This document shows positions 1 to 51,475 of a stretch of DNA of 51,475 nucleotides, in pieces (within the stretch, counting starts at the first letter, position 1; the number at the start of each line of letters is the position of its first letter). The position numbers and the translations under genes were made by a program. Origin of the DNA: Candidatus Zipacnadia bacterium (GTDB lineage Bacteria > Armatimonadota > Zipacnadia > Zipacnadales > UBA5352); the NCBI GenBank assembly GCA_029820295.1, contig JALGVA010000001.1, positions 1 through 51,475 of the forward strand. The letters run 5' to 3'. The notes beneath the pieces are model-generated. The model did not search any database. It was not told the DNA's origin and worked only from the letters and a program-made list of their open reading frames with translations.

Positions 1-82
1 TGTAACGGTGGAGGCAGGAGCCGGCCGCCCGCGCCGCGAAGTCGGTTGAAGCCAACCAGGCGGGGGCCAGGAGGAAGCACTC

Positions 83-1027
83 ATGGAGCGACGCGAGTTC
101 ATTGCCCGGCTGGTGGCGATGGGCCTGACCGCCGCCGCGGGCATCGCCTTCGCCGATGACGCGCCCGAGCCCGCGCGGACGTTGCCGCGCCGGCCCTTCA
201 GGCCCGGCGGACCCGAGCTGTCCATCATCGGCTTCGGGGGCCTGCTGCTGCGCGGCATGGAGCAGCAGCAGGCCGACGACATCGTGGCCTGGGCCGTCGA
301 TCGCGGCGTCAACTACTTCGACGTCGCGCCCACCTACGGCGACTCGCAGGACCTGCTCGGGCCCGCGCTCGAGCCGTTCCGCGACGACTGCTTCCTGGCC
401 TGCAAGACCATTCAGCGCGAGGCCGCGGGAGCGCGCGCGGAGCTGGAGGGCTCGCTGCGGGCGCTGCGTACCGACCACTTCGACCTCTACCAGCTTCACG
501 GACTCACGAAGATGGAGGACGTGGACACGGTCTTCGGGCCCGGCGGCGCGATGGAGACCTTCACCGCCGCGCGCGATGAGGGTACGGTCCGGCACATCGG
601 CTTCTCGGCGCACTCCGAGGAGGCGGCGCTGGCGGCCATGGACCGCTTCGACTTCGACAGCGTCCTGTTCCCGATCAACTGCGTGTGCATCGAGAACGGC
701 GACTTCGGCCCGGCGGTGATTGCTAAGGCCACCGAGACCGACACGACCATCCTGGCCATCAAGGGGCTGGCGTGGCGGCCCGTGACCGACGCGAGCGACC
801 GGCCCTACCCCAACTGCTGGTACCGGCCCGTCGAGGACCCGAACGTCGCGCGCCTGGCGCTGGGCTACACGCTCGACCGGCCGGTCGCGGCGGCGGTCTC
901 GCCGGCGGCGGCGGAATTGCTCATGCTCGCGGTCGAGGTCGGCCGGCGCTACCGGCCACTGACCGATGCCGAGCGCGCCGACCTGATGGCCCGGATCGAG
1001 GGCGTCCCGCCGATCTTCCCGCAGTAG
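83..1027 (+). CDS. Exported aldo/keto reductase family protein
   Basis: A 314-residue protein with the aldo/keto reductase TIM-barrel signatures: GFGGLLL near residue 50, the D-x3-Y segment DVAPTYGDS near 80 (catalytic Asp and Tyr), a Lys in ACKT near 107 and the His of QLHG near 139. Members of the family reduce carbonyls with NADPH. The N-terminus (MERREFIARL followed by a hydrophobic stretch ending at FADD) looks like a twin-arginine-type signal, with two arginines before the hydrophobic part, so the enzyme is probably exported folded. The start at 83 is supported by AGGAGG eight bases upstream. The C-terminus is slightly short for the family. The gene sits 52 bases before a DUF362-ferredoxin gene on the same strand, so the pair may be co-transcribed. 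Family assignment is firm; the substrate is unknown. Confidence 0.9.
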   Translation: MERREFIARLVAMGLTAAAGIAFADDAPEPARTLPRRPFRPGGPELSIIGFGGLLLRGMEQQQADDIVAWAVDRGVNYFDVAPTYGDSQDLLGPALEPFRDDCFLACKTIQREAAGARAELEGSLRALRTDHFDLYQLHGLTKMEDVDTVFGPGGAMETFTAARDEGTVRHIGFSAHSEEAALAAMDRFDFDSVLFPINCVCIENGDFGPAVIAKATETDTTILAIKGLAWRPVTDASDRPYPNCWYRPVEDPNVARLALGYTLDRPVAAAVSPAAAELLMLAVEVGRRYRPLTDAERADLMARIEGVPPIFPQ

Positions 1028-1079
1028 TCGCCGTCGCAACCACGGGTGGCACCGGCCACCCACCTGCGGAGGTCTCGCC

Positions 1080-2177
1080 ATGCACGAAGTCCTGTTCGCC
1101 TCGGCGCACGTGCCGAGGCTCGAACGCAATGTCTCGCTCCCGGCGCGCTTCGAGCGCCTGCTGGCGCGCTGCGACTACGGCGGCCGCTTCGAGGGCAAGC
1201 GCGTCGCCATCAAGATGCACGTGGGTAGTGCCATCGGCTTCTACACCATCCACCCGCTCTTCGTCCGCATGCTGGTGGACGCCGTGCGGGAGGCGGGCGG
1301 CAAGCCCTACCTGACCGACGGCAGCTTCTCCACCGACGCCGCTACCGCGCGCGGCTATGTCCCGGAGGTCGTGGGCGCGCGCGTGGTCGGCGCCGGCGGC
1401 GAGCACGACAAGTACTTCTACACGGTCACCACCGAACTGGAGGAGTTGGGCGACGTTGAGCTGTGCGGCAACATCGTGGACGCCGACGGCCTGATCGTCT
1501 TCAGCCACGGCAAGGGCCACGGCAACTCCGGCTTCGGCGGCGCCATCAAGAACATTGCCATGGGCTGCGTGAGCTACCCCACGCGCGGCAAGATTCACGC
1601 CCTTATGCGCGGGCACTTCGAGTGGGACGGCGAGCTGTGCACCCACTGCGAGCAGTGCATCTCCGGCTGCCCGACCAGCGCCATCAAGTTCAACGATGAC
1701 GGGGAGCTGGTCATCTTCGACCACCACTGCCGCTACTGCATGCACTGCACCACGTCCTGCCCGACCGGCGCGATCACCATGGAGGAGCCTGTGGGCAAGT
1801 TCGAGCTGTTCCAGGCCGGGATGGCGGCCACGTGCAAGGAGGCGCTCAAGTTCTTCGAGCCCGGAGCGGTGCACTACATCACCGTGCTCACCAACATCAC
1901 GCCGCTGTGCGACTGCTGGGGGTTCTCGACCCGTCCGCTGGTGCCCGACATCGGCATCATCGCCTGCGACAACATCGTCGCCATCGAGCAGGCGGCGCTG
2001 GACATGATTCGCCACGAGGACTACATCCCGGGAACGCTGCCCGACCAGTACACCACCATGGGTGACGAGGGCCACCTGTTCCAGCGCATCCACGGCAAGG
2101 ACCCCTATGAGCAGGTGCGCCGGGCCGAGAGAATGGGGCTGGGGAGCCGCGAGTACCGCCTGGTGGAGGTGGAGTAG
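1080..2177 (+). CDS. DUF362 domain protein with two inserted [4Fe-4S] ferredoxin motifs
   Basis: A 365-residue protein of the DUF362 family. Two classic ferredoxin motifs are visible around residues 183-230: C-x2-C-x2-C-x3-C in CTHCEQCISGCP and again in CRYCMHCTTSCP, which should bind two [4Fe-4S] clusters. The DUF362 core continues on both sides. A later segment, NITPLCDCWGF, carries the extra Cys pair often seen in this family. No signal peptide is seen, so a cytoplasmic redox role is likely. Start choice is supported by GGAGG just upstream of ATG 1080. It lies directly after the exported aldo/keto reductase and ends only 15 bases from a convergent gene. The reaction of DUF362 proteins is not established; electron transfer is inferred from the clusters. 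Confidence 0.9.
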   Translation: MHEVLFASAHVPRLERNVSLPARFERLLARCDYGGRFEGKRVAIKMHVGSAIGFYTIHPLFVRMLVDAVREAGGKPYLTDGSFSTDAATARGYVPEVVGARVVGAGGEHDKYFYTVTTELEELGDVELCGNIVDADGLIVFSHGKGHGNSGFGGAIKNIAMGCVSYPTRGKIHALMRGHFEWDGELCTHCEQCISGCPTSAIKFNDDGELVIFDHHCRYCMHCTTSCPTGAITMEEPVGKFELFQAGMAATCKEALKFFEPGAVHYITVLTNITPLCDCWGFSTRPLVPDIGIIACDNIVAIEQAALDMIRHEDYIPGTLPDQYTTMGDEGHLFQRIHGKDPYEQVRRAERMGLGSREYRLVEVE

Positions 2178-2192
2178 CCGGGCGGCCCCCCG

Positions 2193-3461
2193 TCAGCGTC
2201 CGAGGTCGAAGCACATCAGCATGCCCTCGAGGTCGCGGGCATAGAGGCGGCCGTTCGCCAGGATCACGTGCGGCCAGGAGGCGGCCTCGCCCACACCCGA
2301 GCGCCGGGATAGCTCCGCATAGGCGTCCGCGCGCCCGGCGCCCTCGCACAGTACCAGGGCGCGGTGGCCGAAGACGATCAGGCGGTCGTCGCCGGTCAGC
2401 AGCAGCGAGGCGTCATCGCCGAACGAACCGCCCTCCCAGCGCAGGGCGCCGGTCTCCCAGTCGAGGCAACGCAGCCTCTGCCACGCGAAGTACACGCGGC
2501 CGCCGTGGATGATCGGCGTGCACACCTTCGAGTACTGGCCCTTCGCCTCCCACACCAGCTCGGCGCCGTCGGGCGTGATGCGCACCCGCGCGGTGCGGCT
2601 CTGGCTGTAGCCGCTGGTGAGCACGACGCTGTCGCCGAAGGGCACCGGAGTGGCGATCGACTGAGCGTAACTGGTCTCCCAGGGGAACTCGGCCAGCGTC
2701 TCGCCCTCGTGCCCGGCGTCCAGGCGCACCACGAGCAGCCGGTGGAGGGTTAGAACGGCCACGCACGGGATGCCTTCGACCTCCAGCGGCGCCAGACCAC
2801 CGCTATGCCCGGCGGGGTCGGTGCAGGCTGAAGCCCAGCGCACCTCGCCGGTGCGCTTGTCGAAGGCGATCAGGCTCCCCGTCGGGGCCCCCACTTCGAC
2901 GATGAGCCACGCGCCCGTCACCAGGGGCGAAGTAGTGTAGCCGTAGTCGCGCACCGCGCCCCCGACGTTGGGGCGCTGAGGCACCGCGAGATCGTCGATG
3001 AGGTTGCGCCCCCATACGCGCGCGCCGTCGCGGCCGCCGTCCCAGCAGTTGAGGTCGCCGTCGAGGCTGAGCGTGTACAGGTAGCCGGTCTCCGCATCGA
3101 ACTCAGGCGTGGAGGACGGGCCGTGGTAGAGACTCTCGTCACCCCGATGATGGCGCCCCCATTTGGGTGCGGGGTAGCTCTGCGACCACACGAGTTCGCC
3201 GCTGGCGGCATCGCGGCACTGCACGTGGTCGGTGTCATCGCTCCAGCCGATGGTGTAGACGCGCCCGCCCGCGATGATGGGCGAGCTGCCGCCGGCGCCG
3301 ACCTGCGCGCTCCACGTCGGCTCGCCGGGCGGCCATGCGCCCTCGTCCCAGCCGGAGGTCTCGGCGGTGATGTCGGTGCGCTCCGGCCCGCGCCAGTGCG
3401 GCCAGTCATCGGCGACGGCCAGCGTGGGCACGAGCATGAACAGCAGGATGGTCCGGATCAT
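2193..3461 (-). CDS. Exported PQQ-binding-like beta-propeller repeat protein
   Basis: About 422 residues, beginning with a signal peptide (MIRTILLFMLVPTLAVA) and then DWPHWRGPERT, the WRGP opening typical of secreted BamB-like PQQ propellers in Planctomycetota and relatives. Repeated blade motifs follow, with Trp- and Gly-rich strands such as SGELVWSQ, TGEVRWAS and TGALRWEGG, at about 40-60 residue spacing. These proteins form 7-8 bladed propellers; whether PQQ is bound cannot be read from sequence. A longer in-frame start exists at 3515, but ATG 3461 is preferred because GAAGGAG lies correctly upstream and a clean signal peptide follows. It is the last gene of a leftward run with a Gfo/Idh/MocA dehydrogenase and a large membrane protein, so a shared sugar-related role is possible. 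Confidence 0.85.
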   Translation of the reverse strand: MIRTILLFMLVPTLAVADDWPHWRGPERTDITAETSGWDEGAWPPGEPTWSAQVGAGGSSPIIAGGRVYTIGWSDDTDHVQCRDAASGELVWSQSYPAPKWGRHHRGDESLYHGPSSTPEFDAETGYLYTLSLDGDLNCWDGGRDGARVWGRNLIDDLAVPQRPNVGGAVRDYGYTTSPLVTGAWLIVEVGAPTGSLIAFDKRTGEVRWASACTDPAGHSGGLAPLEVEGIPCVAVLTLHRLLVVRLDAGHEGETLAEFPWETSYAQSIATPVPFGDSVVLTSGYSQSRTARVRITPDGAELVWEAKGQYSKVCTPIIHGGRVYFAWQRLRCLDWETGALRWEGGSFGDDASLLLTGDDRLIVFGHRALVLCEGAGRADAYAELSRRSGVGEAASWPHVILANGRLYARDLEGMLMCFDLGR

Positions 3462-3572
3462 CGCATCGCTCCTTCGCCGGGCACGGCCGCAGGCCGGAGG
3501 CCTGCGCCGCGACATGCGGCGAGTCGCGTGCTGTCAGCCGTCTGCCGGTAGCCGCTAGCTGATAGCCGGGCG

Positions 3573-4610
3573 CTACCCCGTCTTCCCCGCGCGATGCACC
3601 GGCACGCGGATGCCCAGCGTGTAGGAGTCCCAGATCGCGTGCAGGAACTCCGAGGTGGCGATGCCTTCCTCGAGCGGGCAGATCAGAGGCTCATCGCGCA
3701 GGATCGCCCCCAGGATGTTCGCGGTGCGCGTGTGGTCGCCGTGGCCGGTGTCAGAGCCGGCGTTGATCGGCCGCTCGCCCTCGGCATCGGCGATCACCCC
3801 GGTGTACTCGCCCTTCTGGTTCATCACCGTGTGGATGGTGCCCTTCGTGCCCTGCCGCACCACTACGGTCGGGTTGCGCAGGCCGTCCTGCGGCGAGACT
3901 CCCGCGACCATGGTGCACGCCCCGCCGCCGTCGTAGGTCGCCACCGCGCTGATGCCGTAGTGCCGCCGATAGGCGAAGACCTCGTCGGCGTCGCCCATGA
4001 AGTAGCGCGCCAGGTCAAAGACGTGCGTCGGCCCGGCGGCCTCGGAGGACGGGATGTAGCGCCCGCCCAGGTCCGACAGCAGCCCGTAGCCCGGGGCCTG
4101 GCGCCGCGCGATGCCCTCCTCGACCCGCTCCCCGTGCATCGGGTGGTTCCAGGTGAACTGCCCCGCGAAGACCTCGCCGAGCGCGCCTTCATCGACGAGC
4201 CGTCGCGCCTCGACGTTCACCGGGTAGTAGCGCAGCGAGTAGGCCACCGCGACCCTGGGCTCGGGGCAGCGTATGCGCCAGTAGCGCAGCAGCCGGCACT
4301 CCTCCAGCGTGTAGCCCGTCGGCTTCTCGGTGACGATGTGTTTGCCCGCCCGCAGCGCCGCGATGATCTGCTCGGCGTGCAGGTGGCTGGGGGTGCAGAT
4401 GTCCACGATGTCGATGTCGTCGCGCTCGAGCGCATCCTCATAGCGCGTCGAGGTAGGCGTGTCGGGCGGCAGCTCGAGCTGCTCGCGCGCCTCCTCCGCC
4501 AGCGACTCCTCGACGTCCACGAGCATGGCCACCTCGGCCTCCGGGTGGCCCTGCCAGGCCCGAATGTGCCCGCGCGAGACCTTGCCGCTGCCGATGATCG
4601 CGACCTTCAT
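3573..4610 (-). CDS. Gfo/Idh/MocA family NAD(P)-dependent oxidoreductase
   Basis: A 345-residue protein starting MKVAIIGSGKVSRGHIRAW, the glycine-rich Rossmann fingerprint of the Gfo/Idh/MocA family. The family's EKP motif is present (VTEKPTGYTLEE, near residue 95-100), with the IVDICTPSHLH segment before it. Members oxidise, reduce or epimerise sugars and inositols with NAD(P). No export signal is visible, so it is probably cytoplasmic. The open frame extends 122 codons upstream over the neighbouring gene, but GGGAGG 8-9 bases before ATG 4610 and the Rossmann start decide for 4610. It begins 29 bases after the end of the large membrane-protein gene, which suggests one operon. The substrate is unknown. 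Confidence 0.92.
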   Translation of the reverse strand: MKVAIIGSGKVSRGHIRAWQGHPEAEVAMLVDVEESLAEEAREQLELPPDTPTSTRYEDALERDDIDIVDICTPSHLHAEQIIAALRAGKHIVTEKPTGYTLEECRLLRYWRIRCPEPRVAVAYSLRYYPVNVEARRLVDEGALGEVFAGQFTWNHPMHGERVEEGIARRQAPGYGLLSDLGGRYIPSSEAAGPTHVFDLARYFMGDADEVFAYRRHYGISAVATYDGGGACTMVAGVSPQDGLRNPTVVVRQGTKGTIHTVMNQKGEYTGVIADAEGERPINAGSDTGHGDHTRTANILGAILRDEPLICPLEEGIATSEFLHAIWDSYTLGIRVPVHRAGKTG

Positions 4611-4639
4611 GTCGATGACCTCCCGGCCGGTGAGTTGCG

Positions 4640-6691
4640 CTACGTCGGCGGTCCGACCACCAGGCTCACGACCATCCACAACGCCTGGGTGAGCGCGCCC
4701 CCCAGCACCAGCCCCAGAAACAGCGGGCGCAGGTGCAGGTAGCTGCGCGGCCCCGAGTACTTGGTCACCACGCGCGCGATGGCCCAGCCGATCATCACCG
4801 AGAACCACTGCGCGGTAATCTGCCAGCCGCACGGGATCAGCATGCCCAGCGGGTGCACCGGCCACCACATGAACTGGCGATACATGAACTGCAGCGCCCA
4901 CATCAGCGCCGCGCCCAGCGCCATCCAGTGGAAGCTCAGCGCCGGGTCGGGCTGATCGATCATGCGCATGGCCCACAGCACGCCGTAGTAGGGCGAGCCC
5001 ATGCCGCCGGAGTGCTGTTGCCAGCGCGAGGTGGTGGACAGCATCAGGCTCTCATTGTACGCCAGGTGCATGAGCGTGATGGAGTTGATGGCAATGAGCG
5101 CCGCGGCGGCGACGATGAGCGCGGTGATGAAGCGGCGGTCGCGGAAGTGCTCGGTGTCGGCGATCTTCAGCCCGTGGATGGCCTGGGGCTGCAGGGCGTG
5201 GCGCTTGTACCACGAGAACATGGTGTTGAAGAAGCCGATCAGCGCCATGTTGCGCAGGCCCATCGCGCGCGCGGGCACCACGCCGGTCAGGAACTGCGCG
5301 GGCAGGTTGTCGATCTGCAGCGCCGGCAGCCCCGACTGGGCGGTGAGCAGCGCGAAGCCGAAGGTCAGCGCCAGCGTGGCGGGCATGAAGCTCAGCGCCA
5401 CCCAGAAGCTGATGCCCGCCGAGACGCTCCACCAGCACATCGCCAGCAGCCCGAGCACGAACGCGGCCAGCATCCAGCGGTCCGGGTGCCGGCGCGCGGA
5501 TGGCCCGCGGCGCAGGTCCTGCCACAGGTCGTGCACCATCTGCCCGATCTCCCCGCGCGCCGCCCAGAACACGAAGGTGAGCAGGCCGATATACGCCCCG
5601 CCCTGGATGTCCTTCTGACTGCCCCAGCGATTCCAGCGCAGCGGGCCCAGCGTGGGGTCGCCCAGGAAGCGCGACAGCACCATGATGCCGATCATCAGCA
5701 GGAAGAACGCGAAGATGCCCAGGGCGATGGCGGCGGGCATCAGGTAGGCGATGCCGATGAGCGGCAGGTCGATCCACGCGCGCGACCACGACGCTCCGGC
5801 GAGGATGTTCCACGGCGCGTTCTCGAACAGCACGCTGAGGGTGAAGTTGCGCGGGATCTCCGGCACCGAGGGGACGTAGCGGTGCAGGGAGTTGATGCTC
5901 TCGAGCAGCGCCACCACGCCGATGCCGATGCCCATCAGCCGGGTGCGGCCCGAGGTCTCGGCCATGCCGAACTGCCCGTGGCCGGCGATGAACATGGGGA
6001 TCTCGGCCAGCGGGAAGGGCAGCCGCTCGTGGTCGATCCAGCGGCGGCGGAAGATGCCCAGCATGGCGATGCCGGTGACCAGGTAGAGCAGGGCCAGCAC
6101 GCCCCAGCGTACCAGTGGGCCCTTCCACAGTTCCCACGGGATGCCGCCGGGGGTGCGCGCGCCCTCGAAGAAGCCGCGCGCGGCCACCTCGTCGGTGATC
6201 TGCAGCGTCTCCGCGACCGCCGGGATGGCCTCCTCCTCAAAGCGGTTGGTCGGCGTGGCGAAGTAACGCAATGACGGGATGATCTGCGGGATCTGCAGCA
6301 CGGTAAAGGTTGTCGCGAAGCCGCCGATACTCACAGTAAGCGCGTACAGCAGCAGCCCGCCGCGCACCAGCCGGCGGGAGTCGCCGAACCAGCGCCGGGC
6401 CATGGGCGCGAGGATCCAGCACACGATGGCCAGCAGCGCCAGCGGACCCGCGGGCAGGTAGCCTCCCACCGGATCGCCGGCACGGTACACGTACATGATC
6501 CAGGGAACCGCCGCGACGAAGCCGATGGCGACTGTGCACACAAGCACGACCGCCCCGAGGCTCAGTCGGGGCGCTTCCCGGTGTGCGGCAACGTCCCGTG
6601 TCTGCTGCGCAATCGCCACGGCGTCGTCCCGGCCGCGTCGGAGGATGGCACGGCGCGGGTTTCCTCGCGCCCGCCCGCCATCCCTCTGCAC
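4640..6691 (-). CDS. Large polytopic membrane protein, DUF6785/DUF6784-like
   Basis: Up to 683 residues with about a dozen hydrophobic segments spread over the whole length (for example GAVVLVCTVAIGFVAAV, LALLAIVCWILAP, WGVLALLYLVTGIAMLGIF, AFFLLMIGIMVLS, LSFMPATLALTFGFALL, FITALIVAAAALIAI). It looks like the uncharacterised integral membrane proteins grouped as DUF6785/DUF6784 in Planctomycetota and Armatimonadota; this placement is from memory of the family pattern. The polytopic layout suggests a transporter-like role, possibly importing what the following Gfo/Idh/MocA enzyme uses; that is inference. The start is uncertain: ATG 6691 has no clear ribosome binding site, and a GTG at 6619, closer to the first membrane segment, is an alternative. 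Confidence 0.72.
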   Translation of the reverse strand: MQRDGGRARGNPRRAILRRGRDDAVAIAQQTRDVAAHREAPRLSLGAVVLVCTVAIGFVAAVPWIMYVYRAGDPVGGYLPAGPLALLAIVCWILAPMARRWFGDSRRLVRGGLLLYALTVSIGGFATTFTVLQIPQIIPSLRYFATPTNRFEEEAIPAVAETLQITDEVAARGFFEGARTPGGIPWELWKGPLVRWGVLALLYLVTGIAMLGIFRRRWIDHERLPFPLAEIPMFIAGHGQFGMAETSGRTRLMGIGIGVVALLESINSLHRYVPSVPEIPRNFTLSVLFENAPWNILAGASWSRAWIDLPLIGIAYLMPAAIALGIFAFFLLMIGIMVLSRFLGDPTLGPLRWNRWGSQKDIQGGAYIGLLTFVFWAARGEIGQMVHDLWQDLRRGPSARRHPDRWMLAAFVLGLLAMCWWSVSAGISFWVALSFMPATLALTFGFALLTAQSGLPALQIDNLPAQFLTGVVPARAMGLRNMALIGFFNTMFSWYKRHALQPQAIHGLKIADTEHFRDRRFITALIVAAAALIAINSITLMHLAYNESLMLSTTSRWQQHSGGMGSPYYGVLWAMRMIDQPDPALSFHWMALGAALMWALQFMYRQFMWWPVHPLGMLIPCGWQITAQWFSVMIGWAIARVVTKYSGPRSYLHLRPLFLGLVLGGALTQALWMVVSLVVGPPT

Positions 6692-6826
6692 GCGCGGCCG
6701 CCGTCGGGGGGAGAGTCAACGCGGACTTAACCTGGCCCCAGCCCGCCCCTGACACCGGCGGGACATGCCGTGAGTGCAGGACCACGGGGCCCTGGGGATA
6801 TGTTTCGAACCAGTGGAGTGACGACG

Positions 6827-7231
6827 ATGGCCCAGCTCGACGAAAAGCCGCAGATGACCGCGATGGACGTGGCGACTCTGCTGCTGGTGGACGACGACCC
6901 GAACCATCGCGAGATCTATCAGCGCCGGCTGGAGCGCCGCGGCTACCGCGTGCGCCTGGCCGAGAGCGCCGACGAGGCCGTGGCGGCCATGCAGGAGAGC
7001 ACCCCCGCCGCGGTGGTGCTCGACATCGCCATGCCCGCCCGTGACGGGCTGAGCGCGCTGCAGGAGATGATCGCGCTTCGGCCCGACCTGCCGGTGATCA
7101 TCCACAGCGCCTACCCGGCCTTCCGCGAGGACTTCATCGCCTGGATGGCCGATGCCTACGTCGAGAAGAGCTGCGACCTCGAGCCGCTGCTGACCGCCCT
7201 GGAGCGCGCCCTCAGGCCGGCGGCGGCGTAG
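6827..7231 (+). CDS. Stand-alone response-regulator receiver domain protein
   Basis: About 134 residues forming only a CheY-like receiver domain. The acidic pair is in LLLVDDDPNH, the phospho-acceptor Asp in AVVLDIAMPARDG, the conserved Ser in VIIHSAY (usually Thr/Ser) and the Lys in YVEKS. There is no output domain, so it would act by protein contact or as a phosphate relay. An in-frame start lies at 6770, but GGAG six to nine bases before ATG 6827 favours the shorter form. The gene is alone on its strand, divergent from the large membrane protein and convergent with a dehydrogenase, with two hairpins after it. No histidine kinase is present in the window, so its partner is elsewhere. Confidence 0.88.
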   Translation: MAQLDEKPQMTAMDVATLLLVDDDPNHREIYQRRLERRGYRVRLAESADEAVAAMQESTPAAVVLDIAMPARDGLSALQEMIALRPDLPVIIHSAYPAFREDFIAWMADAYVEKSCDLEPLLTALERALRPAAA

Positions 7232-7281
7232 CGGCCACCGCTCTCGTTCGGGGGCGTTGCCGACACCGTCTTGCCCTTCCT

Positions 7282-7309
7282 CCCCTGCGCACCTCAGGTG
7301 CGTCAGGGG
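7282..7309. repeat. Long imperfect palindrome (hairpin) between convergent genes
   Basis: CCCCTG-CGCACC, a TCA loop, then GGTGCG-T-CAGGGG: a 12-base-pair stem with one bulged T. It is the first of two tandem hairpins between the receiver gene and the convergent dehydrogenase gene. It may help terminate transcription or be a dispersed palindromic element; a GCACACC/GGTGCGC hairpin at 11948-11964 has a related core. Confidence 0.5.
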
Positions 7310-7334
7310 GCGGACCGGGGTTGGCCCGACGCAC

Positions 7335-7364
7335 AGGCGGCCGCCCCTACGTGGGCGGCCGCCT
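7335..7364. terminator. Perfect 12-bp inverted repeat, likely bidirectional terminator
   Basis: AGGCGGCCGCCC, a six-base loop CTACGT, then GGGCGGCCGCCT: a perfect 12-base-pair stem. It lies between the convergent stop codons at 7231 and 7386, where a terminator serving both strands is expected. No run of T follows on either side, so the call rests on stem strength and position. Confidence 0.6.
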
Positions 7365-7385
7365 GCACTCAGCTCGGTCGCCGAG

Positions 7386-8408
7386 CTATCCGATGATCAC
7401 CATCTCGCGGCTGGCGATCGAGTCGGCCTCGGCCTCGACGATGCGCACCGATTCGCGCGCCGACTGCGGAGTCACGCGCTCGGGCGCCCGCCCGGCCTCG
7501 ATGCACTCCACGAAGTAGGCCAGCTCGTTCTCGTAGCCGGTCCCCGCTTCGTACTCCGGCGCCATCGGCTCGCCGTCGAAGGGGTAGAACTGCAGGGCCG
7601 GGTCGTTGGCCAGGCTGAACACCAGCAGCCCGCGCGTCCCCAGCACCTGGAAGCCCATCTCGAACGGGAAGCTGTCGGGCATCACCCAGCCGCCCTGCGC
7701 GGTAACGACCATGTCGCCGTAAAGGTAGCTGGTCTCCACGTGATCGACCGGCGCTCCCTCGCTTGCGATGTTCATCCCGCGCGAGACCACCGCGTTGGGC
7801 TTGCCGAAGACCGAGAGGATGAAGTCCACGTCGTGGATGTGCAGGTCGAGCAGCGCGCCGCCGGACAGCTCCGGGTCCAGCAGCCAGCCCTCCGACGCCC
7901 ACGCCGGCGTCGGCGACTGCCGCACGAAGCGCGCCCATCGGATCTCACCGAGGCTGCCGTCGGCGATCATGCGCGCCAGCACCTCGTACTCCGGCCAGAA
8001 GCGGATGCACTGCGCGATGAAGAGCAGCCTGCCCGCCTCCTCGGCGGCCTTGATCATCGCATCGCACTGCGTCAGCGTGCGCGCCATCGGCTTCTCGCAG
8101 ATCACATGGCAGCCCGCGTCGAGCGCCCTGAGCGTCATCTCCGCGTGCAGCGGCGTGGGCGTGCACACGTCCACCACGTCGAAGCCGCCCGCCTCGAGCA
8201 TCTCCTCGAAGCACACGTAGCGCGCCTGCGCGCTCAGGTCCAGCTCGGTCGCCTCGCCCAGGTTGCCGCCCACGCTCGCGACCTGCTCGCTCACGCGCTC
8301 GGGGATCCTGTCGCACACCGCCACGACCTGTGCGTCCTCCAGCGCGTCGTAGATCGCGAAGTGCTGCTGGCCCATGAACCCCAGCCCGACCAGTCCCACG
8401 CGAACCAT
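7386..8408 (-). CDS. Gfo/Idh/MocA family NAD(P)-dependent oxidoreductase
   Basis: A 340-residue protein with the Rossmann start MVRVGLVGLGFMGQQH, a VDVCTPTPLHAE segment and the EKP motif in CEKPMARTLTQ, followed by a C-terminal alpha/beta domain with LHIHDVDFI, the His-x3-Asp pattern that supplies catalytic residues in many members. The protein is cytoplasmic by lack of a signal. A ribosome binding site (GGAAGGGG) lies just before ATG 8408. It follows the APC permease gene by 108 bases on the same strand, so the pair could import and oxidise or epimerise a small polar substrate; this link is inference. It differs clearly in sequence from the two other family members in the window. Confidence 0.92.
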   Translation of the reverse strand: MVRVGLVGLGFMGQQHFAIYDALEDAQVVAVCDRIPERVSEQVASVGGNLGEATELDLSAQARYVCFEEMLEAGGFDVVDVCTPTPLHAEMTLRALDAGCHVICEKPMARTLTQCDAMIKAAEEAGRLLFIAQCIRFWPEYEVLARMIADGSLGEIRWARFVRQSPTPAWASEGWLLDPELSGGALLDLHIHDVDFILSVFGKPNAVVSRGMNIASEGAPVDHVETSYLYGDMVVTAQGGWVMPDSFPFEMGFQVLGTRGLLVFSLANDPALQFYPFDGEPMAPEYEAGTGYENELAYFVECIEAGRAPERVTPQSARESVRIVEAEADSIASREMVIIG

Positions 8409-8516
8409 GTCCGTCGCCCCTTCCGAAGATCGGCCTGCCGGCGGCCGACCCGTCCCTGATGAGTGCCTGTGCCGCTATCCTTCCGCGCCTGCGGGCGGCC
8501 TCCTGCCTGCACGCGC

Positions 8517-10094
8517 TCAGATACGCGGAACCAACGGGTCGCACTCCTCGCTCTCCTCCGGCAGCGCCATGAACACCGCGTTCGGATCCTCGCCCCGCCG
8601 CCGGCGCGCCGACCATATCCAGCCGAAGATCGCCGCCCCCACCGCCATGACCACCAGCCACTGCACCACGATGCTGCCGGTCAGCGCGCCCGCGACCGTG
8701 CCCTCGCCCTGCGCGGCTCCGGTCAGGTTCTCGGCCAGCGCGCCCAGGTCGGCGACCACCTGCGTGTACAGCAGCACGCCGATGGTCACGATGCAGATCA
8801 GCGCGACGACCACCTGCGCAGCGCGGTTGCGCATGAAGGCGATCTGCGCGTAGAGCGTCGGATTGCGCCGCGGAAAGGTGATGACCGACAGCCCGATGAG
8901 CATGTAGGTGAAGCACAGCGCGACCACGACGATGTCGATGCCCTTGAAGAAGCCGTGGACGTTGCAGCCGATGGCGATGATGCTGGCGACCACCGCGGAG
9001 GTGGTCAGCGCCCAGTGCGGCGTGCCGAAGCGCTCGTTGACCGCCGCCAGCCCGCGCGGGAAAATGCCATCCTCGGCCCACGCGAAGAACAGCCGCGAGA
9101 CGGCGAGCAGGATGGGCGGCAGGTCGTTGGCCAGCGCCACCGCCGCCATCAGCGCCACGAACACCGCCAGGCCCGCGGGCATGATCACGCCCATGATCTC
9201 GGGCACCGACAGGTCGGTTCCGGGGACGATGCCCGCCACCACCTCCCAGGGCACGGCGTGGTAGACCGCGGCCGAGAACAACATGTAGTAGCCGGTGATG
9301 ACCAGGGTGGCGAGCAGAAAGGCGCGTGGCAGCAGGCGCGAGGGATCACGGCACTCGCCCCCCGCCTGCGAGATCGAGGCGAAGCCGATGTAGGCGAAGA
9401 ACAGAATGCTCACCGCGCTGATCAGCTCGGCGAAGCCGCCCTGCGCCGGCGCCGCGCCGCTGACGGTCCAGTTGCCCGAGTCCTCGACGAGGGCGGCTCC
9501 GATGGAGGCGGGCGTCAGGAAGCCGTAGACGATGACCACCAGCCCGCCGGCGAGCATCAGGCCCATGAGCACGATGACCGTCCACCCGTACTTGCGCACG
9601 CCCACTAGGTTGACCAGCCAGAACAGCCAGATCATCGCCAGTGGCAGCCAGAGCGTGGCCACGCCCGTCTCGAGCCATGCCGCCAGGTCGGTCATGTGCG
9701 CGTGCAGCGCGGCGGCCTTGAGCAGCGCCACGTCCATGTAGGCGATGACCCCGCATGCGGCCGCCAGGCCGAACCACTTGCTGAAGGTCGCGATGAAGCC
9801 CACGAAGGGGTGCAGCGCGCGCGAGATGTAGATGTAGCCGCCGCCCGCGCGCGGCATCGCCGAGGAGAGCACGCCGTAGGAGAGCGCCGCGAACAGCGCC
9901 GGAACCGCCCCCAGCATGAAGGCCAGCGGCACCAGGCTGCCGATGCCCGGCACCTTCTCCTGGATCTCCACCGTGAGGACATTGATCCCCCCGCCGATGA
10001 CCGTGCACACCGCGGTCGCGACCAGCGCCAGCAGCGTCAACTCGCGGCGCAGGCGGGCGCTGCCGGCGCGCGCTCTCGTCGCTTCGGTCGCCAT
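8517..10094 (-). CDS. APC superfamily amino acid/polyamine permease
   Basis: A 525-residue membrane protein with about 12 hydrophobic segments. The first helix contains the unwound GGGIN segment (VCTVIGGGINV) that binds substrate in APC-fold transporters, and the second begins with SLVPLAFMLGAVPALFAALSYG. The PRAGGGYIYISRAL motif after helix 2 is the APC family hallmark. The C-terminus is a charged tail after the last helix. Members carry amino acids, polyamines or related amines, usually with protons or sodium. The start is fixed by GGAGG seven bases before ATG 10094. It lies in a leftward run after a secreted glycoside-hydrolase-like gene and before a Gfo/Idh/MocA dehydrogenase. The substrate is not predictable. 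Confidence 0.9.
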   Translation of the reverse strand: MATEATRARAGSARLRRELTLLALVATAVCTVIGGGINVLTVEIQEKVPGIGSLVPLAFMLGAVPALFAALSYGVLSSAMPRAGGGYIYISRALHPFVGFIATFSKWFGLAAACGVIAYMDVALLKAAALHAHMTDLAAWLETGVATLWLPLAMIWLFWLVNLVGVRKYGWTVIVLMGLMLAGGLVVIVYGFLTPASIGAALVEDSGNWTVSGAAPAQGGFAELISAVSILFFAYIGFASISQAGGECRDPSRLLPRAFLLATLVITGYYMLFSAAVYHAVPWEVVAGIVPGTDLSVPEIMGVIMPAGLAVFVALMAAVALANDLPPILLAVSRLFFAWAEDGIFPRGLAAVNERFGTPHWALTTSAVVASIIAIGCNVHGFFKGIDIVVVALCFTYMLIGLSVITFPRRNPTLYAQIAFMRNRAAQVVVALICIVTIGVLLYTQVVADLGALAENLTGAAQGEGTVAGALTGSIVVQWLVVMAVGAAIFGWIWSARRRRGEDPNAVFMALPEESEECDPLVPRI

Positions 10095-10163
10095 GGATCA
10101 CCCTCCGCCCGTTGGGGATGAGCGAGACGCCAGGTTATCCCGGCGTGTTTCGCAGACGCCGGC

Positions 10164-10181
10164 GCCGGGACCTGCCCCGGC
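10164..10181 (-). terminator. Short GC hairpin at the end of the glycoside-hydrolase-like gene
   Basis: GCCGGG, a six-base loop, then CCCGGC, touching the last base of the stop codon at 10181-10183. It could attenuate transcription into the APC permease gene. There is no T run, so this is a weak call. Confidence 0.3.
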
Positions 10182-11752
10182 TACGGGTAGCTCACGTCGA
10201 GGTAGGCGTCGCGCCAGGTGACCTCCGCGTCCGCGCCATCCGCGCACTCGACGCGCACCACGTTGTCGCCCTCGCGCACGATCTCCCCCGGCACGCGGAA
10301 GCGCAGCCAGTTGCCGTCGGCCTCCGGCGCCACCAGTCGCCGGCCGTTCAGGCTCACGCTCACCGCCCCCGCCGGCGGACGCTCCGCGAACTGCACGCTC
10401 AGCGCGACCTCCGGCGCGAGCGTCCCGTCCGCCCGGATGTCCTCCGCGATCTCTATCGGCTCCTCGTGCGCCTCGCCCGGCGCGATGTTCACCGGCGCGT
10501 CCGAGCACAACGTGGGGATCTCGATGAAGCTCGCCCCGCCGCTCAGGTACGCCCCGGCCATGCGCGGCCCGAGGAAGGTCACGAAGTAGCGCTTGTCGAG
10601 GCCCACCAGCCCCTGCGGGTCGCCCAGCTCGCGCCACAGCGGATGGCTCTGCGTGAAGACGTTGAAGATCTGCAGCCCGTCGGCGCCCGCCGCCCAGGCG
10701 TTGACCGCGCGGGCTCGGTAGGTCTCGATGGTCGCGCGCAGCGCCCGGTTGTCGAGGTCGCGCAGCGTCGGATTGCTCAGGCACGGGTAGACCGCGATGT
10801 CATGCGCGTGGCACAGCCGCACCGTATCCGCCCAGGGCACGAACTGCACGTAGCCGCTGGGGATGACGATATCCAGCAGCCGCTCCTCGATCCAGGTGCG
10901 CAGGTCCAGACCCACCGCCGCAGCGTAGCCGAGCGAGTCGGGGACGCGCGCGGAGAGCAGGATCGGCCGGCCACGCCGCGCGCCGATCTCATCGGCCGCG
11001 GAGCGCACGCGCCGGATCAGCTCGGTCATCTGCGCGCGGTTCTCATCGGTGGCCTGACCACCCTCTGCATGCGCGCGGAAGAACACCGGGTGGCGGTAGA
11101 AGTCCAGCTCGACGCCATCGACACCGTAGCGCGCCATCACGTCCTCGATGACGTCGAAGGCCAGCTCGCGCACCTCCTCCTCCCCGTAGTCCACCGAGGT
11201 CCAGCGTCCGTAGCGCGGAGGCTCGTCCTCCGTCCCCATCAACAGGTGCGGGCGGTCGAGCTTCCACTGCGGGCGCATGGCCGCGTTCCCGGCATCGTGC
11301 GTGTCGTTCATGCGCATCGACCAGAACGCCTCGCGGCCGTTCTCGTGGCACCAGGTGTCGATGACCTCCAGCGGGTCGGTGCCCTGATCGATAAGCGCCG
11401 CGGTCATGTTGCCGACGAACGGTCCCTCGGTGCTGAGGAAGGGCGGGCACGGGCGGGTGTTGTGCGTCCAGCCCGCGAAGCTGCGGGTGGTCGAGTAGGC
11501 GATGGCGCCCACCTGCGTGTCCTCCATGCCCAGCGTGCGCACCGCCAGCAGCGCCTCGGGCGTGATCTGGTCCACGGCCGCGAAGACGTCGTCGCCATCG
11601 TTGTTGTAGATCAGCCCGCGCGGCCGGAACGCCGCCTCTCTCCGCGCCCGGTCAAGCTCCGTGTCCGACAGCCGCGCCTCCTCCGCCCCAACGGCGCCTA
11701 TCACGATCGGCACCATCATGCCCGCAACCGCCATCCCGGCCAGCACGTTCAT
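10181..11752 (-). CDS. Exported glycoside-hydrolase-like TIM-barrel protein
   Basis: A 523-residue protein with a signal peptide (MNVLAGMAVAGMMVPIVIGAVGA). The body reads as a TIM barrel: RPRGLIYNNDGDD near residue 40, then GVDGVELDFYRHPVFF, a strand ending in acidic residues as in GH10-like and alpha-amylase-like barrels, then ILLSARVPDSLGYA and GADGLQIFNVF. The last 130 residues look like a beta-sandwich. The exact GH family is not recognised, and it could instead be a non-catalytic barrel. Longer in-frame starts exist up to 11950; ATG 11752 is chosen because GGGAGG lies nine bases upstream and the signal peptide starts there. It heads a leftward run with the APC permease and a dehydrogenase. 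Confidence 0.72.
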   Translation of the reverse strand: MNVLAGMAVAGMMVPIVIGAVGAEEARLSDTELDRARREAAFRPRGLIYNNDGDDVFAAVDQITPEALLAVRTLGMEDTQVGAIAYSTTRSFAGWTHNTRPCPPFLSTEGPFVGNMTAALIDQGTDPLEVIDTWCHENGREAFWSMRMNDTHDAGNAAMRPQWKLDRPHLLMGTEDEPPRYGRWTSVDYGEEEVRELAFDVIEDVMARYGVDGVELDFYRHPVFFRAHAEGGQATDENRAQMTELIRRVRSAADEIGARRGRPILLSARVPDSLGYAAAVGLDLRTWIEERLLDIVIPSGYVQFVPWADTVRLCHAHDIAVYPCLSNPTLRDLDNRALRATIETYRARAVNAWAAGADGLQIFNVFTQSHPLWRELGDPQGLVGLDKRYFVTFLGPRMAGAYLSGGASFIEIPTLCSDAPVNIAPGEAHEEPIEIAEDIRADGTLAPEVALSVQFAERPPAGAVSVSLNGRRLVAPEADGNWLRFRVPGEIVREGDNVVRVECADGADAEVTWRDAYLDVSYP

Positions 11753-12132
11753 CGCAGCCATCCTCCCGTCGGATCGTCTCACGCAGCGTCCGGCACGCGG
11801 GCAGTTCCGACTCCACGCGTCGGGGACCTGCCCGGTCGGCCGGTGTTGGCGCCATGCCGTTGTGGAGCGGCCGGGGTTCAGCCCGCCCGAGTCGTCTGTC
11901 GTCCTCACCCCCGTCCCGACTGCGTCGGGCCACCCCCTCTCCGTGGGCACACCTGCGGTGCGCAGGCTACTGCCGTCCGCCCCGCGTCAGCCGCCGCTCA
12001 TACCGACATGCCGGATTCACAGCCCCGTTGCCTGCGCAGTTGACCCACTCCCGCCCTCCGAGTATCATCCGCGGCTGACAGGGGGGAGCGCGCGCAGCCG
12101 ATCACATCACCCATCGCTGGAGGGTTACCTGC
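11753..12132. other. Divergent intergenic region with hairpins and a promoter
   Basis: About 380 bases between divergent starts with no gene of its own. It contains two small hairpins, CCCGAC-TGC-GTCGGG at 11915-11929 and GCACACC-TGC-GGTGCGC at 11948-11964 (one mismatch), in a C-rich stretch, and a sigma70-type promoter reading rightward near its right end. Nothing clear is seen for the leftward gene. Confidence 0.5.
12040..12068 (+). promoter_or_regulatory. Sigma70-type promoter for the Gfo/Idh/MocA gene
   Basis: TTGACC at 12040-12045 and TATCAT at 12063-12068 are separated by exactly 17 bases. Each box differs from consensus at one position. The start codon at 12133 would follow a leader of roughly 58 bases carrying GGAGGG. 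This is one of two clear promoters in the window. Confidence 0.7.
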
Positions 12133-13287
12133 ATGGACACCCCGATCCGCATCGGCGTCATCGGCATCGGTGGACGCGGCGGCATCGCCCGCCACTGGAA
12201 GCGTGAGGACGGGCTGTCGGTCGTGGTCGGCGGCGCCGACGTCACCGACCAGTACCTCGACGGCTTCCGCGAGTTCCATGGCGAGGACGTGATCTTCACG
12301 CACGACTACCGCGAGCTGCTCGCCCGCGATGACATCGACGCCATCGCGGTCACCTCGCCCGACTTCACCCACGAGGAGTACGCCGTGGCCGCGCTCGAAG
12401 CGGGCAAGCACGTGTTCTGCGAGAAGCCCCTGGCCATCACCATCGAAGGCTGCGACCGCATCCTCGAAGCATGGCGCGCGTCGGGCAGGCATTTCATGAT
12501 CGGCTTCAACATGCGCTACATGCGCATGTTCAACGTCATGAAGTCAATCGCCGACGACGGCGTCATCGGCGACATCAAGGCCGTCTGGGTGCGCCACTTC
12601 GTGGGGCAGGGCGGGAACTTCTACTACCACGACTGGCACGCCCGGCGTCAGAACACCACGTCACTGCTGCTGCAGAAGGGCTCGCACGACATCGACATGA
12701 TCCACTGGATCACCGGCCGCTACACCCGGCGCGTGGTGGCCATGGGCGGCCTCGACTTCTTCGGCGGCGACAGGCCCAACGACCTCGACTGCCGCGACTG
12801 CGACGAGACCGAGACCTGCCCGGACGTCGCCACCGCGCCTACCCGCACCCAGTGCGCCTTCCGCCAGGAGGTCGATGTCGAGGACAACGAGATGCTGCTC
12901 ATGGAACTCGAGGGCGGAATCAAGGCCGCCTACCTGCAGTGCCAGTTCACGCCCGACTACCACCGCAACTACTGCTTCATCGGCACCAGGGGCCGCATGG
13001 AGTGCAGGGACCTGACCGGCGACGTGACCGTGCTAACGCGCCGGGGCAACTCCCCCGAGTTCATGTCCAACCGTACCTATCACGTCAAGCCCGCCGAGGG
13101 CGGCCACGGCGGCGCCGACCCGGTCATCGCCGACGACTTCGTCCAGATGCTCGTCACCGGCAAGCAGCCGGTCGCCACGCCGCTGGCGGGGCGCATGAGC
13201 GTGGCGGTGGGCGTGAAAGGCGCCGAGTCGCTGCGCAACGGCTCCATCCCGCTGGAGATTCCCCCGCCGCCTGAGTGGGCGCGCTGA
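12133..13287 (+). CDS. Gfo/Idh/MocA family oxidoreductase with a four-cysteine cluster
   Basis: A 384-residue protein beginning with the Rossmann fingerprint GVIGIGGRGGIA and carrying the EKP motif in CEKPLAITIEGC near residue 100. HDIDMIHW near residue 185-192 gives the conserved His and Asp of the catalytic region. Unlike the other two members here, it has an insert with Cys at about residues 220, 223, 229 and 241 (C-x2-C-x5-C-x11-C), a plausible metal or iron-sulfur site. The protein is cytoplasmic. GGAGGG precedes ATG 12133. Transcription should start from the promoter at 12040-12068 and stop at the hairpin at 13319-13343, making this a single-gene unit. The substrate is unknown; sugar or inositol derivatives are typical for the family. 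Confidence 0.92.
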   Translation: MDTPIRIGVIGIGGRGGIARHWKREDGLSVVVGGADVTDQYLDGFREFHGEDVIFTHDYRELLARDDIDAIAVTSPDFTHEEYAVAALEAGKHVFCEKPLAITIEGCDRILEAWRASGRHFMIGFNMRYMRMFNVMKSIADDGVIGDIKAVWVRHFVGQGGNFYYHDWHARRQNTTSLLLQKGSHDIDMIHWITGRYTRRVVAMGGLDFFGGDRPNDLDCRDCDETETCPDVATAPTRTQCAFRQEVDVEDNEMLLMELEGGIKAAYLQCQFTPDYHRNYCFIGTRGRMECRDLTGDVTVLTRRGNSPEFMSNRTYHVKPAEGGHGGADPVIADDFVQMLVTGKQPVATPLAGRMSVAVGVKGAESLRNGSIPLEIPPPPEWAR

Positions 13288-13318
13288 CGCCGCACCGCAT
13301 CACGTGAGCGGCCGCACC

Positions 13319-13343
13319 GAGCCACCGGGCCTCCCGGTGGCTC
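13319..13343 (+). terminator. Intrinsic terminator-like hairpin
   Basis: GAGCCACCGGG, a CCT loop and CCCGGTGGCTC form a perfect 11-base-pair stem 32 bases after the stop codon, followed by ATTAACCTTCT, which is locally T-rich for this genome. Confidence 0.7.
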
Positions 13344-13623
13344 ATTAACCTTCTGCGAACACGCCCGCCTCGGGAACACCGGGCCCCCGTGCCACGTTCA
13401 AACCGGTGAGATACAGGCATGACACGTCGTGAGGGGGACGTGGTCTCATGCCCGCGCCACGCACCACCCGGCCCTGCGCCGCCGCCCGCGCGCATCCCCG
13501 CGCGTGGAGCGCCTCAGTCCGCGCCCCGGCACTCCCACTCGTCCCGCCCGCGATCATCGCCTGCGTCCCGCCACACCCGCCATCGCTGCGTCGTGAACGC
13601 TCGACCGACGAGGAGTGGGGAAG
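13344..13623. other. Intergenic stretch without a recognised gene
   Basis: About 280 bases between the terminator and the next start (336 bases between the coding regions). Short open frames here have no family resemblance. No convincing -35/-10 pair is seen; the promoter of the downstream gene should be in this stretch. Confidence 0.4.
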
Positions 13624-15237
13624 ATGGTCCACCGCCTGAAGCCGCACGCCCTGATCGCTCTGGTCGTCCTGCTGATGCTCGTCGCCACCGCCACGCTCGC
13701 CATGGAGCAGGCGGAGATGCGCCTCAACGCGGCGCCTGTGGGGAATCTGGAGATGGAAATGATGGCCGCGCCCGGGATGTCCGGGGCGGACCTGGCGAGT
13801 TCGCTCCCGCCGCCTCCGAACGTGGTGCGCGACAGCACCGCCGTCACGGTCACGCTCACACCGTGGCTCAGGGAGCGCGAGGACCGCGAGCAGCGCCGCT
13901 ACGAGGCGACCTTCGAGGGGATCTACGTCATCCGCTGCAAGGAAGAGGAGCCTGAGGAGGAGCAGCAGCAGGGTGATCAGAGCGCGCAGGACGAGGAAGA
14001 GCAGGAACCCGAGCCGCAGCGCGTGAGCGTCTACTTCCCCTATCCGGCCAACGCCGACACGATCCCGGAGGCCACGGTCAGCGTCGATGGGGAGGAGCCC
14101 GAGGATGCGACCTTCACGCAGCGGGGTGTGGGATTCGTGGTCGAGATCCTGCCCGGGCAGACGCGCGAGATCAAGGTCCACTACCGCGCCTTCGGCACCG
14201 AGGACTTCCGCTACGCGCTCGAGAACAACAGCCGCATCCGGCGCCTCGAGTTCACGCTGGCGACCACCGACGCCAGCCGGCGGCCGGTGGTGCCGCTCAA
14301 GACCAGCCTGCGCCCCAGCCAGCCGCTGGAGCGCCAGGGCGACACCTACACCGCGAAGTGGAGCTACGACAATCTGCTCACTGAGCGCGACATCATCATC
14401 GAGATGCCGCTGTCGGTGGTGCGCACCGACCTGAGTGGCCGCAGCCGCGACCTGGTGCCGGTAGCGGCCGTGGTCATGGTGCTCTTCGTCCTGGTGCTGC
14501 TGCTGGCGGGCAAGGCCGCCGACCGACCGATCGGCCCGGGCGAGACCGTCCTGGTCGTGCTGGCGGTGCTCGTGTTCTACCCGATGCTCGTCTTCCTGTC
14601 GCGCTACGTCACGGTGAGCATCGCCTTCGCCATCGCCTTCGTGGTGAGCGGCCTGCTGGTGATCAGTGCGCTGCGCCGCGAGCACGGCATGGGCTTCGCC
14701 CTGCGTTCGGCCGGCTTCGCCATGGTTGCGGTGCTGGGGCTGCTGTCGCTGGCGGCGATCGCGGGCGAGGGAGCGGGCGTGCTGGTGACGCTCTCGGCGG
14801 TGCTGCTGGTGGCCTTCGCGGTCCGCGTCGCCCCCGAGCTGCGCTCCGAGCCGCGGACCGAGCCCGCGCCGGCCGCTCCCGACCCGGTGAGCGAGTGGGC
14901 CGAGGAGACGTCTGGCGAAGAGAGGGCCGAGGCGGAGGTCGCCGAGGAGGAAGCGGGGCCGGAAGCGTTGGCCCCGGCGGCCGCAGAGCCTGAGAAGCCG
15001 GTGCCGGCCGCGCCCCCGCCCCCCGAGCGCTTCTGCGCTTTCTGCGGCGTCGCGGTGGATCGCGGCTTCGAGTACTGCCCGCACTGCGGACGCGCGCAGC
15101 AGCTGACGGTACGCTGCGCACAGTGCGGCTTCGAGGTGTGCAGCGTGTGCGGTTCGGCCTACCGCTTCTGCCCGAACTGCGGCGGCGCCATCAGCATTGC
15201 GCCGCCCTCAGGTAGCGACACCGCGGAGGAGGCCTGA
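13624..15237 (+). CDS. Membrane protein with periplasmic domain, five-helix bundle and C-terminal zinc ribbons
   Basis: About 537 residues. A signal or first membrane helix spans residues 5-26. A soluble, probably periplasmic, domain follows to about 275; it contains an acidic Glu/Gln-rich stretch (EEEPEEEQQQ) near residue 110. Then come about five membrane helices (for example LVPVAAVVMVLFVLVLLLAG and VSIAFAIAFVVSGLLVIS), a Pro/Glu/Ala linker, and two zinc-ribbon units from about residue 472: CAFCG with CPHCG, then CAQCG, CSVCG and CPNCG. The zinc ribbons should be cytoplasmic. The topology recalls CreD-like proteins but I do not claim homology. ATG 13624 is chosen because GAGGAG lies eight bases upstream. 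It is convergent with the DUF4382 lipoprotein gene across a shared hairpin. Function unknown. Confidence 0.82.
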   Translation: MVHRLKPHALIALVVLLMLVATATLAMEQAEMRLNAAPVGNLEMEMMAAPGMSGADLASSLPPPPNVVRDSTAVTVTLTPWLREREDREQRRYEATFEGIYVIRCKEEEPEEEQQQGDQSAQDEEEQEPEPQRVSVYFPYPANADTIPEATVSVDGEEPEDATFTQRGVGFVVEILPGQTREIKVHYRAFGTEDFRYALENNSRIRRLEFTLATTDASRRPVVPLKTSLRPSQPLERQGDTYTAKWSYDNLLTERDIIIEMPLSVVRTDLSGRSRDLVPVAAVVMVLFVLVLLLAGKAADRPIGPGETVLVVLAVLVFYPMLVFLSRYVTVSIAFAIAFVVSGLLVISALRREHGMGFALRSAGFAMVAVLGLLSLAAIAGEGAGVLVTLSAVLLVAFAVRVAPELRSEPRTEPAPAAPDPVSEWAEETSGEERAEAEVAEEEAGPEALAPAAAEPEKPVPAAPPPPERFCAFCGVAVDRGFEYCPHCGRAQQLTVRCAQCGFEVCSVCGSAYRFCPNCGGAISIAPPSGSDTAEEA

Positions 15238-15246
15238 GACGCATAC

Positions 15247-15274
15247 GGGCCGCCGGGAGACGTCCCGGTGGCCC
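15247..15274. terminator. Bidirectional terminator-like hairpin
   Basis: GGGCCGCCGGGA, loop GACG, then TCCCGGTGGCCC: 12 base pairs with one G-T pair, between convergent stop codons at 15237 and 15298. The core resembles the hairpin at 13319-13343. Confidence 0.6.
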
Positions 15275-15297
15275 GCGGGGTTGGGGGCTCGCGGTGG

Positions 15298-16209
15298 CTA
15301 CAGGTCGATGATCACGTTCGGCGTGGTTACGCCTCCGGCCGGCACGCGCATGGTGAACTCGGTCGGCCCGCGCCCGGGCGTGTAGATGGTCAGCGGATCG
15401 CCTGTCTGCTCGAGGTCGAAGGTGGGCGTGGTGAAGCGGACGGTCAGGTAGTGGTTGCCCGGAACCGCCCGCGGAACCAAGAAGCTGCCATCGTCGCAGC
15501 ATACCTCGGCCACCGCGACCAGCTTGCGGGCGCCGTTCTCGATGAACACGCCCAGGATGCGCCCCAACGGCGCCTCGAGCGGATCGCCGTCGCGCTCGAT
15601 GACCACCCCGGCGATCCTGCCCAGCGCCGGAGTGTCACCGGGCAGCCCCTGAGCGAAGATCATCGGCCGCACCGCCCACGGCTCACCCGGCCGCCGCGGA
15701 TAGACCGACGCGGCGGCGTTGAAGTCCAGGAGCAGCGTCGTGGTGCTCCCCGGCTGCAGGTAGAAGGGCTCGACCAGGCGCGTGCCGCCCTCAGGATCGC
15801 GCAGCGGCGGCGTGAGCGTGTGCACCGTGCCGTTGGTCTCGCGCACCCAGTTGGCGCCCGGCCGGTCCGACAGCAGGACGCGCACCTCCGAGTACCGGCC
15901 CTCGCGCAGGTCAAAGGTGCCCAGCAGCATCGGCGTGTTGCCGATCGCGAGCAGGTCGATGTCGTCGGGAAGGTCTTCGTCCTCGAGCAAAACCCCGGTG
16001 GCCTCGGCGCGGTTGGATATCTCGATGCGAGTGATGCGCACATGCATCTCTGCCAGGCCGGCCGCGGGCACGTCCGTGAGTACGAGGCGTACCGTGCCGG
16101 TCGGCATCACGGCCTCCCCCGAACCACCCCCGCACCCGCCAAGCACCGCAGCGGCCGCAAGCGCACATGCGCTGAGCAACACCAGACACCATCTCGTCGT
16201 GCGGGCCAT
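15298..16209 (-). CDS. DUF4382-domain lipoprotein
   Basis: A 303-residue predicted lipoprotein: the signal ends in the lipobox LGGC within AAAAVLGGCGGGSG. The mature N-terminal part (TVRLVLTDVPAAGLAEMHV, then IRITRIEIS-like strands, LLAIGNTPMLLGTFDL and YSEVRVLL) matches the DUF4382 beta-sandwich found in secreted lipoproteins. A second domain with VCCDDGSFLVPRAVPGNHYLTVRF resembles a carboxypeptidase-regulatory-like or other Ig-like repeat. The frame extends far upstream, but GAGGAGGG before ATG 16209 and the signal peptide define the start. It is divergent from a second lipoprotein gene. The role is unknown; such proteins usually sit on the cell surface or in the periplasm. Confidence 0.85.
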   Translation of the reverse strand: MARTTRWCLVLLSACALAAAAVLGGCGGGSGEAVMPTGTVRLVLTDVPAAGLAEMHVRITRIEISNRAEATGVLLEDEDLPDDIDLLAIGNTPMLLGTFDLREGRYSEVRVLLSDRPGANWVRETNGTVHTLTPPLRDPEGGTRLVEPFYLQPGSTTTLLLDFNAAASVYPRRPGEPWAVRPMIFAQGLPGDTPALGRIAGVVIERDGDPLEAPLGRILGVFIENGARKLVAVAEVCCDDGSFLVPRAVPGNHYLTVRFTTPTFDLEQTGDPLTIYTPGRGPTEFTMRVPAGGVTTPNVIIDL

Positions 16210-16406
16210 GTCTCGTGCCCTCCTCGGGACGGCTCGGGTGCGTGGCTTCTCTTCCCCTCCGCCGCTCTCCCCCGGAATCCTCCCGCCGCCCCGCTTTCCG
16301 ACGAGTCGCGTTGCCCGGGAACTTCCGGGGACTGCCGAACGCTGGGACACCTGTGACCGGCGCACGCGGCCACGGTGTGCCCACTGTCGTACATCCGGAG
16401 GCCAAG

Positions 16407-17174
16407 ATGACTCGCTTCGGTACGCCGCTGTGCAGGATCGGACTCGTGGCGGGGCCGGCCATGATCCTGGTCGCGCTCGCCCTGGGCGGCTGCGCAAAGC
16501 CGCCGACCGAGCAAGCCGCAGTCGCTCCCGAACCCCCGCGTTCGGCGATGGAGCCCACCGAGCCGGCACCGGTCGAGGTCGCTGAACCGGCCGCCGAGCC
16601 CGAGGAACCCGCCGACGCGGCAGCCGATGACGCAGCAGATGCACCTCAGGAAGGCGGCTCGCAGATGACCACCGTCAGGATCAAGACCAACCGCGGCGAC
16701 ATCGTCGCCGAGTTGTGGGACAGGGACGCGCCCATCACCGCCGGCAGCTTCCTGCTGCTGGTCGAGGACGGCTTCTATGACGGCCTGACCTTCCACCGCG
16801 TCGAGCCCGAGTTCGTCATCCAGGGCGGCGATCCCAGGGGCAACGGGAGCGGCGGGCCAGGCTTCACCATCCCGCTGGAGACCAGCCCCGACCTGAAACA
16901 CTCGCGCGGCGTGCTGTCGATGGCCCGCACTCCCGATCCCGACAGCGCCGGGAGTCAGTTCTTCATCTGCCTGAGTGACAACGCGTCGGTGAAGAACCTG
17001 GACGCCCGCCCGGGGAACCCCGGCTACGCCGCCTTCGGGCGCGTGCTCGAAGGCATGGACGTGGTGGACGCCATCAAGGTCGGCGACACCATCGAGGAGG
17101 CCACGGTCGAGAGCGAGTCGCCTGACGCTGAGGCCGCGCGCGCGGCCGCCCGGGCCGCCCGCGTGCCCGAGTGA
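16407..17174 (+). CDS. Lipoprotein cyclophilin-type peptidyl-prolyl cis-trans isomerase
   Basis: A 255-residue protein with a lipobox (LALGGC, Cys near residue 29), a Pro/Glu/Ala-rich linker to about residue 86, and a cyclophilin domain starting at MTTVRIKTNRGDIV. The catalytic Arg lies in the signature FHRVEPEFVIQGGD, and ARTPDPDSAGSQFFICL supplies the conserved Gln and Phe. It should catalyse proline isomerisation on exported proteins while tethered to a membrane. The start at 16407 has GGAGG seven bases upstream; longer in-frame starts lack a signal peptide. It is a single gene divergent from the DUF4382 lipoprotein, and its stop lies 38 bases from a convergent NHL-repeat gene. Confidence 0.92.
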   Translation: MTRFGTPLCRIGLVAGPAMILVALALGGCAKPPTEQAAVAPEPPRSAMEPTEPAPVEVAEPAAEPEEPADAAADDAADAPQEGGSQMTTVRIKTNRGDIVAELWDRDAPITAGSFLLLVEDGFYDGLTFHRVEPEFVIQGGDPRGNGSGGPGFTIPLETSPDLKHSRGVLSMARTPDPDSAGSQFFICLSDNASVKNLDARPGNPGYAAFGRVLEGMDVVDAIKVGDTIEEATVESESPDAEAARAAARAARVPE

Positions 17175-17212
17175 GACGCAGGCCACCACGAGTTGAGGTC
17201 CTCAGCCGCCGG

Positions 17213-18136
17213 TCAGGGCTGACGGTCGAAGCGCTGGACGCGGTAGTTGAGCAGATCGGCGACATAGACCGTGCCGCCGTCGGCCGCTACCGCGACGTCC
17301 ACCGGACCGTTGAACTGCCCGTCTGCGGAGCCCGGAGCGCCGAAGGCGCATATGAAGGCGCCATCGGCGGTGAACTTCTGCACGCGCCGGCCGATCCAGT
17401 CGGCGACGTAGACGTTGCCCGCGCCATCGACGTCGATCCCTCGAGGGTTGGTGAACCGGCCCGGCTCAGTGCCGGTTGCGCCCCAGGCGGAGAGGAACTG
17501 CCCGCTCGCGCTGAAGCGCAGCACACGGTTGCCCAGGTGGTCGGTGGCGTAGATGCTGCCATCGGGCGCCACCGCGACGCCGCCCACGAAGTCGAACTGC
17601 CCGTCGCCGGCGCCCTGTGAGCCGATGGTCCCGAGCAGGTCGCCGGCTGGGCTCAGCCGCGTGATGCGGTGCTCGGCCATCTCGGCGATGAGGATCTCTC
17701 CGGAGGGCGCAACCGCGACGTCGGTGGGCCGGAAGAGCGCCGGGAGCGGGCTCAGGTCCTCGCGCCCGCGCCGCAGCAGCAGTGTGAAGGCCGCGTCGGT
17801 CTTCGTGAAGACATCGACCACGCTCGTGTAGATCGCGCCTGCGGCATCCACGTCCACGCCGCCGGTCGCGCCGCTCTCCTCGTCCCAGTCCTTGCCCTCG
17901 GAGATGAGCGCTCCGCCGGCGTCGAAGACCTGCACGCGCTCGGCCAGCAGCGGGACCATGTCGGTCACGTAGACCCGGCCCGCCTCCCAGGCGATGCCGC
18001 TGATCACTGAGAACTGTCCCGGTCCGGTGCCCTGGGTGCCCCACTGCCCGGCGTAGACGTAGCTCTCCGCCGCCGCCGGCCCGGCGACGCAGCCCATGGT
18101 CAGGAGCCCCGCCACCAACGCCATCATCGCGCGCAT
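17213..18136 (-). CDS. Exported NHL-repeat beta-propeller protein
   Basis: A 307-residue protein with a signal peptide (MRAMMALVAGLLTMGCVAGPAAA). About six NHL repeats follow, recognisable by PGQFSVISGIAW, DGQFDFVGGVAVAPDGSIYATDHLGNRVLRF, PGRFTNPRGIDVDGAGNVYVADWIGRRVQKF-type blocks at about 45-residue spacing. NHL propellers usually bind proteins, glycans or other polymers, or scaffold enzymes. GGGGAGG sits seven bases before ATG 18136; a start at 18184 would remove the signal peptide from the N-terminus. It lies 60 bases after the zinc dehydrogenase gene on the same strand. No catalytic residues are evident. Confidence 0.87.
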   Translation of the reverse strand: MRAMMALVAGLLTMGCVAGPAAAESYVYAGQWGTQGTGPGQFSVISGIAWEAGRVYVTDMVPLLAERVQVFDAGGALISEGKDWDEESGATGGVDVDAAGAIYTSVVDVFTKTDAAFTLLLRRGREDLSPLPALFRPTDVAVAPSGEILIAEMAEHRITRLSPAGDLLGTIGSQGAGDGQFDFVGGVAVAPDGSIYATDHLGNRVLRFSASGQFLSAWGATGTEPGRFTNPRGIDVDGAGNVYVADWIGRRVQKFTADGAFICAFGAPGSADGQFNGPVDVAVAADGGTVYVADLLNYRVQRFDRQP

Positions 18137-18148
18137 GCTGCCGCCTCC

Positions 18149-18169
18149 CCTCAGATCGCCGCTCTGAGG
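18149..18169 (-). promoter_or_regulatory. Hairpin abutting the ribosome binding site of the NHL gene
   Basis: On the gene's strand CCTCAGA and TCTGAGG form a perfect 7-base-pair stem with a seven-base loop, and the second arm runs directly into the GGGGAGG site. It could mask ribosome entry or end the upstream transcript. Low confidence, based on position only. Confidence 0.3.
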
Positions 18170-18196
18170 TACTCTTGCCCGCACGCCCCCGCACGG

Positions 18197-19240
18197 TTAC
18201 GCGCTTGTAGCCTCGTGGGGCGTGAACAGCACCTTGCCGCAGTGGCCTTCATCGGCGGTGCGCAGCGCCTCCGCGGCCTGCTCAAGTGCGAAGCGGTGCG
18301 TCACCATCGCCTCGAAGCGCATGCCGCTGGCGAGCAGGAAGTGCACGAAGTCCCAGCTCCACCCCAGCGGGAACACCACCGAGCCGATGAGTGTGCAGGC
18401 CTTGCCGTGGATCTGCGTCGGGTTGATGACCTTCTCCTCGCCGCCGACCCCGACGATGGCAATGCGCCCGCCGCGCCGGATCGCGGGGATCATGCACTCG
18501 CGCGCCGGGGTCGCGCCCGAGGTCTCCACCAGGCAGTCCACGCCCTCGACCCAGCCGACGCCTGCCGTGCGGCTGAAGGCGAGGATGCGCTCGACCGGGT
18601 CGCCCTGGCGCGCATCGATGACCTCGTCGGCGTCGCAGCGGAGGCCCAGCGCGAGGCGCTCGTCGATCACGTCCATGCCCAGCACGCGCAGGCCCATGGC
18701 CCTGCCGACCAGCACGGCGCTCAGGCCTACCGGCCCCAGGCCGAAGACCGCCAGCGTCTCGTGCGCCCGCGCTTCCAGCCGCCGCAGCGCCGCGTACGCG
18801 GTCGTGCCCACGCAGGCCATGCACGCCCCATCGGCGAAGCTCAGCGGCTCGGGCAGCGGGATGCAGTTGGCCTCGTTGGCGGTCATGTACTCGGCGAACG
18901 AGCCGGGGCGGCTGACGCCGTAGCAGTGGTGCGCGAGCCGGCAGCTCACGGTCTCGCCGCGCGCACACCGATCGCACACCCCGCAGCCCTGGTGGTGGTG
19001 CACGCTCACGCGATCGCCCACCTGCAGGCGCATGCAGCCCTCGCCGACCTCGACGACGGTGCCGCAGGGCTCGTGCCCGCCGATCTGCCCGGGCGTGCTC
19101 GCCGAGCGGTAGACGTGCAGGTCGGAGCCGCAGATGCCCGACGCCTCGATGCGGATGAGCGCCTCGCCGCGCGCGGGCACGGGCACGTCGAACTCGCGCA
19201 CCTCGAGCGTGCGATTCCCGGTGAATACGACGCCCTTCAT
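18197..19240 (-). CDS. Zinc-dependent medium-chain alcohol dehydrogenase (sorbitol/threonine dehydrogenase-like)
   Basis: A 347-residue MDR-family enzyme. Catalytic zinc ligands are visible at Cys37 (SGICGSD) and His55-Glu56 (GGHEPCG). A structural zinc site is formed by Cys86, Cys89, Cys92 and Cys100 (GCGVCDRCARGETVSC). The NAD(P) site is VFGLGPVGLSAV near residue 170, with an Asp at the end of the next strand (MDVID) that suggests NAD preference. The enzyme should oxidise a secondary alcohol of a polyol, sugar or amino acid. Cytoplasmic. The frame stays open far upstream on the complementary strand of the sulfatase; ATG 19240 with GCGAGG upstream is the real start. It is divergent from the sulfatase gene, fitting a shared sugar-breakdown role. 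Confidence 0.93.
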   Translation of the reverse strand: MKGVVFTGNRTLEVREFDVPVPARGEALIRIEASGICGSDLHVYRSASTPGQIGGHEPCGTVVEVGEGCMRLQVGDRVSVHHHQGCGVCDRCARGETVSCRLAHHCYGVSRPGSFAEYMTANEANCIPLPEPLSFADGACMACVGTTAYAALRRLEARAHETLAVFGLGPVGLSAVLVGRAMGLRVLGMDVIDERLALGLRCDADEVIDARQGDPVERILAFSRTAGVGWVEGVDCLVETSGATPARECMIPAIRRGGRIAIVGVGGEEKVINPTQIHGKACTLIGSVVFPLGWSWDFVHFLLASGMRFEAMVTHRFALEQAAEALRTADEGHCGKVLFTPHEATSA

Positions 19241-19588
19241 GGCCGATGACCTCGCCTGCGCGGCATCGCGGACGCGGGAGAGTGCGCCGTGCAGGCGGGG
19301 GAGACCTGCCCCGGTGTCGTCGTGCAGTCCCGCCGTGGCGGGGGTGCCTCGCCCCCGTGTTGTTGCCGTCGCCGTTGTCGTTGGAGGGCGCGGGCCTGCA
19401 CCGTGCCGGCCGTCGCCGTTGGCCGTTGCCGTTGTGCCCCTGACGCCCTCGTCGGGGGGCGCCCGAAGGGCGATGGCCGTCGTCGCTGCTTCTCCTGCCG
19501 CGGCGTCTCGCGAGAAGGGAATCCCTGCCCGCTGCGTGAACGTGACCCCGCCAGGTCGCGACCGTCGTCGCAGCGAGGAGCCATGCTC
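19241..19588. other. Divergent intergenic region with hairpin and GCCGTT/GCCGTC low-complexity tract
   Basis: About 348 bases with no gene. At 19339-19357 CGGGGGTG, CCT and CGCCCCCG form an 8-base-pair hairpin (one G-T pair). From about 19360 to 19435 the sequence is built from imperfect repeats of GCCGTT, GCCGTC and GTCGTT units. No clear -35/-10 pair was found for either flanking gene. Confidence 0.45.
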
Positions 19589-20905
19589 ATGAGCGCCACG
19601 CAGCGCCCCAACATCCTCTTCCTCTTCACCGATGACCAGCGCTTCGACGCGCTTCGCGCCATCGGTAACCCCGAGGTGGTCACGCCCAACATGGACCGCC
19701 TGGTCGCGCAGGGGACGGCCTTCACGCACGCCACCGTCCAGGGCTCGACGGTCCCCGCGGTCTGCCAGCCCTCGCGCGCCATGCTCATGACCGGGCGCAC
19801 GCTCTACCACGCCCCGCGCGACTGCGGCGACTTCGTCACGCTTCCCGAGCTGCTGCAGGCCCACGGCTACGTGACCTTCGGCACCGGCAAGTGGCACAAC
19901 GCCCCGCCCAGCTATGCGCGCAGCTTCACCAACGGCGCCCGCATCTTCTACGGCGGCATGTCCAACCACCTCGAGGTCCCTGTCCACGACTTCGACCCCA
20001 CCGGCGAGTACCCGCCCGAGACCAGGTACGTCGGTAAGCGCTTCTCCAGCGAGCTGTTCTCGGACGCCGCCATCGACTTCCTGCAGCGCCACGACGGCGA
20101 GAGGCCCTTCTTCGCCTACGTCTCGTACACCGCGCCTCACGATCCGCGCATGGCCCCGCGCGAGTATGCGGAGATGTACGACCCGGGCAAGGTCGCGGTG
20201 CCGGAGAACTTCCATCCGGTGCACCCCTTCGACAACGGTGAGATGGTCATCCGCGACGAGATGCTCGCGCCCTTCCCGCGCACGCCTGAGATCGTCCAGG
20301 AGCACATCGCGGCCTACTGGGCGATGATCACGCACCTCGACGCGCACATGGGGCGGGTGCTCGAGGCCCTGCAGGAGACCGGGCACGCCGGGAACACCAT
20401 CATCGTCTTCGCGGGCGATAACGGCCTCGCCGTCGGCCAGCACGGGCTGATGGGCAAGCAGAACATGTACGAGCACTCGGTGCGGGTGCCGTTGGTGATG
20501 TGCGGGCCGGGGATCCCCGCGGGTGAGCGCTCGGATGCGCTGTGCTATCTGCTCGACATCTTCCCGACGCTGTGCGACCTGGTCGATCTGCCCACACCCG
20601 AGAGCGTCGAGGGCCGCAGCCTCGCGCCGGTCATACGTGGGGAGGCGGCGCGGACCTATAAGAGCCTGTTCCTGGCGTACATGCACAGGCAACGGGCGGT
20701 GCGCGACGAGCGCTTCAAGCTGATCGAGTACTTCGGGGAGGCCGAGCGCGTCACCCAGCTCTTCGACCTGGTGGAGGACCCGTGGGAGATCGCGAATCTC
20801 GCCTCCGCGCCGGGGATGGGGCCTGAGGTGGCGCGCCTGCGCGCGGAGCTGCACGACTGGCAGCGCCGCATGGACGACCCGATGGCCGGCGAACTGGGGG
20901 GATGA
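19589..20905 (+). CDS. Cys-type sulfatase
   Basis: A 438-residue sulfatase of the alkaline-phosphatase superfamily. RPNILFLFTDDQR at residues 6-18 provides the metal-binding Asp pair, and CQPSRAMLMTGR at 59-70 is the C-x-P-S-R-x4-T-G signature, whose Cys must be converted to formylglycine. GTGKWH near residue 95 and VFAGDNGLAVGQHGLMGKQ give further active-site and metal residues. It should remove sulfate esters, probably from a glycan. There is no obvious signal peptide from either start. GAGGAG lies eight bases before ATG 19589, favouring it over the ATG at 19583. It is convergent with the heparinase-like gene. The maturation enzyme is not in the window. Confidence 0.95.
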   Translation: MSATQRPNILFLFTDDQRFDALRAIGNPEVVTPNMDRLVAQGTAFTHATVQGSTVPAVCQPSRAMLMTGRTLYHAPRDCGDFVTLPELLQAHGYVTFGTGKWHNAPPSYARSFTNGARIFYGGMSNHLEVPVHDFDPTGEYPPETRYVGKRFSSELFSDAAIDFLQRHDGERPFFAYVSYTAPHDPRMAPREYAEMYDPGKVAVPENFHPVHPFDNGEMVIRDEMLAPFPRTPEIVQEHIAAYWAMITHLDAHMGRVLEALQETGHAGNTIIVFAGDNGLAVGQHGLMGKQNMYEHSVRVPLVMCGPGIPAGERSDALCYLLDIFPTLCDLVDLPTPESVEGRSLAPVIRGEAARTYKSLFLAYMHRQRAVRDERFKLIEYFGEAERVTQLFDLVEDPWEIANLASAPGMGPEVARLRAELHDWQRRMDDPMAGELGG

Positions 20906-20930
20906 AGCGCCCCGGCTATCTCCGGCCGGC

Positions 20931-23075
20931 TTACGGGGCGACCTCGACCACCGAGCACCCCTCCGGGTCGGTGTGCAGTTCGAGCGCGCCGGCGCTCGTC
21001 GGCAGCGTCCAGATGATCTGCCCGTCGCGCTGTTCGCGCGTGATCTTCGGCAGATCGTCGGGCGCCCGTCCCGCCGCCAGCGGCACGATCGCCGTGGTGA
21101 GCGTCGCGGGCAGCTCCGCGCGCCCGGACCAGGTCACGGCCGGGGCCGGCAGTAGTGTGTCGGTGCCGCGGCCGGTCCAGCCGCGCCCGTGCTGCTGGTC
21201 GTAGCCATCGCTGCTGCGCAGCACGGTCGTGGGCGTGCCGCCGGGCCAGTAGGTCGTGTGGGGCTCGCGGTCCCCGATGGTGACCGCCGGCTGCAGAGCG
21301 CCCTCCAGCGGCAGCAGCACCAGCCGCGCGCCGCCCGGCGCGGTCGCGACCGCCGTCGTGCCCTGCAGCGCCACCTCGATCTCCGCCTCGAACTGGAAAT
21401 TCTGCTCGATCTCCGCCGCGTCGAGGTCGCCGGTGAGCACGTCCTGCAGCAGCCAGTAGCTCCCGTCCACGAACACAACGCGCCGCTCCCAGCGCACGGG
21501 CTTCACCGGCCGGAACGAGTAGTCGGCCGCGAACAGCACGTGCCCCTCGCCCTGCTCCCACCGGTTGCTCAGCGGCTGCGTCGTCTCGGCCACGGTGCCT
21601 TCACTGTGGAACTCGTCCACGCCGTCCACGGTGATGGTGTTGTGCAGGAAGCCCGAGGGCTGGCCGCCGATGAACGCCTCGGGTCGGTTGCTCGCGTACC
21701 TGGTGCCCGACGGATCGATGATGAAACGCTGGCCGTATGCGGTGACGACGAAGCTCAGGCGGTCGCCGTGCTGGTGGGTGGTCCCCCATGGCCCGCCGTC
21801 GATCGCCATGTAGCGCGCGTCCGGCGACCAGTCGCTGCGCATCGTGTAGTAGCCGCACCACTGCTCCGCGTCCGGCCGCGGCCAGGCCAGGAACGGCGGC
21901 TCCGGCCCGTCCCCGCCGTCGAGCACGGTCTCCACCCACGGCATCTCCAGCCACTGCACCAGCGGCCGGTGCACCGAGTGGCGCAGGTCGTTAGAGTAGA
22001 GGTCGCCGAAGGAGGGCAGGCCGCCGTTCGGCTCGCTGAGTGCCACCATCGCCTCGACCATCCGCGCGAGCCGCGCGCGCCGCGCCCGAATCGGCTCCTG
22101 CGCGCGCAGCATGTACGCGAGCTGCTGCTGCATCACCGAGACGCTCGCGGAGTAGGCGACGGTCAGCTCCACGCACATGCCGTCGGGGTAGAAGGCCTCG
22201 TCGAGGTACTGCGCCACGAGCTGCGCATCGTAGTCGAGCCAGGCGCGCGTGGCCGGGAAGTCCTGCAGCAGGACGCAGGCCGTGGCCAGGCCGTTGATCA
22301 TCGCGGCGCCGCCGTTGTGCCGCCGGTCGATCCACCGCCCGACCTCGCCGGTCAGGTAGCCGGTCTCCTCGTAGAGCCGCTGCAGGATCGCCAGCAGCTC
22401 GTCGTCGCTGACTTCCGGGAAGTCGCGCAGCAGCGCCACCGCCTGCGGCACGCGCCGCAGACGTTCGGGGATCATGCACCAGTACCATGGCCTGGCGGTG
22501 ACCGTGTGGCTGGTCCAGCCGTCGTCGGTGCTCCTGCCGACAAAGTCCTCGATGGGGTAGGCCGCCATGTAGCCGAGGATGTGGTCCGCGATGAAGCGCG
22601 CGTACTTCGGGTCGCGCGTGTGGTGGGCCGCGTTGCACAGCACCGACAGCACCGGGAAGCGCGTGCAGCACGACAGCGGCGAGCCGTACCAGTCGAAGCC
22701 GGTCTCGGGCACCTGCCAGACGCTGTAGCCGTCCCAGAAATCGCCGGCGAGCAGGCCGTCCGCGCGCGCGGTGTCCATCTCCGGGTTGCGCCCCTTCTGC
22801 CGCCAGTCGGTGATCAGCGCGTCGTCAAGCTCCAGGGCGCGGAAGTGCTCCATGTATGCGGCGCCCGCCGCTGCCACGTCTCCGTTGTCGAGCGCCTGCT
22901 TCACCGCCGCCAGCTCCGCCCGGTCGAGATCGAGCAGGCGCAGGAACGCCTCGCGATCGCGCACCACGAACCAGCCCGGGTCGTCGCCCTGGGCCTCGCC
23001 GCGTCCCGCCGCCAGCATGAACGCGGCCATGAGCACGAACGCCAGCACCTCGAAGCGCAGACAGTCGGCAGCCAT
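20931..23075 (-). CDS. Exported heparinase II/III-like polysaccharide lyase
   Basis: A 714-residue protein with a signal peptide ending near AAGRGEAQG. The middle (about 150-360) is an alpha-helical toroid-like region rich in Trp, Tyr and Arg (RPWYWCMIPERLRR, DRRHNGGAAMING), as in heparinase II/III and alginate lyases. The C-terminal half carries the heparinase II/III signature H-Q-H-G-D-R-L-S-F followed by GQRFIIDPSGTRY. Members cleave uronic-acid-containing polymers by beta-elimination. GGAGG seven bases before ATG 23075 decides against the ATG at 23090. It lies 77 bases after the DUF4838 gene in a leftward run and is convergent with the sulfatase, suggesting an acidic, sulfated substrate. 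The exact polymer is not predictable. Confidence 0.9.
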   Translation of the reverse strand: MAADCLRFEVLAFVLMAAFMLAAGRGEAQGDDPGWFVVRDREAFLRLLDLDRAELAAVKQALDNGDVAAAGAAYMEHFRALELDDALITDWRQKGRNPEMDTARADGLLAGDFWDGYSVWQVPETGFDWYGSPLSCCTRFPVLSVLCNAAHHTRDPKYARFIADHILGYMAAYPIEDFVGRSTDDGWTSHTVTARPWYWCMIPERLRRVPQAVALLRDFPEVSDDELLAILQRLYEETGYLTGEVGRWIDRRHNGGAAMINGLATACVLLQDFPATRAWLDYDAQLVAQYLDEAFYPDGMCVELTVAYSASVSVMQQQLAYMLRAQEPIRARRARLARMVEAMVALSEPNGGLPSFGDLYSNDLRHSVHRPLVQWLEMPWVETVLDGGDGPEPPFLAWPRPDAEQWCGYYTMRSDWSPDARYMAIDGGPWGTTHQHGDRLSFVVTAYGQRFIIDPSGTRYASNRPEAFIGGQPSGFLHNTITVDGVDEFHSEGTVAETTQPLSNRWEQGEGHVLFAADYSFRPVKPVRWERRVVFVDGSYWLLQDVLTGDLDAAEIEQNFQFEAEIEVALQGTTAVATAPGGARLVLLPLEGALQPAVTIGDREPHTTYWPGGTPTTVLRSSDGYDQQHGRGWTGRGTDTLLPAPAVTWSGRAELPATLTTAIVPLAAGRAPDDLPKITREQRDGQIIWTLPTSAGALELHTDPEGCSVVEVAP

Positions 23076-23152
23076 CGAGCGGCCTCCCATTCACCGGGCC
23101 ACCAGGCGTCGGACGCCGCCTTCGCCGTCACGGGCGTACCTGCACGGGACGG

Positions 23153-25618
23153 CTACTCGGGCACCTCCGCCAGGAAGGCGTCGTCGAACCACACCGTCTC
23201 GTCGTCGGCGATGCCGTAGGCGACGAGGAGCACCACCGCCGACGCGGCTCCGTCGGGCGCTCGCGCGGCGGCCGTGACGCGCGACCACTCCCCCGCGGTC
23301 CGCACCTCGCTCGAGACCTGCGCCCCCGCCGCGTGCCAGGCGCCCTGGGCGTCATTCCATCGGATCTCGAAGGTGGTCCGGCGTGGCGGCGCGGCATCCA
23401 GCGCCCTGATGTACGCCCAGCCCACGTAGGCCTTGCCGGGCGTAACCGGCGCCCGGGCAATGTAGCACATGCACTCGCCGCCGGTGAGCGCGGCCGAGCG
23501 CTCGCCCGAGTGGACGACCTCCGTGTCGCGCCAGATGCGTCCCCCGGGCGCCTGGCGCCACACCGACCATCCCGGCGGCGCGTCGGCCGCCTCCCACTCG
23601 GGCCCCGGCGGATTATCGCCCTCGCCGATCTCCTCGAAGCCGGCGTTGGGCAGCAGGTTCGGCAGACCATCGAAGTCGCCGCGCTGCGCTCGCAGTCGCA
23701 GCACGAGCGTCGAGCCCGGGTCTCGCTCTGACAGCTCGTCAATCAGGCCGTCGAGCCCCGGGCCCTGACCGCCGCCGAGGGCCGCGATGCCCGCCATCAG
23801 CCCGCCCTCGACCATCGAGCGCCACTCGGATTGCACCCCTGCACGGCCGGCGTGCGTGTCATACCACGAGGTGCTCAGGTCATCCTCGAGGACGCTTTCT
23901 TCGAAGAAGCGGTCGCGATTGCGCGAGATGCGCACCAGGGTGTCGAAGTCACGCGCGATGGTCTCGGGGTCAGTCGCGGCGCGCAGGTGCTTGGCGGTGA
24001 GCCAGCCGCGGATGAACAGGGCCGGATAGCGGAAGCACTTGCGGATGTAGGCCACGCGGTCGGCGATCACGCCCTCGGGCGCGAGGCGGGCGGCCTCCAG
24101 CAGGTGATGCTCGAGCGCGGCCAGCCCGTCGAGGGTGTAGATGTCGCACTGCTGGGCCGCGCTGCCGATCCCCGCGAACCACCGTCCCTCGCGCGGCGTC
24201 ATCCAGATGCGTTCCAGATCCTCGTAGAACGCCTGCATCGCCGGCGCGGCCGGGCCGTAGAGCTTCGCGAAGAACTCGTCGAGCAGCTCGTCCTCATCGA
24301 GCGTGACGTCCCACATCATGCGGGCGTGCAGGTAGATCATCGGCCCGTAGTTCGACCAGTACGGGTAGGCCTCGGTGTGCAGGGCGACCAGGCCGATGCG
24401 CGCCGAGTGGCGAAGGTCCTCGGCCAGCAGGTGCGGGTAGTAGCGCGGCGCGAGGGCGCCCAGGCCGCTGTAGTCGTACTTGCCCATCTGCGCGCACTTC
24501 GCCTGCCACTGCCGCCAGAAGTCATAGTCCTGCGCCCGGTAGCTCGGGTCGAAGTACTGGGACGTGTCCTGCGTGATGTTGACGAAGACGTTCGGCTCGA
24601 GCCGCTCGATAGTCTTCGGTGGCGGCTCGACGCCCGCGTAGGCGAAGCAGCCGATGAACTTGTCTGGATGGGTCTCGCGCACCCCCCGGGCGACCGCGTT
24701 GACGAAGGTGTAGTAGCGGTCGGAGTGGCACTGACGGCCGCGGAACTCATGCGGCACATCCAGCGCCGTGCACAGCTCGCATTCGCACCAGGTATCGTTA
24801 TCGTTGATGCTCACCGAGTAGCTGTGCGCGCCGGGGTGCTCGTCGAAGTAGCGGCGGATCTCCTGGATGGCGATCTCGACGGTGCGGGGGTTGGCCGTGC
24901 AGGGCTGCCAGCCGGGCTGGGCGTCGCTCGTGGGCCGGACGCGCTCCCCCCTGATGACCGGGTATATCTCCGGCGCGGTCTCCGCAAACTTCGACGGCGG
25001 GAAGAGCGCGTACAGATAGTGGCTGAAGCCCGCCGCGAAGGGCACATCCCACGAGTGCACCGACACGCGATTGTGCCTGCCCCACGCGGCCTGATCGGCG
25101 CCGTCCAGCCCGCTGAAGAGCCGGCAGTCGAAGCTGGGCTCCGCGAGTTCGTCGCAGTCATCGACCACGATGGTCGTCGTCTCCGGCAGCACCTCGAAGA
25201 GCTGTGAGGGCATGAACCAGCGCACGCCCACGTGGTCCTGCAGGAAGCCACAGACGCCGTTCATCGTCCCCGCCGGGGTCCGACCGACGATGGCGAGCAC
25301 CTCGCCATCGGCCCTGACGCGGTAGCCGTCATAGGGCAGATCGGCGATCCCTTCGGGCGTGAAGGTCCCCTCGGCGGCCGTGCCAATCAGCACCCGGGGG
25401 CCCTGCCCTTCGGCGGACTCCAGGATCGGGAGCGCGGCCCCCGTAATGCGCGCCACGACGGCGGCCAGCTCCTCGGCCGCGGGACGGTCCGCGTCGGCCG
25501 CGCACACGATCACGGCGCGCGCCTGCCCCTCCTCGACCAGCGTCACCGCTGCCGGGGCGGTGATCGTCGCGCTCCAGGCCCCCAGGGTTGCAGCCAGCGC
25601 CAGGCAGGTCCGTGTCAT
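23153..25618 (-). CDS. Exported DUF4838 protein with alpha-glucuronidase-like N-terminal domain
   Basis: An 821-residue protein with a signal peptide (TCLALAATLGAWSATITAPAA). Residues about 27-145 form a GH67-like N-terminal domain (AAEELAAVVARITGAALPI, then GYRVRADGEVLAIVGRTPAGTMNGVCGFL). A DUF4838 barrel-like region follows from about 160 to 480, with VSINDNDTWCECELC carrying a C-x-C-x2-C group and later FVNITQDTSQYF. The last 200 residues look like a carbohydrate-binding beta-sandwich. DUF4838 proteins are thought to be glycosidases related to GH20/GH67-type enzymes, but activity is not assured. GGAGGGAG precedes ATG 25618. It is in a leftward run upstream of the heparinase-like gene, consistent with one degradation pathway. 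Confidence 0.9.
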   Translation of the reverse strand: MTRTCLALAATLGAWSATITAPAAVTLVEEGQARAVIVCAADADRPAAEELAAVVARITGAALPILESAEGQGPRVLIGTAAEGTFTPEGIADLPYDGYRVRADGEVLAIVGRTPAGTMNGVCGFLQDHVGVRWFMPSQLFEVLPETTTIVVDDCDELAEPSFDCRLFSGLDGADQAAWGRHNRVSVHSWDVPFAAGFSHYLYALFPPSKFAETAPEIYPVIRGERVRPTSDAQPGWQPCTANPRTVEIAIQEIRRYFDEHPGAHSYSVSINDNDTWCECELCTALDVPHEFRGRQCHSDRYYTFVNAVARGVRETHPDKFIGCFAYAGVEPPPKTIERLEPNVFVNITQDTSQYFDPSYRAQDYDFWRQWQAKCAQMGKYDYSGLGALAPRYYPHLLAEDLRHSARIGLVALHTEAYPYWSNYGPMIYLHARMMWDVTLDEDELLDEFFAKLYGPAAPAMQAFYEDLERIWMTPREGRWFAGIGSAAQQCDIYTLDGLAALEHHLLEAARLAPEGVIADRVAYIRKCFRYPALFIRGWLTAKHLRAATDPETIARDFDTLVRISRNRDRFFEESVLEDDLSTSWYDTHAGRAGVQSEWRSMVEGGLMAGIAALGGGQGPGLDGLIDELSERDPGSTLVLRLRAQRGDFDGLPNLLPNAGFEEIGEGDNPPGPEWEAADAPPGWSVWRQAPGGRIWRDTEVVHSGERSAALTGGECMCYIARAPVTPGKAYVGWAYIRALDAAPPRRTTFEIRWNDAQGAWHAAGAQVSSEVRTAGEWSRVTAAARAPDGAASAVVLLVAYGIADDETVWFDDAFLAEVPE

Positions 25619-25735
25619 CTCGCTCCCTCCGGACGGATGCTCAGATCACTGACTCGAACGTGCCCCCATCATTCGGCCGGCGCCCCACTGTCACCTGCGC
25701 CCGAGGGTTCTGCACGGGGCCCCCGCGGGCTGCGC

Positions 25736-26218
25736 TCACCTCTCGCGCCGCCGGTAGCGCCGGTGGCCGAAGCGCTGCAGGGCATCGTGCCGGGCCACCA
25801 CGTTGTCGAAGGGCACCTCGGGCGTCAGCGTGTGACATGGCGCGGCGATGTAGCCGCCGCCGGGAGCCATGATGCGCAGCGTCTCCAGCACTCCCGCGCA
25901 CACCTCGTCCGCCGTGCCGCTCAGAATGCTCTGCGCGCCCACCCCGCGCGCCTGCAGGCTCCAAGCCGCCTCGGCGGCGGCCGCGATGTCAGAGGGCGCG
26001 GGTGAGGGCGTCCAGTCCTTCGGGTCAACCCCCTCGGGCGGGGAGGGAAGCGGGATGGAGACGAAGCGGATGTCATGTCGGAAGTGCTCGGCGAAGTCCA
26101 CATCGCCGGCGATCTCCCGCAGCCGCTCCCGGTGCAGCGGATCGGGGCGGACGTTGAAGGGCACCCGATCGGGCTCCGAGTGGGCGATGGTCGTCAGCAC
26201 ACGTTCGCGCGAGGTCAT
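25736..26218 (-). CDS. Internally deleted uroporphyrinogen-decarboxylase-family protein
   Basis: Only 160 residues, yet both ends of a URO-D-family (methyltransferase-like, MtaA/CmuA-type) protein are present. MTSRERVLTTIAHSEPDRVPFNV is the usual N-terminus, and from about residue 118 the end of the family appears: GTADEVCAGVLETLRIMAPGGGYIAAPCHTLTPEVPFDNVVA. Full-length members have about 330-380 residues, so around 200 residues of the barrel are missing, in frame. The frame is open, but the protein can hardly fold as a complete barrel, so it may be a decaying gene. No good ribosome binding site is seen before ATG 26218. It lies in a leftward run between the WD40 and DUF4838 genes, where an intact member would be common. 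Confidence 0.7.
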   Translation of the reverse strand: MTSRERVLTTIAHSEPDRVPFNVRPDPLHRERLREIAGDVDFAEHFRHDIRFVSIPLPSPPEGVDPKDWTPSPAPSDIAAAAEAAWSLQARGVGAQSILSGTADEVCAGVLETLRIMAPGGGYIAAPCHTLTPEVPFDNVVARHDALQRFGHRRYRRRER

Positions 26219-26356
26219 CGACGCATGATCACCCGGGCAGCCGGCTCCGCTCCGGCCCAGGCGCGTGACCGGCCGCACCGTCACGCAACCCGCAGGGCCG
26301 GACAGACTCGCAGGTCTGCCGCCCGTCTCTGAGACTCCGGCCGCCCCGGCCCGGCG

Positions 26357-28234
26357 TCAGTCTCCTGCGGTCGGCGCCTCCCAGACCAGCAGCGACGTGT
26401 CCGCCGAGCCGGTGACGATCATGCGGCCGTCGGGCGAGACGGCGAGCGCCGTCGCCGCGCCCGCGTGCCCCTGCACCTGCCCGATCAGTCGGGCCTGCGC
26501 CAGGTCCCAGGACTTCGCGCCGGTCGAGAAGGCGCAGTGCACGGTGTTCCCGTCAGGCGCCATCGACAGGGCGCAGGAGGAGCCGTTATCCATCGCGACC
26601 GGCTCGCCGCGCGCCTCCAGCTCCCAGCGCATGAGCCTGCCGTCGCGGCCGACCGAGACCGCCCGGCGACCGTCACCCGCGAAGGCCACCGCCTCCACCC
26701 AGCCCCGGTGCGCTCCCAGGGTGTCGATGGGCCGCGCCTCCGCCAGGTCCCACAGGCGCACCGTGCCATCACGGCCGCCGCTCAGCACCAGCCGGTCATC
26801 GGCCGAGACCGCGACCGACAGCACACCCGCGAGGTGCCCTTCGAGCGTCAGCGGAGGCTCGTCGCTATCGCGCCGCCAGATGCGCACCGAGCCGTCGTCG
26901 GCGCTGCTGACCAGCCGCAGGCCATCGTGCGTGTATGCGACGGAGCGCACGAAGCCGCGGTGCCCCCTGTACTCATGCAGCAGCTCGCCGCTCGCGATCG
27001 CGAACTCGCGGATCACGCCATCCTTGCAGCCGGCGGCCACGGTGGCCCCGTCGGGGGACACGGCCAGCGCGTACGCGCCGAGCCGGGCTCCCTCGATGAC
27101 CAACAGGCACTCGCCGCTCACGGGGTCCCACACGCGCAGCGTCGCGTCCTCGGAGCCGCTGATCACGCGGTCGCCGCCCGGCGTGAAGGCCACCGCCCGC
27201 ACCGGCCCGCCGTGACGCGCCCAGTTCAGCCGTGGCCGACCGGTGTCCATATCGCTCTCGACCAGCAGGCCTCCGCCGAAGGTGAGCACGTACCGCTCGT
27301 CTGGCGAGACCGCCACCGCCGAGATCCAGCCGCTGTGCGCCATCCAGCCCAGCACCTCCTGGCCGGTGGCGCGGTTGAAGCGATGGATCGAGCCGGTGCG
27401 CAGCCCCAGTACCGCCTCGTTGCGCGTCGGTGCGAAGTCGTGCGCGAAACAGCGGCCGGCCTCGCCGGGAACCGCGTCATAGCGGTGCAGGAGGGAGTAG
27501 TCCGTCAGGCTGTACTCCTCCGCGAAGGCCTCCGTGCCCACCAGCACGGTCGTGCGCTCAGGGCCGAGGCGGATCTGCTTGGCCTCGTAGTTGGTGGCCC
27601 ACGCCTGCAGCAGTTCCCCGGTGGCGAGGACGCGGTGCTCGAGCAGGTGGTCGTAGCCGCCGCCCATGATCACCGTGCTGCCGTCGGGGCCGTAGATGGC
27701 GCCGCAGCGCGTGGTGGCGAAGTCGGTCGCGCCCGCTGCGGTCCTGGCGCCGCTCGCCAGGTCGAACTCCATGTAGCCCATGGGCGAGCCGCCGGCCACG
27801 AGGAAGCGCGTGCCGTCCGGGCTGTAGCGCGCGCTGCGCAGGCCGCCCTGGCCGGTCTCCCAGCTCCGCAGCGTGGCCTGCTGCGCCGGGTCCCACTCGT
27901 AGACGGCGCCGCCGACATCCCCGAGCAGCAGCGCCTGTCCGTCGGCGCGCAGCTCGACGCTGGTCAGCGTGGTGGCGGCCACCTGCGTGCTCGATACCAC
28001 CGCGCCGGTCGCCAGGTCCCAGATGTCCACGCCGCCGCCCGACAGCACTACGCCCCTGCCATCGGGGAGATAGGTCAGGCCGCCGACGCTGCCGTAGCGC
28101 ATCTTGAGTGTGCCGAGGCGCTGGATGGCGCCCTGCGGCAGGGGATCGCCGAGGCTGTCGGTGGGCGTCTGGGTGTGCAGCGGCAGCCCCAGGCTCAGCA
28201 GGCCGGCCAGTCCGGTAAGCAGTCCCATGCGCAT
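26357..28234 (-). CDS. Exported WD40-repeat protein, probably two propellers
   Basis: A 625-residue protein with a signal peptide (MRMGLLTGLAGLLSLGLPLHTQ). Around a dozen WD40-type repeats follow to the C-terminus, for example GGPVRAVAFTPGGDRVISGSEDATLRVWD, GHLAGVLSVAVSADDRLVLSGGRDGTVRLWD and LAVSPDGRMIVTGSADTSLLVWE-like units. The count fits two seven-bladed propellers. Secreted WD40 proteins are usually binding or scaffold modules; no enzyme motif is seen. GAGGAGAGG just before ATG 28234 decides the start. The gene begins 28 bases after the end of the beta-helix gene, so the two are probably one transcript. Its relation to the glycan genes downstream is unclear. Confidence 0.87.
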   Translation of the reverse strand: MRMGLLTGLAGLLSLGLPLHTQTPTDSLGDPLPQGAIQRLGTLKMRYGSVGGLTYLPDGRGVVLSGGGVDIWDLATGAVVSSTQVAATTLTSVELRADGQALLLGDVGGAVYEWDPAQQATLRSWETGQGGLRSARYSPDGTRFLVAGGSPMGYMEFDLASGARTAAGATDFATTRCGAIYGPDGSTVIMGGGYDHLLEHRVLATGELLQAWATNYEAKQIRLGPERTTVLVGTEAFAEEYSLTDYSLLHRYDAVPGEAGRCFAHDFAPTRNEAVLGLRTGSIHRFNRATGQEVLGWMAHSGWISAVAVSPDERYVLTFGGGLLVESDMDTGRPRLNWARHGGPVRAVAFTPGGDRVISGSEDATLRVWDPVSGECLLVIEGARLGAYALAVSPDGATVAAGCKDGVIREFAIASGELLHEYRGHRGFVRSVAYTHDGLRLVSSADDGSVRIWRRDSDEPPLTLEGHLAGVLSVAVSADDRLVLSGGRDGTVRLWDLAEARPIDTLGAHRGWVEAVAFAGDGRRAVSVGRDGRLMRWELEARGEPVAMDNGSSCALSMAPDGNTVHCAFSTGAKSWDLAQARLIGQVQGHAGAATALAVSPDGRMIVTGSADTSLLVWEAPTAGD

Positions 28235-28262
28235 GATCCTCTCCTCGCGCAGATGCCGTCGT

Positions 28263-29279
28263 TCACGGCAGCGCGATCTCCTCCTCCTGCAGCCTTCGGT
28301 CCTCCCCGTACACGTTGCGGAAGGTGCGCGTGTTGCCGCTGGAGACCACCGACTCAGCAGGCGTGCCACGGACGAACCAGTTGTTGTGGATCAGCGCGTG
28401 CTGGGAGGGGACGCCGCGGATGACCACCGCCCGGGCCTCGCCCAGGAAGGTGTTGTGGTGCACGTGCATCCAGTCGCCCGCGATGTCGGTGTTGTCGCCG
28501 CGGTCGCGTCCGCCGTGCATGTCGAAGGAGTGGCCGATCTCGTTCGGGCCCACCAGGTTCCAGGCCGCCTCGTAGCCCGCGCCGGGCGTCCCGCTGGAGG
28601 CGATGGCGTGGCGGCAGTAGTCGAAGCGGTTGGCGGTAACCTGCAGGTCGCTGGCGTTGGTGGCGACGGGATAGCCGTAGCCCGAGCGCTGGATATGATG
28701 CAGGAAGTTGTGGTGGATGCGCACGCCCAGGGCGCTGCTGCCGACGCTGATGCCCGACACATTGAAGGCGGAGATCTCGCAGTTGTCGATCTCGGCCCCG
28801 TAGTGGCCGACGCTGAGGAAGCTCGAGTGGTCGGCGACCCGCTCGGTCCCGCCGAAGGCGCCCTCGAAGCGCAGGCCGGTGAGGTGGATCTCATCACCGC
28901 CGCTGGCCATCAGCGTGTGGCTCTCGCGCAAGGTGGTGAAGATGCGCGCACCCGGCGAGCCGTCCAGGCCGCGCGTGCCCGCCAGCGTCACACCGGCCGG
29001 GATCACCACGTTCCGGTCACCGGTCAGGTCGATCTCGACGCCGTCGGGAAGGAAGATGATCTGGCCGGGCTGCGCCTGCTCCAGCGCCGCGAACAGCTCA
29101 TCCCTCGTGGTGACGGTGAAGTCGCCGGAGGTGAGGATGGGCCGGTAGCCCTCGCCGCCGCCGATGGGATTGCCGGTGGGGTTGGCCTCGCAGCCGAAGG
29201 TCTCCTCGCCCTCCTGCGCCTGGTTTGGTGCGCCCAGAGCCCACAGCCCGAGGACTATCCCGAGTACGGTCACGCGCAT
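28263..29279 (-). CDS. Exported right-handed beta-helix (pectate-lyase-like) protein
   Basis: A 338-residue protein with a signal peptide (MRVTVLGIVLGLWALGAPNQA). From residue 60 onward it has the periodic pattern of a right-handed parallel beta-helix: GQIIFLPDGVEIDL, VIPAGVTLAGTRG, IHLTGLRFEG, AEIDNCEISAFNVSGISVG, VRIHHNFLHHIQ, MHVHHNTFLG and ALIHNNWFVRG. Stacked Asn and His residues are typical of pectate lyases and related polysaccharide lyases or epimerases. No specific catalytic set can be assigned. GGAGGTG sits before ATG 29279, and longer in-frame starts do not give a signal peptide. It heads the leftward run of WD40, URO-D remnant, DUF4838 and heparinase-like genes. Confidence 0.85.
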   Translation of the reverse strand: MRVTVLGIVLGLWALGAPNQAQEGEETFGCEANPTGNPIGGGEGYRPILTSGDFTVTTRDELFAALEQAQPGQIIFLPDGVEIDLTGDRNVVIPAGVTLAGTRGLDGSPGARIFTTLRESHTLMASGGDEIHLTGLRFEGAFGGTERVADHSSFLSVGHYGAEIDNCEISAFNVSGISVGSSALGVRIHHNFLHHIQRSGYGYPVATNASDLQVTANRFDYCRHAIASSGTPGAGYEAAWNLVGPNEIGHSFDMHGGRDRGDNTDIAGDWMHVHHNTFLGEARAVVIRGVPSQHALIHNNWFVRGTPAESVVSSGNTRTFRNVYGEDRRLQEEEIALP

Positions 29280-29473
29280 GTGCACACCTCCGCACCTCCC
29301 CGGCCGCGGACGCGGCCGTCCGTCCGTGCTCCGCCGGGCGGCCATTTCCCTCCTGAACCCCCACGCCCCTGCAGTCGCGTGGACCCGCGCGCAGGTCCCG
29401 CGCGCCTGTGCGCGAATGTCATCCCGGAGAGCCGCCAGAGACGCAACCACGCACGAGGAGGCGCGGGAGCGCT

Positions 29474-30490
29474 ATGCTGGAGCGAGGAGACCTTGCATGG
29501 CGGCCGGCGGTGCTGCTGGGCGCGCTGCTGCTGGCCGGGGCGGCGGCCGCGCAGGAGCCGCCGGAGCCGACCGGCGCGGAGTGGGAGCTGCGCGCGCTCG
29601 GCGTGCCTGCCGGCGAGCGGCTGGAGGCGCTGCGCACGATCGCCGACCGGCGACCGGTGACCCTCGCCATCGTCGGACAGGGCGGCGTAAGCACCTCCCT
29701 GCTCGCGGCGGGCTCGGGCCGGGAGGTCGCCGTGGAGTACCGTAACGGCGCCACCGACCCCCAGGCCAACACCCACGACACGCAGGCGGCGCGCGTCATC
29801 CTTGATCTGACCTCACGCCTGGGCGTGCAGGTCAGGCTGCTCGTCTACCACCCCGGCGCGCCCTTCAGCGAGGTGGCCGACGCCATGGCCAGCGCCGGCG
29901 CCGAGGCCGACCTGGTCGCCTTCTTCCAGTCGTTCTGGGGGAGCGAGGCGAGCCTCATCGCCGACGCCATCGGCGCGGCGAGTCGCTGCCTGTTCATCTC
30001 GCCCTACGTCGAGTACGGCGGCTACCCGACGAGCACCTGTGTGCAGGCCCACTCCGCGAAGCCCTGGGCCGAGGGGTGCGCGCACTTCGTCACCGCCGCG
30101 CCCGTCGCCTTCCGGGCCCCGGGCCGGCTTCTGCAGCCGGCCGCCGCCGAGGAGGACACCGAGGTGATCAACTTCCTGGCGCCGTCGTACTACGCCAGCG
30201 GCGCCGGAGGGACATGCCCCGCCGGCGAGGTCACAACGGCGGTCGCCGCCTACGTGCTCGCTGCGAGCGCCACCAGGCCCACGCCCGAGGAGATCATCGC
30301 CCTGATGCGCGAGACGGTCATCGCCGACGAGACAACACTCGCCGGACGTCTCGCGTGGGATGCTCCCGCGGTCGCTGCGCTGCTCGCGCAGATAGCGGCC
30401 CTTGCGACCCCGGAAGATGGGCCCCGGAAGCTCGACGCCGCCGGCGTGCTCGACCTGTGGGCGATCTACCAGCGCCTGAGCGCGCACTGA
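29474..30490 (+). CDS. Exported subtilisin-like-fold protein with altered catalytic triad
   Basis: A 338-residue protein with a signal peptide (VLLGALLLAGAAAAQ). I do not recognise a named family, but the order of elements follows the peptidase S8 fold. VTLAIVGQGGV stands where the Asp motif normally is, with no Asp. NTHDTQAARVI stands at the His motif (HGT-x-VA), with His kept. SRCLFISPYVEYGG stands at the Asn oxyanion strand, with Asn missing. SGAGGTCPAGEVTTAVAAYVLAA resembles the GTS-x-A Ser motif with Cys replacing Ser, followed by the typical TPEEIIALMRETV helix. It may be an inactive relative or a Cys variant. Start ATG 29474 has GGGAG nearby and GAGGAG further up. It is divergent from the beta-helix gene and 100 bases before the next gene. 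Confidence 0.6.
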   Translation: MLERGDLAWRPAVLLGALLLAGAAAAQEPPEPTGAEWELRALGVPAGERLEALRTIADRRPVTLAIVGQGGVSTSLLAAGSGREVAVEYRNGATDPQANTHDTQAARVILDLTSRLGVQVRLLVYHPGAPFSEVADAMASAGAEADLVAFFQSFWGSEASLIADAIGAASRCLFISPYVEYGGYPTSTCVQAHSAKPWAEGCAHFVTAAPVAFRAPGRLLQPAAAEEDTEVINFLAPSYYASGAGGTCPAGEVTTAVAAYVLAASATRPTPEEIIALMRETVIADETTLAGRLAWDAPAVAALLAQIAALATPEDGPRKLDAAGVLDLWAIYQRLSAH

Positions 30491-30590
30491 CGCGTTCTGC
30501 CGGGGGGACGCCCCTGCGCGTGCGGCGATGCCCGAGCGCTACAGGAATCGCCCGCGGCGCGCGCGAACATATCGGAAGCGAGGTGAGGCC

Positions 30591-31421
30591 ATGCGTGGCC
30601 TGCTGGTCGTGGCGGTCTGTGTTGTGTGTGCGGCGGCGGTCGCTGAGCCGGTGCGCGTGCTGGAGGACGGCGGCGGCTTTGCCGTCGTGGGCACCGACGA
30701 GTTCTCGGTGCGCGTCGAAAGCTCGGGCGCGATCGGCCAGGTGATGGTCGGCGAGACCGAGTGGAGCTGGCTGATCCGCCTCTACACCTCGCCCATCAGT
30801 TTCGAGACGGGCGAGACCATCCGCGCGGTGCAGGGCGAGGGCGCGCGCGGGCTGGGGCCGGTGCCCGAGAGCATCCACCCGGAGCTGCGCGGCGAGGCCT
30901 GCTCCATCGTCATCGAGCGCGAGGCCGCGCGCGAGGAGATCCTGGGCGGCGCCCCCATGTACCACCTCACCCAGACCGTGACCGTGCACCCTACCGGCCG
31001 CATCGGCCTGCGCTACGAGTTCGAGTGGCTGCGCTTCCTGCAGATGCGCGGCGCGCAGGTCATCATCGCCCTGCGCGCCGCCCCCCTGGACGGCCGCCAG
31101 TGGTGGGCCGACTTCACCTCGCACGTGCTGCACGGAACCATCAGCGCCGAGCCGGACGCGAAGTCGCTCGACGAGGTCAGGGGCGCGCTGCGCAGCTTCA
31201 CCGTAGACTGCGGCGCCGCCGACCTGAGCCTGTGGATCGCCGAGAGCGGCCGTGTCACCGCCCGGCGGTGGAACCCGCAGGACTACGCGTTCTTCGTGTA
31301 CGTGCCGCATACCGGCTACGGGACGGAGGTCTACCCGGGCGTGCACTCGGTGGTGGACCTCGACCTTGTGCTGCCGATCCCTGAGATGCGCAGCATCTCC
31401 AGGAGGACTGAGCCGAGATGA
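30591..31421 (+). CDS. Exported protein of unknown function, coupled to the GH42-like gene
   Basis: A 276-residue protein with a signal peptide (MRGLLVVAVCVVCAAAVA). The mature part is rich in beta strands, with FAVVGTDEFSVRVESSGAIGQVMVGETEW near the N-terminus and MYHLTQTVTVHPTGRIGLRYEFEWL in the middle; this recalls the galactose-mutarotase-like beta-sandwich that also opens the next protein (NEFLRVRVRPTMGGRI). I do not recognise a named family. GAGGTGAGG precedes ATG 30591; earlier in-frame starts lack a signal peptide. Its stop overlaps the next start as ATGA, so the two proteins are probably made in fixed ratio and may act together on a glycan. Confidence 0.75.
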   Translation: MRGLLVVAVCVVCAAAVAEPVRVLEDGGGFAVVGTDEFSVRVESSGAIGQVMVGETEWSWLIRLYTSPISFETGETIRAVQGEGARGLGPVPESIHPELRGEACSIVIEREAAREEILGGAPMYHLTQTVTVHPTGRIGLRYEFEWLRFLQMRGAQVIIALRAAPLDGRQWWADFTSHVLHGTISAEPDAKSLDEVRGALRSFTVDCGAADLSLWIAESGRVTARRWNPQDYAFFVYVPHTGYGTEVYPGVHSVVDLDLVLPIPEMRSISRRTEPR

Positions 31422-34400
31422 AGCGCGCACTGCCCGTCGCCCTGCTGCTGATCGCCACCTGCCTGCCCGCGCTCGCGCAGTGTACGGTCGAGGAGACGAC
31501 CGTGATGGGCGAGCCCGCGATCGTGGTCGAGAACGAGTTCCTGCGCGTGCGAGTGCGGCCCACCATGGGCGGGCGCATTGACGAGTTCTACTACAAGCCT
31601 GCCGAGCGCCATCTCACCTCGCGCGAGGCCGGCGCCGTGCTGGTCGATCGCATCTGGAACTACGCGAATGCCGACGTCTATCGGCAGTGGATGGAGGCCG
31701 CGTACTCGGCGGTCATCGACGGTTCGCCCGAGCGCGTCGCGATCACGCTGACCGGTCCGGGGTTCATCGGGCCGGGCCGGTTCATGAGCTTCGAGAAGAC
31801 CTTCAGCATCGAGGCGGGGTCGAGCGCGATCCGCGCCGACTACCGCTTCTCGGTGGCGCAGGACGCCATGCGGGCGATGCGCGTGGGGCTGTGGTGGCAC
31901 AACCGCCTGGGCGTGCCGCAGGAGGCCAACACCTACTACATCCCGACGACGCAGGGCGTGCAGAGCGCGAGCTACGGCGCGGGCGGCGGCGGGGAGTACT
32001 GGTGGTACGACCCGGCCCGCGGCTGGGGTGCGGTGGTCGGGGAGTCGGGCGCGGGAGTCGCGGCGGTGACCGACCCGGGGCCGCTCATGCTGATCTACAA
32101 CTGGATGGGCGGCGACGTCGCCAGCCTCGAGTGGGCCTTCCGCAGCAGTGAGATCGCCAACGGCTCGTCGGTTGAGACCACGACGTGGCTGCTGCCCTTC
32201 GGCCGGATGGGCCGGGTCGCGGGGGCGAGCGCGCAGGTCGTGGTCGGCCTGGGCGACGCCCCGGAGCGCATGGACGCGCCCGGCACGCTGCCGCTGAGCG
32301 TGCAGCTTGCGGCGCCTGAGGCGCGTTCGGTGCAGGCGCGGCTGACTGCGCGGCGCCTGCCCGACGGTGAAGCGGCCGAGGTCGGGACCTGGAGCGCGGA
32401 CCTCACTCCCGGCGTCACCGCCACGCATGAGCTGTCGGTGGAACTGGCGCAGACGGGCACCTGGGAACTGGCGGGTGAGGTCACCGGCAACGGCGAGCGA
32501 CTGGCGGACTTCTTCCACACGGTGGTGGTTGGTGAGGCGAGCGGTCAGGTGGCCATCGAGCCGGATGTCGAGCGCGTCGGCCGGGTGGGCGAGCGCTTCG
32601 AGGACAAGATCGCGGCGCGCGGCACGGGCCCCGAGGACCGGCACCCGTCGGAGGAGGTGGTGACGCCGCACATCGCGTGGGCGCGGCCGCTGGCAGGCGG
32701 GCCGGTGCGCGCGCTGATCATCAACGACCTGCTGGTCGGGCGCGAGACGGTGGAGCTGGCGCAGCGGCTGGCGATGGACTACGACGCGCCCACCATCAGC
32801 ACCGGCTACGCCATCGGCGGCGCCACCACGGGCATGTTCGGCCAGGGCCTCGATGTCGAGTGGGCGCTGGACAACGTGCGCAGGCTGCTGGCGGACAATG
32901 ACTACGACGTGATCCTCATCGGCGGTATGACCTCGGAGCTGTATCCGGACGACGTGATCGCCGCGATCCTCGACCAGGTGCGCGGCGGCGCCGGGCTGGT
33001 GTGGGCCAACCCGAACCGCTGCAGCGAGGAGCTGTGGGCGGCGCTGCCGCTGGGCGAGATGGAGAGCCTCTCGCGCCCCACCGCCTCCTGGCAGGCGGTG
33101 GCCGAGCACTACCTGACCGCGGGCATCCCGTGGGATGCGCTGCCGCCGACCCAGGTCTCGCGCTACACCGACGCGGGTGAGGTGCTGGCGCGCGCGGAGC
33201 AGTACCCGCTCGTCGCGGTGGGCGAGCATGGCGCCGGGCGCGTGGTGGCGCTGGGCTATAACACCTCGTGGCAGGGCCCGGGCAGCTACTCCAACGGCCT
33301 GACACCGTGGATCCAGTTCGCGCCGACGCGCTTCGCCTACTGGGAGTACTACCACAGCCTGCTGGCCAAGTCGATGCTGTGGGCGGCCGGGCGCGAGCCC
33401 GACCCGCGCATCGTCGCCCTGTCCGTCGAGGGCGAGGCGCCCACGCTGCGTCTCAGCACCGCCAACGGCACGGGCGCGGCGACGCTCAGCGCCTGGGTAC
33501 GCGTGGTCAATGAATTCGGCGGCGTCGAGCAGACCATCCACCGCGACCTGGAGATCGCGGCGGGTCCGGGCGAGCAGACGGTGGCGCTGCCGGCGGATCT
33601 GCCCGGCGGCCTGCACCTGGTGGACGTGATCCTGCGCGATGCCGAAGGCGCGACCGTGGACTGGGGCAGCACCTCGTTCCGCATCACGCCGACGGTGGAG
33701 ATCACCGCGCTCCAGGCCGAGGACCGCATCTACCGCGAGGGCGAGCCCGTCGAGGCGCAGGTAACGCTCACGCCCGTCGAGCCCGCGCCGGCGGAGGTCG
33801 AGCTGCTGGCGAGCCTGCGCGACGCGCACGGGCGGCTGATCGCGCGCGCCGGCCAGGCGACCGAGCCGGCGGGCGATGCTACGCTCACGCTGGCCATGCC
33901 CGAGCCGCTGGCGACCACCGCGACCTTGCGCGTCGAGGTGCGCGACGGCGAGCGTCTGCTCGATACTGCGGAGCAGACGCTGCTGACCATGCCGCCGGCG
34001 TGGGATGAGCGCACGTGGGAGCCGTGGCTGGCGGCCATGTGGAGCAACCCGGCGGGGGCGTACTCGCGCGAGTACCTGGCGAAGTGGGCCTCCGAGCGGG
34101 TGCGCCGGCTGGGCATCGAGGCAGTGACCACCGGCTCGAACTGGCTGCACGACGGCGAGCAGCGCAACAACTTCATGCACGGCTTCCGGCTGCTGCCGCT
34201 GGGGATCATCGGCGATGTGCTGCACACCGACCGCGTGCGCGATGAGAGCCGCATGCGCTTCAGCGAGGCGCGCGAGCTGTACACGCAGACGGGCGACAAG
34301 CAGTACCTGCAGCGGCCGTACACGCTGCAGGCGGACGATACGCATCAGTTGGTTGCGGAGCGGGTGGAGCGAGTCACGGAGGCCACGGCGCGCTACCGAC

Positions 34401-36280
34401 CGGTGGGCTACTCGTGCGGCGACGAGCTGTCCGTGACCCACTACGTGACGCCCTTCGACTACGACTTCGGCCCGGTGGCGCTGGAGCACTTCCGGGCGTG
34501 GCTGCAGACCCGGTACGACACGCTCGCGGCGCTCAACGACGAGTGGGACACCGACTTCGCGACCTGGGACGACATCATGCCCATGACCGCCGAGGAGGTG
34601 CGCGGGCGCGGGAACTTCGCTCCGTGGGCCGACCACCGCAGCTTCATGGAGTTCAGCCTCGCCGAGTTCTTCGACTTCACCGACAACGAGCTGGAGGCGC
34701 ACGACCCGGGGGCGCGCATCGGCGTATCGGGCACGCAGGCCGCCGAGGCCTACGGGGGCTACGACTGGTGGCGGCTGACCGACGCGCTGGACTTCGCGCA
34801 GACCTACGACCACAAGAACACCGGCGAGATGCACCGCTCGTTCCACGACTTCCTGACCGCGCCCTGGTGGGGCTACGCGGGCACCGACCCGAGGCTGTCG
34901 CGGACGCTGTGGCGGCGACTGCTGAATGGCAACGATGGCGGCAGCTTCTACACCTACAACTACGTCTTCTGGCCCGACTACACCTGGACGCAAAGCACCT
35001 CCGACGCCATCCCGCACCTCGACGACATCCAGGGCGGGCTGGCGCGCCTGCTGCACGCCTGCGCCGAGCGCGAGACCGACGTGTGGGTGCACTACTCGCA
35101 GGCGAGCATTCACGGCGCGTGGATCACCGGCGGGCAGACGCTGATGAGCGACAATCGCGGGGGCTGGGTGCAGGCCATCGAGGACCTGGGGATGCAGGTC
35201 AGCTTCCTGGCCTACGCTCAGCTCGAGGACGGGCGGCTGACGGAGATGATGCCGCCGGTCTTCCTGCTGCCCTACTCAGTGGCGCTCTCCGACGCGGAGG
35301 TCGCGGAGATCGAGCGCTACGTGCGCGCGGGCGGGACGGTCATCGCCGACGCCCGCATCGGCCTGATGGACGAGCACTGCCGTACGCGCGCCACGGGGGC
35401 GCTGGACGAGCTGTTCGGCGTGCGTCGGCAGGAGGTCGATCCGGGCGCGGCGCGGCCGGAGGGCGTGGCGAGCTTCTCCCGCGCGCTCGATGACTGCGAC
35501 CCGACGGGCGTGAGCTTCGAGGGCTTCGGCGGCGAGGAGCTGACCCTCGACGGCGGGCAGGCGCTGGGCGAGATGGCCGGGCGGCCGGCGCTGATCGTCA
35601 ACCAGGTCGGGCAGGGCCGCGCGGCGCTGCTCAACCTGTTCGTGGACAGCTACAACCGGCGGCGCGGTCTGGGCGTGGGCGAGCCGATGCGCACGCTGGT
35701 GAGCGAGGTGCTCGAACTCGCGGGAGTGCGCGCGCCGATCGGTGTGCAGCTCACCGGCGAGCACTACGCATACACCGCCCGCTACCGCGACGGCGGCTCG
35801 CGCTTCGTGGGCGTGGTGCGGGACACCTCCGAGGGCCGCGCGGAGGCGACGCTGACGCTGCCCGAGCCGATGCAGGTCTACGATTCGCGCGAGGGGCGCG
35901 ACCTCGGCCACAGAGACAGCCTGACGCTGTCCATGGGGCCGGGCGAGTGCCGGATGCTGGCGCTGCTGCCCTACGAGGTCGAAGCCGTCAACGTACGGCC
36001 GCGCGAGGCGACCGTCCAGCAGGGCCGGCCGGTGGAGTACCTCGTCGGGGTGGAGGCGGGTGCGGATGCGGAGCCGGGCCTGCACGTCTACCGCATCGAG
36101 GTGACCGACCCGTCGGGCGAGGACTGCGCGTGGTACGGGACGCAGCTCACGGCCGCGCGCGGGGTCGTGTCCGGGCAGTTCACGCTCGCGCTCGATGACG
36201 AGCCGGGCGAGTGGACGATCCGCGCGACCGACGTGGCGACGGGCGTGAGCGGCGAGGGTACGGTCACCGTCACCCCGTGA
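31418..36280 (+). CDS. Giant exported multidomain GH42-like beta-galactosidase family protein
   Basis: A 1,620-residue protein with a signal peptide (LPVALLLIATCLPALAQ). Residues about 25-300 form a mutarotase-like beta-sandwich (VVENEFLRVRVRPTMGG). Around 430-620 is a ThuA/glutamine-amidotransferase-like module (YDVILIGGMTSELYPDDVI, then GAGRVVALGYN). Ig-like strands run to about 855. A TIM barrel of about 860-1200 carries the GH42 hallmarks: YSCGDELSVTHYVTP near 997, with acid residues in the place of the acid/base pair, and FRAWLQTRYDTLAALNDEWDT near 1025. A second GATase-like region follows at about 1215-1420, as in GH42 trimerisation domains, then C-terminal Ig-like domains. It should cut beta-linked glycans outside the cytoplasm. 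GH42 proteins are usually 650-900 residues, so this one is very long. Confidence 0.85.
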   Translation: MKRALPVALLLIATCLPALAQCTVEETTVMGEPAIVVENEFLRVRVRPTMGGRIDEFYYKPAERHLTSREAGAVLVDRIWNYANADVYRQWMEAAYSAVIDGSPERVAITLTGPGFIGPGRFMSFEKTFSIEAGSSAIRADYRFSVAQDAMRAMRVGLWWHNRLGVPQEANTYYIPTTQGVQSASYGAGGGGEYWWYDPARGWGAVVGESGAGVAAVTDPGPLMLIYNWMGGDVASLEWAFRSSEIANGSSVETTTWLLPFGRMGRVAGASAQVVVGLGDAPERMDAPGTLPLSVQLAAPEARSVQARLTARRLPDGEAAEVGTWSADLTPGVTATHELSVELAQTGTWELAGEVTGNGERLADFFHTVVVGEASGQVAIEPDVERVGRVGERFEDKIAARGTGPEDRHPSEEVVTPHIAWARPLAGGPVRALIINDLLVGRETVELAQRLAMDYDAPTISTGYAIGGATTGMFGQGLDVEWALDNVRRLLADNDYDVILIGGMTSELYPDDVIAAILDQVRGGAGLVWANPNRCSEELWAALPLGEMESLSRPTASWQAVAEHYLTAGIPWDALPPTQVSRYTDAGEVLARAEQYPLVAVGEHGAGRVVALGYNTSWQGPGSYSNGLTPWIQFAPTRFAYWEYYHSLLAKSMLWAAGREPDPRIVALSVEGEAPTLRLSTANGTGAATLSAWVRVVNEFGGVEQTIHRDLEIAAGPGEQTVALPADLPGGLHLVDVILRDAEGATVDWGSTSFRITPTVEITALQAEDRIYREGEPVEAQVTLTPVEPAPAEVELLASLRDAHGRLIARAGQATEPAGDATLTLAMPEPLATTATLRVEVRDGERLLDTAEQTLLTMPPAWDERTWEPWLAAMWSNPAGAYSREYLAKWASERVRRLGIEAVTTGSNWLHDGEQRNNFMHGFRLLPLGIIGDVLHTDRVRDESRMRFSEARELYTQTGDKQYLQRPYTLQADDTHQLVAERVERVTEATARYRPVGYSCGDELSVTHYVTPFDYDFGPVALEHFRAWLQTRYDTLAALNDEWDTDFATWDDIMPMTAEEVRGRGNFAPWADHRSFMEFSLAEFFDFTDNELEAHDPGARIGVSGTQAAEAYGGYDWWRLTDALDFAQTYDHKNTGEMHRSFHDFLTAPWWGYAGTDPRLSRTLWRRLLNGNDGGSFYTYNYVFWPDYTWTQSTSDAIPHLDDIQGGLARLLHACAERETDVWVHYSQASIHGAWITGGQTLMSDNRGGWVQAIEDLGMQVSFLAYAQLEDGRLTEMMPPVFLLPYSVALSDAEVAEIERYVRAGGTVIADARIGLMDEHCRTRATGALDELFGVRRQEVDPGAARPEGVASFSRALDDCDPTGVSFEGFGGEELTLDGGQALGEMAGRPALIVNQVGQGRAALLNLFVDSYNRRRGLGVGEPMRTLVSEVLELAGVRAPIGVQLTGEHYAYTARYRDGGSRFVGVVRDTSEGRAEATLTLPEPMQVYDSREGRDLGHRDSLTLSMGPGECRMLALLPYEVEAVNVRPREATVQQGRPVEYLVGVEAGADAEPGLHVYRIEVTDPSGEDCAWYGTQLTAARGVVSGQFTLALDDEPGEWTIRATDVATGVSGEGTVTVTP

Positions 36281-36319
36281 GCTTTCTGGTGAAGTCGGTG
36301 TCCACGCGGTCGGACGCCC

Positions 36320-36652
36320 TCAGAGCTTCACGGCGATCTGCCCGACGATCTTCGGCGGCGTCGCCAGCCGCGGTGTCGTGAACACAAGAACGTGGGGGGC
36401 TTCGACCGGCGTCTGGTCGTGGGGCCCGGTGACCGGCACCCGCGCGCACACGCGAGCGACCGTGGGCACCGGGCCCCGCGGGTCGTACCGCAACTGCCTC
36501 ACCGCGTCCTCCGCCGTCGGCGCCTCGGTCGCGAGCACCCCCTCATCGCGCAGCTTGAGCGTCTGCGCGAACTCCCCGTTCCACCACATGTCCGCCGGTG
36601 GCGCCACCACTCCCGGCGCGATCAGCCAACCGGCTCCAATGACGCTGTGCAT
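36320..36652 (-). CDS. Small hypothetical protein, possibly a gene remnant
   Basis: About 110 residues from ATG 36652, where GAGGGG lies eight bases upstream. The codons have the strong third-position G/C preference of real genes here (for example the stretch encoding MWWNGEFAQTLKL and RDEGVLATEAPTAEDAVRQL). No family is recognised and no signal peptide is evident. The frame is open upstream to 36862, overlapping the start of the divergent gene, and the part just upstream of 36652 has less typical codon use, so a longer or once longer protein is possible. It lies convergent with the GH42-like gene. Confidence 0.5.
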   Translation of the reverse strand: MHSVIGAGWLIAPGVVAPPADMWWNGEFAQTLKLRDEGVLATEAPTAEDAVRQLRYDPRGPVPTVARVCARVPVTGPHDQTPVEAPHVLVFTTPRLATPPKIVGQIAVKL

Positions 36653-36830
36653 TCCAGGCCCCTCGGCCTCCACGGTCGTTCGATCGGGCCCGCGGATGCC
36701 GATTGCCACCCATGCGGCCGGTGTCCTGTGCCGATAGCCGCCGGCTTCGAGGAGGGGCAGAGGTGTCTCGGAGGCGTGCGGCAAACCTGCGTATCGGCCG
36801 ACAGCAGACGCATCCGGCAGGTGAGCGACC

Positions 36831-39458
36831 ATGCTTCGACCGACGATGGCTGTGCTCGCCATCCTCGTGGCGGCGCCGACGATGGCTCAGGACGAGGCGG
36901 GCCCCCTCGCGACTTCCGTGCAGTTCCAGGAGCTGTGGCGCGCCGGGGACACGATCGCCCTGCCCATCGATCCGGAGCCGAGCACCATCGATCTTGAGCT
37001 GCCCCCGGTGCCGAAGGAGCCGGACACACTCGCGTGCCTGCGCTTCAAGGCGCGGCTGGGCACGGATATCCCGGCGGGCTGGAACAACTTCCTGGGGCTG
37101 CGCATCAACGGCCAGGCGGTCGGACGGCGCACGCCGGAGGGCTGGCCCCGCGTCGTGAACCGGCGCGCCTCGTTCCTGACCACCCACCCGCGCTACCCGG
37201 AGGTCTCGGTCGTGCAGGAGCGCGGCGGCCTGCCGTGCCTGCAGGTGTTCTTCGGCCCGCCCGAGCCGGGCATCAGCGACACCGTGGTGACCGACCTTGA
37301 GGAGGGCTACTGGTACCTGCTGATGGTCGATGACCTGATTCACGCCGACGCGCCGAGTGCCCTCGCCCTGATCAACACCGCGCTGCGCGAATACTGGCCG
37401 GAGGACGTGCCCGAGCAGGGCCTGCTCATCGAGGAACTGGCCCTGGGGCTGGTGCCGGTGGCCGACCTCGAGCGCATCCGCGAGAGCCGGCTGGTGCATC
37501 GCGAGCCTCTCGACGGCCCGGCGCTCGACGGTGATGGCTTCGCGGTGCGCCTGGCCCCGGGCGGCGGGCTGCAGGTCGAGATGGGCGACGACACCTGGTT
37601 CGTCGAGTCATCGTTCTCGTTCCCGCAGGAGCCGACGATGGGCCGTAACGAGCTGCCGTGCCTGCCCGAAGCGGCCGGCGAACCGGGCTGGTCACCGGCG
37701 CTCGCTGAGGACGAGGGCGGGCTGACGGTCCGGGCGAGCGGGGCCACGTACGAGCTGCAGCGCACCGTGCGCCTCGACGGGGCACGCATCGTGGTCGAGG
37801 ACGCGCTCACCAGCCGCGCCGACGAGGTGGCCGGCGTCGCAGTCGGCCACGCCCTCATCCTCTCCGGGCCGCCCGCCGTGGCCCGCCTCAACGGCGTAGA
37901 TACCATTGTGCAGGCGGCCGGGAGCTTCGCCGAGAACCCGACGGTCTTCGCCGCCCGCGATGGGGTGGGCATGGGCTTCGTGGCTGAGGACAACGCCTTC
38001 GGGCTGCAGATGGCCTCGCGCGTGATGGACAATCAGGTGACCGCGTCGGCGGGCGGCGTCGGCCTCGCGCCGGGCGAGACCTGCACGCTGCGCTGGGCGC
38101 TCTACCCGGGCCACACCGACTACTTCGACTTCGTAAACGCCCTGCGGTGCGACTGGAGCGTCAACTTCACCATCGACGGCCCCTTCGACTTTCTCGACAT
38201 CAGGCGGCTGGGCACCCCCGAGGGGCGGGAGGAGATGCGCCGGCTCATCGAGCGCAAGGGCATGAGGCTGTTCGCGCTGGTGCCGTGGTTCGAGTACTAC
38301 AACGGCTGGCCCTACGACCGCGAGCAGTTCCGCGCGATGATGACTGAGGCGATGGACTGGGTCCGCGCGATCGTCCCCGACGCGCGCTGCCTGGCGTGCG
38401 TGGAGACCAACCTGGTGCCCGTGCCGCTGAGCTTCTTCGGGGATACCATCCCGGAGGACTGGCCGCTGGGGCGGGACGCCGGCGGCCGCTACGGGCAGAC
38501 GGCCACGCCCGGGATGACCGCGCTCATCGACGCCTCACCGTGGCGCGACTCGTGCCTGCGCGATACCGACGGCAACGTCCGCCTCGACGCCTGGTACGTG
38601 CAGCACTACACCGACCCGCCGGCGCTCAATCTGATGGTCTATCCCGAGATCGGCAACCACCGCCACGAGCACGCGCTCGAGCAGTTTGCGTGGCTGCTGG
38701 ACGAGGTCGGCTTCGACGGGCTCTACATCGATCAGTTCAGCCTGGCGTGGGGCAACGACAGCACGCGCTACACCGGCGAGCGCTGGGACGGGCGCACGGT
38801 GCGCCTGGACGCCGCCGGCCGCGTGGCCGAGATGCCCGGCGACCTGGGCCTGATCAGCGCCGACGCGCGCCGGCGGTGGGTGCAGATGGTCCTCGACCGG
38901 GGCAAGACGGTGGTGTGCAACACCACGCCGGCCCTCGAGGAGCTTCGCGACCTGCACGCCTTCCGCTTCATGGAGACGCAGGGCTACGATCCGCTGGCGG
39001 GCGATGGGGCGCCGGCAGGGCGTACCAGAATGGCCAAGGGCCACCTGTCCTCGCCCATCGCGCTCGGGCACAACTTCCCGGCCGGTGCCGGCGCCGACTT
39101 CTTCATGCGGACGGTCATCGCCCACCTGCGCTACGGGCTGCTCTACTACTGTTACGGCACCTGGTTCCCGTCCGAGGGCGAGCGGGGCGGCGAGTACGGG
39201 CCGCTTACGTACATGTTCCCCTTCACGCCGGTCGAGCTGCACGAGGGCTGGCTGCTCGGGCGCGAGCGCCTCATCACCTGCCTGTCGGGCACCTACCGCT
39301 GGCCGGGCGAGCGGCCGCCGCGCGTCCTCTACTTCGACGATCGCGGCCGCGAGCGGCCCGGCGACGCCACGGTCGTGCCCGCTGAGGGCGGATATGACGT
39401 GAGCATCGGCCTGCGCGACTGGTGGGAGATCGCCGTGATCCTGTCTCCGGACGAGTAG
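36831..39458 (+). CDS. Exported putative glycoside hydrolase with beta-sandwich and TIM barrel
   Basis: An 875-residue protein with a short signal peptide (MAVLAILVAAPTMAQ). The first half, to about residue 440, is beta-rich (jelly-roll-like strands such as NNFLGLRINGQAVG and YELQRTVRLDGARIVVEDALTS). The second half reads as a TIM barrel: RLFALVPWFEYYNGWPYDREQF near 480-500, LDEVGFDGLYIDQFSLAWG near 630-645 with an Asp where retaining GH barrels place a catalytic acid, and GKTVVCNTTPALEEL. The layout resembles GH36/GH27-clan or DUF6259-type proteins; I cannot assign a family. Start ATG 36831 has an AGGTGAG site. It is followed 71 bases later by a ThuA-domain gene on the same strand, a common pairing in sugar-breakdown loci. 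Confidence 0.8.
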   Translation: MLRPTMAVLAILVAAPTMAQDEAGPLATSVQFQELWRAGDTIALPIDPEPSTIDLELPPVPKEPDTLACLRFKARLGTDIPAGWNNFLGLRINGQAVGRRTPEGWPRVVNRRASFLTTHPRYPEVSVVQERGGLPCLQVFFGPPEPGISDTVVTDLEEGYWYLLMVDDLIHADAPSALALINTALREYWPEDVPEQGLLIEELALGLVPVADLERIRESRLVHREPLDGPALDGDGFAVRLAPGGGLQVEMGDDTWFVESSFSFPQEPTMGRNELPCLPEAAGEPGWSPALAEDEGGLTVRASGATYELQRTVRLDGARIVVEDALTSRADEVAGVAVGHALILSGPPAVARLNGVDTIVQAAGSFAENPTVFAARDGVGMGFVAEDNAFGLQMASRVMDNQVTASAGGVGLAPGETCTLRWALYPGHTDYFDFVNALRCDWSVNFTIDGPFDFLDIRRLGTPEGREEMRRLIERKGMRLFALVPWFEYYNGWPYDREQFRAMMTEAMDWVRAIVPDARCLACVETNLVPVPLSFFGDTIPEDWPLGRDAGGRYGQTATPGMTALIDASPWRDSCLRDTDGNVRLDAWYVQHYTDPPALNLMVYPEIGNHRHEHALEQFAWLLDEVGFDGLYIDQFSLAWGNDSTRYTGERWDGRTVRLDAAGRVAEMPGDLGLISADARRRWVQMVLDRGKTVVCNTTPALEELRDLHAFRFMETQGYDPLAGDGAPAGRTRMAKGHLSSPIALGHNFPAGAGADFFMRTVIAHLRYGLLYYCYGTWFPSEGERGGEYGPLTYMFPFTPVELHEGWLLGRERLITCLSGTYRWPGERPPRVLYFDDRGRERPGDATVVPAEGGYDVSIGLRDWWEIAVILSPDE

Positions 39459-39529
39459 CCGACGGCTCTCGGGTTTGCGGGAGGACAGCAGGTCGCGCCT
39501 TTCGCACGCAACCCATCGGAGGTGCAACC

Positions 39530-40159
39530 ATGAAGCGCGCATTGATCGTCTCGGGGGGCTATGAGCCGCACGAGCCCATGGCGGTGGCGGAGCTGCTGGC
39601 TGAGGTGCTGCGCGACGAAGACTTCGAGGTCGAGGTCGCGCGCTCCCTGGACGCTTTCGCCGACGCGCCGCTCCTCTCGCGGCAGAACCTGATCATCCCC
39701 AACTGGACCTCCGCGCAGGCCTCACGCGAGGCGGTACAGCCGCTGCTGGACGCGGTGCAGGCGGGCACGGGCGCGGCCGGCCTGCACGGCGGCATGGGTT
39801 GTACGCTGGCGGGGGTTTACGAGTACCAGTACATGGTCGGGGGGCAGTTCGTCTGCCATCCGGGCGGTTACGTGGACTACCGGGTGGAGGTGACTGCGCC
39901 CGAGCATCCGGCGATGGCGGCCGTCGGCGACTTCGCGGTCGAGCACACCGAGCTGTACTACATGCACGTTGACCCGGCCATCGAGGTGCTCGCGGAGATC
40001 CCGCTGCCCGGCAGCGAGGTGCGCGTGCCGGCGGTCTGGGCGCACCGCTACGGCGACGGCCGGGTGTTCTACTGCTCGCTCGGCCACGACCGCCGGATCG
40101 CGTCGATGCCCGAGGTCCTGGCCATCATGCGCCGGGGAATGCTCTGGGCGGCCGGGTGA
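39530..40159 (+). CDS. ThuA domain-containing protein
   Basis: A 209-residue protein with the ThuA-like (class I glutamine-amidotransferase-related) fold: KRALIVSGGYEPHEPMAVAE at the start, LIIPNWTSAQ, GTGAAGLHGGMGCTL around residue 85-95, GGQFVCHPGGYVDYRVEV, and near the end VPAVWAHRYGDGRVFYCSLGHD, the closing signature of the family. ThuA proteins are linked to trehalose and other disaccharide use, where 3-keto sugars appear, but their chemistry is unsettled. No signal peptide is present. GGAGG seven bases before ATG 39530 sets the start. It is the last gene of the rightward glycan block and is convergent with the spermidine-synthase-like gene. Confidence 0.92.
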   Translation: MKRALIVSGGYEPHEPMAVAELLAEVLRDEDFEVEVARSLDAFADAPLLSRQNLIIPNWTSAQASREAVQPLLDAVQAGTGAAGLHGGMGCTLAGVYEYQYMVGGQFVCHPGGYVDYRVEVTAPEHPAMAAVGDFAVEHTELYYMHVDPAIEVLAEIPLPGSEVRVPAVWAHRYGDGRVFYCSLGHDRRIASMPEVLAIMRRGMLWAAG

Positions 40160-40196
40160 CCGTGCTCCCCGGCGACTGACCTGGCCCCCGCGTCGC

Positions 40197-42446
40197 TCAG
40201 GAGCGCGCTCGCAGGGCCGCGGGAACGAGCAGCGCCAGCGCCGCGACCGCCAGGACGGCCAGGGCGCCGGCGGTGACGTCAAGGCCGGTGAGGGGCACGA
40301 GCACAATGCTGACCGCCGCCGCCCCGAGCGCCCCGCCGACCAGGTCGAGCGCATAGAGCCGCGCGCCCGCGCGCGATTGGGCTCCCCCCGAGAGCGCGAC
40401 CCCGGCCGGGAAGGCCGCGCCGGTGAGCAGGCTGGCGAGCAGCGCCGCGCCGCCCAGCAGCGCGGTCGCGAACGGGGGTGCCGCCGCGGCCGCGCGCATC
40501 AGCCATGGCATCCCCGCGCACACCAGCGCGAAGAGAGCGCAGATGCCCGCCAGGATCGCCCCGCTGCGCCGCCCCGGCAGGCGCCCGGCCAGCCACGCGC
40601 CCACGGCCAGGCCGAGCATGTTCAGCGTCATCAGCAGGCCGATCTGGTGGTACAGATAGCCCGCGATCGTCTGGAAGGCGAAGAGGACCGCGAGCTGGAC
40701 GCCCATCTCGAGCAGGCCGATGAGCGCGATGGCCAGCCCCGTCGCGACGGGCGCGAAGCCCCGGCGCCGCCCGGCGACGAGCGCGGCGATGAGCGCCAGC
40801 GCTACCGCGATCCACGTCGCCTGCCGCACCGAGCGCGCGGTGACGGCATCCAGCCAGCCGAGTTCCTCCCGCGGCGCGAACTGCCGCCACCACAGGCGCA
40901 TCTGCAGGTGATAGGCGATCGGACGGAAGTCGGTGTTCTCCGGCGCGTCCGCCGCCGCGCCCTCGACGGCCTCGCCGGCGATCGCCAGCGCCAGCGGGTT
41001 CAGTTCGGCCTCGAGCGTGTAGGGCGTCACGAAGAGCGTGTCGAGATCGCGCTCGCCCAGCCGGGGTGGCAGACCGGCGACATCGACCGGCGGCCCGAGC
41101 GTCGCCAGGAACTGCAGACTCTCCTGCACCGGGAGCACAGCCTGGGAGGGCAGCGCTCGGGAGAGCGCGCGCCAGACGCCGCCCACGAGCAGGCGGCGCT
41201 CGCCGGTGAGCGTGGCACGCGGGGAACTCAGGCCCGTCAGCAGCACGCCGCCGGGACGCAGCGCGCGGGCGGCCTCGGTGAAGAAGCCGCGTGTGTAGTA
41301 GCGGTTGATCACGGCGGTCGTGGGGTCGGGCAGATCGGTGACGATGACATCCCAGGCCCGGCGCGACGCTTTCACGAGCGCACGGCCGTCGGTGAAGCGC
41401 AGGTGCACGCGCGGGTCGCGCAGCGGCCGGGCCAGCTCCTCGGGCACGTGCCGCGCGATGAAGCGGATGCCCTCGCGATCGAGTTCGGCGTAGTCGAGGC
41501 GCTCGACGGGATGCTTGAGGGCCTCGCGGATCGCGGGCGGGCCGCCGCCGATGAGCAGCATCCGCCGCGGCTCCGGGTGTGCGGCCAGACCGATGTGCAC
41601 GATCTCCGCGCCGGGCTCAGGGCTGTCGGTGAAGAGCGGGACGCCGTCATGCGCGCAGGCGAGCTGGCCGGCGGCACGGCCGATGGTCCACAGGCCGTAG
41701 CGGGTATTCGTCCAGGCGACCACGTCCCGGCGGGAGCGGACGCGGATCAGCGCGCCGTCGACCCGATGCGCCAGCCCGGGCCAGCCCACCGGCACGAGGA
41801 AGATGGCCCCCAGGGCGCACGCGGCGGCCGGCGTGACCCGCGAGCGTCCGCCGGCGCTGAGCCAGGCGGCGAGCGCGCAGTTGCCCGCCACCAGCGCCGC
41901 GACCGCCACCACGGAGCTGAGGTGGTCGGCGATGACGAAGTGGAAGAGCACTCCGGAGGCGACCGCGCCGGTGGCCTCCAGGACGTAGACGCGCCCGGCC
42001 GCGCGCGGGGCGGCGCGCTCGAGGAGCTTGCAGCCCAGCGCGAACTGCGCACCCAGCACGAGGCACGCCGGCGCCAGCGACGCCGCGGTGAGCACCAGGG
42101 CGGTCGTTGGCGAGGCGATTTCGCCGGGGAAGTCGCCCTGCTCGCCCGCCAGCCGCGCCAGCACCAGCCCGCCCGCCATGAGCGGCGCCAGCGCCAGCTC
42201 GGTGCCGGCGAGCGTGGCGACCGTGACGCGTCGGTCCGGCAGCCGCGCGCCGGCGGCGCTGCCGGCGGCGACCAGCAGCAGCCACGCCAGCAGGATGATG
42301 CCGATGATCAGCTCGTTGCCGACGAAGGAGACGATCAGCTCGCGGGTGAGGATGACCTGGTAGAGCAGTGCGGTGAAGCCGACGCCGACCAGCGCGGCCA
42401 CCAGGGGGAGCGCCGCGCACCGGCCCGGTGCGTCAGGACCAGACAC
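40197..42446 (-). CDS. Membrane protein with central spermidine-synthase-like domain
   Basis: About 749 residues. An N-terminal bundle of about seven helices (starting LVAALVGVGFTALLYQVIL) leads to a SpeE-like Rossmann domain at roughly 280-500, then a second bundle of about seven helices to the end, the layout of fused membrane spermidine synthases. In the SAM-binding loop GGGPPAIREALKHP replaces the usual GGGDG, so the Asp of true aminopropyltransferases is absent; DYAELDREG and VTDLPDPTT keep the other acidic positions. Polyamine synthesis is therefore doubtful and another transferase is possible. The GTG at 42446 overlaps the stop of the radical SAM gene by 14 bases; a second GTG at about 42410 is an alternative. 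The coupling suggests joint function with the AmmeMemoRadiSam genes. Confidence 0.82.
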   Translation of the reverse strand: MSGPDAPGRCAALPLVAALVGVGFTALLYQVILTRELIVSFVGNELIIGIILLAWLLLVAAGSAAGARLPDRRVTVATLAGTELALAPLMAGGLVLARLAGEQGDFPGEIASPTTALVLTAASLAPACLVLGAQFALGCKLLERAAPRAAGRVYVLEATGAVASGVLFHFVIADHLSSVVAVAALVAGNCALAAWLSAGGRSRVTPAAACALGAIFLVPVGWPGLAHRVDGALIRVRSRRDVVAWTNTRYGLWTIGRAAGQLACAHDGVPLFTDSPEPGAEIVHIGLAAHPEPRRMLLIGGGPPAIREALKHPVERLDYAELDREGIRFIARHVPEELARPLRDPRVHLRFTDGRALVKASRRAWDVIVTDLPDPTTAVINRYYTRGFFTEAARALRPGGVLLTGLSSPRATLTGERRLLVGGVWRALSRALPSQAVLPVQESLQFLATLGPPVDVAGLPPRLGERDLDTLFVTPYTLEAELNPLALAIAGEAVEGAAADAPENTDFRPIAYHLQMRLWWRQFAPREELGWLDAVTARSVRQATWIAVALALIAALVAGRRRGFAPVATGLAIALIGLLEMGVQLAVLFAFQTIAGYLYHQIGLLMTLNMLGLAVGAWLAGRLPGRRSGAILAGICALFALVCAGMPWLMRAAAAAPPFATALLGGAALLASLLTGAAFPAGVALSGGAQSRAGARLYALDLVGGALGAAAVSIVLVPLTGLDVTAGALAVLAVAALALLVPAALRARS

Positions 42447-43584
42447 CGGGGATCGCCCGACCGCACAACGCGCAGGTGCCGTCCGCGTTGATCCTGCGTT
42501 CGAGGATCTGATAGCCGCGGCGCCTGATGACCGCCGCGCCGCAGCCCGCGCAGAAGGTGTTCTCCCCGGGGTGCCCGGGCACGTTGCCGACGTAGACGTA
42601 GTGCAGGCCCTGGTCCAGGGCCGCGCGCCGACACGCCTCAAGCGTCTCCACAGGCGTCGGCGGCAGCCGGGTGAGCTTGTAGGCGGGATGGAAGCGGGTG
42701 AAGTGCAGGGGAACATCCGGGCCCACCGCGCGCACCAGCCAGCCGGCCATGTCGCGGATGCCGTCGAGGCCGTCGTTCACCGTGGGCACCACCAGGTAGA
42801 CGATCTCCAGCCACTTGCCCAGCGCGCTCACCCGGCGGATGCTTTCCTTCACGGGCTCGATGGTGCCCGCGCAGTAGTCGCGGTAGAAGTCGTCGGTGAA
42901 GCCCTTCAGGTCGATCTTGATCGCGTCCAGGTGTGGGGCCAGGTCGAGCATCGGCCGGCGGTTGAGGTAGCCGTTGGAGATCATCACCGCGCGCAGGTCG
43001 GCCGCCTGCGCCAGTTCCGACGTGTCGCGCATGAACTCGTAGAACACGCTGGGCTCGTTATAAGTGAAGGCAACGATCTCCGCGCCGTACTCCCCGGCCT
43101 TCTCGACGGCGGTCGCGGGGGGCAGGTCAATGCGCCGGTCGATCTGCTCGGGCAGCACCTGGGAGATCTCCCAGTTCTGGCAGTCCTTGCACTCCATGTT
43201 GCAGCCGACCGTGCCGATGGAGAAGGCGCGGCTGCCGGGCAGGAAATGGAAGAGCGGCTTCTTCTCGACCGGGTCGAGGTTGACCGTCGAGGCCCAGCCG
43301 TGCACCAGCGAGTAGTAGGTGCCCCCGCGGTTCTCGCGCACGCCGCAGTAGCCGCGGCCGCCATCGCGTACCGTGCAGGTCCGCGGGCACAGGCCGCAGC
43401 GCACCACATTGCCGGCCAGCTTCTCGTAGTACATCGCCTCGCGCAGGCCCCCGGATGCGCCGGCGGCATCGCCCGGACAGCCCGTCAGGCCGACCGCCGC
43501 CGCGCCGCCCAGCGCCAGCCCGCTGCACAGCATCAGCCGGAGCATCTCGCGGCGGTCCATGGCGCCGTCACCCGGTCCGCTCAT
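42433..43584 (-). CDS. amrS: AmmeMemoRadiSam system radical SAM enzyme with Tat/lipoprotein-type signal
   Basis: About 383 residues. The radical SAM motif is Cys128, Cys132 and Cys135 (GCNMECKDC). Before it is a further Cys group (CGLCPRTC at 63-70 and Cys80), and the C-terminus holds a zinc-ribbon-like pair, FCAGCG and CALCG, both typical of this family. FTYNEPSVFYEFM and KIDLKGFTDDFY match the family core. The N-terminus MDRREMLRLMLCSG and hydrophobic stretch to LTGC at 33-36 resemble a twin-arginine signal with a lipobox, which is unusual for a radical SAM enzyme. ATG 43584 is favoured by GGAGGG and lies two bases after the MEMO-AMMECR1 stop; ATG 43560 is an alternative that keeps the signal. 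The reaction is unknown. Confidence 0.93.
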   Translation of the reverse strand: MSGPGDGAMDRREMLRLMLCSGLALGGAAAVGLTGCPGDAAGASGGLREAMYYEKLAGNVVRCGLCPRTCTVRDGGRGYCGVRENRGGTYYSLVHGWASTVNLDPVEKKPLFHFLPGSRAFSIGTVGCNMECKDCQNWEISQVLPEQIDRRIDLPPATAVEKAGEYGAEIVAFTYNEPSVFYEFMRDTSELAQAADLRAVMISNGYLNRRPMLDLAPHLDAIKIDLKGFTDDFYRDYCAGTIEPVKESIRRVSALGKWLEIVYLVVPTVNDGLDGIRDMAGWLVRAVGPDVPLHFTRFHPAYKLTRLPPTPVETLEACRRAALDQGLHYVYVGNVPGHPGENTFCAGCGAAVIRRRGYQILERRINADGTCALCGRAIPGVWS

Positions 43585-43585
43585 C

Positions 43586-45181
43586 TCACTGTCCCTCCCC
43601 CTTGGTGGCACCGCCCTCGTCCTCGGCGAAGACCTGCGCCGTGAAGACATACAGTCGCGCGCCCGTGCGCCACGCGTCCGCCGGCAGCCCGGCCTTGTGC
43701 GCGCACAGCTCCGTCAGCATGGTCTCGCGGTCCCAGCCCTGTTCGGTGGCGACCTGCGGCAGGAAGACGCCGCTGCGCCCGTCCTGCTCAACCAGAACGC
43801 CGTGGGTGCCGCAGATGATCTCCTCGGGGTCGGCGACCTCGCGCATGGGGGAGAGCACGCTGATCTCGATGTGCAGATCGGCGACCTCGCTCGCCTGCAC
43901 CGGCAGGAACCGTGGATCACGCGTCGCGGCCGAGGCCGCCGCCGATACGACCGCCTCACCCAGCGGCTGGGTCGCCTCCAGCGTGCCGATGCAGCCGCGC
44001 AGCATGCCTTCTTTGTGCAGCGTCACGAAGCAGGCGCGCCGCTGCGCGAAGGCCGGGTCATCGGTGGGCGGATCGGGAGGCGCCGTGCCCGCAGTGATCG
44101 CGGTGATGGTCTCACGCGCCAGCGCGAGCAGGAGCGCCTGCTGCTGCGCGTCGAGTTGGCCCGCTTCCTCGGCCGGCTCGGCGTCCTCCCTCGCGGGTGG
44201 CGACGGCTCGGGTGCGCAGAACACGACCGCGCCGTAGCCGACGCACCGCGTCGCGTCACCGCCGGGCACGTCGCCGGAATTGGCGTAGTCGATGACCACG
44301 GCGGAGTCCGCACCAAGCTCGCGTGCCGTGCGCATGACCGTCAGCACGGGGCCGAGCCCGCACAGCGTGCACGCCAGGTTCGCGACCCCCTCGCCCATCA
44401 GCTCGGCGTCGGCGGTGCGCACCGTGTCCGGGTCGAACTGCGCGATGGCGTCGAGCATCGCCCGGTCCACGCGCCGCGCATCCGCCTGGGCCGGGTAGTG
44501 CGACATGTCCGAGCTGGCCACCAGCAGCGCCGAGCGCCCGGCGAGGGCGGCGGTGATCGCCTGCGCGACCTCCTCGCACTCGCCATCGGACAGGTCGTGC
44601 ATCAACAGCGGGACGATGCTGAAGTCGTCGAGCATGACCTGCAGGAAGGGAAGCTGGACCTCCAGCGAGTGCTCGTTGCGGTGCGCGTAGGCGGCGGGCG
44701 CGAACAGGTCGGAGGCCTGCTGCAGTGCGGCGCAGATCTCGCCATCGACGGGCACCTCACCCAGCGGCGTGCGCCAGCGCGCGGCCGCCGGCAGTGCGAC
44801 GCCCACGACCGGCGCGCGATGCGCGGGGCCGATGACCACGACGGTGTCGATGGCCGTATCGCGCAGTTGCGCGTAGGCCGCGGCGGCGATGGCGCCCGAG
44901 TAGACGTAGCCGGCGTGAGGGGCGATGATCGCGATGGGGCGGCCGGGCAGGTCGGCGGGCTCAGCCGCGGCGAGGGCGTCGGTGACGAACGAGCGCAGCT
45001 CATCGGCGTCGCCGGGATAGAAGGCGCCCGCCACCGCCGGCTCCCGCACGGTCTCGTCGGCCGCGCAGGCGGCCGGCGAGTCGGGCGAGGCCGGCGCGGA
45101 GGTGCGTTGACCGGGGCAGCCCGCGATCAGGGCGCCGCAGGTGAGCGCGACGGCAAATCCAACGGCACGGAAGCTCCACAC
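43586..45181 (-). CDS. amrB-amrA: MEMO1-AMMECR1 fusion protein with lipoprotein signal
   Basis: A 531-residue protein. It begins with a lipoprotein signal (lipobox IAGC, Cys22). Residues about 45-315 are a MEMO domain: AGAFYPGDADEL, IAPHAGYVYSG, VIGPAHRAP, NEHSLEVQLPF, SSDMSHYP and CTLCGLGP. The His and Cys positions that bind metal in human MEMO1 appear kept. Residues about 345-515 are an AMMECR1 domain with the hallmark LRGCIGTLE. In many genomes these are separate proteins encoded with a radical SAM enzyme; here two are fused and the third follows two bases later. The start is GTG 45181, with GGAGG nine bases upstream and a promoter at 45202-45230. The lipobox implies location outside the cytoplasm. 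The molecular role is unknown. Confidence 0.93.
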   Translation of the reverse strand: MWSFRAVGFAVALTCGALIAGCPGQRTSAPASPDSPAACAADETVREPAVAGAFYPGDADELRSFVTDALAAAEPADLPGRPIAIIAPHAGYVYSGAIAAAAYAQLRDTAIDTVVVIGPAHRAPVVGVALPAAARWRTPLGEVPVDGEICAALQQASDLFAPAAYAHRNEHSLEVQLPFLQVMLDDFSIVPLLMHDLSDGECEEVAQAITAALAGRSALLVASSDMSHYPAQADARRVDRAMLDAIAQFDPDTVRTADAELMGEGVANLACTLCGLGPVLTVMRTARELGADSAVVIDYANSGDVPGGDATRCVGYGAVVFCAPEPSPPAREDAEPAEEAGQLDAQQQALLLALARETITAITAGTAPPDPPTDDPAFAQRRACFVTLHKEGMLRGCIGTLEATQPLGEAVVSAAASAATRDPRFLPVQASEVADLHIEISVLSPMREVADPEEIICGTHGVLVEQDGRSGVFLPQVATEQGWDRETMLTELCAHKAGLPADAWRTGARLYVFTAQVFAEDEGGATKGEGQ

Positions 45182-45201
45182 GTCGGTTCGCCTCCGGCTT
45201 C

Positions 45202-45230
45202 ATTCTATGCCCGCCCAGATGCGCCGTCAA
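45202..45230 (-). promoter_or_regulatory. Sigma70-type promoter for the MEMO-AMMECR1/radical SAM operon
   Basis: On the minus strand TTGACG (45230-45225) and TAGAAT (45207-45202) are separated by 17 bases. The expected transcript start near 45195 is at the GGAGG site itself, so the leader before GTG 45181 would be only about 14 bases. The promoter separates this operon from the transporter genes upstream. Confidence 0.72.
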
Positions 45231-45299
45231 GGAGCGTAGGGGCGAGGGCCGAGTCGTGCTCCGTGTCCCCCTGCGCCGTTGTGGCCCGCCCGCGCGCCG

Positions 45300-46181
45300 C
45301 TACTCGGGTGCGGCCGGCGGCTCCTGCTCGCCGCCTTCCTCCCGGGCGTTCCGGGCGGCGGCGATGATACCGCACCTGATGCCCGCGAACCACTCCACCG
45401 CGAACTTCTTGCCCGGCTCGACGCCGGCCGCGGCGGCATCGGACGGGTAGACGTGCACCAGCTCCTTGCCGTTGGCGAGGATGCTCCACCCCTCCCCGGC
45501 GTCGGCCACGGTCAGTTGCCGGGGATGCACCGGCTCGCCGGCCCACTCCTGGATCGCATCCCGCGTCGCCTCGGCGCGTTCCAGGGGCGTCTGTCCGCCG
45601 CCGGGCTCAGTGATCGTGATGGCGATCTGACCGTTCATGAGCACATCCACGCCCTCGTCCGTCTCGCGGACGGTGGCCTCCATGTCGATGGGCGCGGGCG
45701 CGAGGGCCGTGCGCGCCTCGTCCTCACTGAGGATCTCCGCCTCCCCGGAAGCAATGGCGGCGAAAGCCTCGCGCAGATCGTCGTGGGTCCAGCCGAAGCC
45801 GACGGGGAAATAGAAGGTCACCACGCGCGACTCCTCGTCCTCGCCGGGGATGCGCACCACCGGGCTGCCATCGAAGAGCAGCGCCATGCACTGCACGCCC
45901 TCCCGGGCCATCCGTTTCGCGCCCTCGGGCGTGCCGAAGTCGATGATCTCCACGTCGATGGCGTCATACTGCTCATCCAGCTCCTTAAGCAGCGCGACCG
46001 TCCAGTCCTGACAGCCGGACGCGACGTTGATGTAGGCGGTCAGGTGCACCGTCTCATCCACTACCGGCTGCAGGGCGTCCGCCGGCGGTTCGAGGGGGGG
46101 CTGCGTCGGGCGTTCCTGGCAGCCTGCCAGCACGATGAGGACGGATGCGACCGTGAGCAGGCTGGCGCGCAGTGTGATCAT
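45300..46181 (-). CDS. Lipoprotein with thioredoxin-like N-terminal domain
   Basis: A 293-residue predicted lipoprotein (lipobox LAGC, Cys21). Residues 45-110 look thioredoxin-like: VHLTAYINVASGCQDWTVALLKEL, then IDVEIIDFGTPEGAKRMAREGVQCMALLFDG. In place of a C-x2-C pair there is a single Cys57 (GCQDWT); a second Cys98 lies in the following strand region. The rest, with an acidic-to-polar segment and NGKELVHVYPSDAAAAGVEPG, is not recognised. A role in handling metals, thiols or electrons at the envelope is inference. AGGAGG precedes ATG 46181, which overlaps the stop of the ABC ATPase gene as ATGA, so it is translationally coupled to the transporter. The MEMO-AMMECR1 gene follows after 118 bases. 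Confidence 0.75.
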   Translation of the reverse strand: MITLRASLLTVASVLIVLAGCQERPTQPPLEPPADALQPVVDETVHLTAYINVASGCQDWTVALLKELDEQYDAIDVEIIDFGTPEGAKRMAREGVQCMALLFDGSPVVRIPGEDEESRVVTFYFPVGFGWTHDDLREAFAAIASGEAEILSEDEARTALAPAPIDMEATVRETDEGVDVLMNGQIAITITEPGGGQTPLERAEATRDAIQEWAGEPVHPRQLTVADAGEGWSILANGKELVHVYPSDAAAAGVEPGKKFAVEWFAGIRCGIIAAARNAREEGGEQEPPAAPE

Positions 46182-46912
46182 CTCTGAGTGCCTCCTGTGT
46201 CACCGTGTTCTGGACGCGGCTCCGCGGTCCGGCCCCCATCGCCGACCAGCGTCCCCTCCCGCAGGTGCAGCACGCGCCGCGTGCCGGCGATGGTACGTCG
46301 GTCATGGCTGGCGATGATGACGGTCCGTCCCTGCCGGTTCAGTCGTTCCAGCAGGGCCAGGATGCGTCCGGCGTTCTCGGCGTCGAGTTCCCCGGTGGGC
46401 TCGTCGGCGAGGATGAGCCGCGGGTCATTGACCATCGCGCGGGCCACCGCCGCCCGCTGCTGCTCGCCGCCGGACAGCTCCCCGGGCAGGTGTGACGCCC
46501 GGTGCTCGATGTTCGCCTCTGCCAGGGCGTCTTCGACGCGCCGTAGCTTGTCCGCCTCGGCGTCCGGCAGTGGGACCAGCGGGAGCATGACGTTCTCGAG
46601 CACCGTCAGAGCCGGCACCAGGCTTGCGTTCTGGAAGACGAACCCGACCGTCTGGCGCCGATAGACCGCCAGTGCGTCCTCGTCGAGGGCGCCCAGATCG
46701 GTGCCGCCCACGACCACGCTGCCGCCGCTCGGGCGGTCGAGCCCGCCGATCAGGTTCAGCAGCGTTGACTTGCCGGCGCCGGAGTGGCCGGTCACGCCCA
46801 CGAACTCGCCTTCCCCGATCGACAGCGAGACGTCCCTCAGGGCCGCGAGCTGTGAGTGCGCTCGCTGGTAGATCCTGGTGACCGCGCGCAGGCTGATGTA
46901 CTCTCGGGGCAT
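46178..46912 (-). CDS. ABC transporter ATP-binding protein, MacB/LolD type
   Basis: A 244-residue ATPase with Walker A GHSGAGKST near residue 42, Q-loop VFQNASLVP, signature LSGGEQQR near 144, Walker B LILADEPTGELD and the switch His in IIASHD. The sequence type (RAVTRIYQ start, TVLENVMLPL) is that of MacB/LolD/FtsE-like ATPases that pair with FtsX-type permeases, which act as mechanical pumps for lipoproteins, peptides or signals rather than as importers. The permease is encoded just upstream (57-base gap) and the thioredoxin-like lipoprotein overlaps its end. No strong ribosome binding site is seen before ATG 46912; a GGAGG lies 17-21 bases upstream. Confidence 0.94.
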   Translation of the reverse strand: MPREYISLRAVTRIYQRAHSQLAALRDVSLSIGEGEFVGVTGHSGAGKSTLLNLIGGLDRPSGGSVVVGGTDLGALDEDALAVYRRQTVGFVFQNASLVPALTVLENVMLPLVPLPDAEADKLRRVEDALAEANIEHRASHLPGELSGGEQQRAAVARAMVNDPRLILADEPTGELDAENAGRILALLERLNRQGRTVIIASHDRRTIAGTRRVLHLREGTLVGDGGRTAEPRPEHGDTGGTQR

Positions 46913-46969
46913 TCCCAGGGCGTCACCGCCTCCGGCCCGGCATGAATCTCTCGTGCGCGCCGCGCGGCA

Positions 46970-48373
46970 TCATATCCGCCTGAGCGCCTCCGTCGGGGCG
47001 AGACGTGCGGCGCGGCGCGCGGCCGCCAGCCCGGCCACGGTGCCGATGACCAGCGCCGCCGCCACCCCCAGGATGAAGACGGTCGGAGACGGGGTGGTGG
47101 ACAGCGGCAGGCCCAGCGGCGCCTCGGTGGTTGAGCACGGCGGGAAGTAGTTGAGGCTGGCAGGCAGCTCCAGGTCGGCGAAGCGCCCCCAGGTCCACCC
47201 GACCACGCCGCCCAGGACACTGCCCAGCAGGCCGCCGATGAGCGCCGCGCACGCCGCCTCGGCGGCGAACAGCCGCCCCACCTCGCTGTTGCTCCAGCCG
47301 ATCGCCTTCATCACCCCGACCTCGTTCACCCGCTGCGCCACGCCGTCGATGGCGTTGCGCGCCAGCGCCAGCATGGCGAAGAGCAGCACGAACGCCGAGA
47401 CGGCCAGGAGGGTGTTGCGCGTCACCGCGGCCAGGGCGGCCGTGCCCGCCTCGACGTTGGTCTCGGTCGTGATGCTCGCGCCCTCGCCGATGAGTTCCCG
47501 GATGTACTGCTCGACCGCCGCGCTCGCGCGCCTGGAGGTCAGAGAGACGAAAATCGTGTCCACGACTTCGCCCTCCCCGAACATCTCCTGAGCGCTCGCC
47601 AGCGGGATGAACGCCTCGGCCCCGGCGATGCGCGCCGTCCCGCTGATGTCCACCAGCCCCACGACCTCGAACTCGTGGTGCGGTCCCAGCGGCAGGAGAT
47701 CGCCGACCTCGATGCCTCTTGCCTGCGCGTACTGGACGGTGATCAGGGCGTGGTAGTCATCATCCGCGGACAGATAGCGGCCCTCGGTCACCGCGCAGCA
47801 CTTCTCGGGGCCATCCGCCCCGCCCTCCCGCCTGGCCAGCCGCACCGGGCCGATGGTGCGCCGCGACGGGTCGATCCCGGCCACCACGGTGGGCTGCAGA
47901 CTCTTCATCTCGCCGCCCTCGCCCATGACCATCGGCACGCCCTGCCCACCCGCCATGGGCCCGCTCTCGGCCGCGTCGTCGGCCGCGTCGGATCGCTTGT
48001 CGCCGGTGAAGGGCAGGTCCAGCCCGCCACCGCCTCCGGTGTCGGCGAAGTGGAAGGCCCACAGCTCCAGGACGCCCGACGCCTGCGCCACGCCCTCGTG
48101 CTGCTCCAGACGCTCGACCACGGCCATGTCGATGGTGGCCAGGTCCTTGGGGAGCTTGACCAGCCGGAAGGGGCAGGCGTCCACGCGCTTCTGCACCACG
48201 ATGTCGGCGCCGGCGGCATCCAGCGCCGAGGCGATGGCGTTCTCCACCGACTGCGTGACGGTGAGCACCGCCACCAGCAGGGCCACGCTCAACGTCACGC
48301 CCGCGACCACCATGGTGCTGCGTGTGCGCCGACGCCAGAAGCTCTTCCACGCGTACCGAAAAAGCATGCCCAT
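46970..48373 (-). CDS. ABC transporter permease, FtsX/MacB family
   Basis: A 467-residue permease with the MacB-type layout: one N-terminal helix (STMVVAGVTLSVALLVAVLTV, about 19-40), a large extracytoplasmic domain to about 310 and three C-terminal helices (TLLAVSAFVLLFAMLALA, ACAALIGGLLGSVLGGVVGW, VFILGVAAALVIGTVAGLAAA). The FtsX signature is seen in RVNEVGVMKAIGWSNSEV and the final ARLAPTEALRRI. The external domain carries a Cys in VDACPFRLVKLP and a Cys pair in EKCCAV, unusual for the family and of interest next to redox proteins. Start could be 48373 or 48367 (second Met); neither has a strong ribosome binding site. It is divergent from the binding-protein gene across 284 bases. Confidence 0.92.
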   Translation of the reverse strand: MGMLFRYAWKSFWRRRTRSTMVVAGVTLSVALLVAVLTVTQSVENAIASALDAAGADIVVQKRVDACPFRLVKLPKDLATIDMAVVERLEQHEGVAQASGVLELWAFHFADTGGGGGLDLPFTGDKRSDAADDAAESGPMAGGQGVPMVMGEGGEMKSLQPTVVAGIDPSRRTIGPVRLARREGGADGPEKCCAVTEGRYLSADDDYHALITVQYAQARGIEVGDLLPLGPHHEFEVVGLVDISGTARIAGAEAFIPLASAQEMFGEGEVVDTIFVSLTSRRASAAVEQYIRELIGEGASITTETNVEAGTAALAAVTRNTLLAVSAFVLLFAMLALARNAIDGVAQRVNEVGVMKAIGWSNSEVGRLFAAEAACAALIGGLLGSVLGGVVGWTWGRFADLELPASLNYFPPCSTTEAPLGLPLSTTPSPTVFILGVAAALVIGTVAGLAAARRAARLAPTEALRRI

Positions 48374-48657
48374 CCACGGCCTGCAGGGCCGGAACGTCCA
48401 CCCGGCCGGTGATATCGCCTCGCCCCGCCGGACGCATGCCTGAGGGGAGGCTGATCGGACGACACTGCATCCGTGCAGCGATGTTTCATCCAGCGGCCTT
48501 CCGGCACCTCCGACTCGCGGGCAAGTACCGGGCGCCCGGGCACGCGCATGGCAGCGATGACCGGGCCGCGCCGCCGGGACATGGAGGATGCTGCCTCATC
48601 CGCCGCGAAGCGGCCCGCACGCGGATACGCAACGAGACCGGTGCAGGAGACGCGACG

Positions 48658-50829
48658 ATGAGCCGCCGCGCGCTCTCGTGGATTGACGCAGGCATCATCC
48701 TGGCGACGGCTGCGGTCACGGGCGCACTCTATGTGTCATACGCCCGGCCGGGTACACCCACGCTCGTGGTGTGGTCGTGCGGCGGGAACTACCACAGCCT
48801 CGACGCGTTCTCCAGGCGCTTCGAGCGCGCGCATGACTGTCGGGTGCGCTACACCGCCGCGCCGGTGCAGTACCTCCTCGAGGAGGTGGCCTTCGGCGGC
48901 GGGAAGCCCGACGTCCTCGTGGGCCGAGCCGGTCCCGGGTGGCAGGCCCTGCGGAAGCTGGGCAAGCTCGCCGAAGGTCCCGACTTCTTCGCCGCCGACC
49001 CCTACGTCATCATCACCCCCGCGGGCAATCCGGCAGGGATTACCGGCCTTCGCGACTTGGGTGAGCCCGGAGTGCGCGTGGCCTTCTCCCCCCGCGCCAT
49101 GCGTCCGAAGGGCAAGTGCCCCGCGCATCTGATGGCGATGGTGGCGTCCAGGTTCTTCCCCGGCCTCGACGAGCGCTGGGAGAACAACGCCGTCGTGGCC
49201 GATGACTGCGGGCGCGGGCTGCCCTCGGCGATCATGCGCGGTGAGGCCGACGCCGCCATCGTCGCCCGGTCGATGCTCGCCTACCCCGGCCTTGACCCCG
49301 ACGCCCTCGAGGTCGTGCCCATCGCGGTCGAACACCTTGACGCGATGAAGGTCTGCCGGGCCACCATCGGCCAGTGCGTGGGCGTGCTGAGCGGGGCCGC
49401 GCAACCCGAACTCGCCCGCCGCTATCGCGCGGAGATGCTGGGCGAGCCGGGGCGGGAGGTCTTCGAGCAGTTCGGCTACATCCACATCTCGTCGCCTGAA
49501 GTGCACCTCTACGACGCCTTCCTGCAGGTGTTCACCCCCACGCGCTCGCCGCCGTGGCAGGTGCATCTGGCCGACCGGCTCGCCGAGGAGGGCCTGGTGC
49601 GCGAAGCCGTGCGCCGCTACCTGAAGGTCATCCACACCTTCGGCCCCAACGAGTTCGAGGCGCTGTGCCGGTACCGCGCCGGTGAGCTGCTGGCCGCGCA
49701 GGGCAGGCCCGCGGCCGCCGCGCAGCAGTGGCGGCGGCTGATCCGCGACTACCCGCGCCGCGGGCCGAACGAGTGGGGCAGCCCGGTCTTCGCGCTGCTC
49801 TCCACCGGGCCGGACCTCGATCTGCAGCCGGATGAGGAGTACGTGCGGCTGGCGAGGCAGGCGCTGAGGCGGCTTCCCCCGGCGGACCGCCGGCGCCGGG
49901 GCGCGGCCGAGGAGCCGGTCATAGCGGCCACGCGCATCTCGGCGCCGCGCGTGATCGACGGCGACCCGCCCAAGAACGGAACCCGGGAGCTGGCCTTGGC
50001 CGAGGACCTGTTTTCGGTCGGCGAGTACGACTACGCGACGCGGGACTACCTGAAGGTCCTGCATCTGTGCTACCCCAGCCGCCACCGCCCGGAGGCGAGC
50101 CTGCGGCTCGGCGCCTGCGCGCATCTGCGCGGAAGGCCGGACCTGGCGCGGCGGCAGTGGGAGTGGACGGTGGAGCAGTTCCCGGGCACCGATGCCGCGC
50201 GCCGGGCCGCGGCGGCGCTGAAGCTGCTCGGCGCCGACGAGCCGCGCCGGGCAGAGACGCGCTGTCCGGTCGCGATGCCGCCGTGGACGCCGGCATACGA
50301 CACATGGGCCGAGCGCGGCATGAGCTACGGGATGGCGCTCTACGAGCACGACCTGCCGCTGTTTGCGTTCAAGGAGATGATGAAGCTGCTGCACGGGGTC
50401 TACCGGCGCCACCGGTTCGGCCCGCAGGCGCGCTATCGGGCCGGGATCGCGGCGTGGGAGGCCGGACACCCCGGTGCCGGGGTCCTGCAGTGGCGCATCT
50501 GTGCGCACCGGCACGCCGAGAGCCCGTGGGGTGAACGCAGCCGCCGGGCCATCGAGGCGGTGATGCGGTCGCCGGACCTGACCGAAGCCCAGCGGGCGCA
50601 GGTGGAGGCGGCCGCCGCCGGGCCGTTGCCCGCGATCCCCGCGCGCGACAGCCCGGGCTGCTGGCAGCGCTGCAGCCTGGCACAGGAGTTCCTGATCGCG
50701 GGCATCCTCGACGAGGGGCAGGCGGCGATGGAGTTCCTGAAGGCCCTCACCGTCACGCGCGCCTCCGGGGGCAAGTACGACGACAGCGTGGTCCCGGTGG
50801 CCGAGGAAGGGCTGAGGCGAGCGCTATGA
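48658..50829 (+). CDS. Membrane-anchored ModA-like binding protein fused to TPR-like repeats
   Basis: A 723-residue protein. Residues 9-26 are a membrane anchor or uncleaved signal. Residues about 33-270 resemble the periplasmic molybdate/tungstate-binding ModA family: TLVVWSCGGNYHSLDAF, PDVLVGRAGPGW, VIITPAGNPAGITGLRDLGEPGVRVAF, GEADAAIVARSM and ARRYRAEMLG. The domain is Cys-rich, with Cys in WSCGG, AHDC, GKCPAH, DDCGRG, KVCRAT and GQCVG, which ordinary ModA lacks. From about 285 to the end there are TPR-like helical pairs (EEGLVREAVRRYLKVIHTF, DYATRDYLKVLHL, FAFKEMMKLLHGVYRRH). AGGAG precedes ATG 48658. Its stop overlaps the polyferredoxin start as ATGA. It may deliver a ligand or sense it for the neighbouring transporter and redox proteins. 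Confidence 0.83.
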   Translation: MSRRALSWIDAGIILATAAVTGALYVSYARPGTPTLVVWSCGGNYHSLDAFSRRFERAHDCRVRYTAAPVQYLLEEVAFGGGKPDVLVGRAGPGWQALRKLGKLAEGPDFFAADPYVIITPAGNPAGITGLRDLGEPGVRVAFSPRAMRPKGKCPAHLMAMVASRFFPGLDERWENNAVVADDCGRGLPSAIMRGEADAAIVARSMLAYPGLDPDALEVVPIAVEHLDAMKVCRATIGQCVGVLSGAAQPELARRYRAEMLGEPGREVFEQFGYIHISSPEVHLYDAFLQVFTPTRSPPWQVHLADRLAEEGLVREAVRRYLKVIHTFGPNEFEALCRYRAGELLAAQGRPAAAAQQWRRLIRDYPRRGPNEWGSPVFALLSTGPDLDLQPDEEYVRLARQALRRLPPADRRRRGAAEEPVIAATRISAPRVIDGDPPKNGTRELALAEDLFSVGEYDYATRDYLKVLHLCYPSRHRPEASLRLGACAHLRGRPDLARRQWEWTVEQFPGTDAARRAAAALKLLGADEPRRAETRCPVAMPPWTPAYDTWAERGMSYGMALYEHDLPLFAFKEMMKLLHGVYRRHRFGPQARYRAGIAAWEAGHPGAGVLQWRICAHRHAESPWGERSRRAIEAVMRSPDLTEAQRAQVEAAAAGPLPAIPARDSPGCWQRCSLAQEFLIAGILDEGQAAMEFLKALTVTRASGGKYDDSVVPVAEEGLRRAL

Positions 50830-51475
50830 CTGTGAAGCGGATCACCATCTACCGGCGTCTGAGCCAGGCGGCGTTCTTCGGAGTCACCGCCGCCTGGCTG
50901 ACCATCGGCTCGCTGCGCTGCCCCTTCGGCGTCCCGTTCGTGTCCTGCCAGTCCTGCCCCTCGACCGACTGCCCCGGACGTTCCCTGCAGCTTCCCTTCA
51001 TCGGGCTGGCGGCGCTCTCGGGCGCGCTCTTCGGCCGGGCGTTCTGCGGATGGGCCTGCCCGGTCGGCTTCATCATGGACGTCGCGGGCAAGCTGCCGAA
51101 GCTCAGGGCCACGATCTCGGCGCGGTTCACCGCCATCGACCGCTGGCTCAAGCCCCTGAAGTGGCCGGCGCTGGCGGCGGCGATCTACCTCGTCTTCGCG
51201 CTGAACTTCACCGAGGCGCGGGCCTTCCCCTACGTGGTGCGCACCTCGTCGGCCTTCAACATCGGGGCCGTCCGGCTCGCACAGGCGCTGGGCGATCCGG
51301 CGCAGACGGTGCGACTGGGGGTGGTGATCGGAGCGCTGGCGGCCGGCCTCATCGTCTCCCGCGCCTGGTGCCGCTATCTGTGCCCGCTCGGCGCAGTGCT
51401 GGGCCTCCTCAACAAGTGCAGCCTCTTCGCCATCCGGCGGGACCGCGAGGATCTGCCGCGCTGCGAGACTCTCCC
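50826..51475 (+). CDS. NapH/CcoG-like polyferredoxin membrane protein (partial, runs off the right edge)
   Basis: The first 216 residues are present. Hydrophobic segments at about 13-34, 58-82, 116-134 and 160-182 alternate with the family's two C-x3-C-P motifs, FCGWACPVGF and WCRYLCPLGAV, and an N-terminal periplasmic-type Cys group, CPFGVPFVSCQSCPSTDCPG. In NapH, NosR and CcoG these precede one or two ferredoxin clusters, which would lie beyond the window; a Cys near the end (RCETL) may begin the first. Such proteins move electrons between quinol and periplasmic partners. The start ATG overlaps the stop of the ModA-like gene (ATGA), so expression is coupled. Confidence 0.9.
   Translation, partial: MTVKRITIYRRLSQAAFFGVTAAWLTIGSLRCPFGVPFVSCQSCPSTDCPGRSLQLPFIGLAALSGALFGRAFCGWACPVGFIMDVAGKLPKLRATISARFTAIDRWLKPLKWPALAAAIYLVFALNFTEARAFPYVVRTSSAFNIGAVRLAQALGDPAQTVRLGVVIGALAAGLIVSRAWCRYLCPLGAVLGLLNKCSLFAIRRDREDLPRCETL

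Follow-up and report, generated by a model that had tools for sequence, protein, structure and literature searches.

A radical SAM enzyme of the AmmeMemoRadiSam family, encoded in the genome of Candidatus Zipacnadia bacterium, carries a twin-arginine and lipobox signal and belongs to a clade whose members, judged from their sequences, are very probably exported. The gene (42433..43584, minus strand; 383 aa) lies in a window of 51,475 nucleotides, the whole stretch of DNA analysed here, and adjoins a gene for a Memo-AMMECR1 fusion with a signal of its own. Radical SAM enzymes are regarded as intracellular, since they depend on SAM and on an Fe-S cluster in a strongly reduced state. No exported or periplasmic radical SAM enzyme is described in the open-access literature, to which the search was confined, subscription papers lying outside it, and each open-access paper naming AmmeMemoRadiSam mentions it a single time.

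The initial annotation of the gene as a radical SAM enzyme was borne out by matches above cut-off to the NCBIfam model TIGR04337 (344 bits, cut-off 220, model positions 2-333 of 349) and to PF04055 Radical_SAM (65 bits, cut-off 29.5). The reading frame runs on the minus strand from an ATG at 43584 to a stop codon at 42433-42435, and its full N-terminus is MSGPGDGAMDRREMLRLMLCSGLALGGAAAVGLTGC. The leader described in the initial annotation is likewise read in the sequence, as MSGPGDGAM-D-R-R-E-M-L-R-LMLCSGLALGGAAAVG-LTGC. This N-terminal signal (43477..43584, minus strand) combines a twin arginine at residues 11-12 (43549-43554), a hydrophobic stretch and, following the pattern [LVI][ASTVI][GAS]C, a lipobox ending in Cys36; its kind is conserved in the exported clade. 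DRREMLR followed by a hydrophobic stretch, together with the presence of TatC in the same genome, is as expected of a Tat substrate. The consensus F and K of Tat signals are replaced by M and R in this sequence, and the Tat model TIGR01409 had no match to the protein listed at E values up to 1. Signal assignments here and below are based on motif rules, hydropathy rules and reading of the sequences. In the AlphaFold2 model, residues 1-50 are of low confidence and residues 51-383 form a confident fold (mean pLDDT 91.8), which is consistent with a detachable leader preceding an ordered core.

It could be argued that translation starts downstream, with the ATG of MYYEKL as one candidate site, yielding a cytosolic enzyme and leaving the leader little used, and signal-less homologues do begin near this position. 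However, a strong ribosome-binding-like stretch, the Shine-Dalgarno-like GGGGGAGGG (43593..43601, minus strand), is located 8 nt ahead of the ATG at 43584, and leaders are conserved in kind over many phyla, so that we find a downstream start hardly credible. The initial annotation had reasoned that homologues lacking the signal, combined with a downstream start, would refute export; this situation is confined to the other clade, whose members have no signal.

The conservation of the signal in the subfamily, which had been suggested as a check, was assessed among TIGR04337 homologues from 60 relatives and 200 genomes of the phylum, supplemented with 80 named loci representing many phyla. A FastTree phylogeny of 169 cores separated a clade of 128, including the window protein, from a clade of 41, and the identical split was obtained by IQ-TREE on 96 of the 169 cores with a support of 94. 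Leaders are near-universal in the clade of 128, where nearly all members have Tat, sometimes Sec-type, signals; none were found in the sister clade of 41. The strict motif [STNDG]RRx[FLMI] was present in 92/128 sequences of the exported clade versus 0/41, and the relaxed motif RRx(hydrophobic) in 110/128 (18.7 expected from shuffles) versus 5/41 (4.8 expected). The leader is thus not a chance feature, since it is conserved across the exported clade far above the shuffle expectation. Of the 18 exported-clade sequences that lack the relaxed motif, most have a leader of the Sec type, one with KR or RK, or one exceeding the scanned stretch; a few are truncated at a contig end or show no visible signal. 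L077, one of these last cases, also misses a core cysteine. The named members of the exported clade represent about 20 named or candidate phyla, including Acidobacteriota, Planctomycetota, Omnitrophota, Zixiibacteriota and Myxococcota, although single metagenome bins may be misassigned and nearly all loci come from metagenome-assembled genomes. The 13 changes of state counted on the FastTree phylogeny are inflated, the first classifier having missed Tat-like leaders that were found by reading (e.g. L053, L100, L104, L122, L138, L142 and L206), and the single change in the IQ-TREE subset follows by construction from the labelling of its rows by clade. The window genome itself holds two more radical SAM paralogues, L053 with a Tat leader and L054 without one.

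The leader type appears to match the export machinery that a genome encodes. TatC was searched for in 22 genomes, and with L190 left out, as no class could be assigned to its N-terminus, it was absent from 6/9 genomes with Sec-type leaders versus 0/12 with Tat-type leaders (Fisher p = 0.0015), in a sample of mostly metagenome-assembled, small genomes where some absences may reflect assembly gaps. The Tat-type group includes two RK leaders classed by reading (L198 and L203), and L185 and L204, with RR or KR ahead of a very hydrophobic stretch, were classed by reading as Sec-type; strict application of the motif rule gave absences of 6/11 versus 0/10 (p about 0.009, by hand), and moving L185 and L204 to the Tat group gave 4/7 versus 2/14 (p about 0.06, by hand). 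That leader type tracks TatC is as expected if selection acts on export itself.

Further evidence for export comes from the partner. The Memo-AMMECR1 gene (43586..45181, minus strand) is located immediately upstream, the radical SAM ATG lying 1 nt past its stop codon, and its product exceeds the cut-offs of both TIGR04336 and TIGR04335, which places the pair in the AmmeMemoRadiSam system. It starts with a lipoprotein-like signal, VWSFRAVGFAVALTCGALIAGC. A hydrophobic signal was found in 50 of the 51 Memo-AMMECR1 fusions scored, with a lipobox in 13 of those, and in the sole fusion scored as signal-less (L204) the hydrophobic leader is broken by an arginine. When fusions are encoded distant from the radical SAM gene the signal is not universal (L224 and L241). 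Among stand-alone Memo proteins, 11/14 have no signal (survey of 20 genomes, read from N-termini), and the signalled ones, L230, L231 and L232, are from genomes in which the stretch fetched around the exported-clade radical SAM gene contains no Memo gene. A second Memo of the window genome, 283 aa long and encoded elsewhere, is without signal.

Both partner domains align with known structures, those of MEMO1 (7kq8) and of the AMMECR1 family (1zq7 and 1vaj), but differ from them in that the window protein fuses the two domains and carries an export signal. To our knowledge, the proteins of these structures are neither fused together nor equipped with an export signal. Memo, as part of the PCAD-Memo superfamily, was reportedly linked by Burroughs and co-workers in 2019 to nucleotide-base and isoprenoid modification. 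Memo-Ammecr1 systems are mentioned in a later paper of that group. The metal site of human MEMO1 consists of H49, H81 and C244 (eLife 86354). The two histidine ligands, H49 and H81, align with the window fusion; its Cys274, which is invariant among the fusions, may correspond to C244.

These observations also bear on the alternative raised in the initial annotation, that the helix only anchors the enzyme to the inner face of the membrane with the active site in the cytoplasm. Radical SAM enzymes are otherwise cytoplasmic, and a hydrophobic segment is by itself no proof of translocation. However, the positive charges ahead of the helix predict an N-in orientation with the enzyme outside, the twin arginine and AxA-type or lipobox cleavage-like sites recur in many homologues, the partner bears its own export signal and the leader type tracks TatC. 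An inner-face anchor is consequently disfavoured and considered improbable. The main proposal of the initial annotation, export by Tat of an enzyme that is already folded and carries its cofactor, gains support from the clade-wide signal, the tracking of TatC and the signalled partner, although the Sec-type leaders of some homologues are difficult to reconcile with an enzyme being exported with its cluster in place.

Comparison of the sequences indicates that the catalytic site is retained in the exported clade. The cysteines of CxxxCxxC do not vary in either clade, and the motifs aligning with GGE and D-L-K of the pyruvate formate-lyase (PFL) activating enzyme (PFL-AE), where they contact SAM, are invariant or nearly so in both, the conservation of SAM-contact motifs being equal in exported and cytosolic clades. 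PFL-AE (3cb8) was also the best PDB match of the structural model (Foldseek, rank 1). Queried alone, the window sequence matched nothing in the PDB, and the alignment to PFL-AE was obtained with a profile of 50 sequences. Matches to glycyl-radical-enzyme activase families of the PFL-AE type remained below cut-off (TIGR02493, 32 versus 231.75 bits; TIGR02494, 29.2 versus 174.35). The window enzyme differs from PFL-AE in its export signal and in additional conserved cysteine sets flanking the core on both sides. Relative to the signal-less AmmeMemoRadiSam system (TIGR04337/TIGR04336/TIGR04335), the same three families, the same catalytic motifs and the adjacency of the genes are shared; here, in contrast, the enzyme and the Memo-AMMECR1 fusion each have an export signal, and DUF362 and a SpeE-like membrane protein are repeatedly encoded nearby.

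Neighbouring genes were compared between 121 exported-clade and 35 signal-less-clade loci, which are related, so that the Fisher tests do not treat independent events. Memo genes were found at 56/121 versus 1/35 loci, DUF362 genes at 50/121 versus 2/35 and NapGH-like genes at 13/121 versus 0/35. Within their first 60 residues, 51 of the 63 DUF362 genes encode RRx(hydrophobic). NapH-like genes detected by phmmer were not significantly enriched on their own (11/121 versus 0/35, p = 0.13), nor were ferredoxin motifs overall at these loci (p = 0.25). In a related genome a lipobox ferredoxin adjoins the Memo gene. The window holds part of a NapH-like membrane ferredoxin (50826..51475, extending past the window end, plus strand; Pfam Fer4_5; 273 aa in L249), a possible electron donor. 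A DUF362 gene at 1080-2177 was considered as a member of the system and rejected; it is 40 kb away and encodes ferredoxin motifs with no Tat signal.

Upstream of and on the same strand as the Memo-AMMECR1 gene, the window encodes a protein with the lipobox LIVLAGC (45300..46181, minus strand), which matched no Pfam or NCBIfam family and had no relative at the other loci compared. Its gene is overlapped by that of a LolD/FtsE/MacB-type ABC ATPase (46178..46912, minus strand), and an FtsX/MacB-type permease (46970..48373, minus strand) is probably the first gene of the run; both were identified by family matches. The membership of all three is uncertain, and they were not counted in the system since the lipobox, LolD and FtsX genes do not recur at the other loci compared. 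A few unrelated-looking ABC ATPase matches were seen elsewhere.

The retained Fe-S chemistry could alternatively serve an exported protein that does not use SAM, functioning as an extracytoplasmic Fe-S electron carrier or as a scaffold for Memo-AMMECR1. This would remove the SAM problem, and it is in line with the extra invariant cysteines at both ends of the core, with the Fe-S electron-transfer genes at some loci and with the CxxCH, a motif that usually binds haem c, which two homologues have inserted ahead of the core and after the signal; this insertion fits SAM-dependent catalysis outside as well. We nevertheless regard it as unlikely, as the SAM-contact motifs, which align with PFL-AE, are equally conserved in both clades. 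One may also speculate that the enzyme is exported with SAM pre-bound, or acts as a single-use activase, making free external SAM unnecessary. By both sequence and fold, the closest characterised relatives are activases of glycyl-radical enzymes, whose modification target is a protein, and Tat transports folded, cofactor-loaded proteins. Co-exported SAM is, however, conjecture, the separate signal of the partner suggests that the target is encountered outside, and one turnover per molecule would be costly; this explanation is judged quite unlikely. We lean, with less confidence than for export itself, towards SAM-dependent catalysis by this enzyme outside the cytoplasm. We know of no SAM outside the cytoplasm, which counts against such catalysis.

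A candidate for dealing with SAM is encoded next to the enzyme. The gene of a 14-helix membrane protein (40197..42446, minus strand; Pfam Spermine_synth) has a GTG start overlapping the 3′ end of the radical SAM gene, and hydropathy and the AlphaFold2 model (pLDDT 90.3) show seven helices, a domain of ~300 residues and seven further helices. Lysine and arginine are biased towards the even loops (K+R 19.1 versus 4.2 in odd loops), which predicts that the central spermidine-synthase-like (SpeE-like) domain is placed outside. Foldseek matches of this domain are aminopropyltransferases, and it shares the fold of 1uir; a relative at another locus exceeds the cut-off of the fused MFS/spermidine synthase model NF037959. 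The window protein differs from both in that its domain sits between two seven-helix sets and is predicted to face outwards. Furthermore, it scored below the cut-off of spermidine synthase TIGR00417 (80.7 versus 249.55 bits) and the aspartate of GGGDG is not conserved. The SpeE-like gene was present at 50/121 exported-clade loci versus 0/35 signal-less-clade loci (p = 2e-7).

Taken as a working model, the radical SAM subunit would belong to an AmmeMemoRadiSam system that operates outside the cytoplasm. The enzyme would fold and acquire one or more Fe-S clusters while still in the cytoplasm, leave in the folded state by Tat and, in this organism, become lipid-anchored at Cys36, the Memo-AMMECR1 fusion being exported separately as a lipoprotein. 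Outside, the PFL-activase-like [4Fe-4S]/SAM centre would generate a 5′-deoxyadenosyl radical that shares a pathway with AMMECR1 and the metal site of Memo; the target of this radical would most likely belong to the envelope, e.g. a lipid or lipoprotein. Where membrane or exported Fe-S carriers occur (NapH/NapG-like, ferredoxin lipoprotein), they could provide the electrons, and the neighbouring SpeE-like protein may help to supply or handle SAM. Of this model, sequence comparison shows the conserved leaders of enzyme and partner, the retained catalytic motifs and the association with the SpeE-like protein; we predict the translocation of the enzyme and the outward topology of the SpeE-like protein, and we infer SAM outside, the electron route, the envelope substrate and the reaction. 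We propose tentatively that a complete extracytoplasmic radical SAM pathway exists across many bacterial phyla, in which SAM, or a compound derived from it, is available outside and handled by the outward SpeE-like protein; the probability of this falls somewhat short of even.

If the exported branch and its partner are what they appear to be, SAM and suitable electrons would have to be available beyond the cytoplasm. The system would also offer a fresh way into the study of Memo and AMMECR1; their human relatives are disease-linked and have no agreed biochemical function. Bacteria may thus perform radical SAM chemistry beyond the cytoplasm.

In two homologues of the radical SAM gene, from Calditrichota (locus L202) and KSB1 (locus L205), a CxxCH motif was found near the N-terminus, after the Tat leader and ahead of the catalytic core. 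CxxCH is the usual attachment site of haem c.

In a related genome (locus L251) a small ferredoxin-like protein with a lipobox is encoded on the minus strand at L251:2391-2738, divergent from the Memo-AMMECR1 gene. A NapH-like membrane ferredoxin is encoded beyond the operon and on the opposite strand to it, at 50826-51475 of the window and at L249:2827-3648 in the locus that reaches past the window's right end. Just outside the window, L249:4318-6868 holds three genes whose leaders are prepilin-like and almost identical to one another (39 protein letters, not shown). The gene at 48322-50829 of the window encodes an SBP_bac_11 solute-binding-protein domain followed by a weak TPR match; its first start codon is probably not the real one, which would lie further downstream.

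At the window's left end, an aldo/keto reductase with a Tat-like N-terminus, MERREFIARL (83-1027), adjoins a DUF362 protein (1080-2177) that carries ferredoxin motifs and lacks a Tat leader. Within 20931-36280 lie carbohydrate-related genes whose products have secretion-like N-termini: a heparinase II/III-like gene (20931-23090) and one for a 1620-aa protein with beta-galactosidase-like domains (31418-36280).
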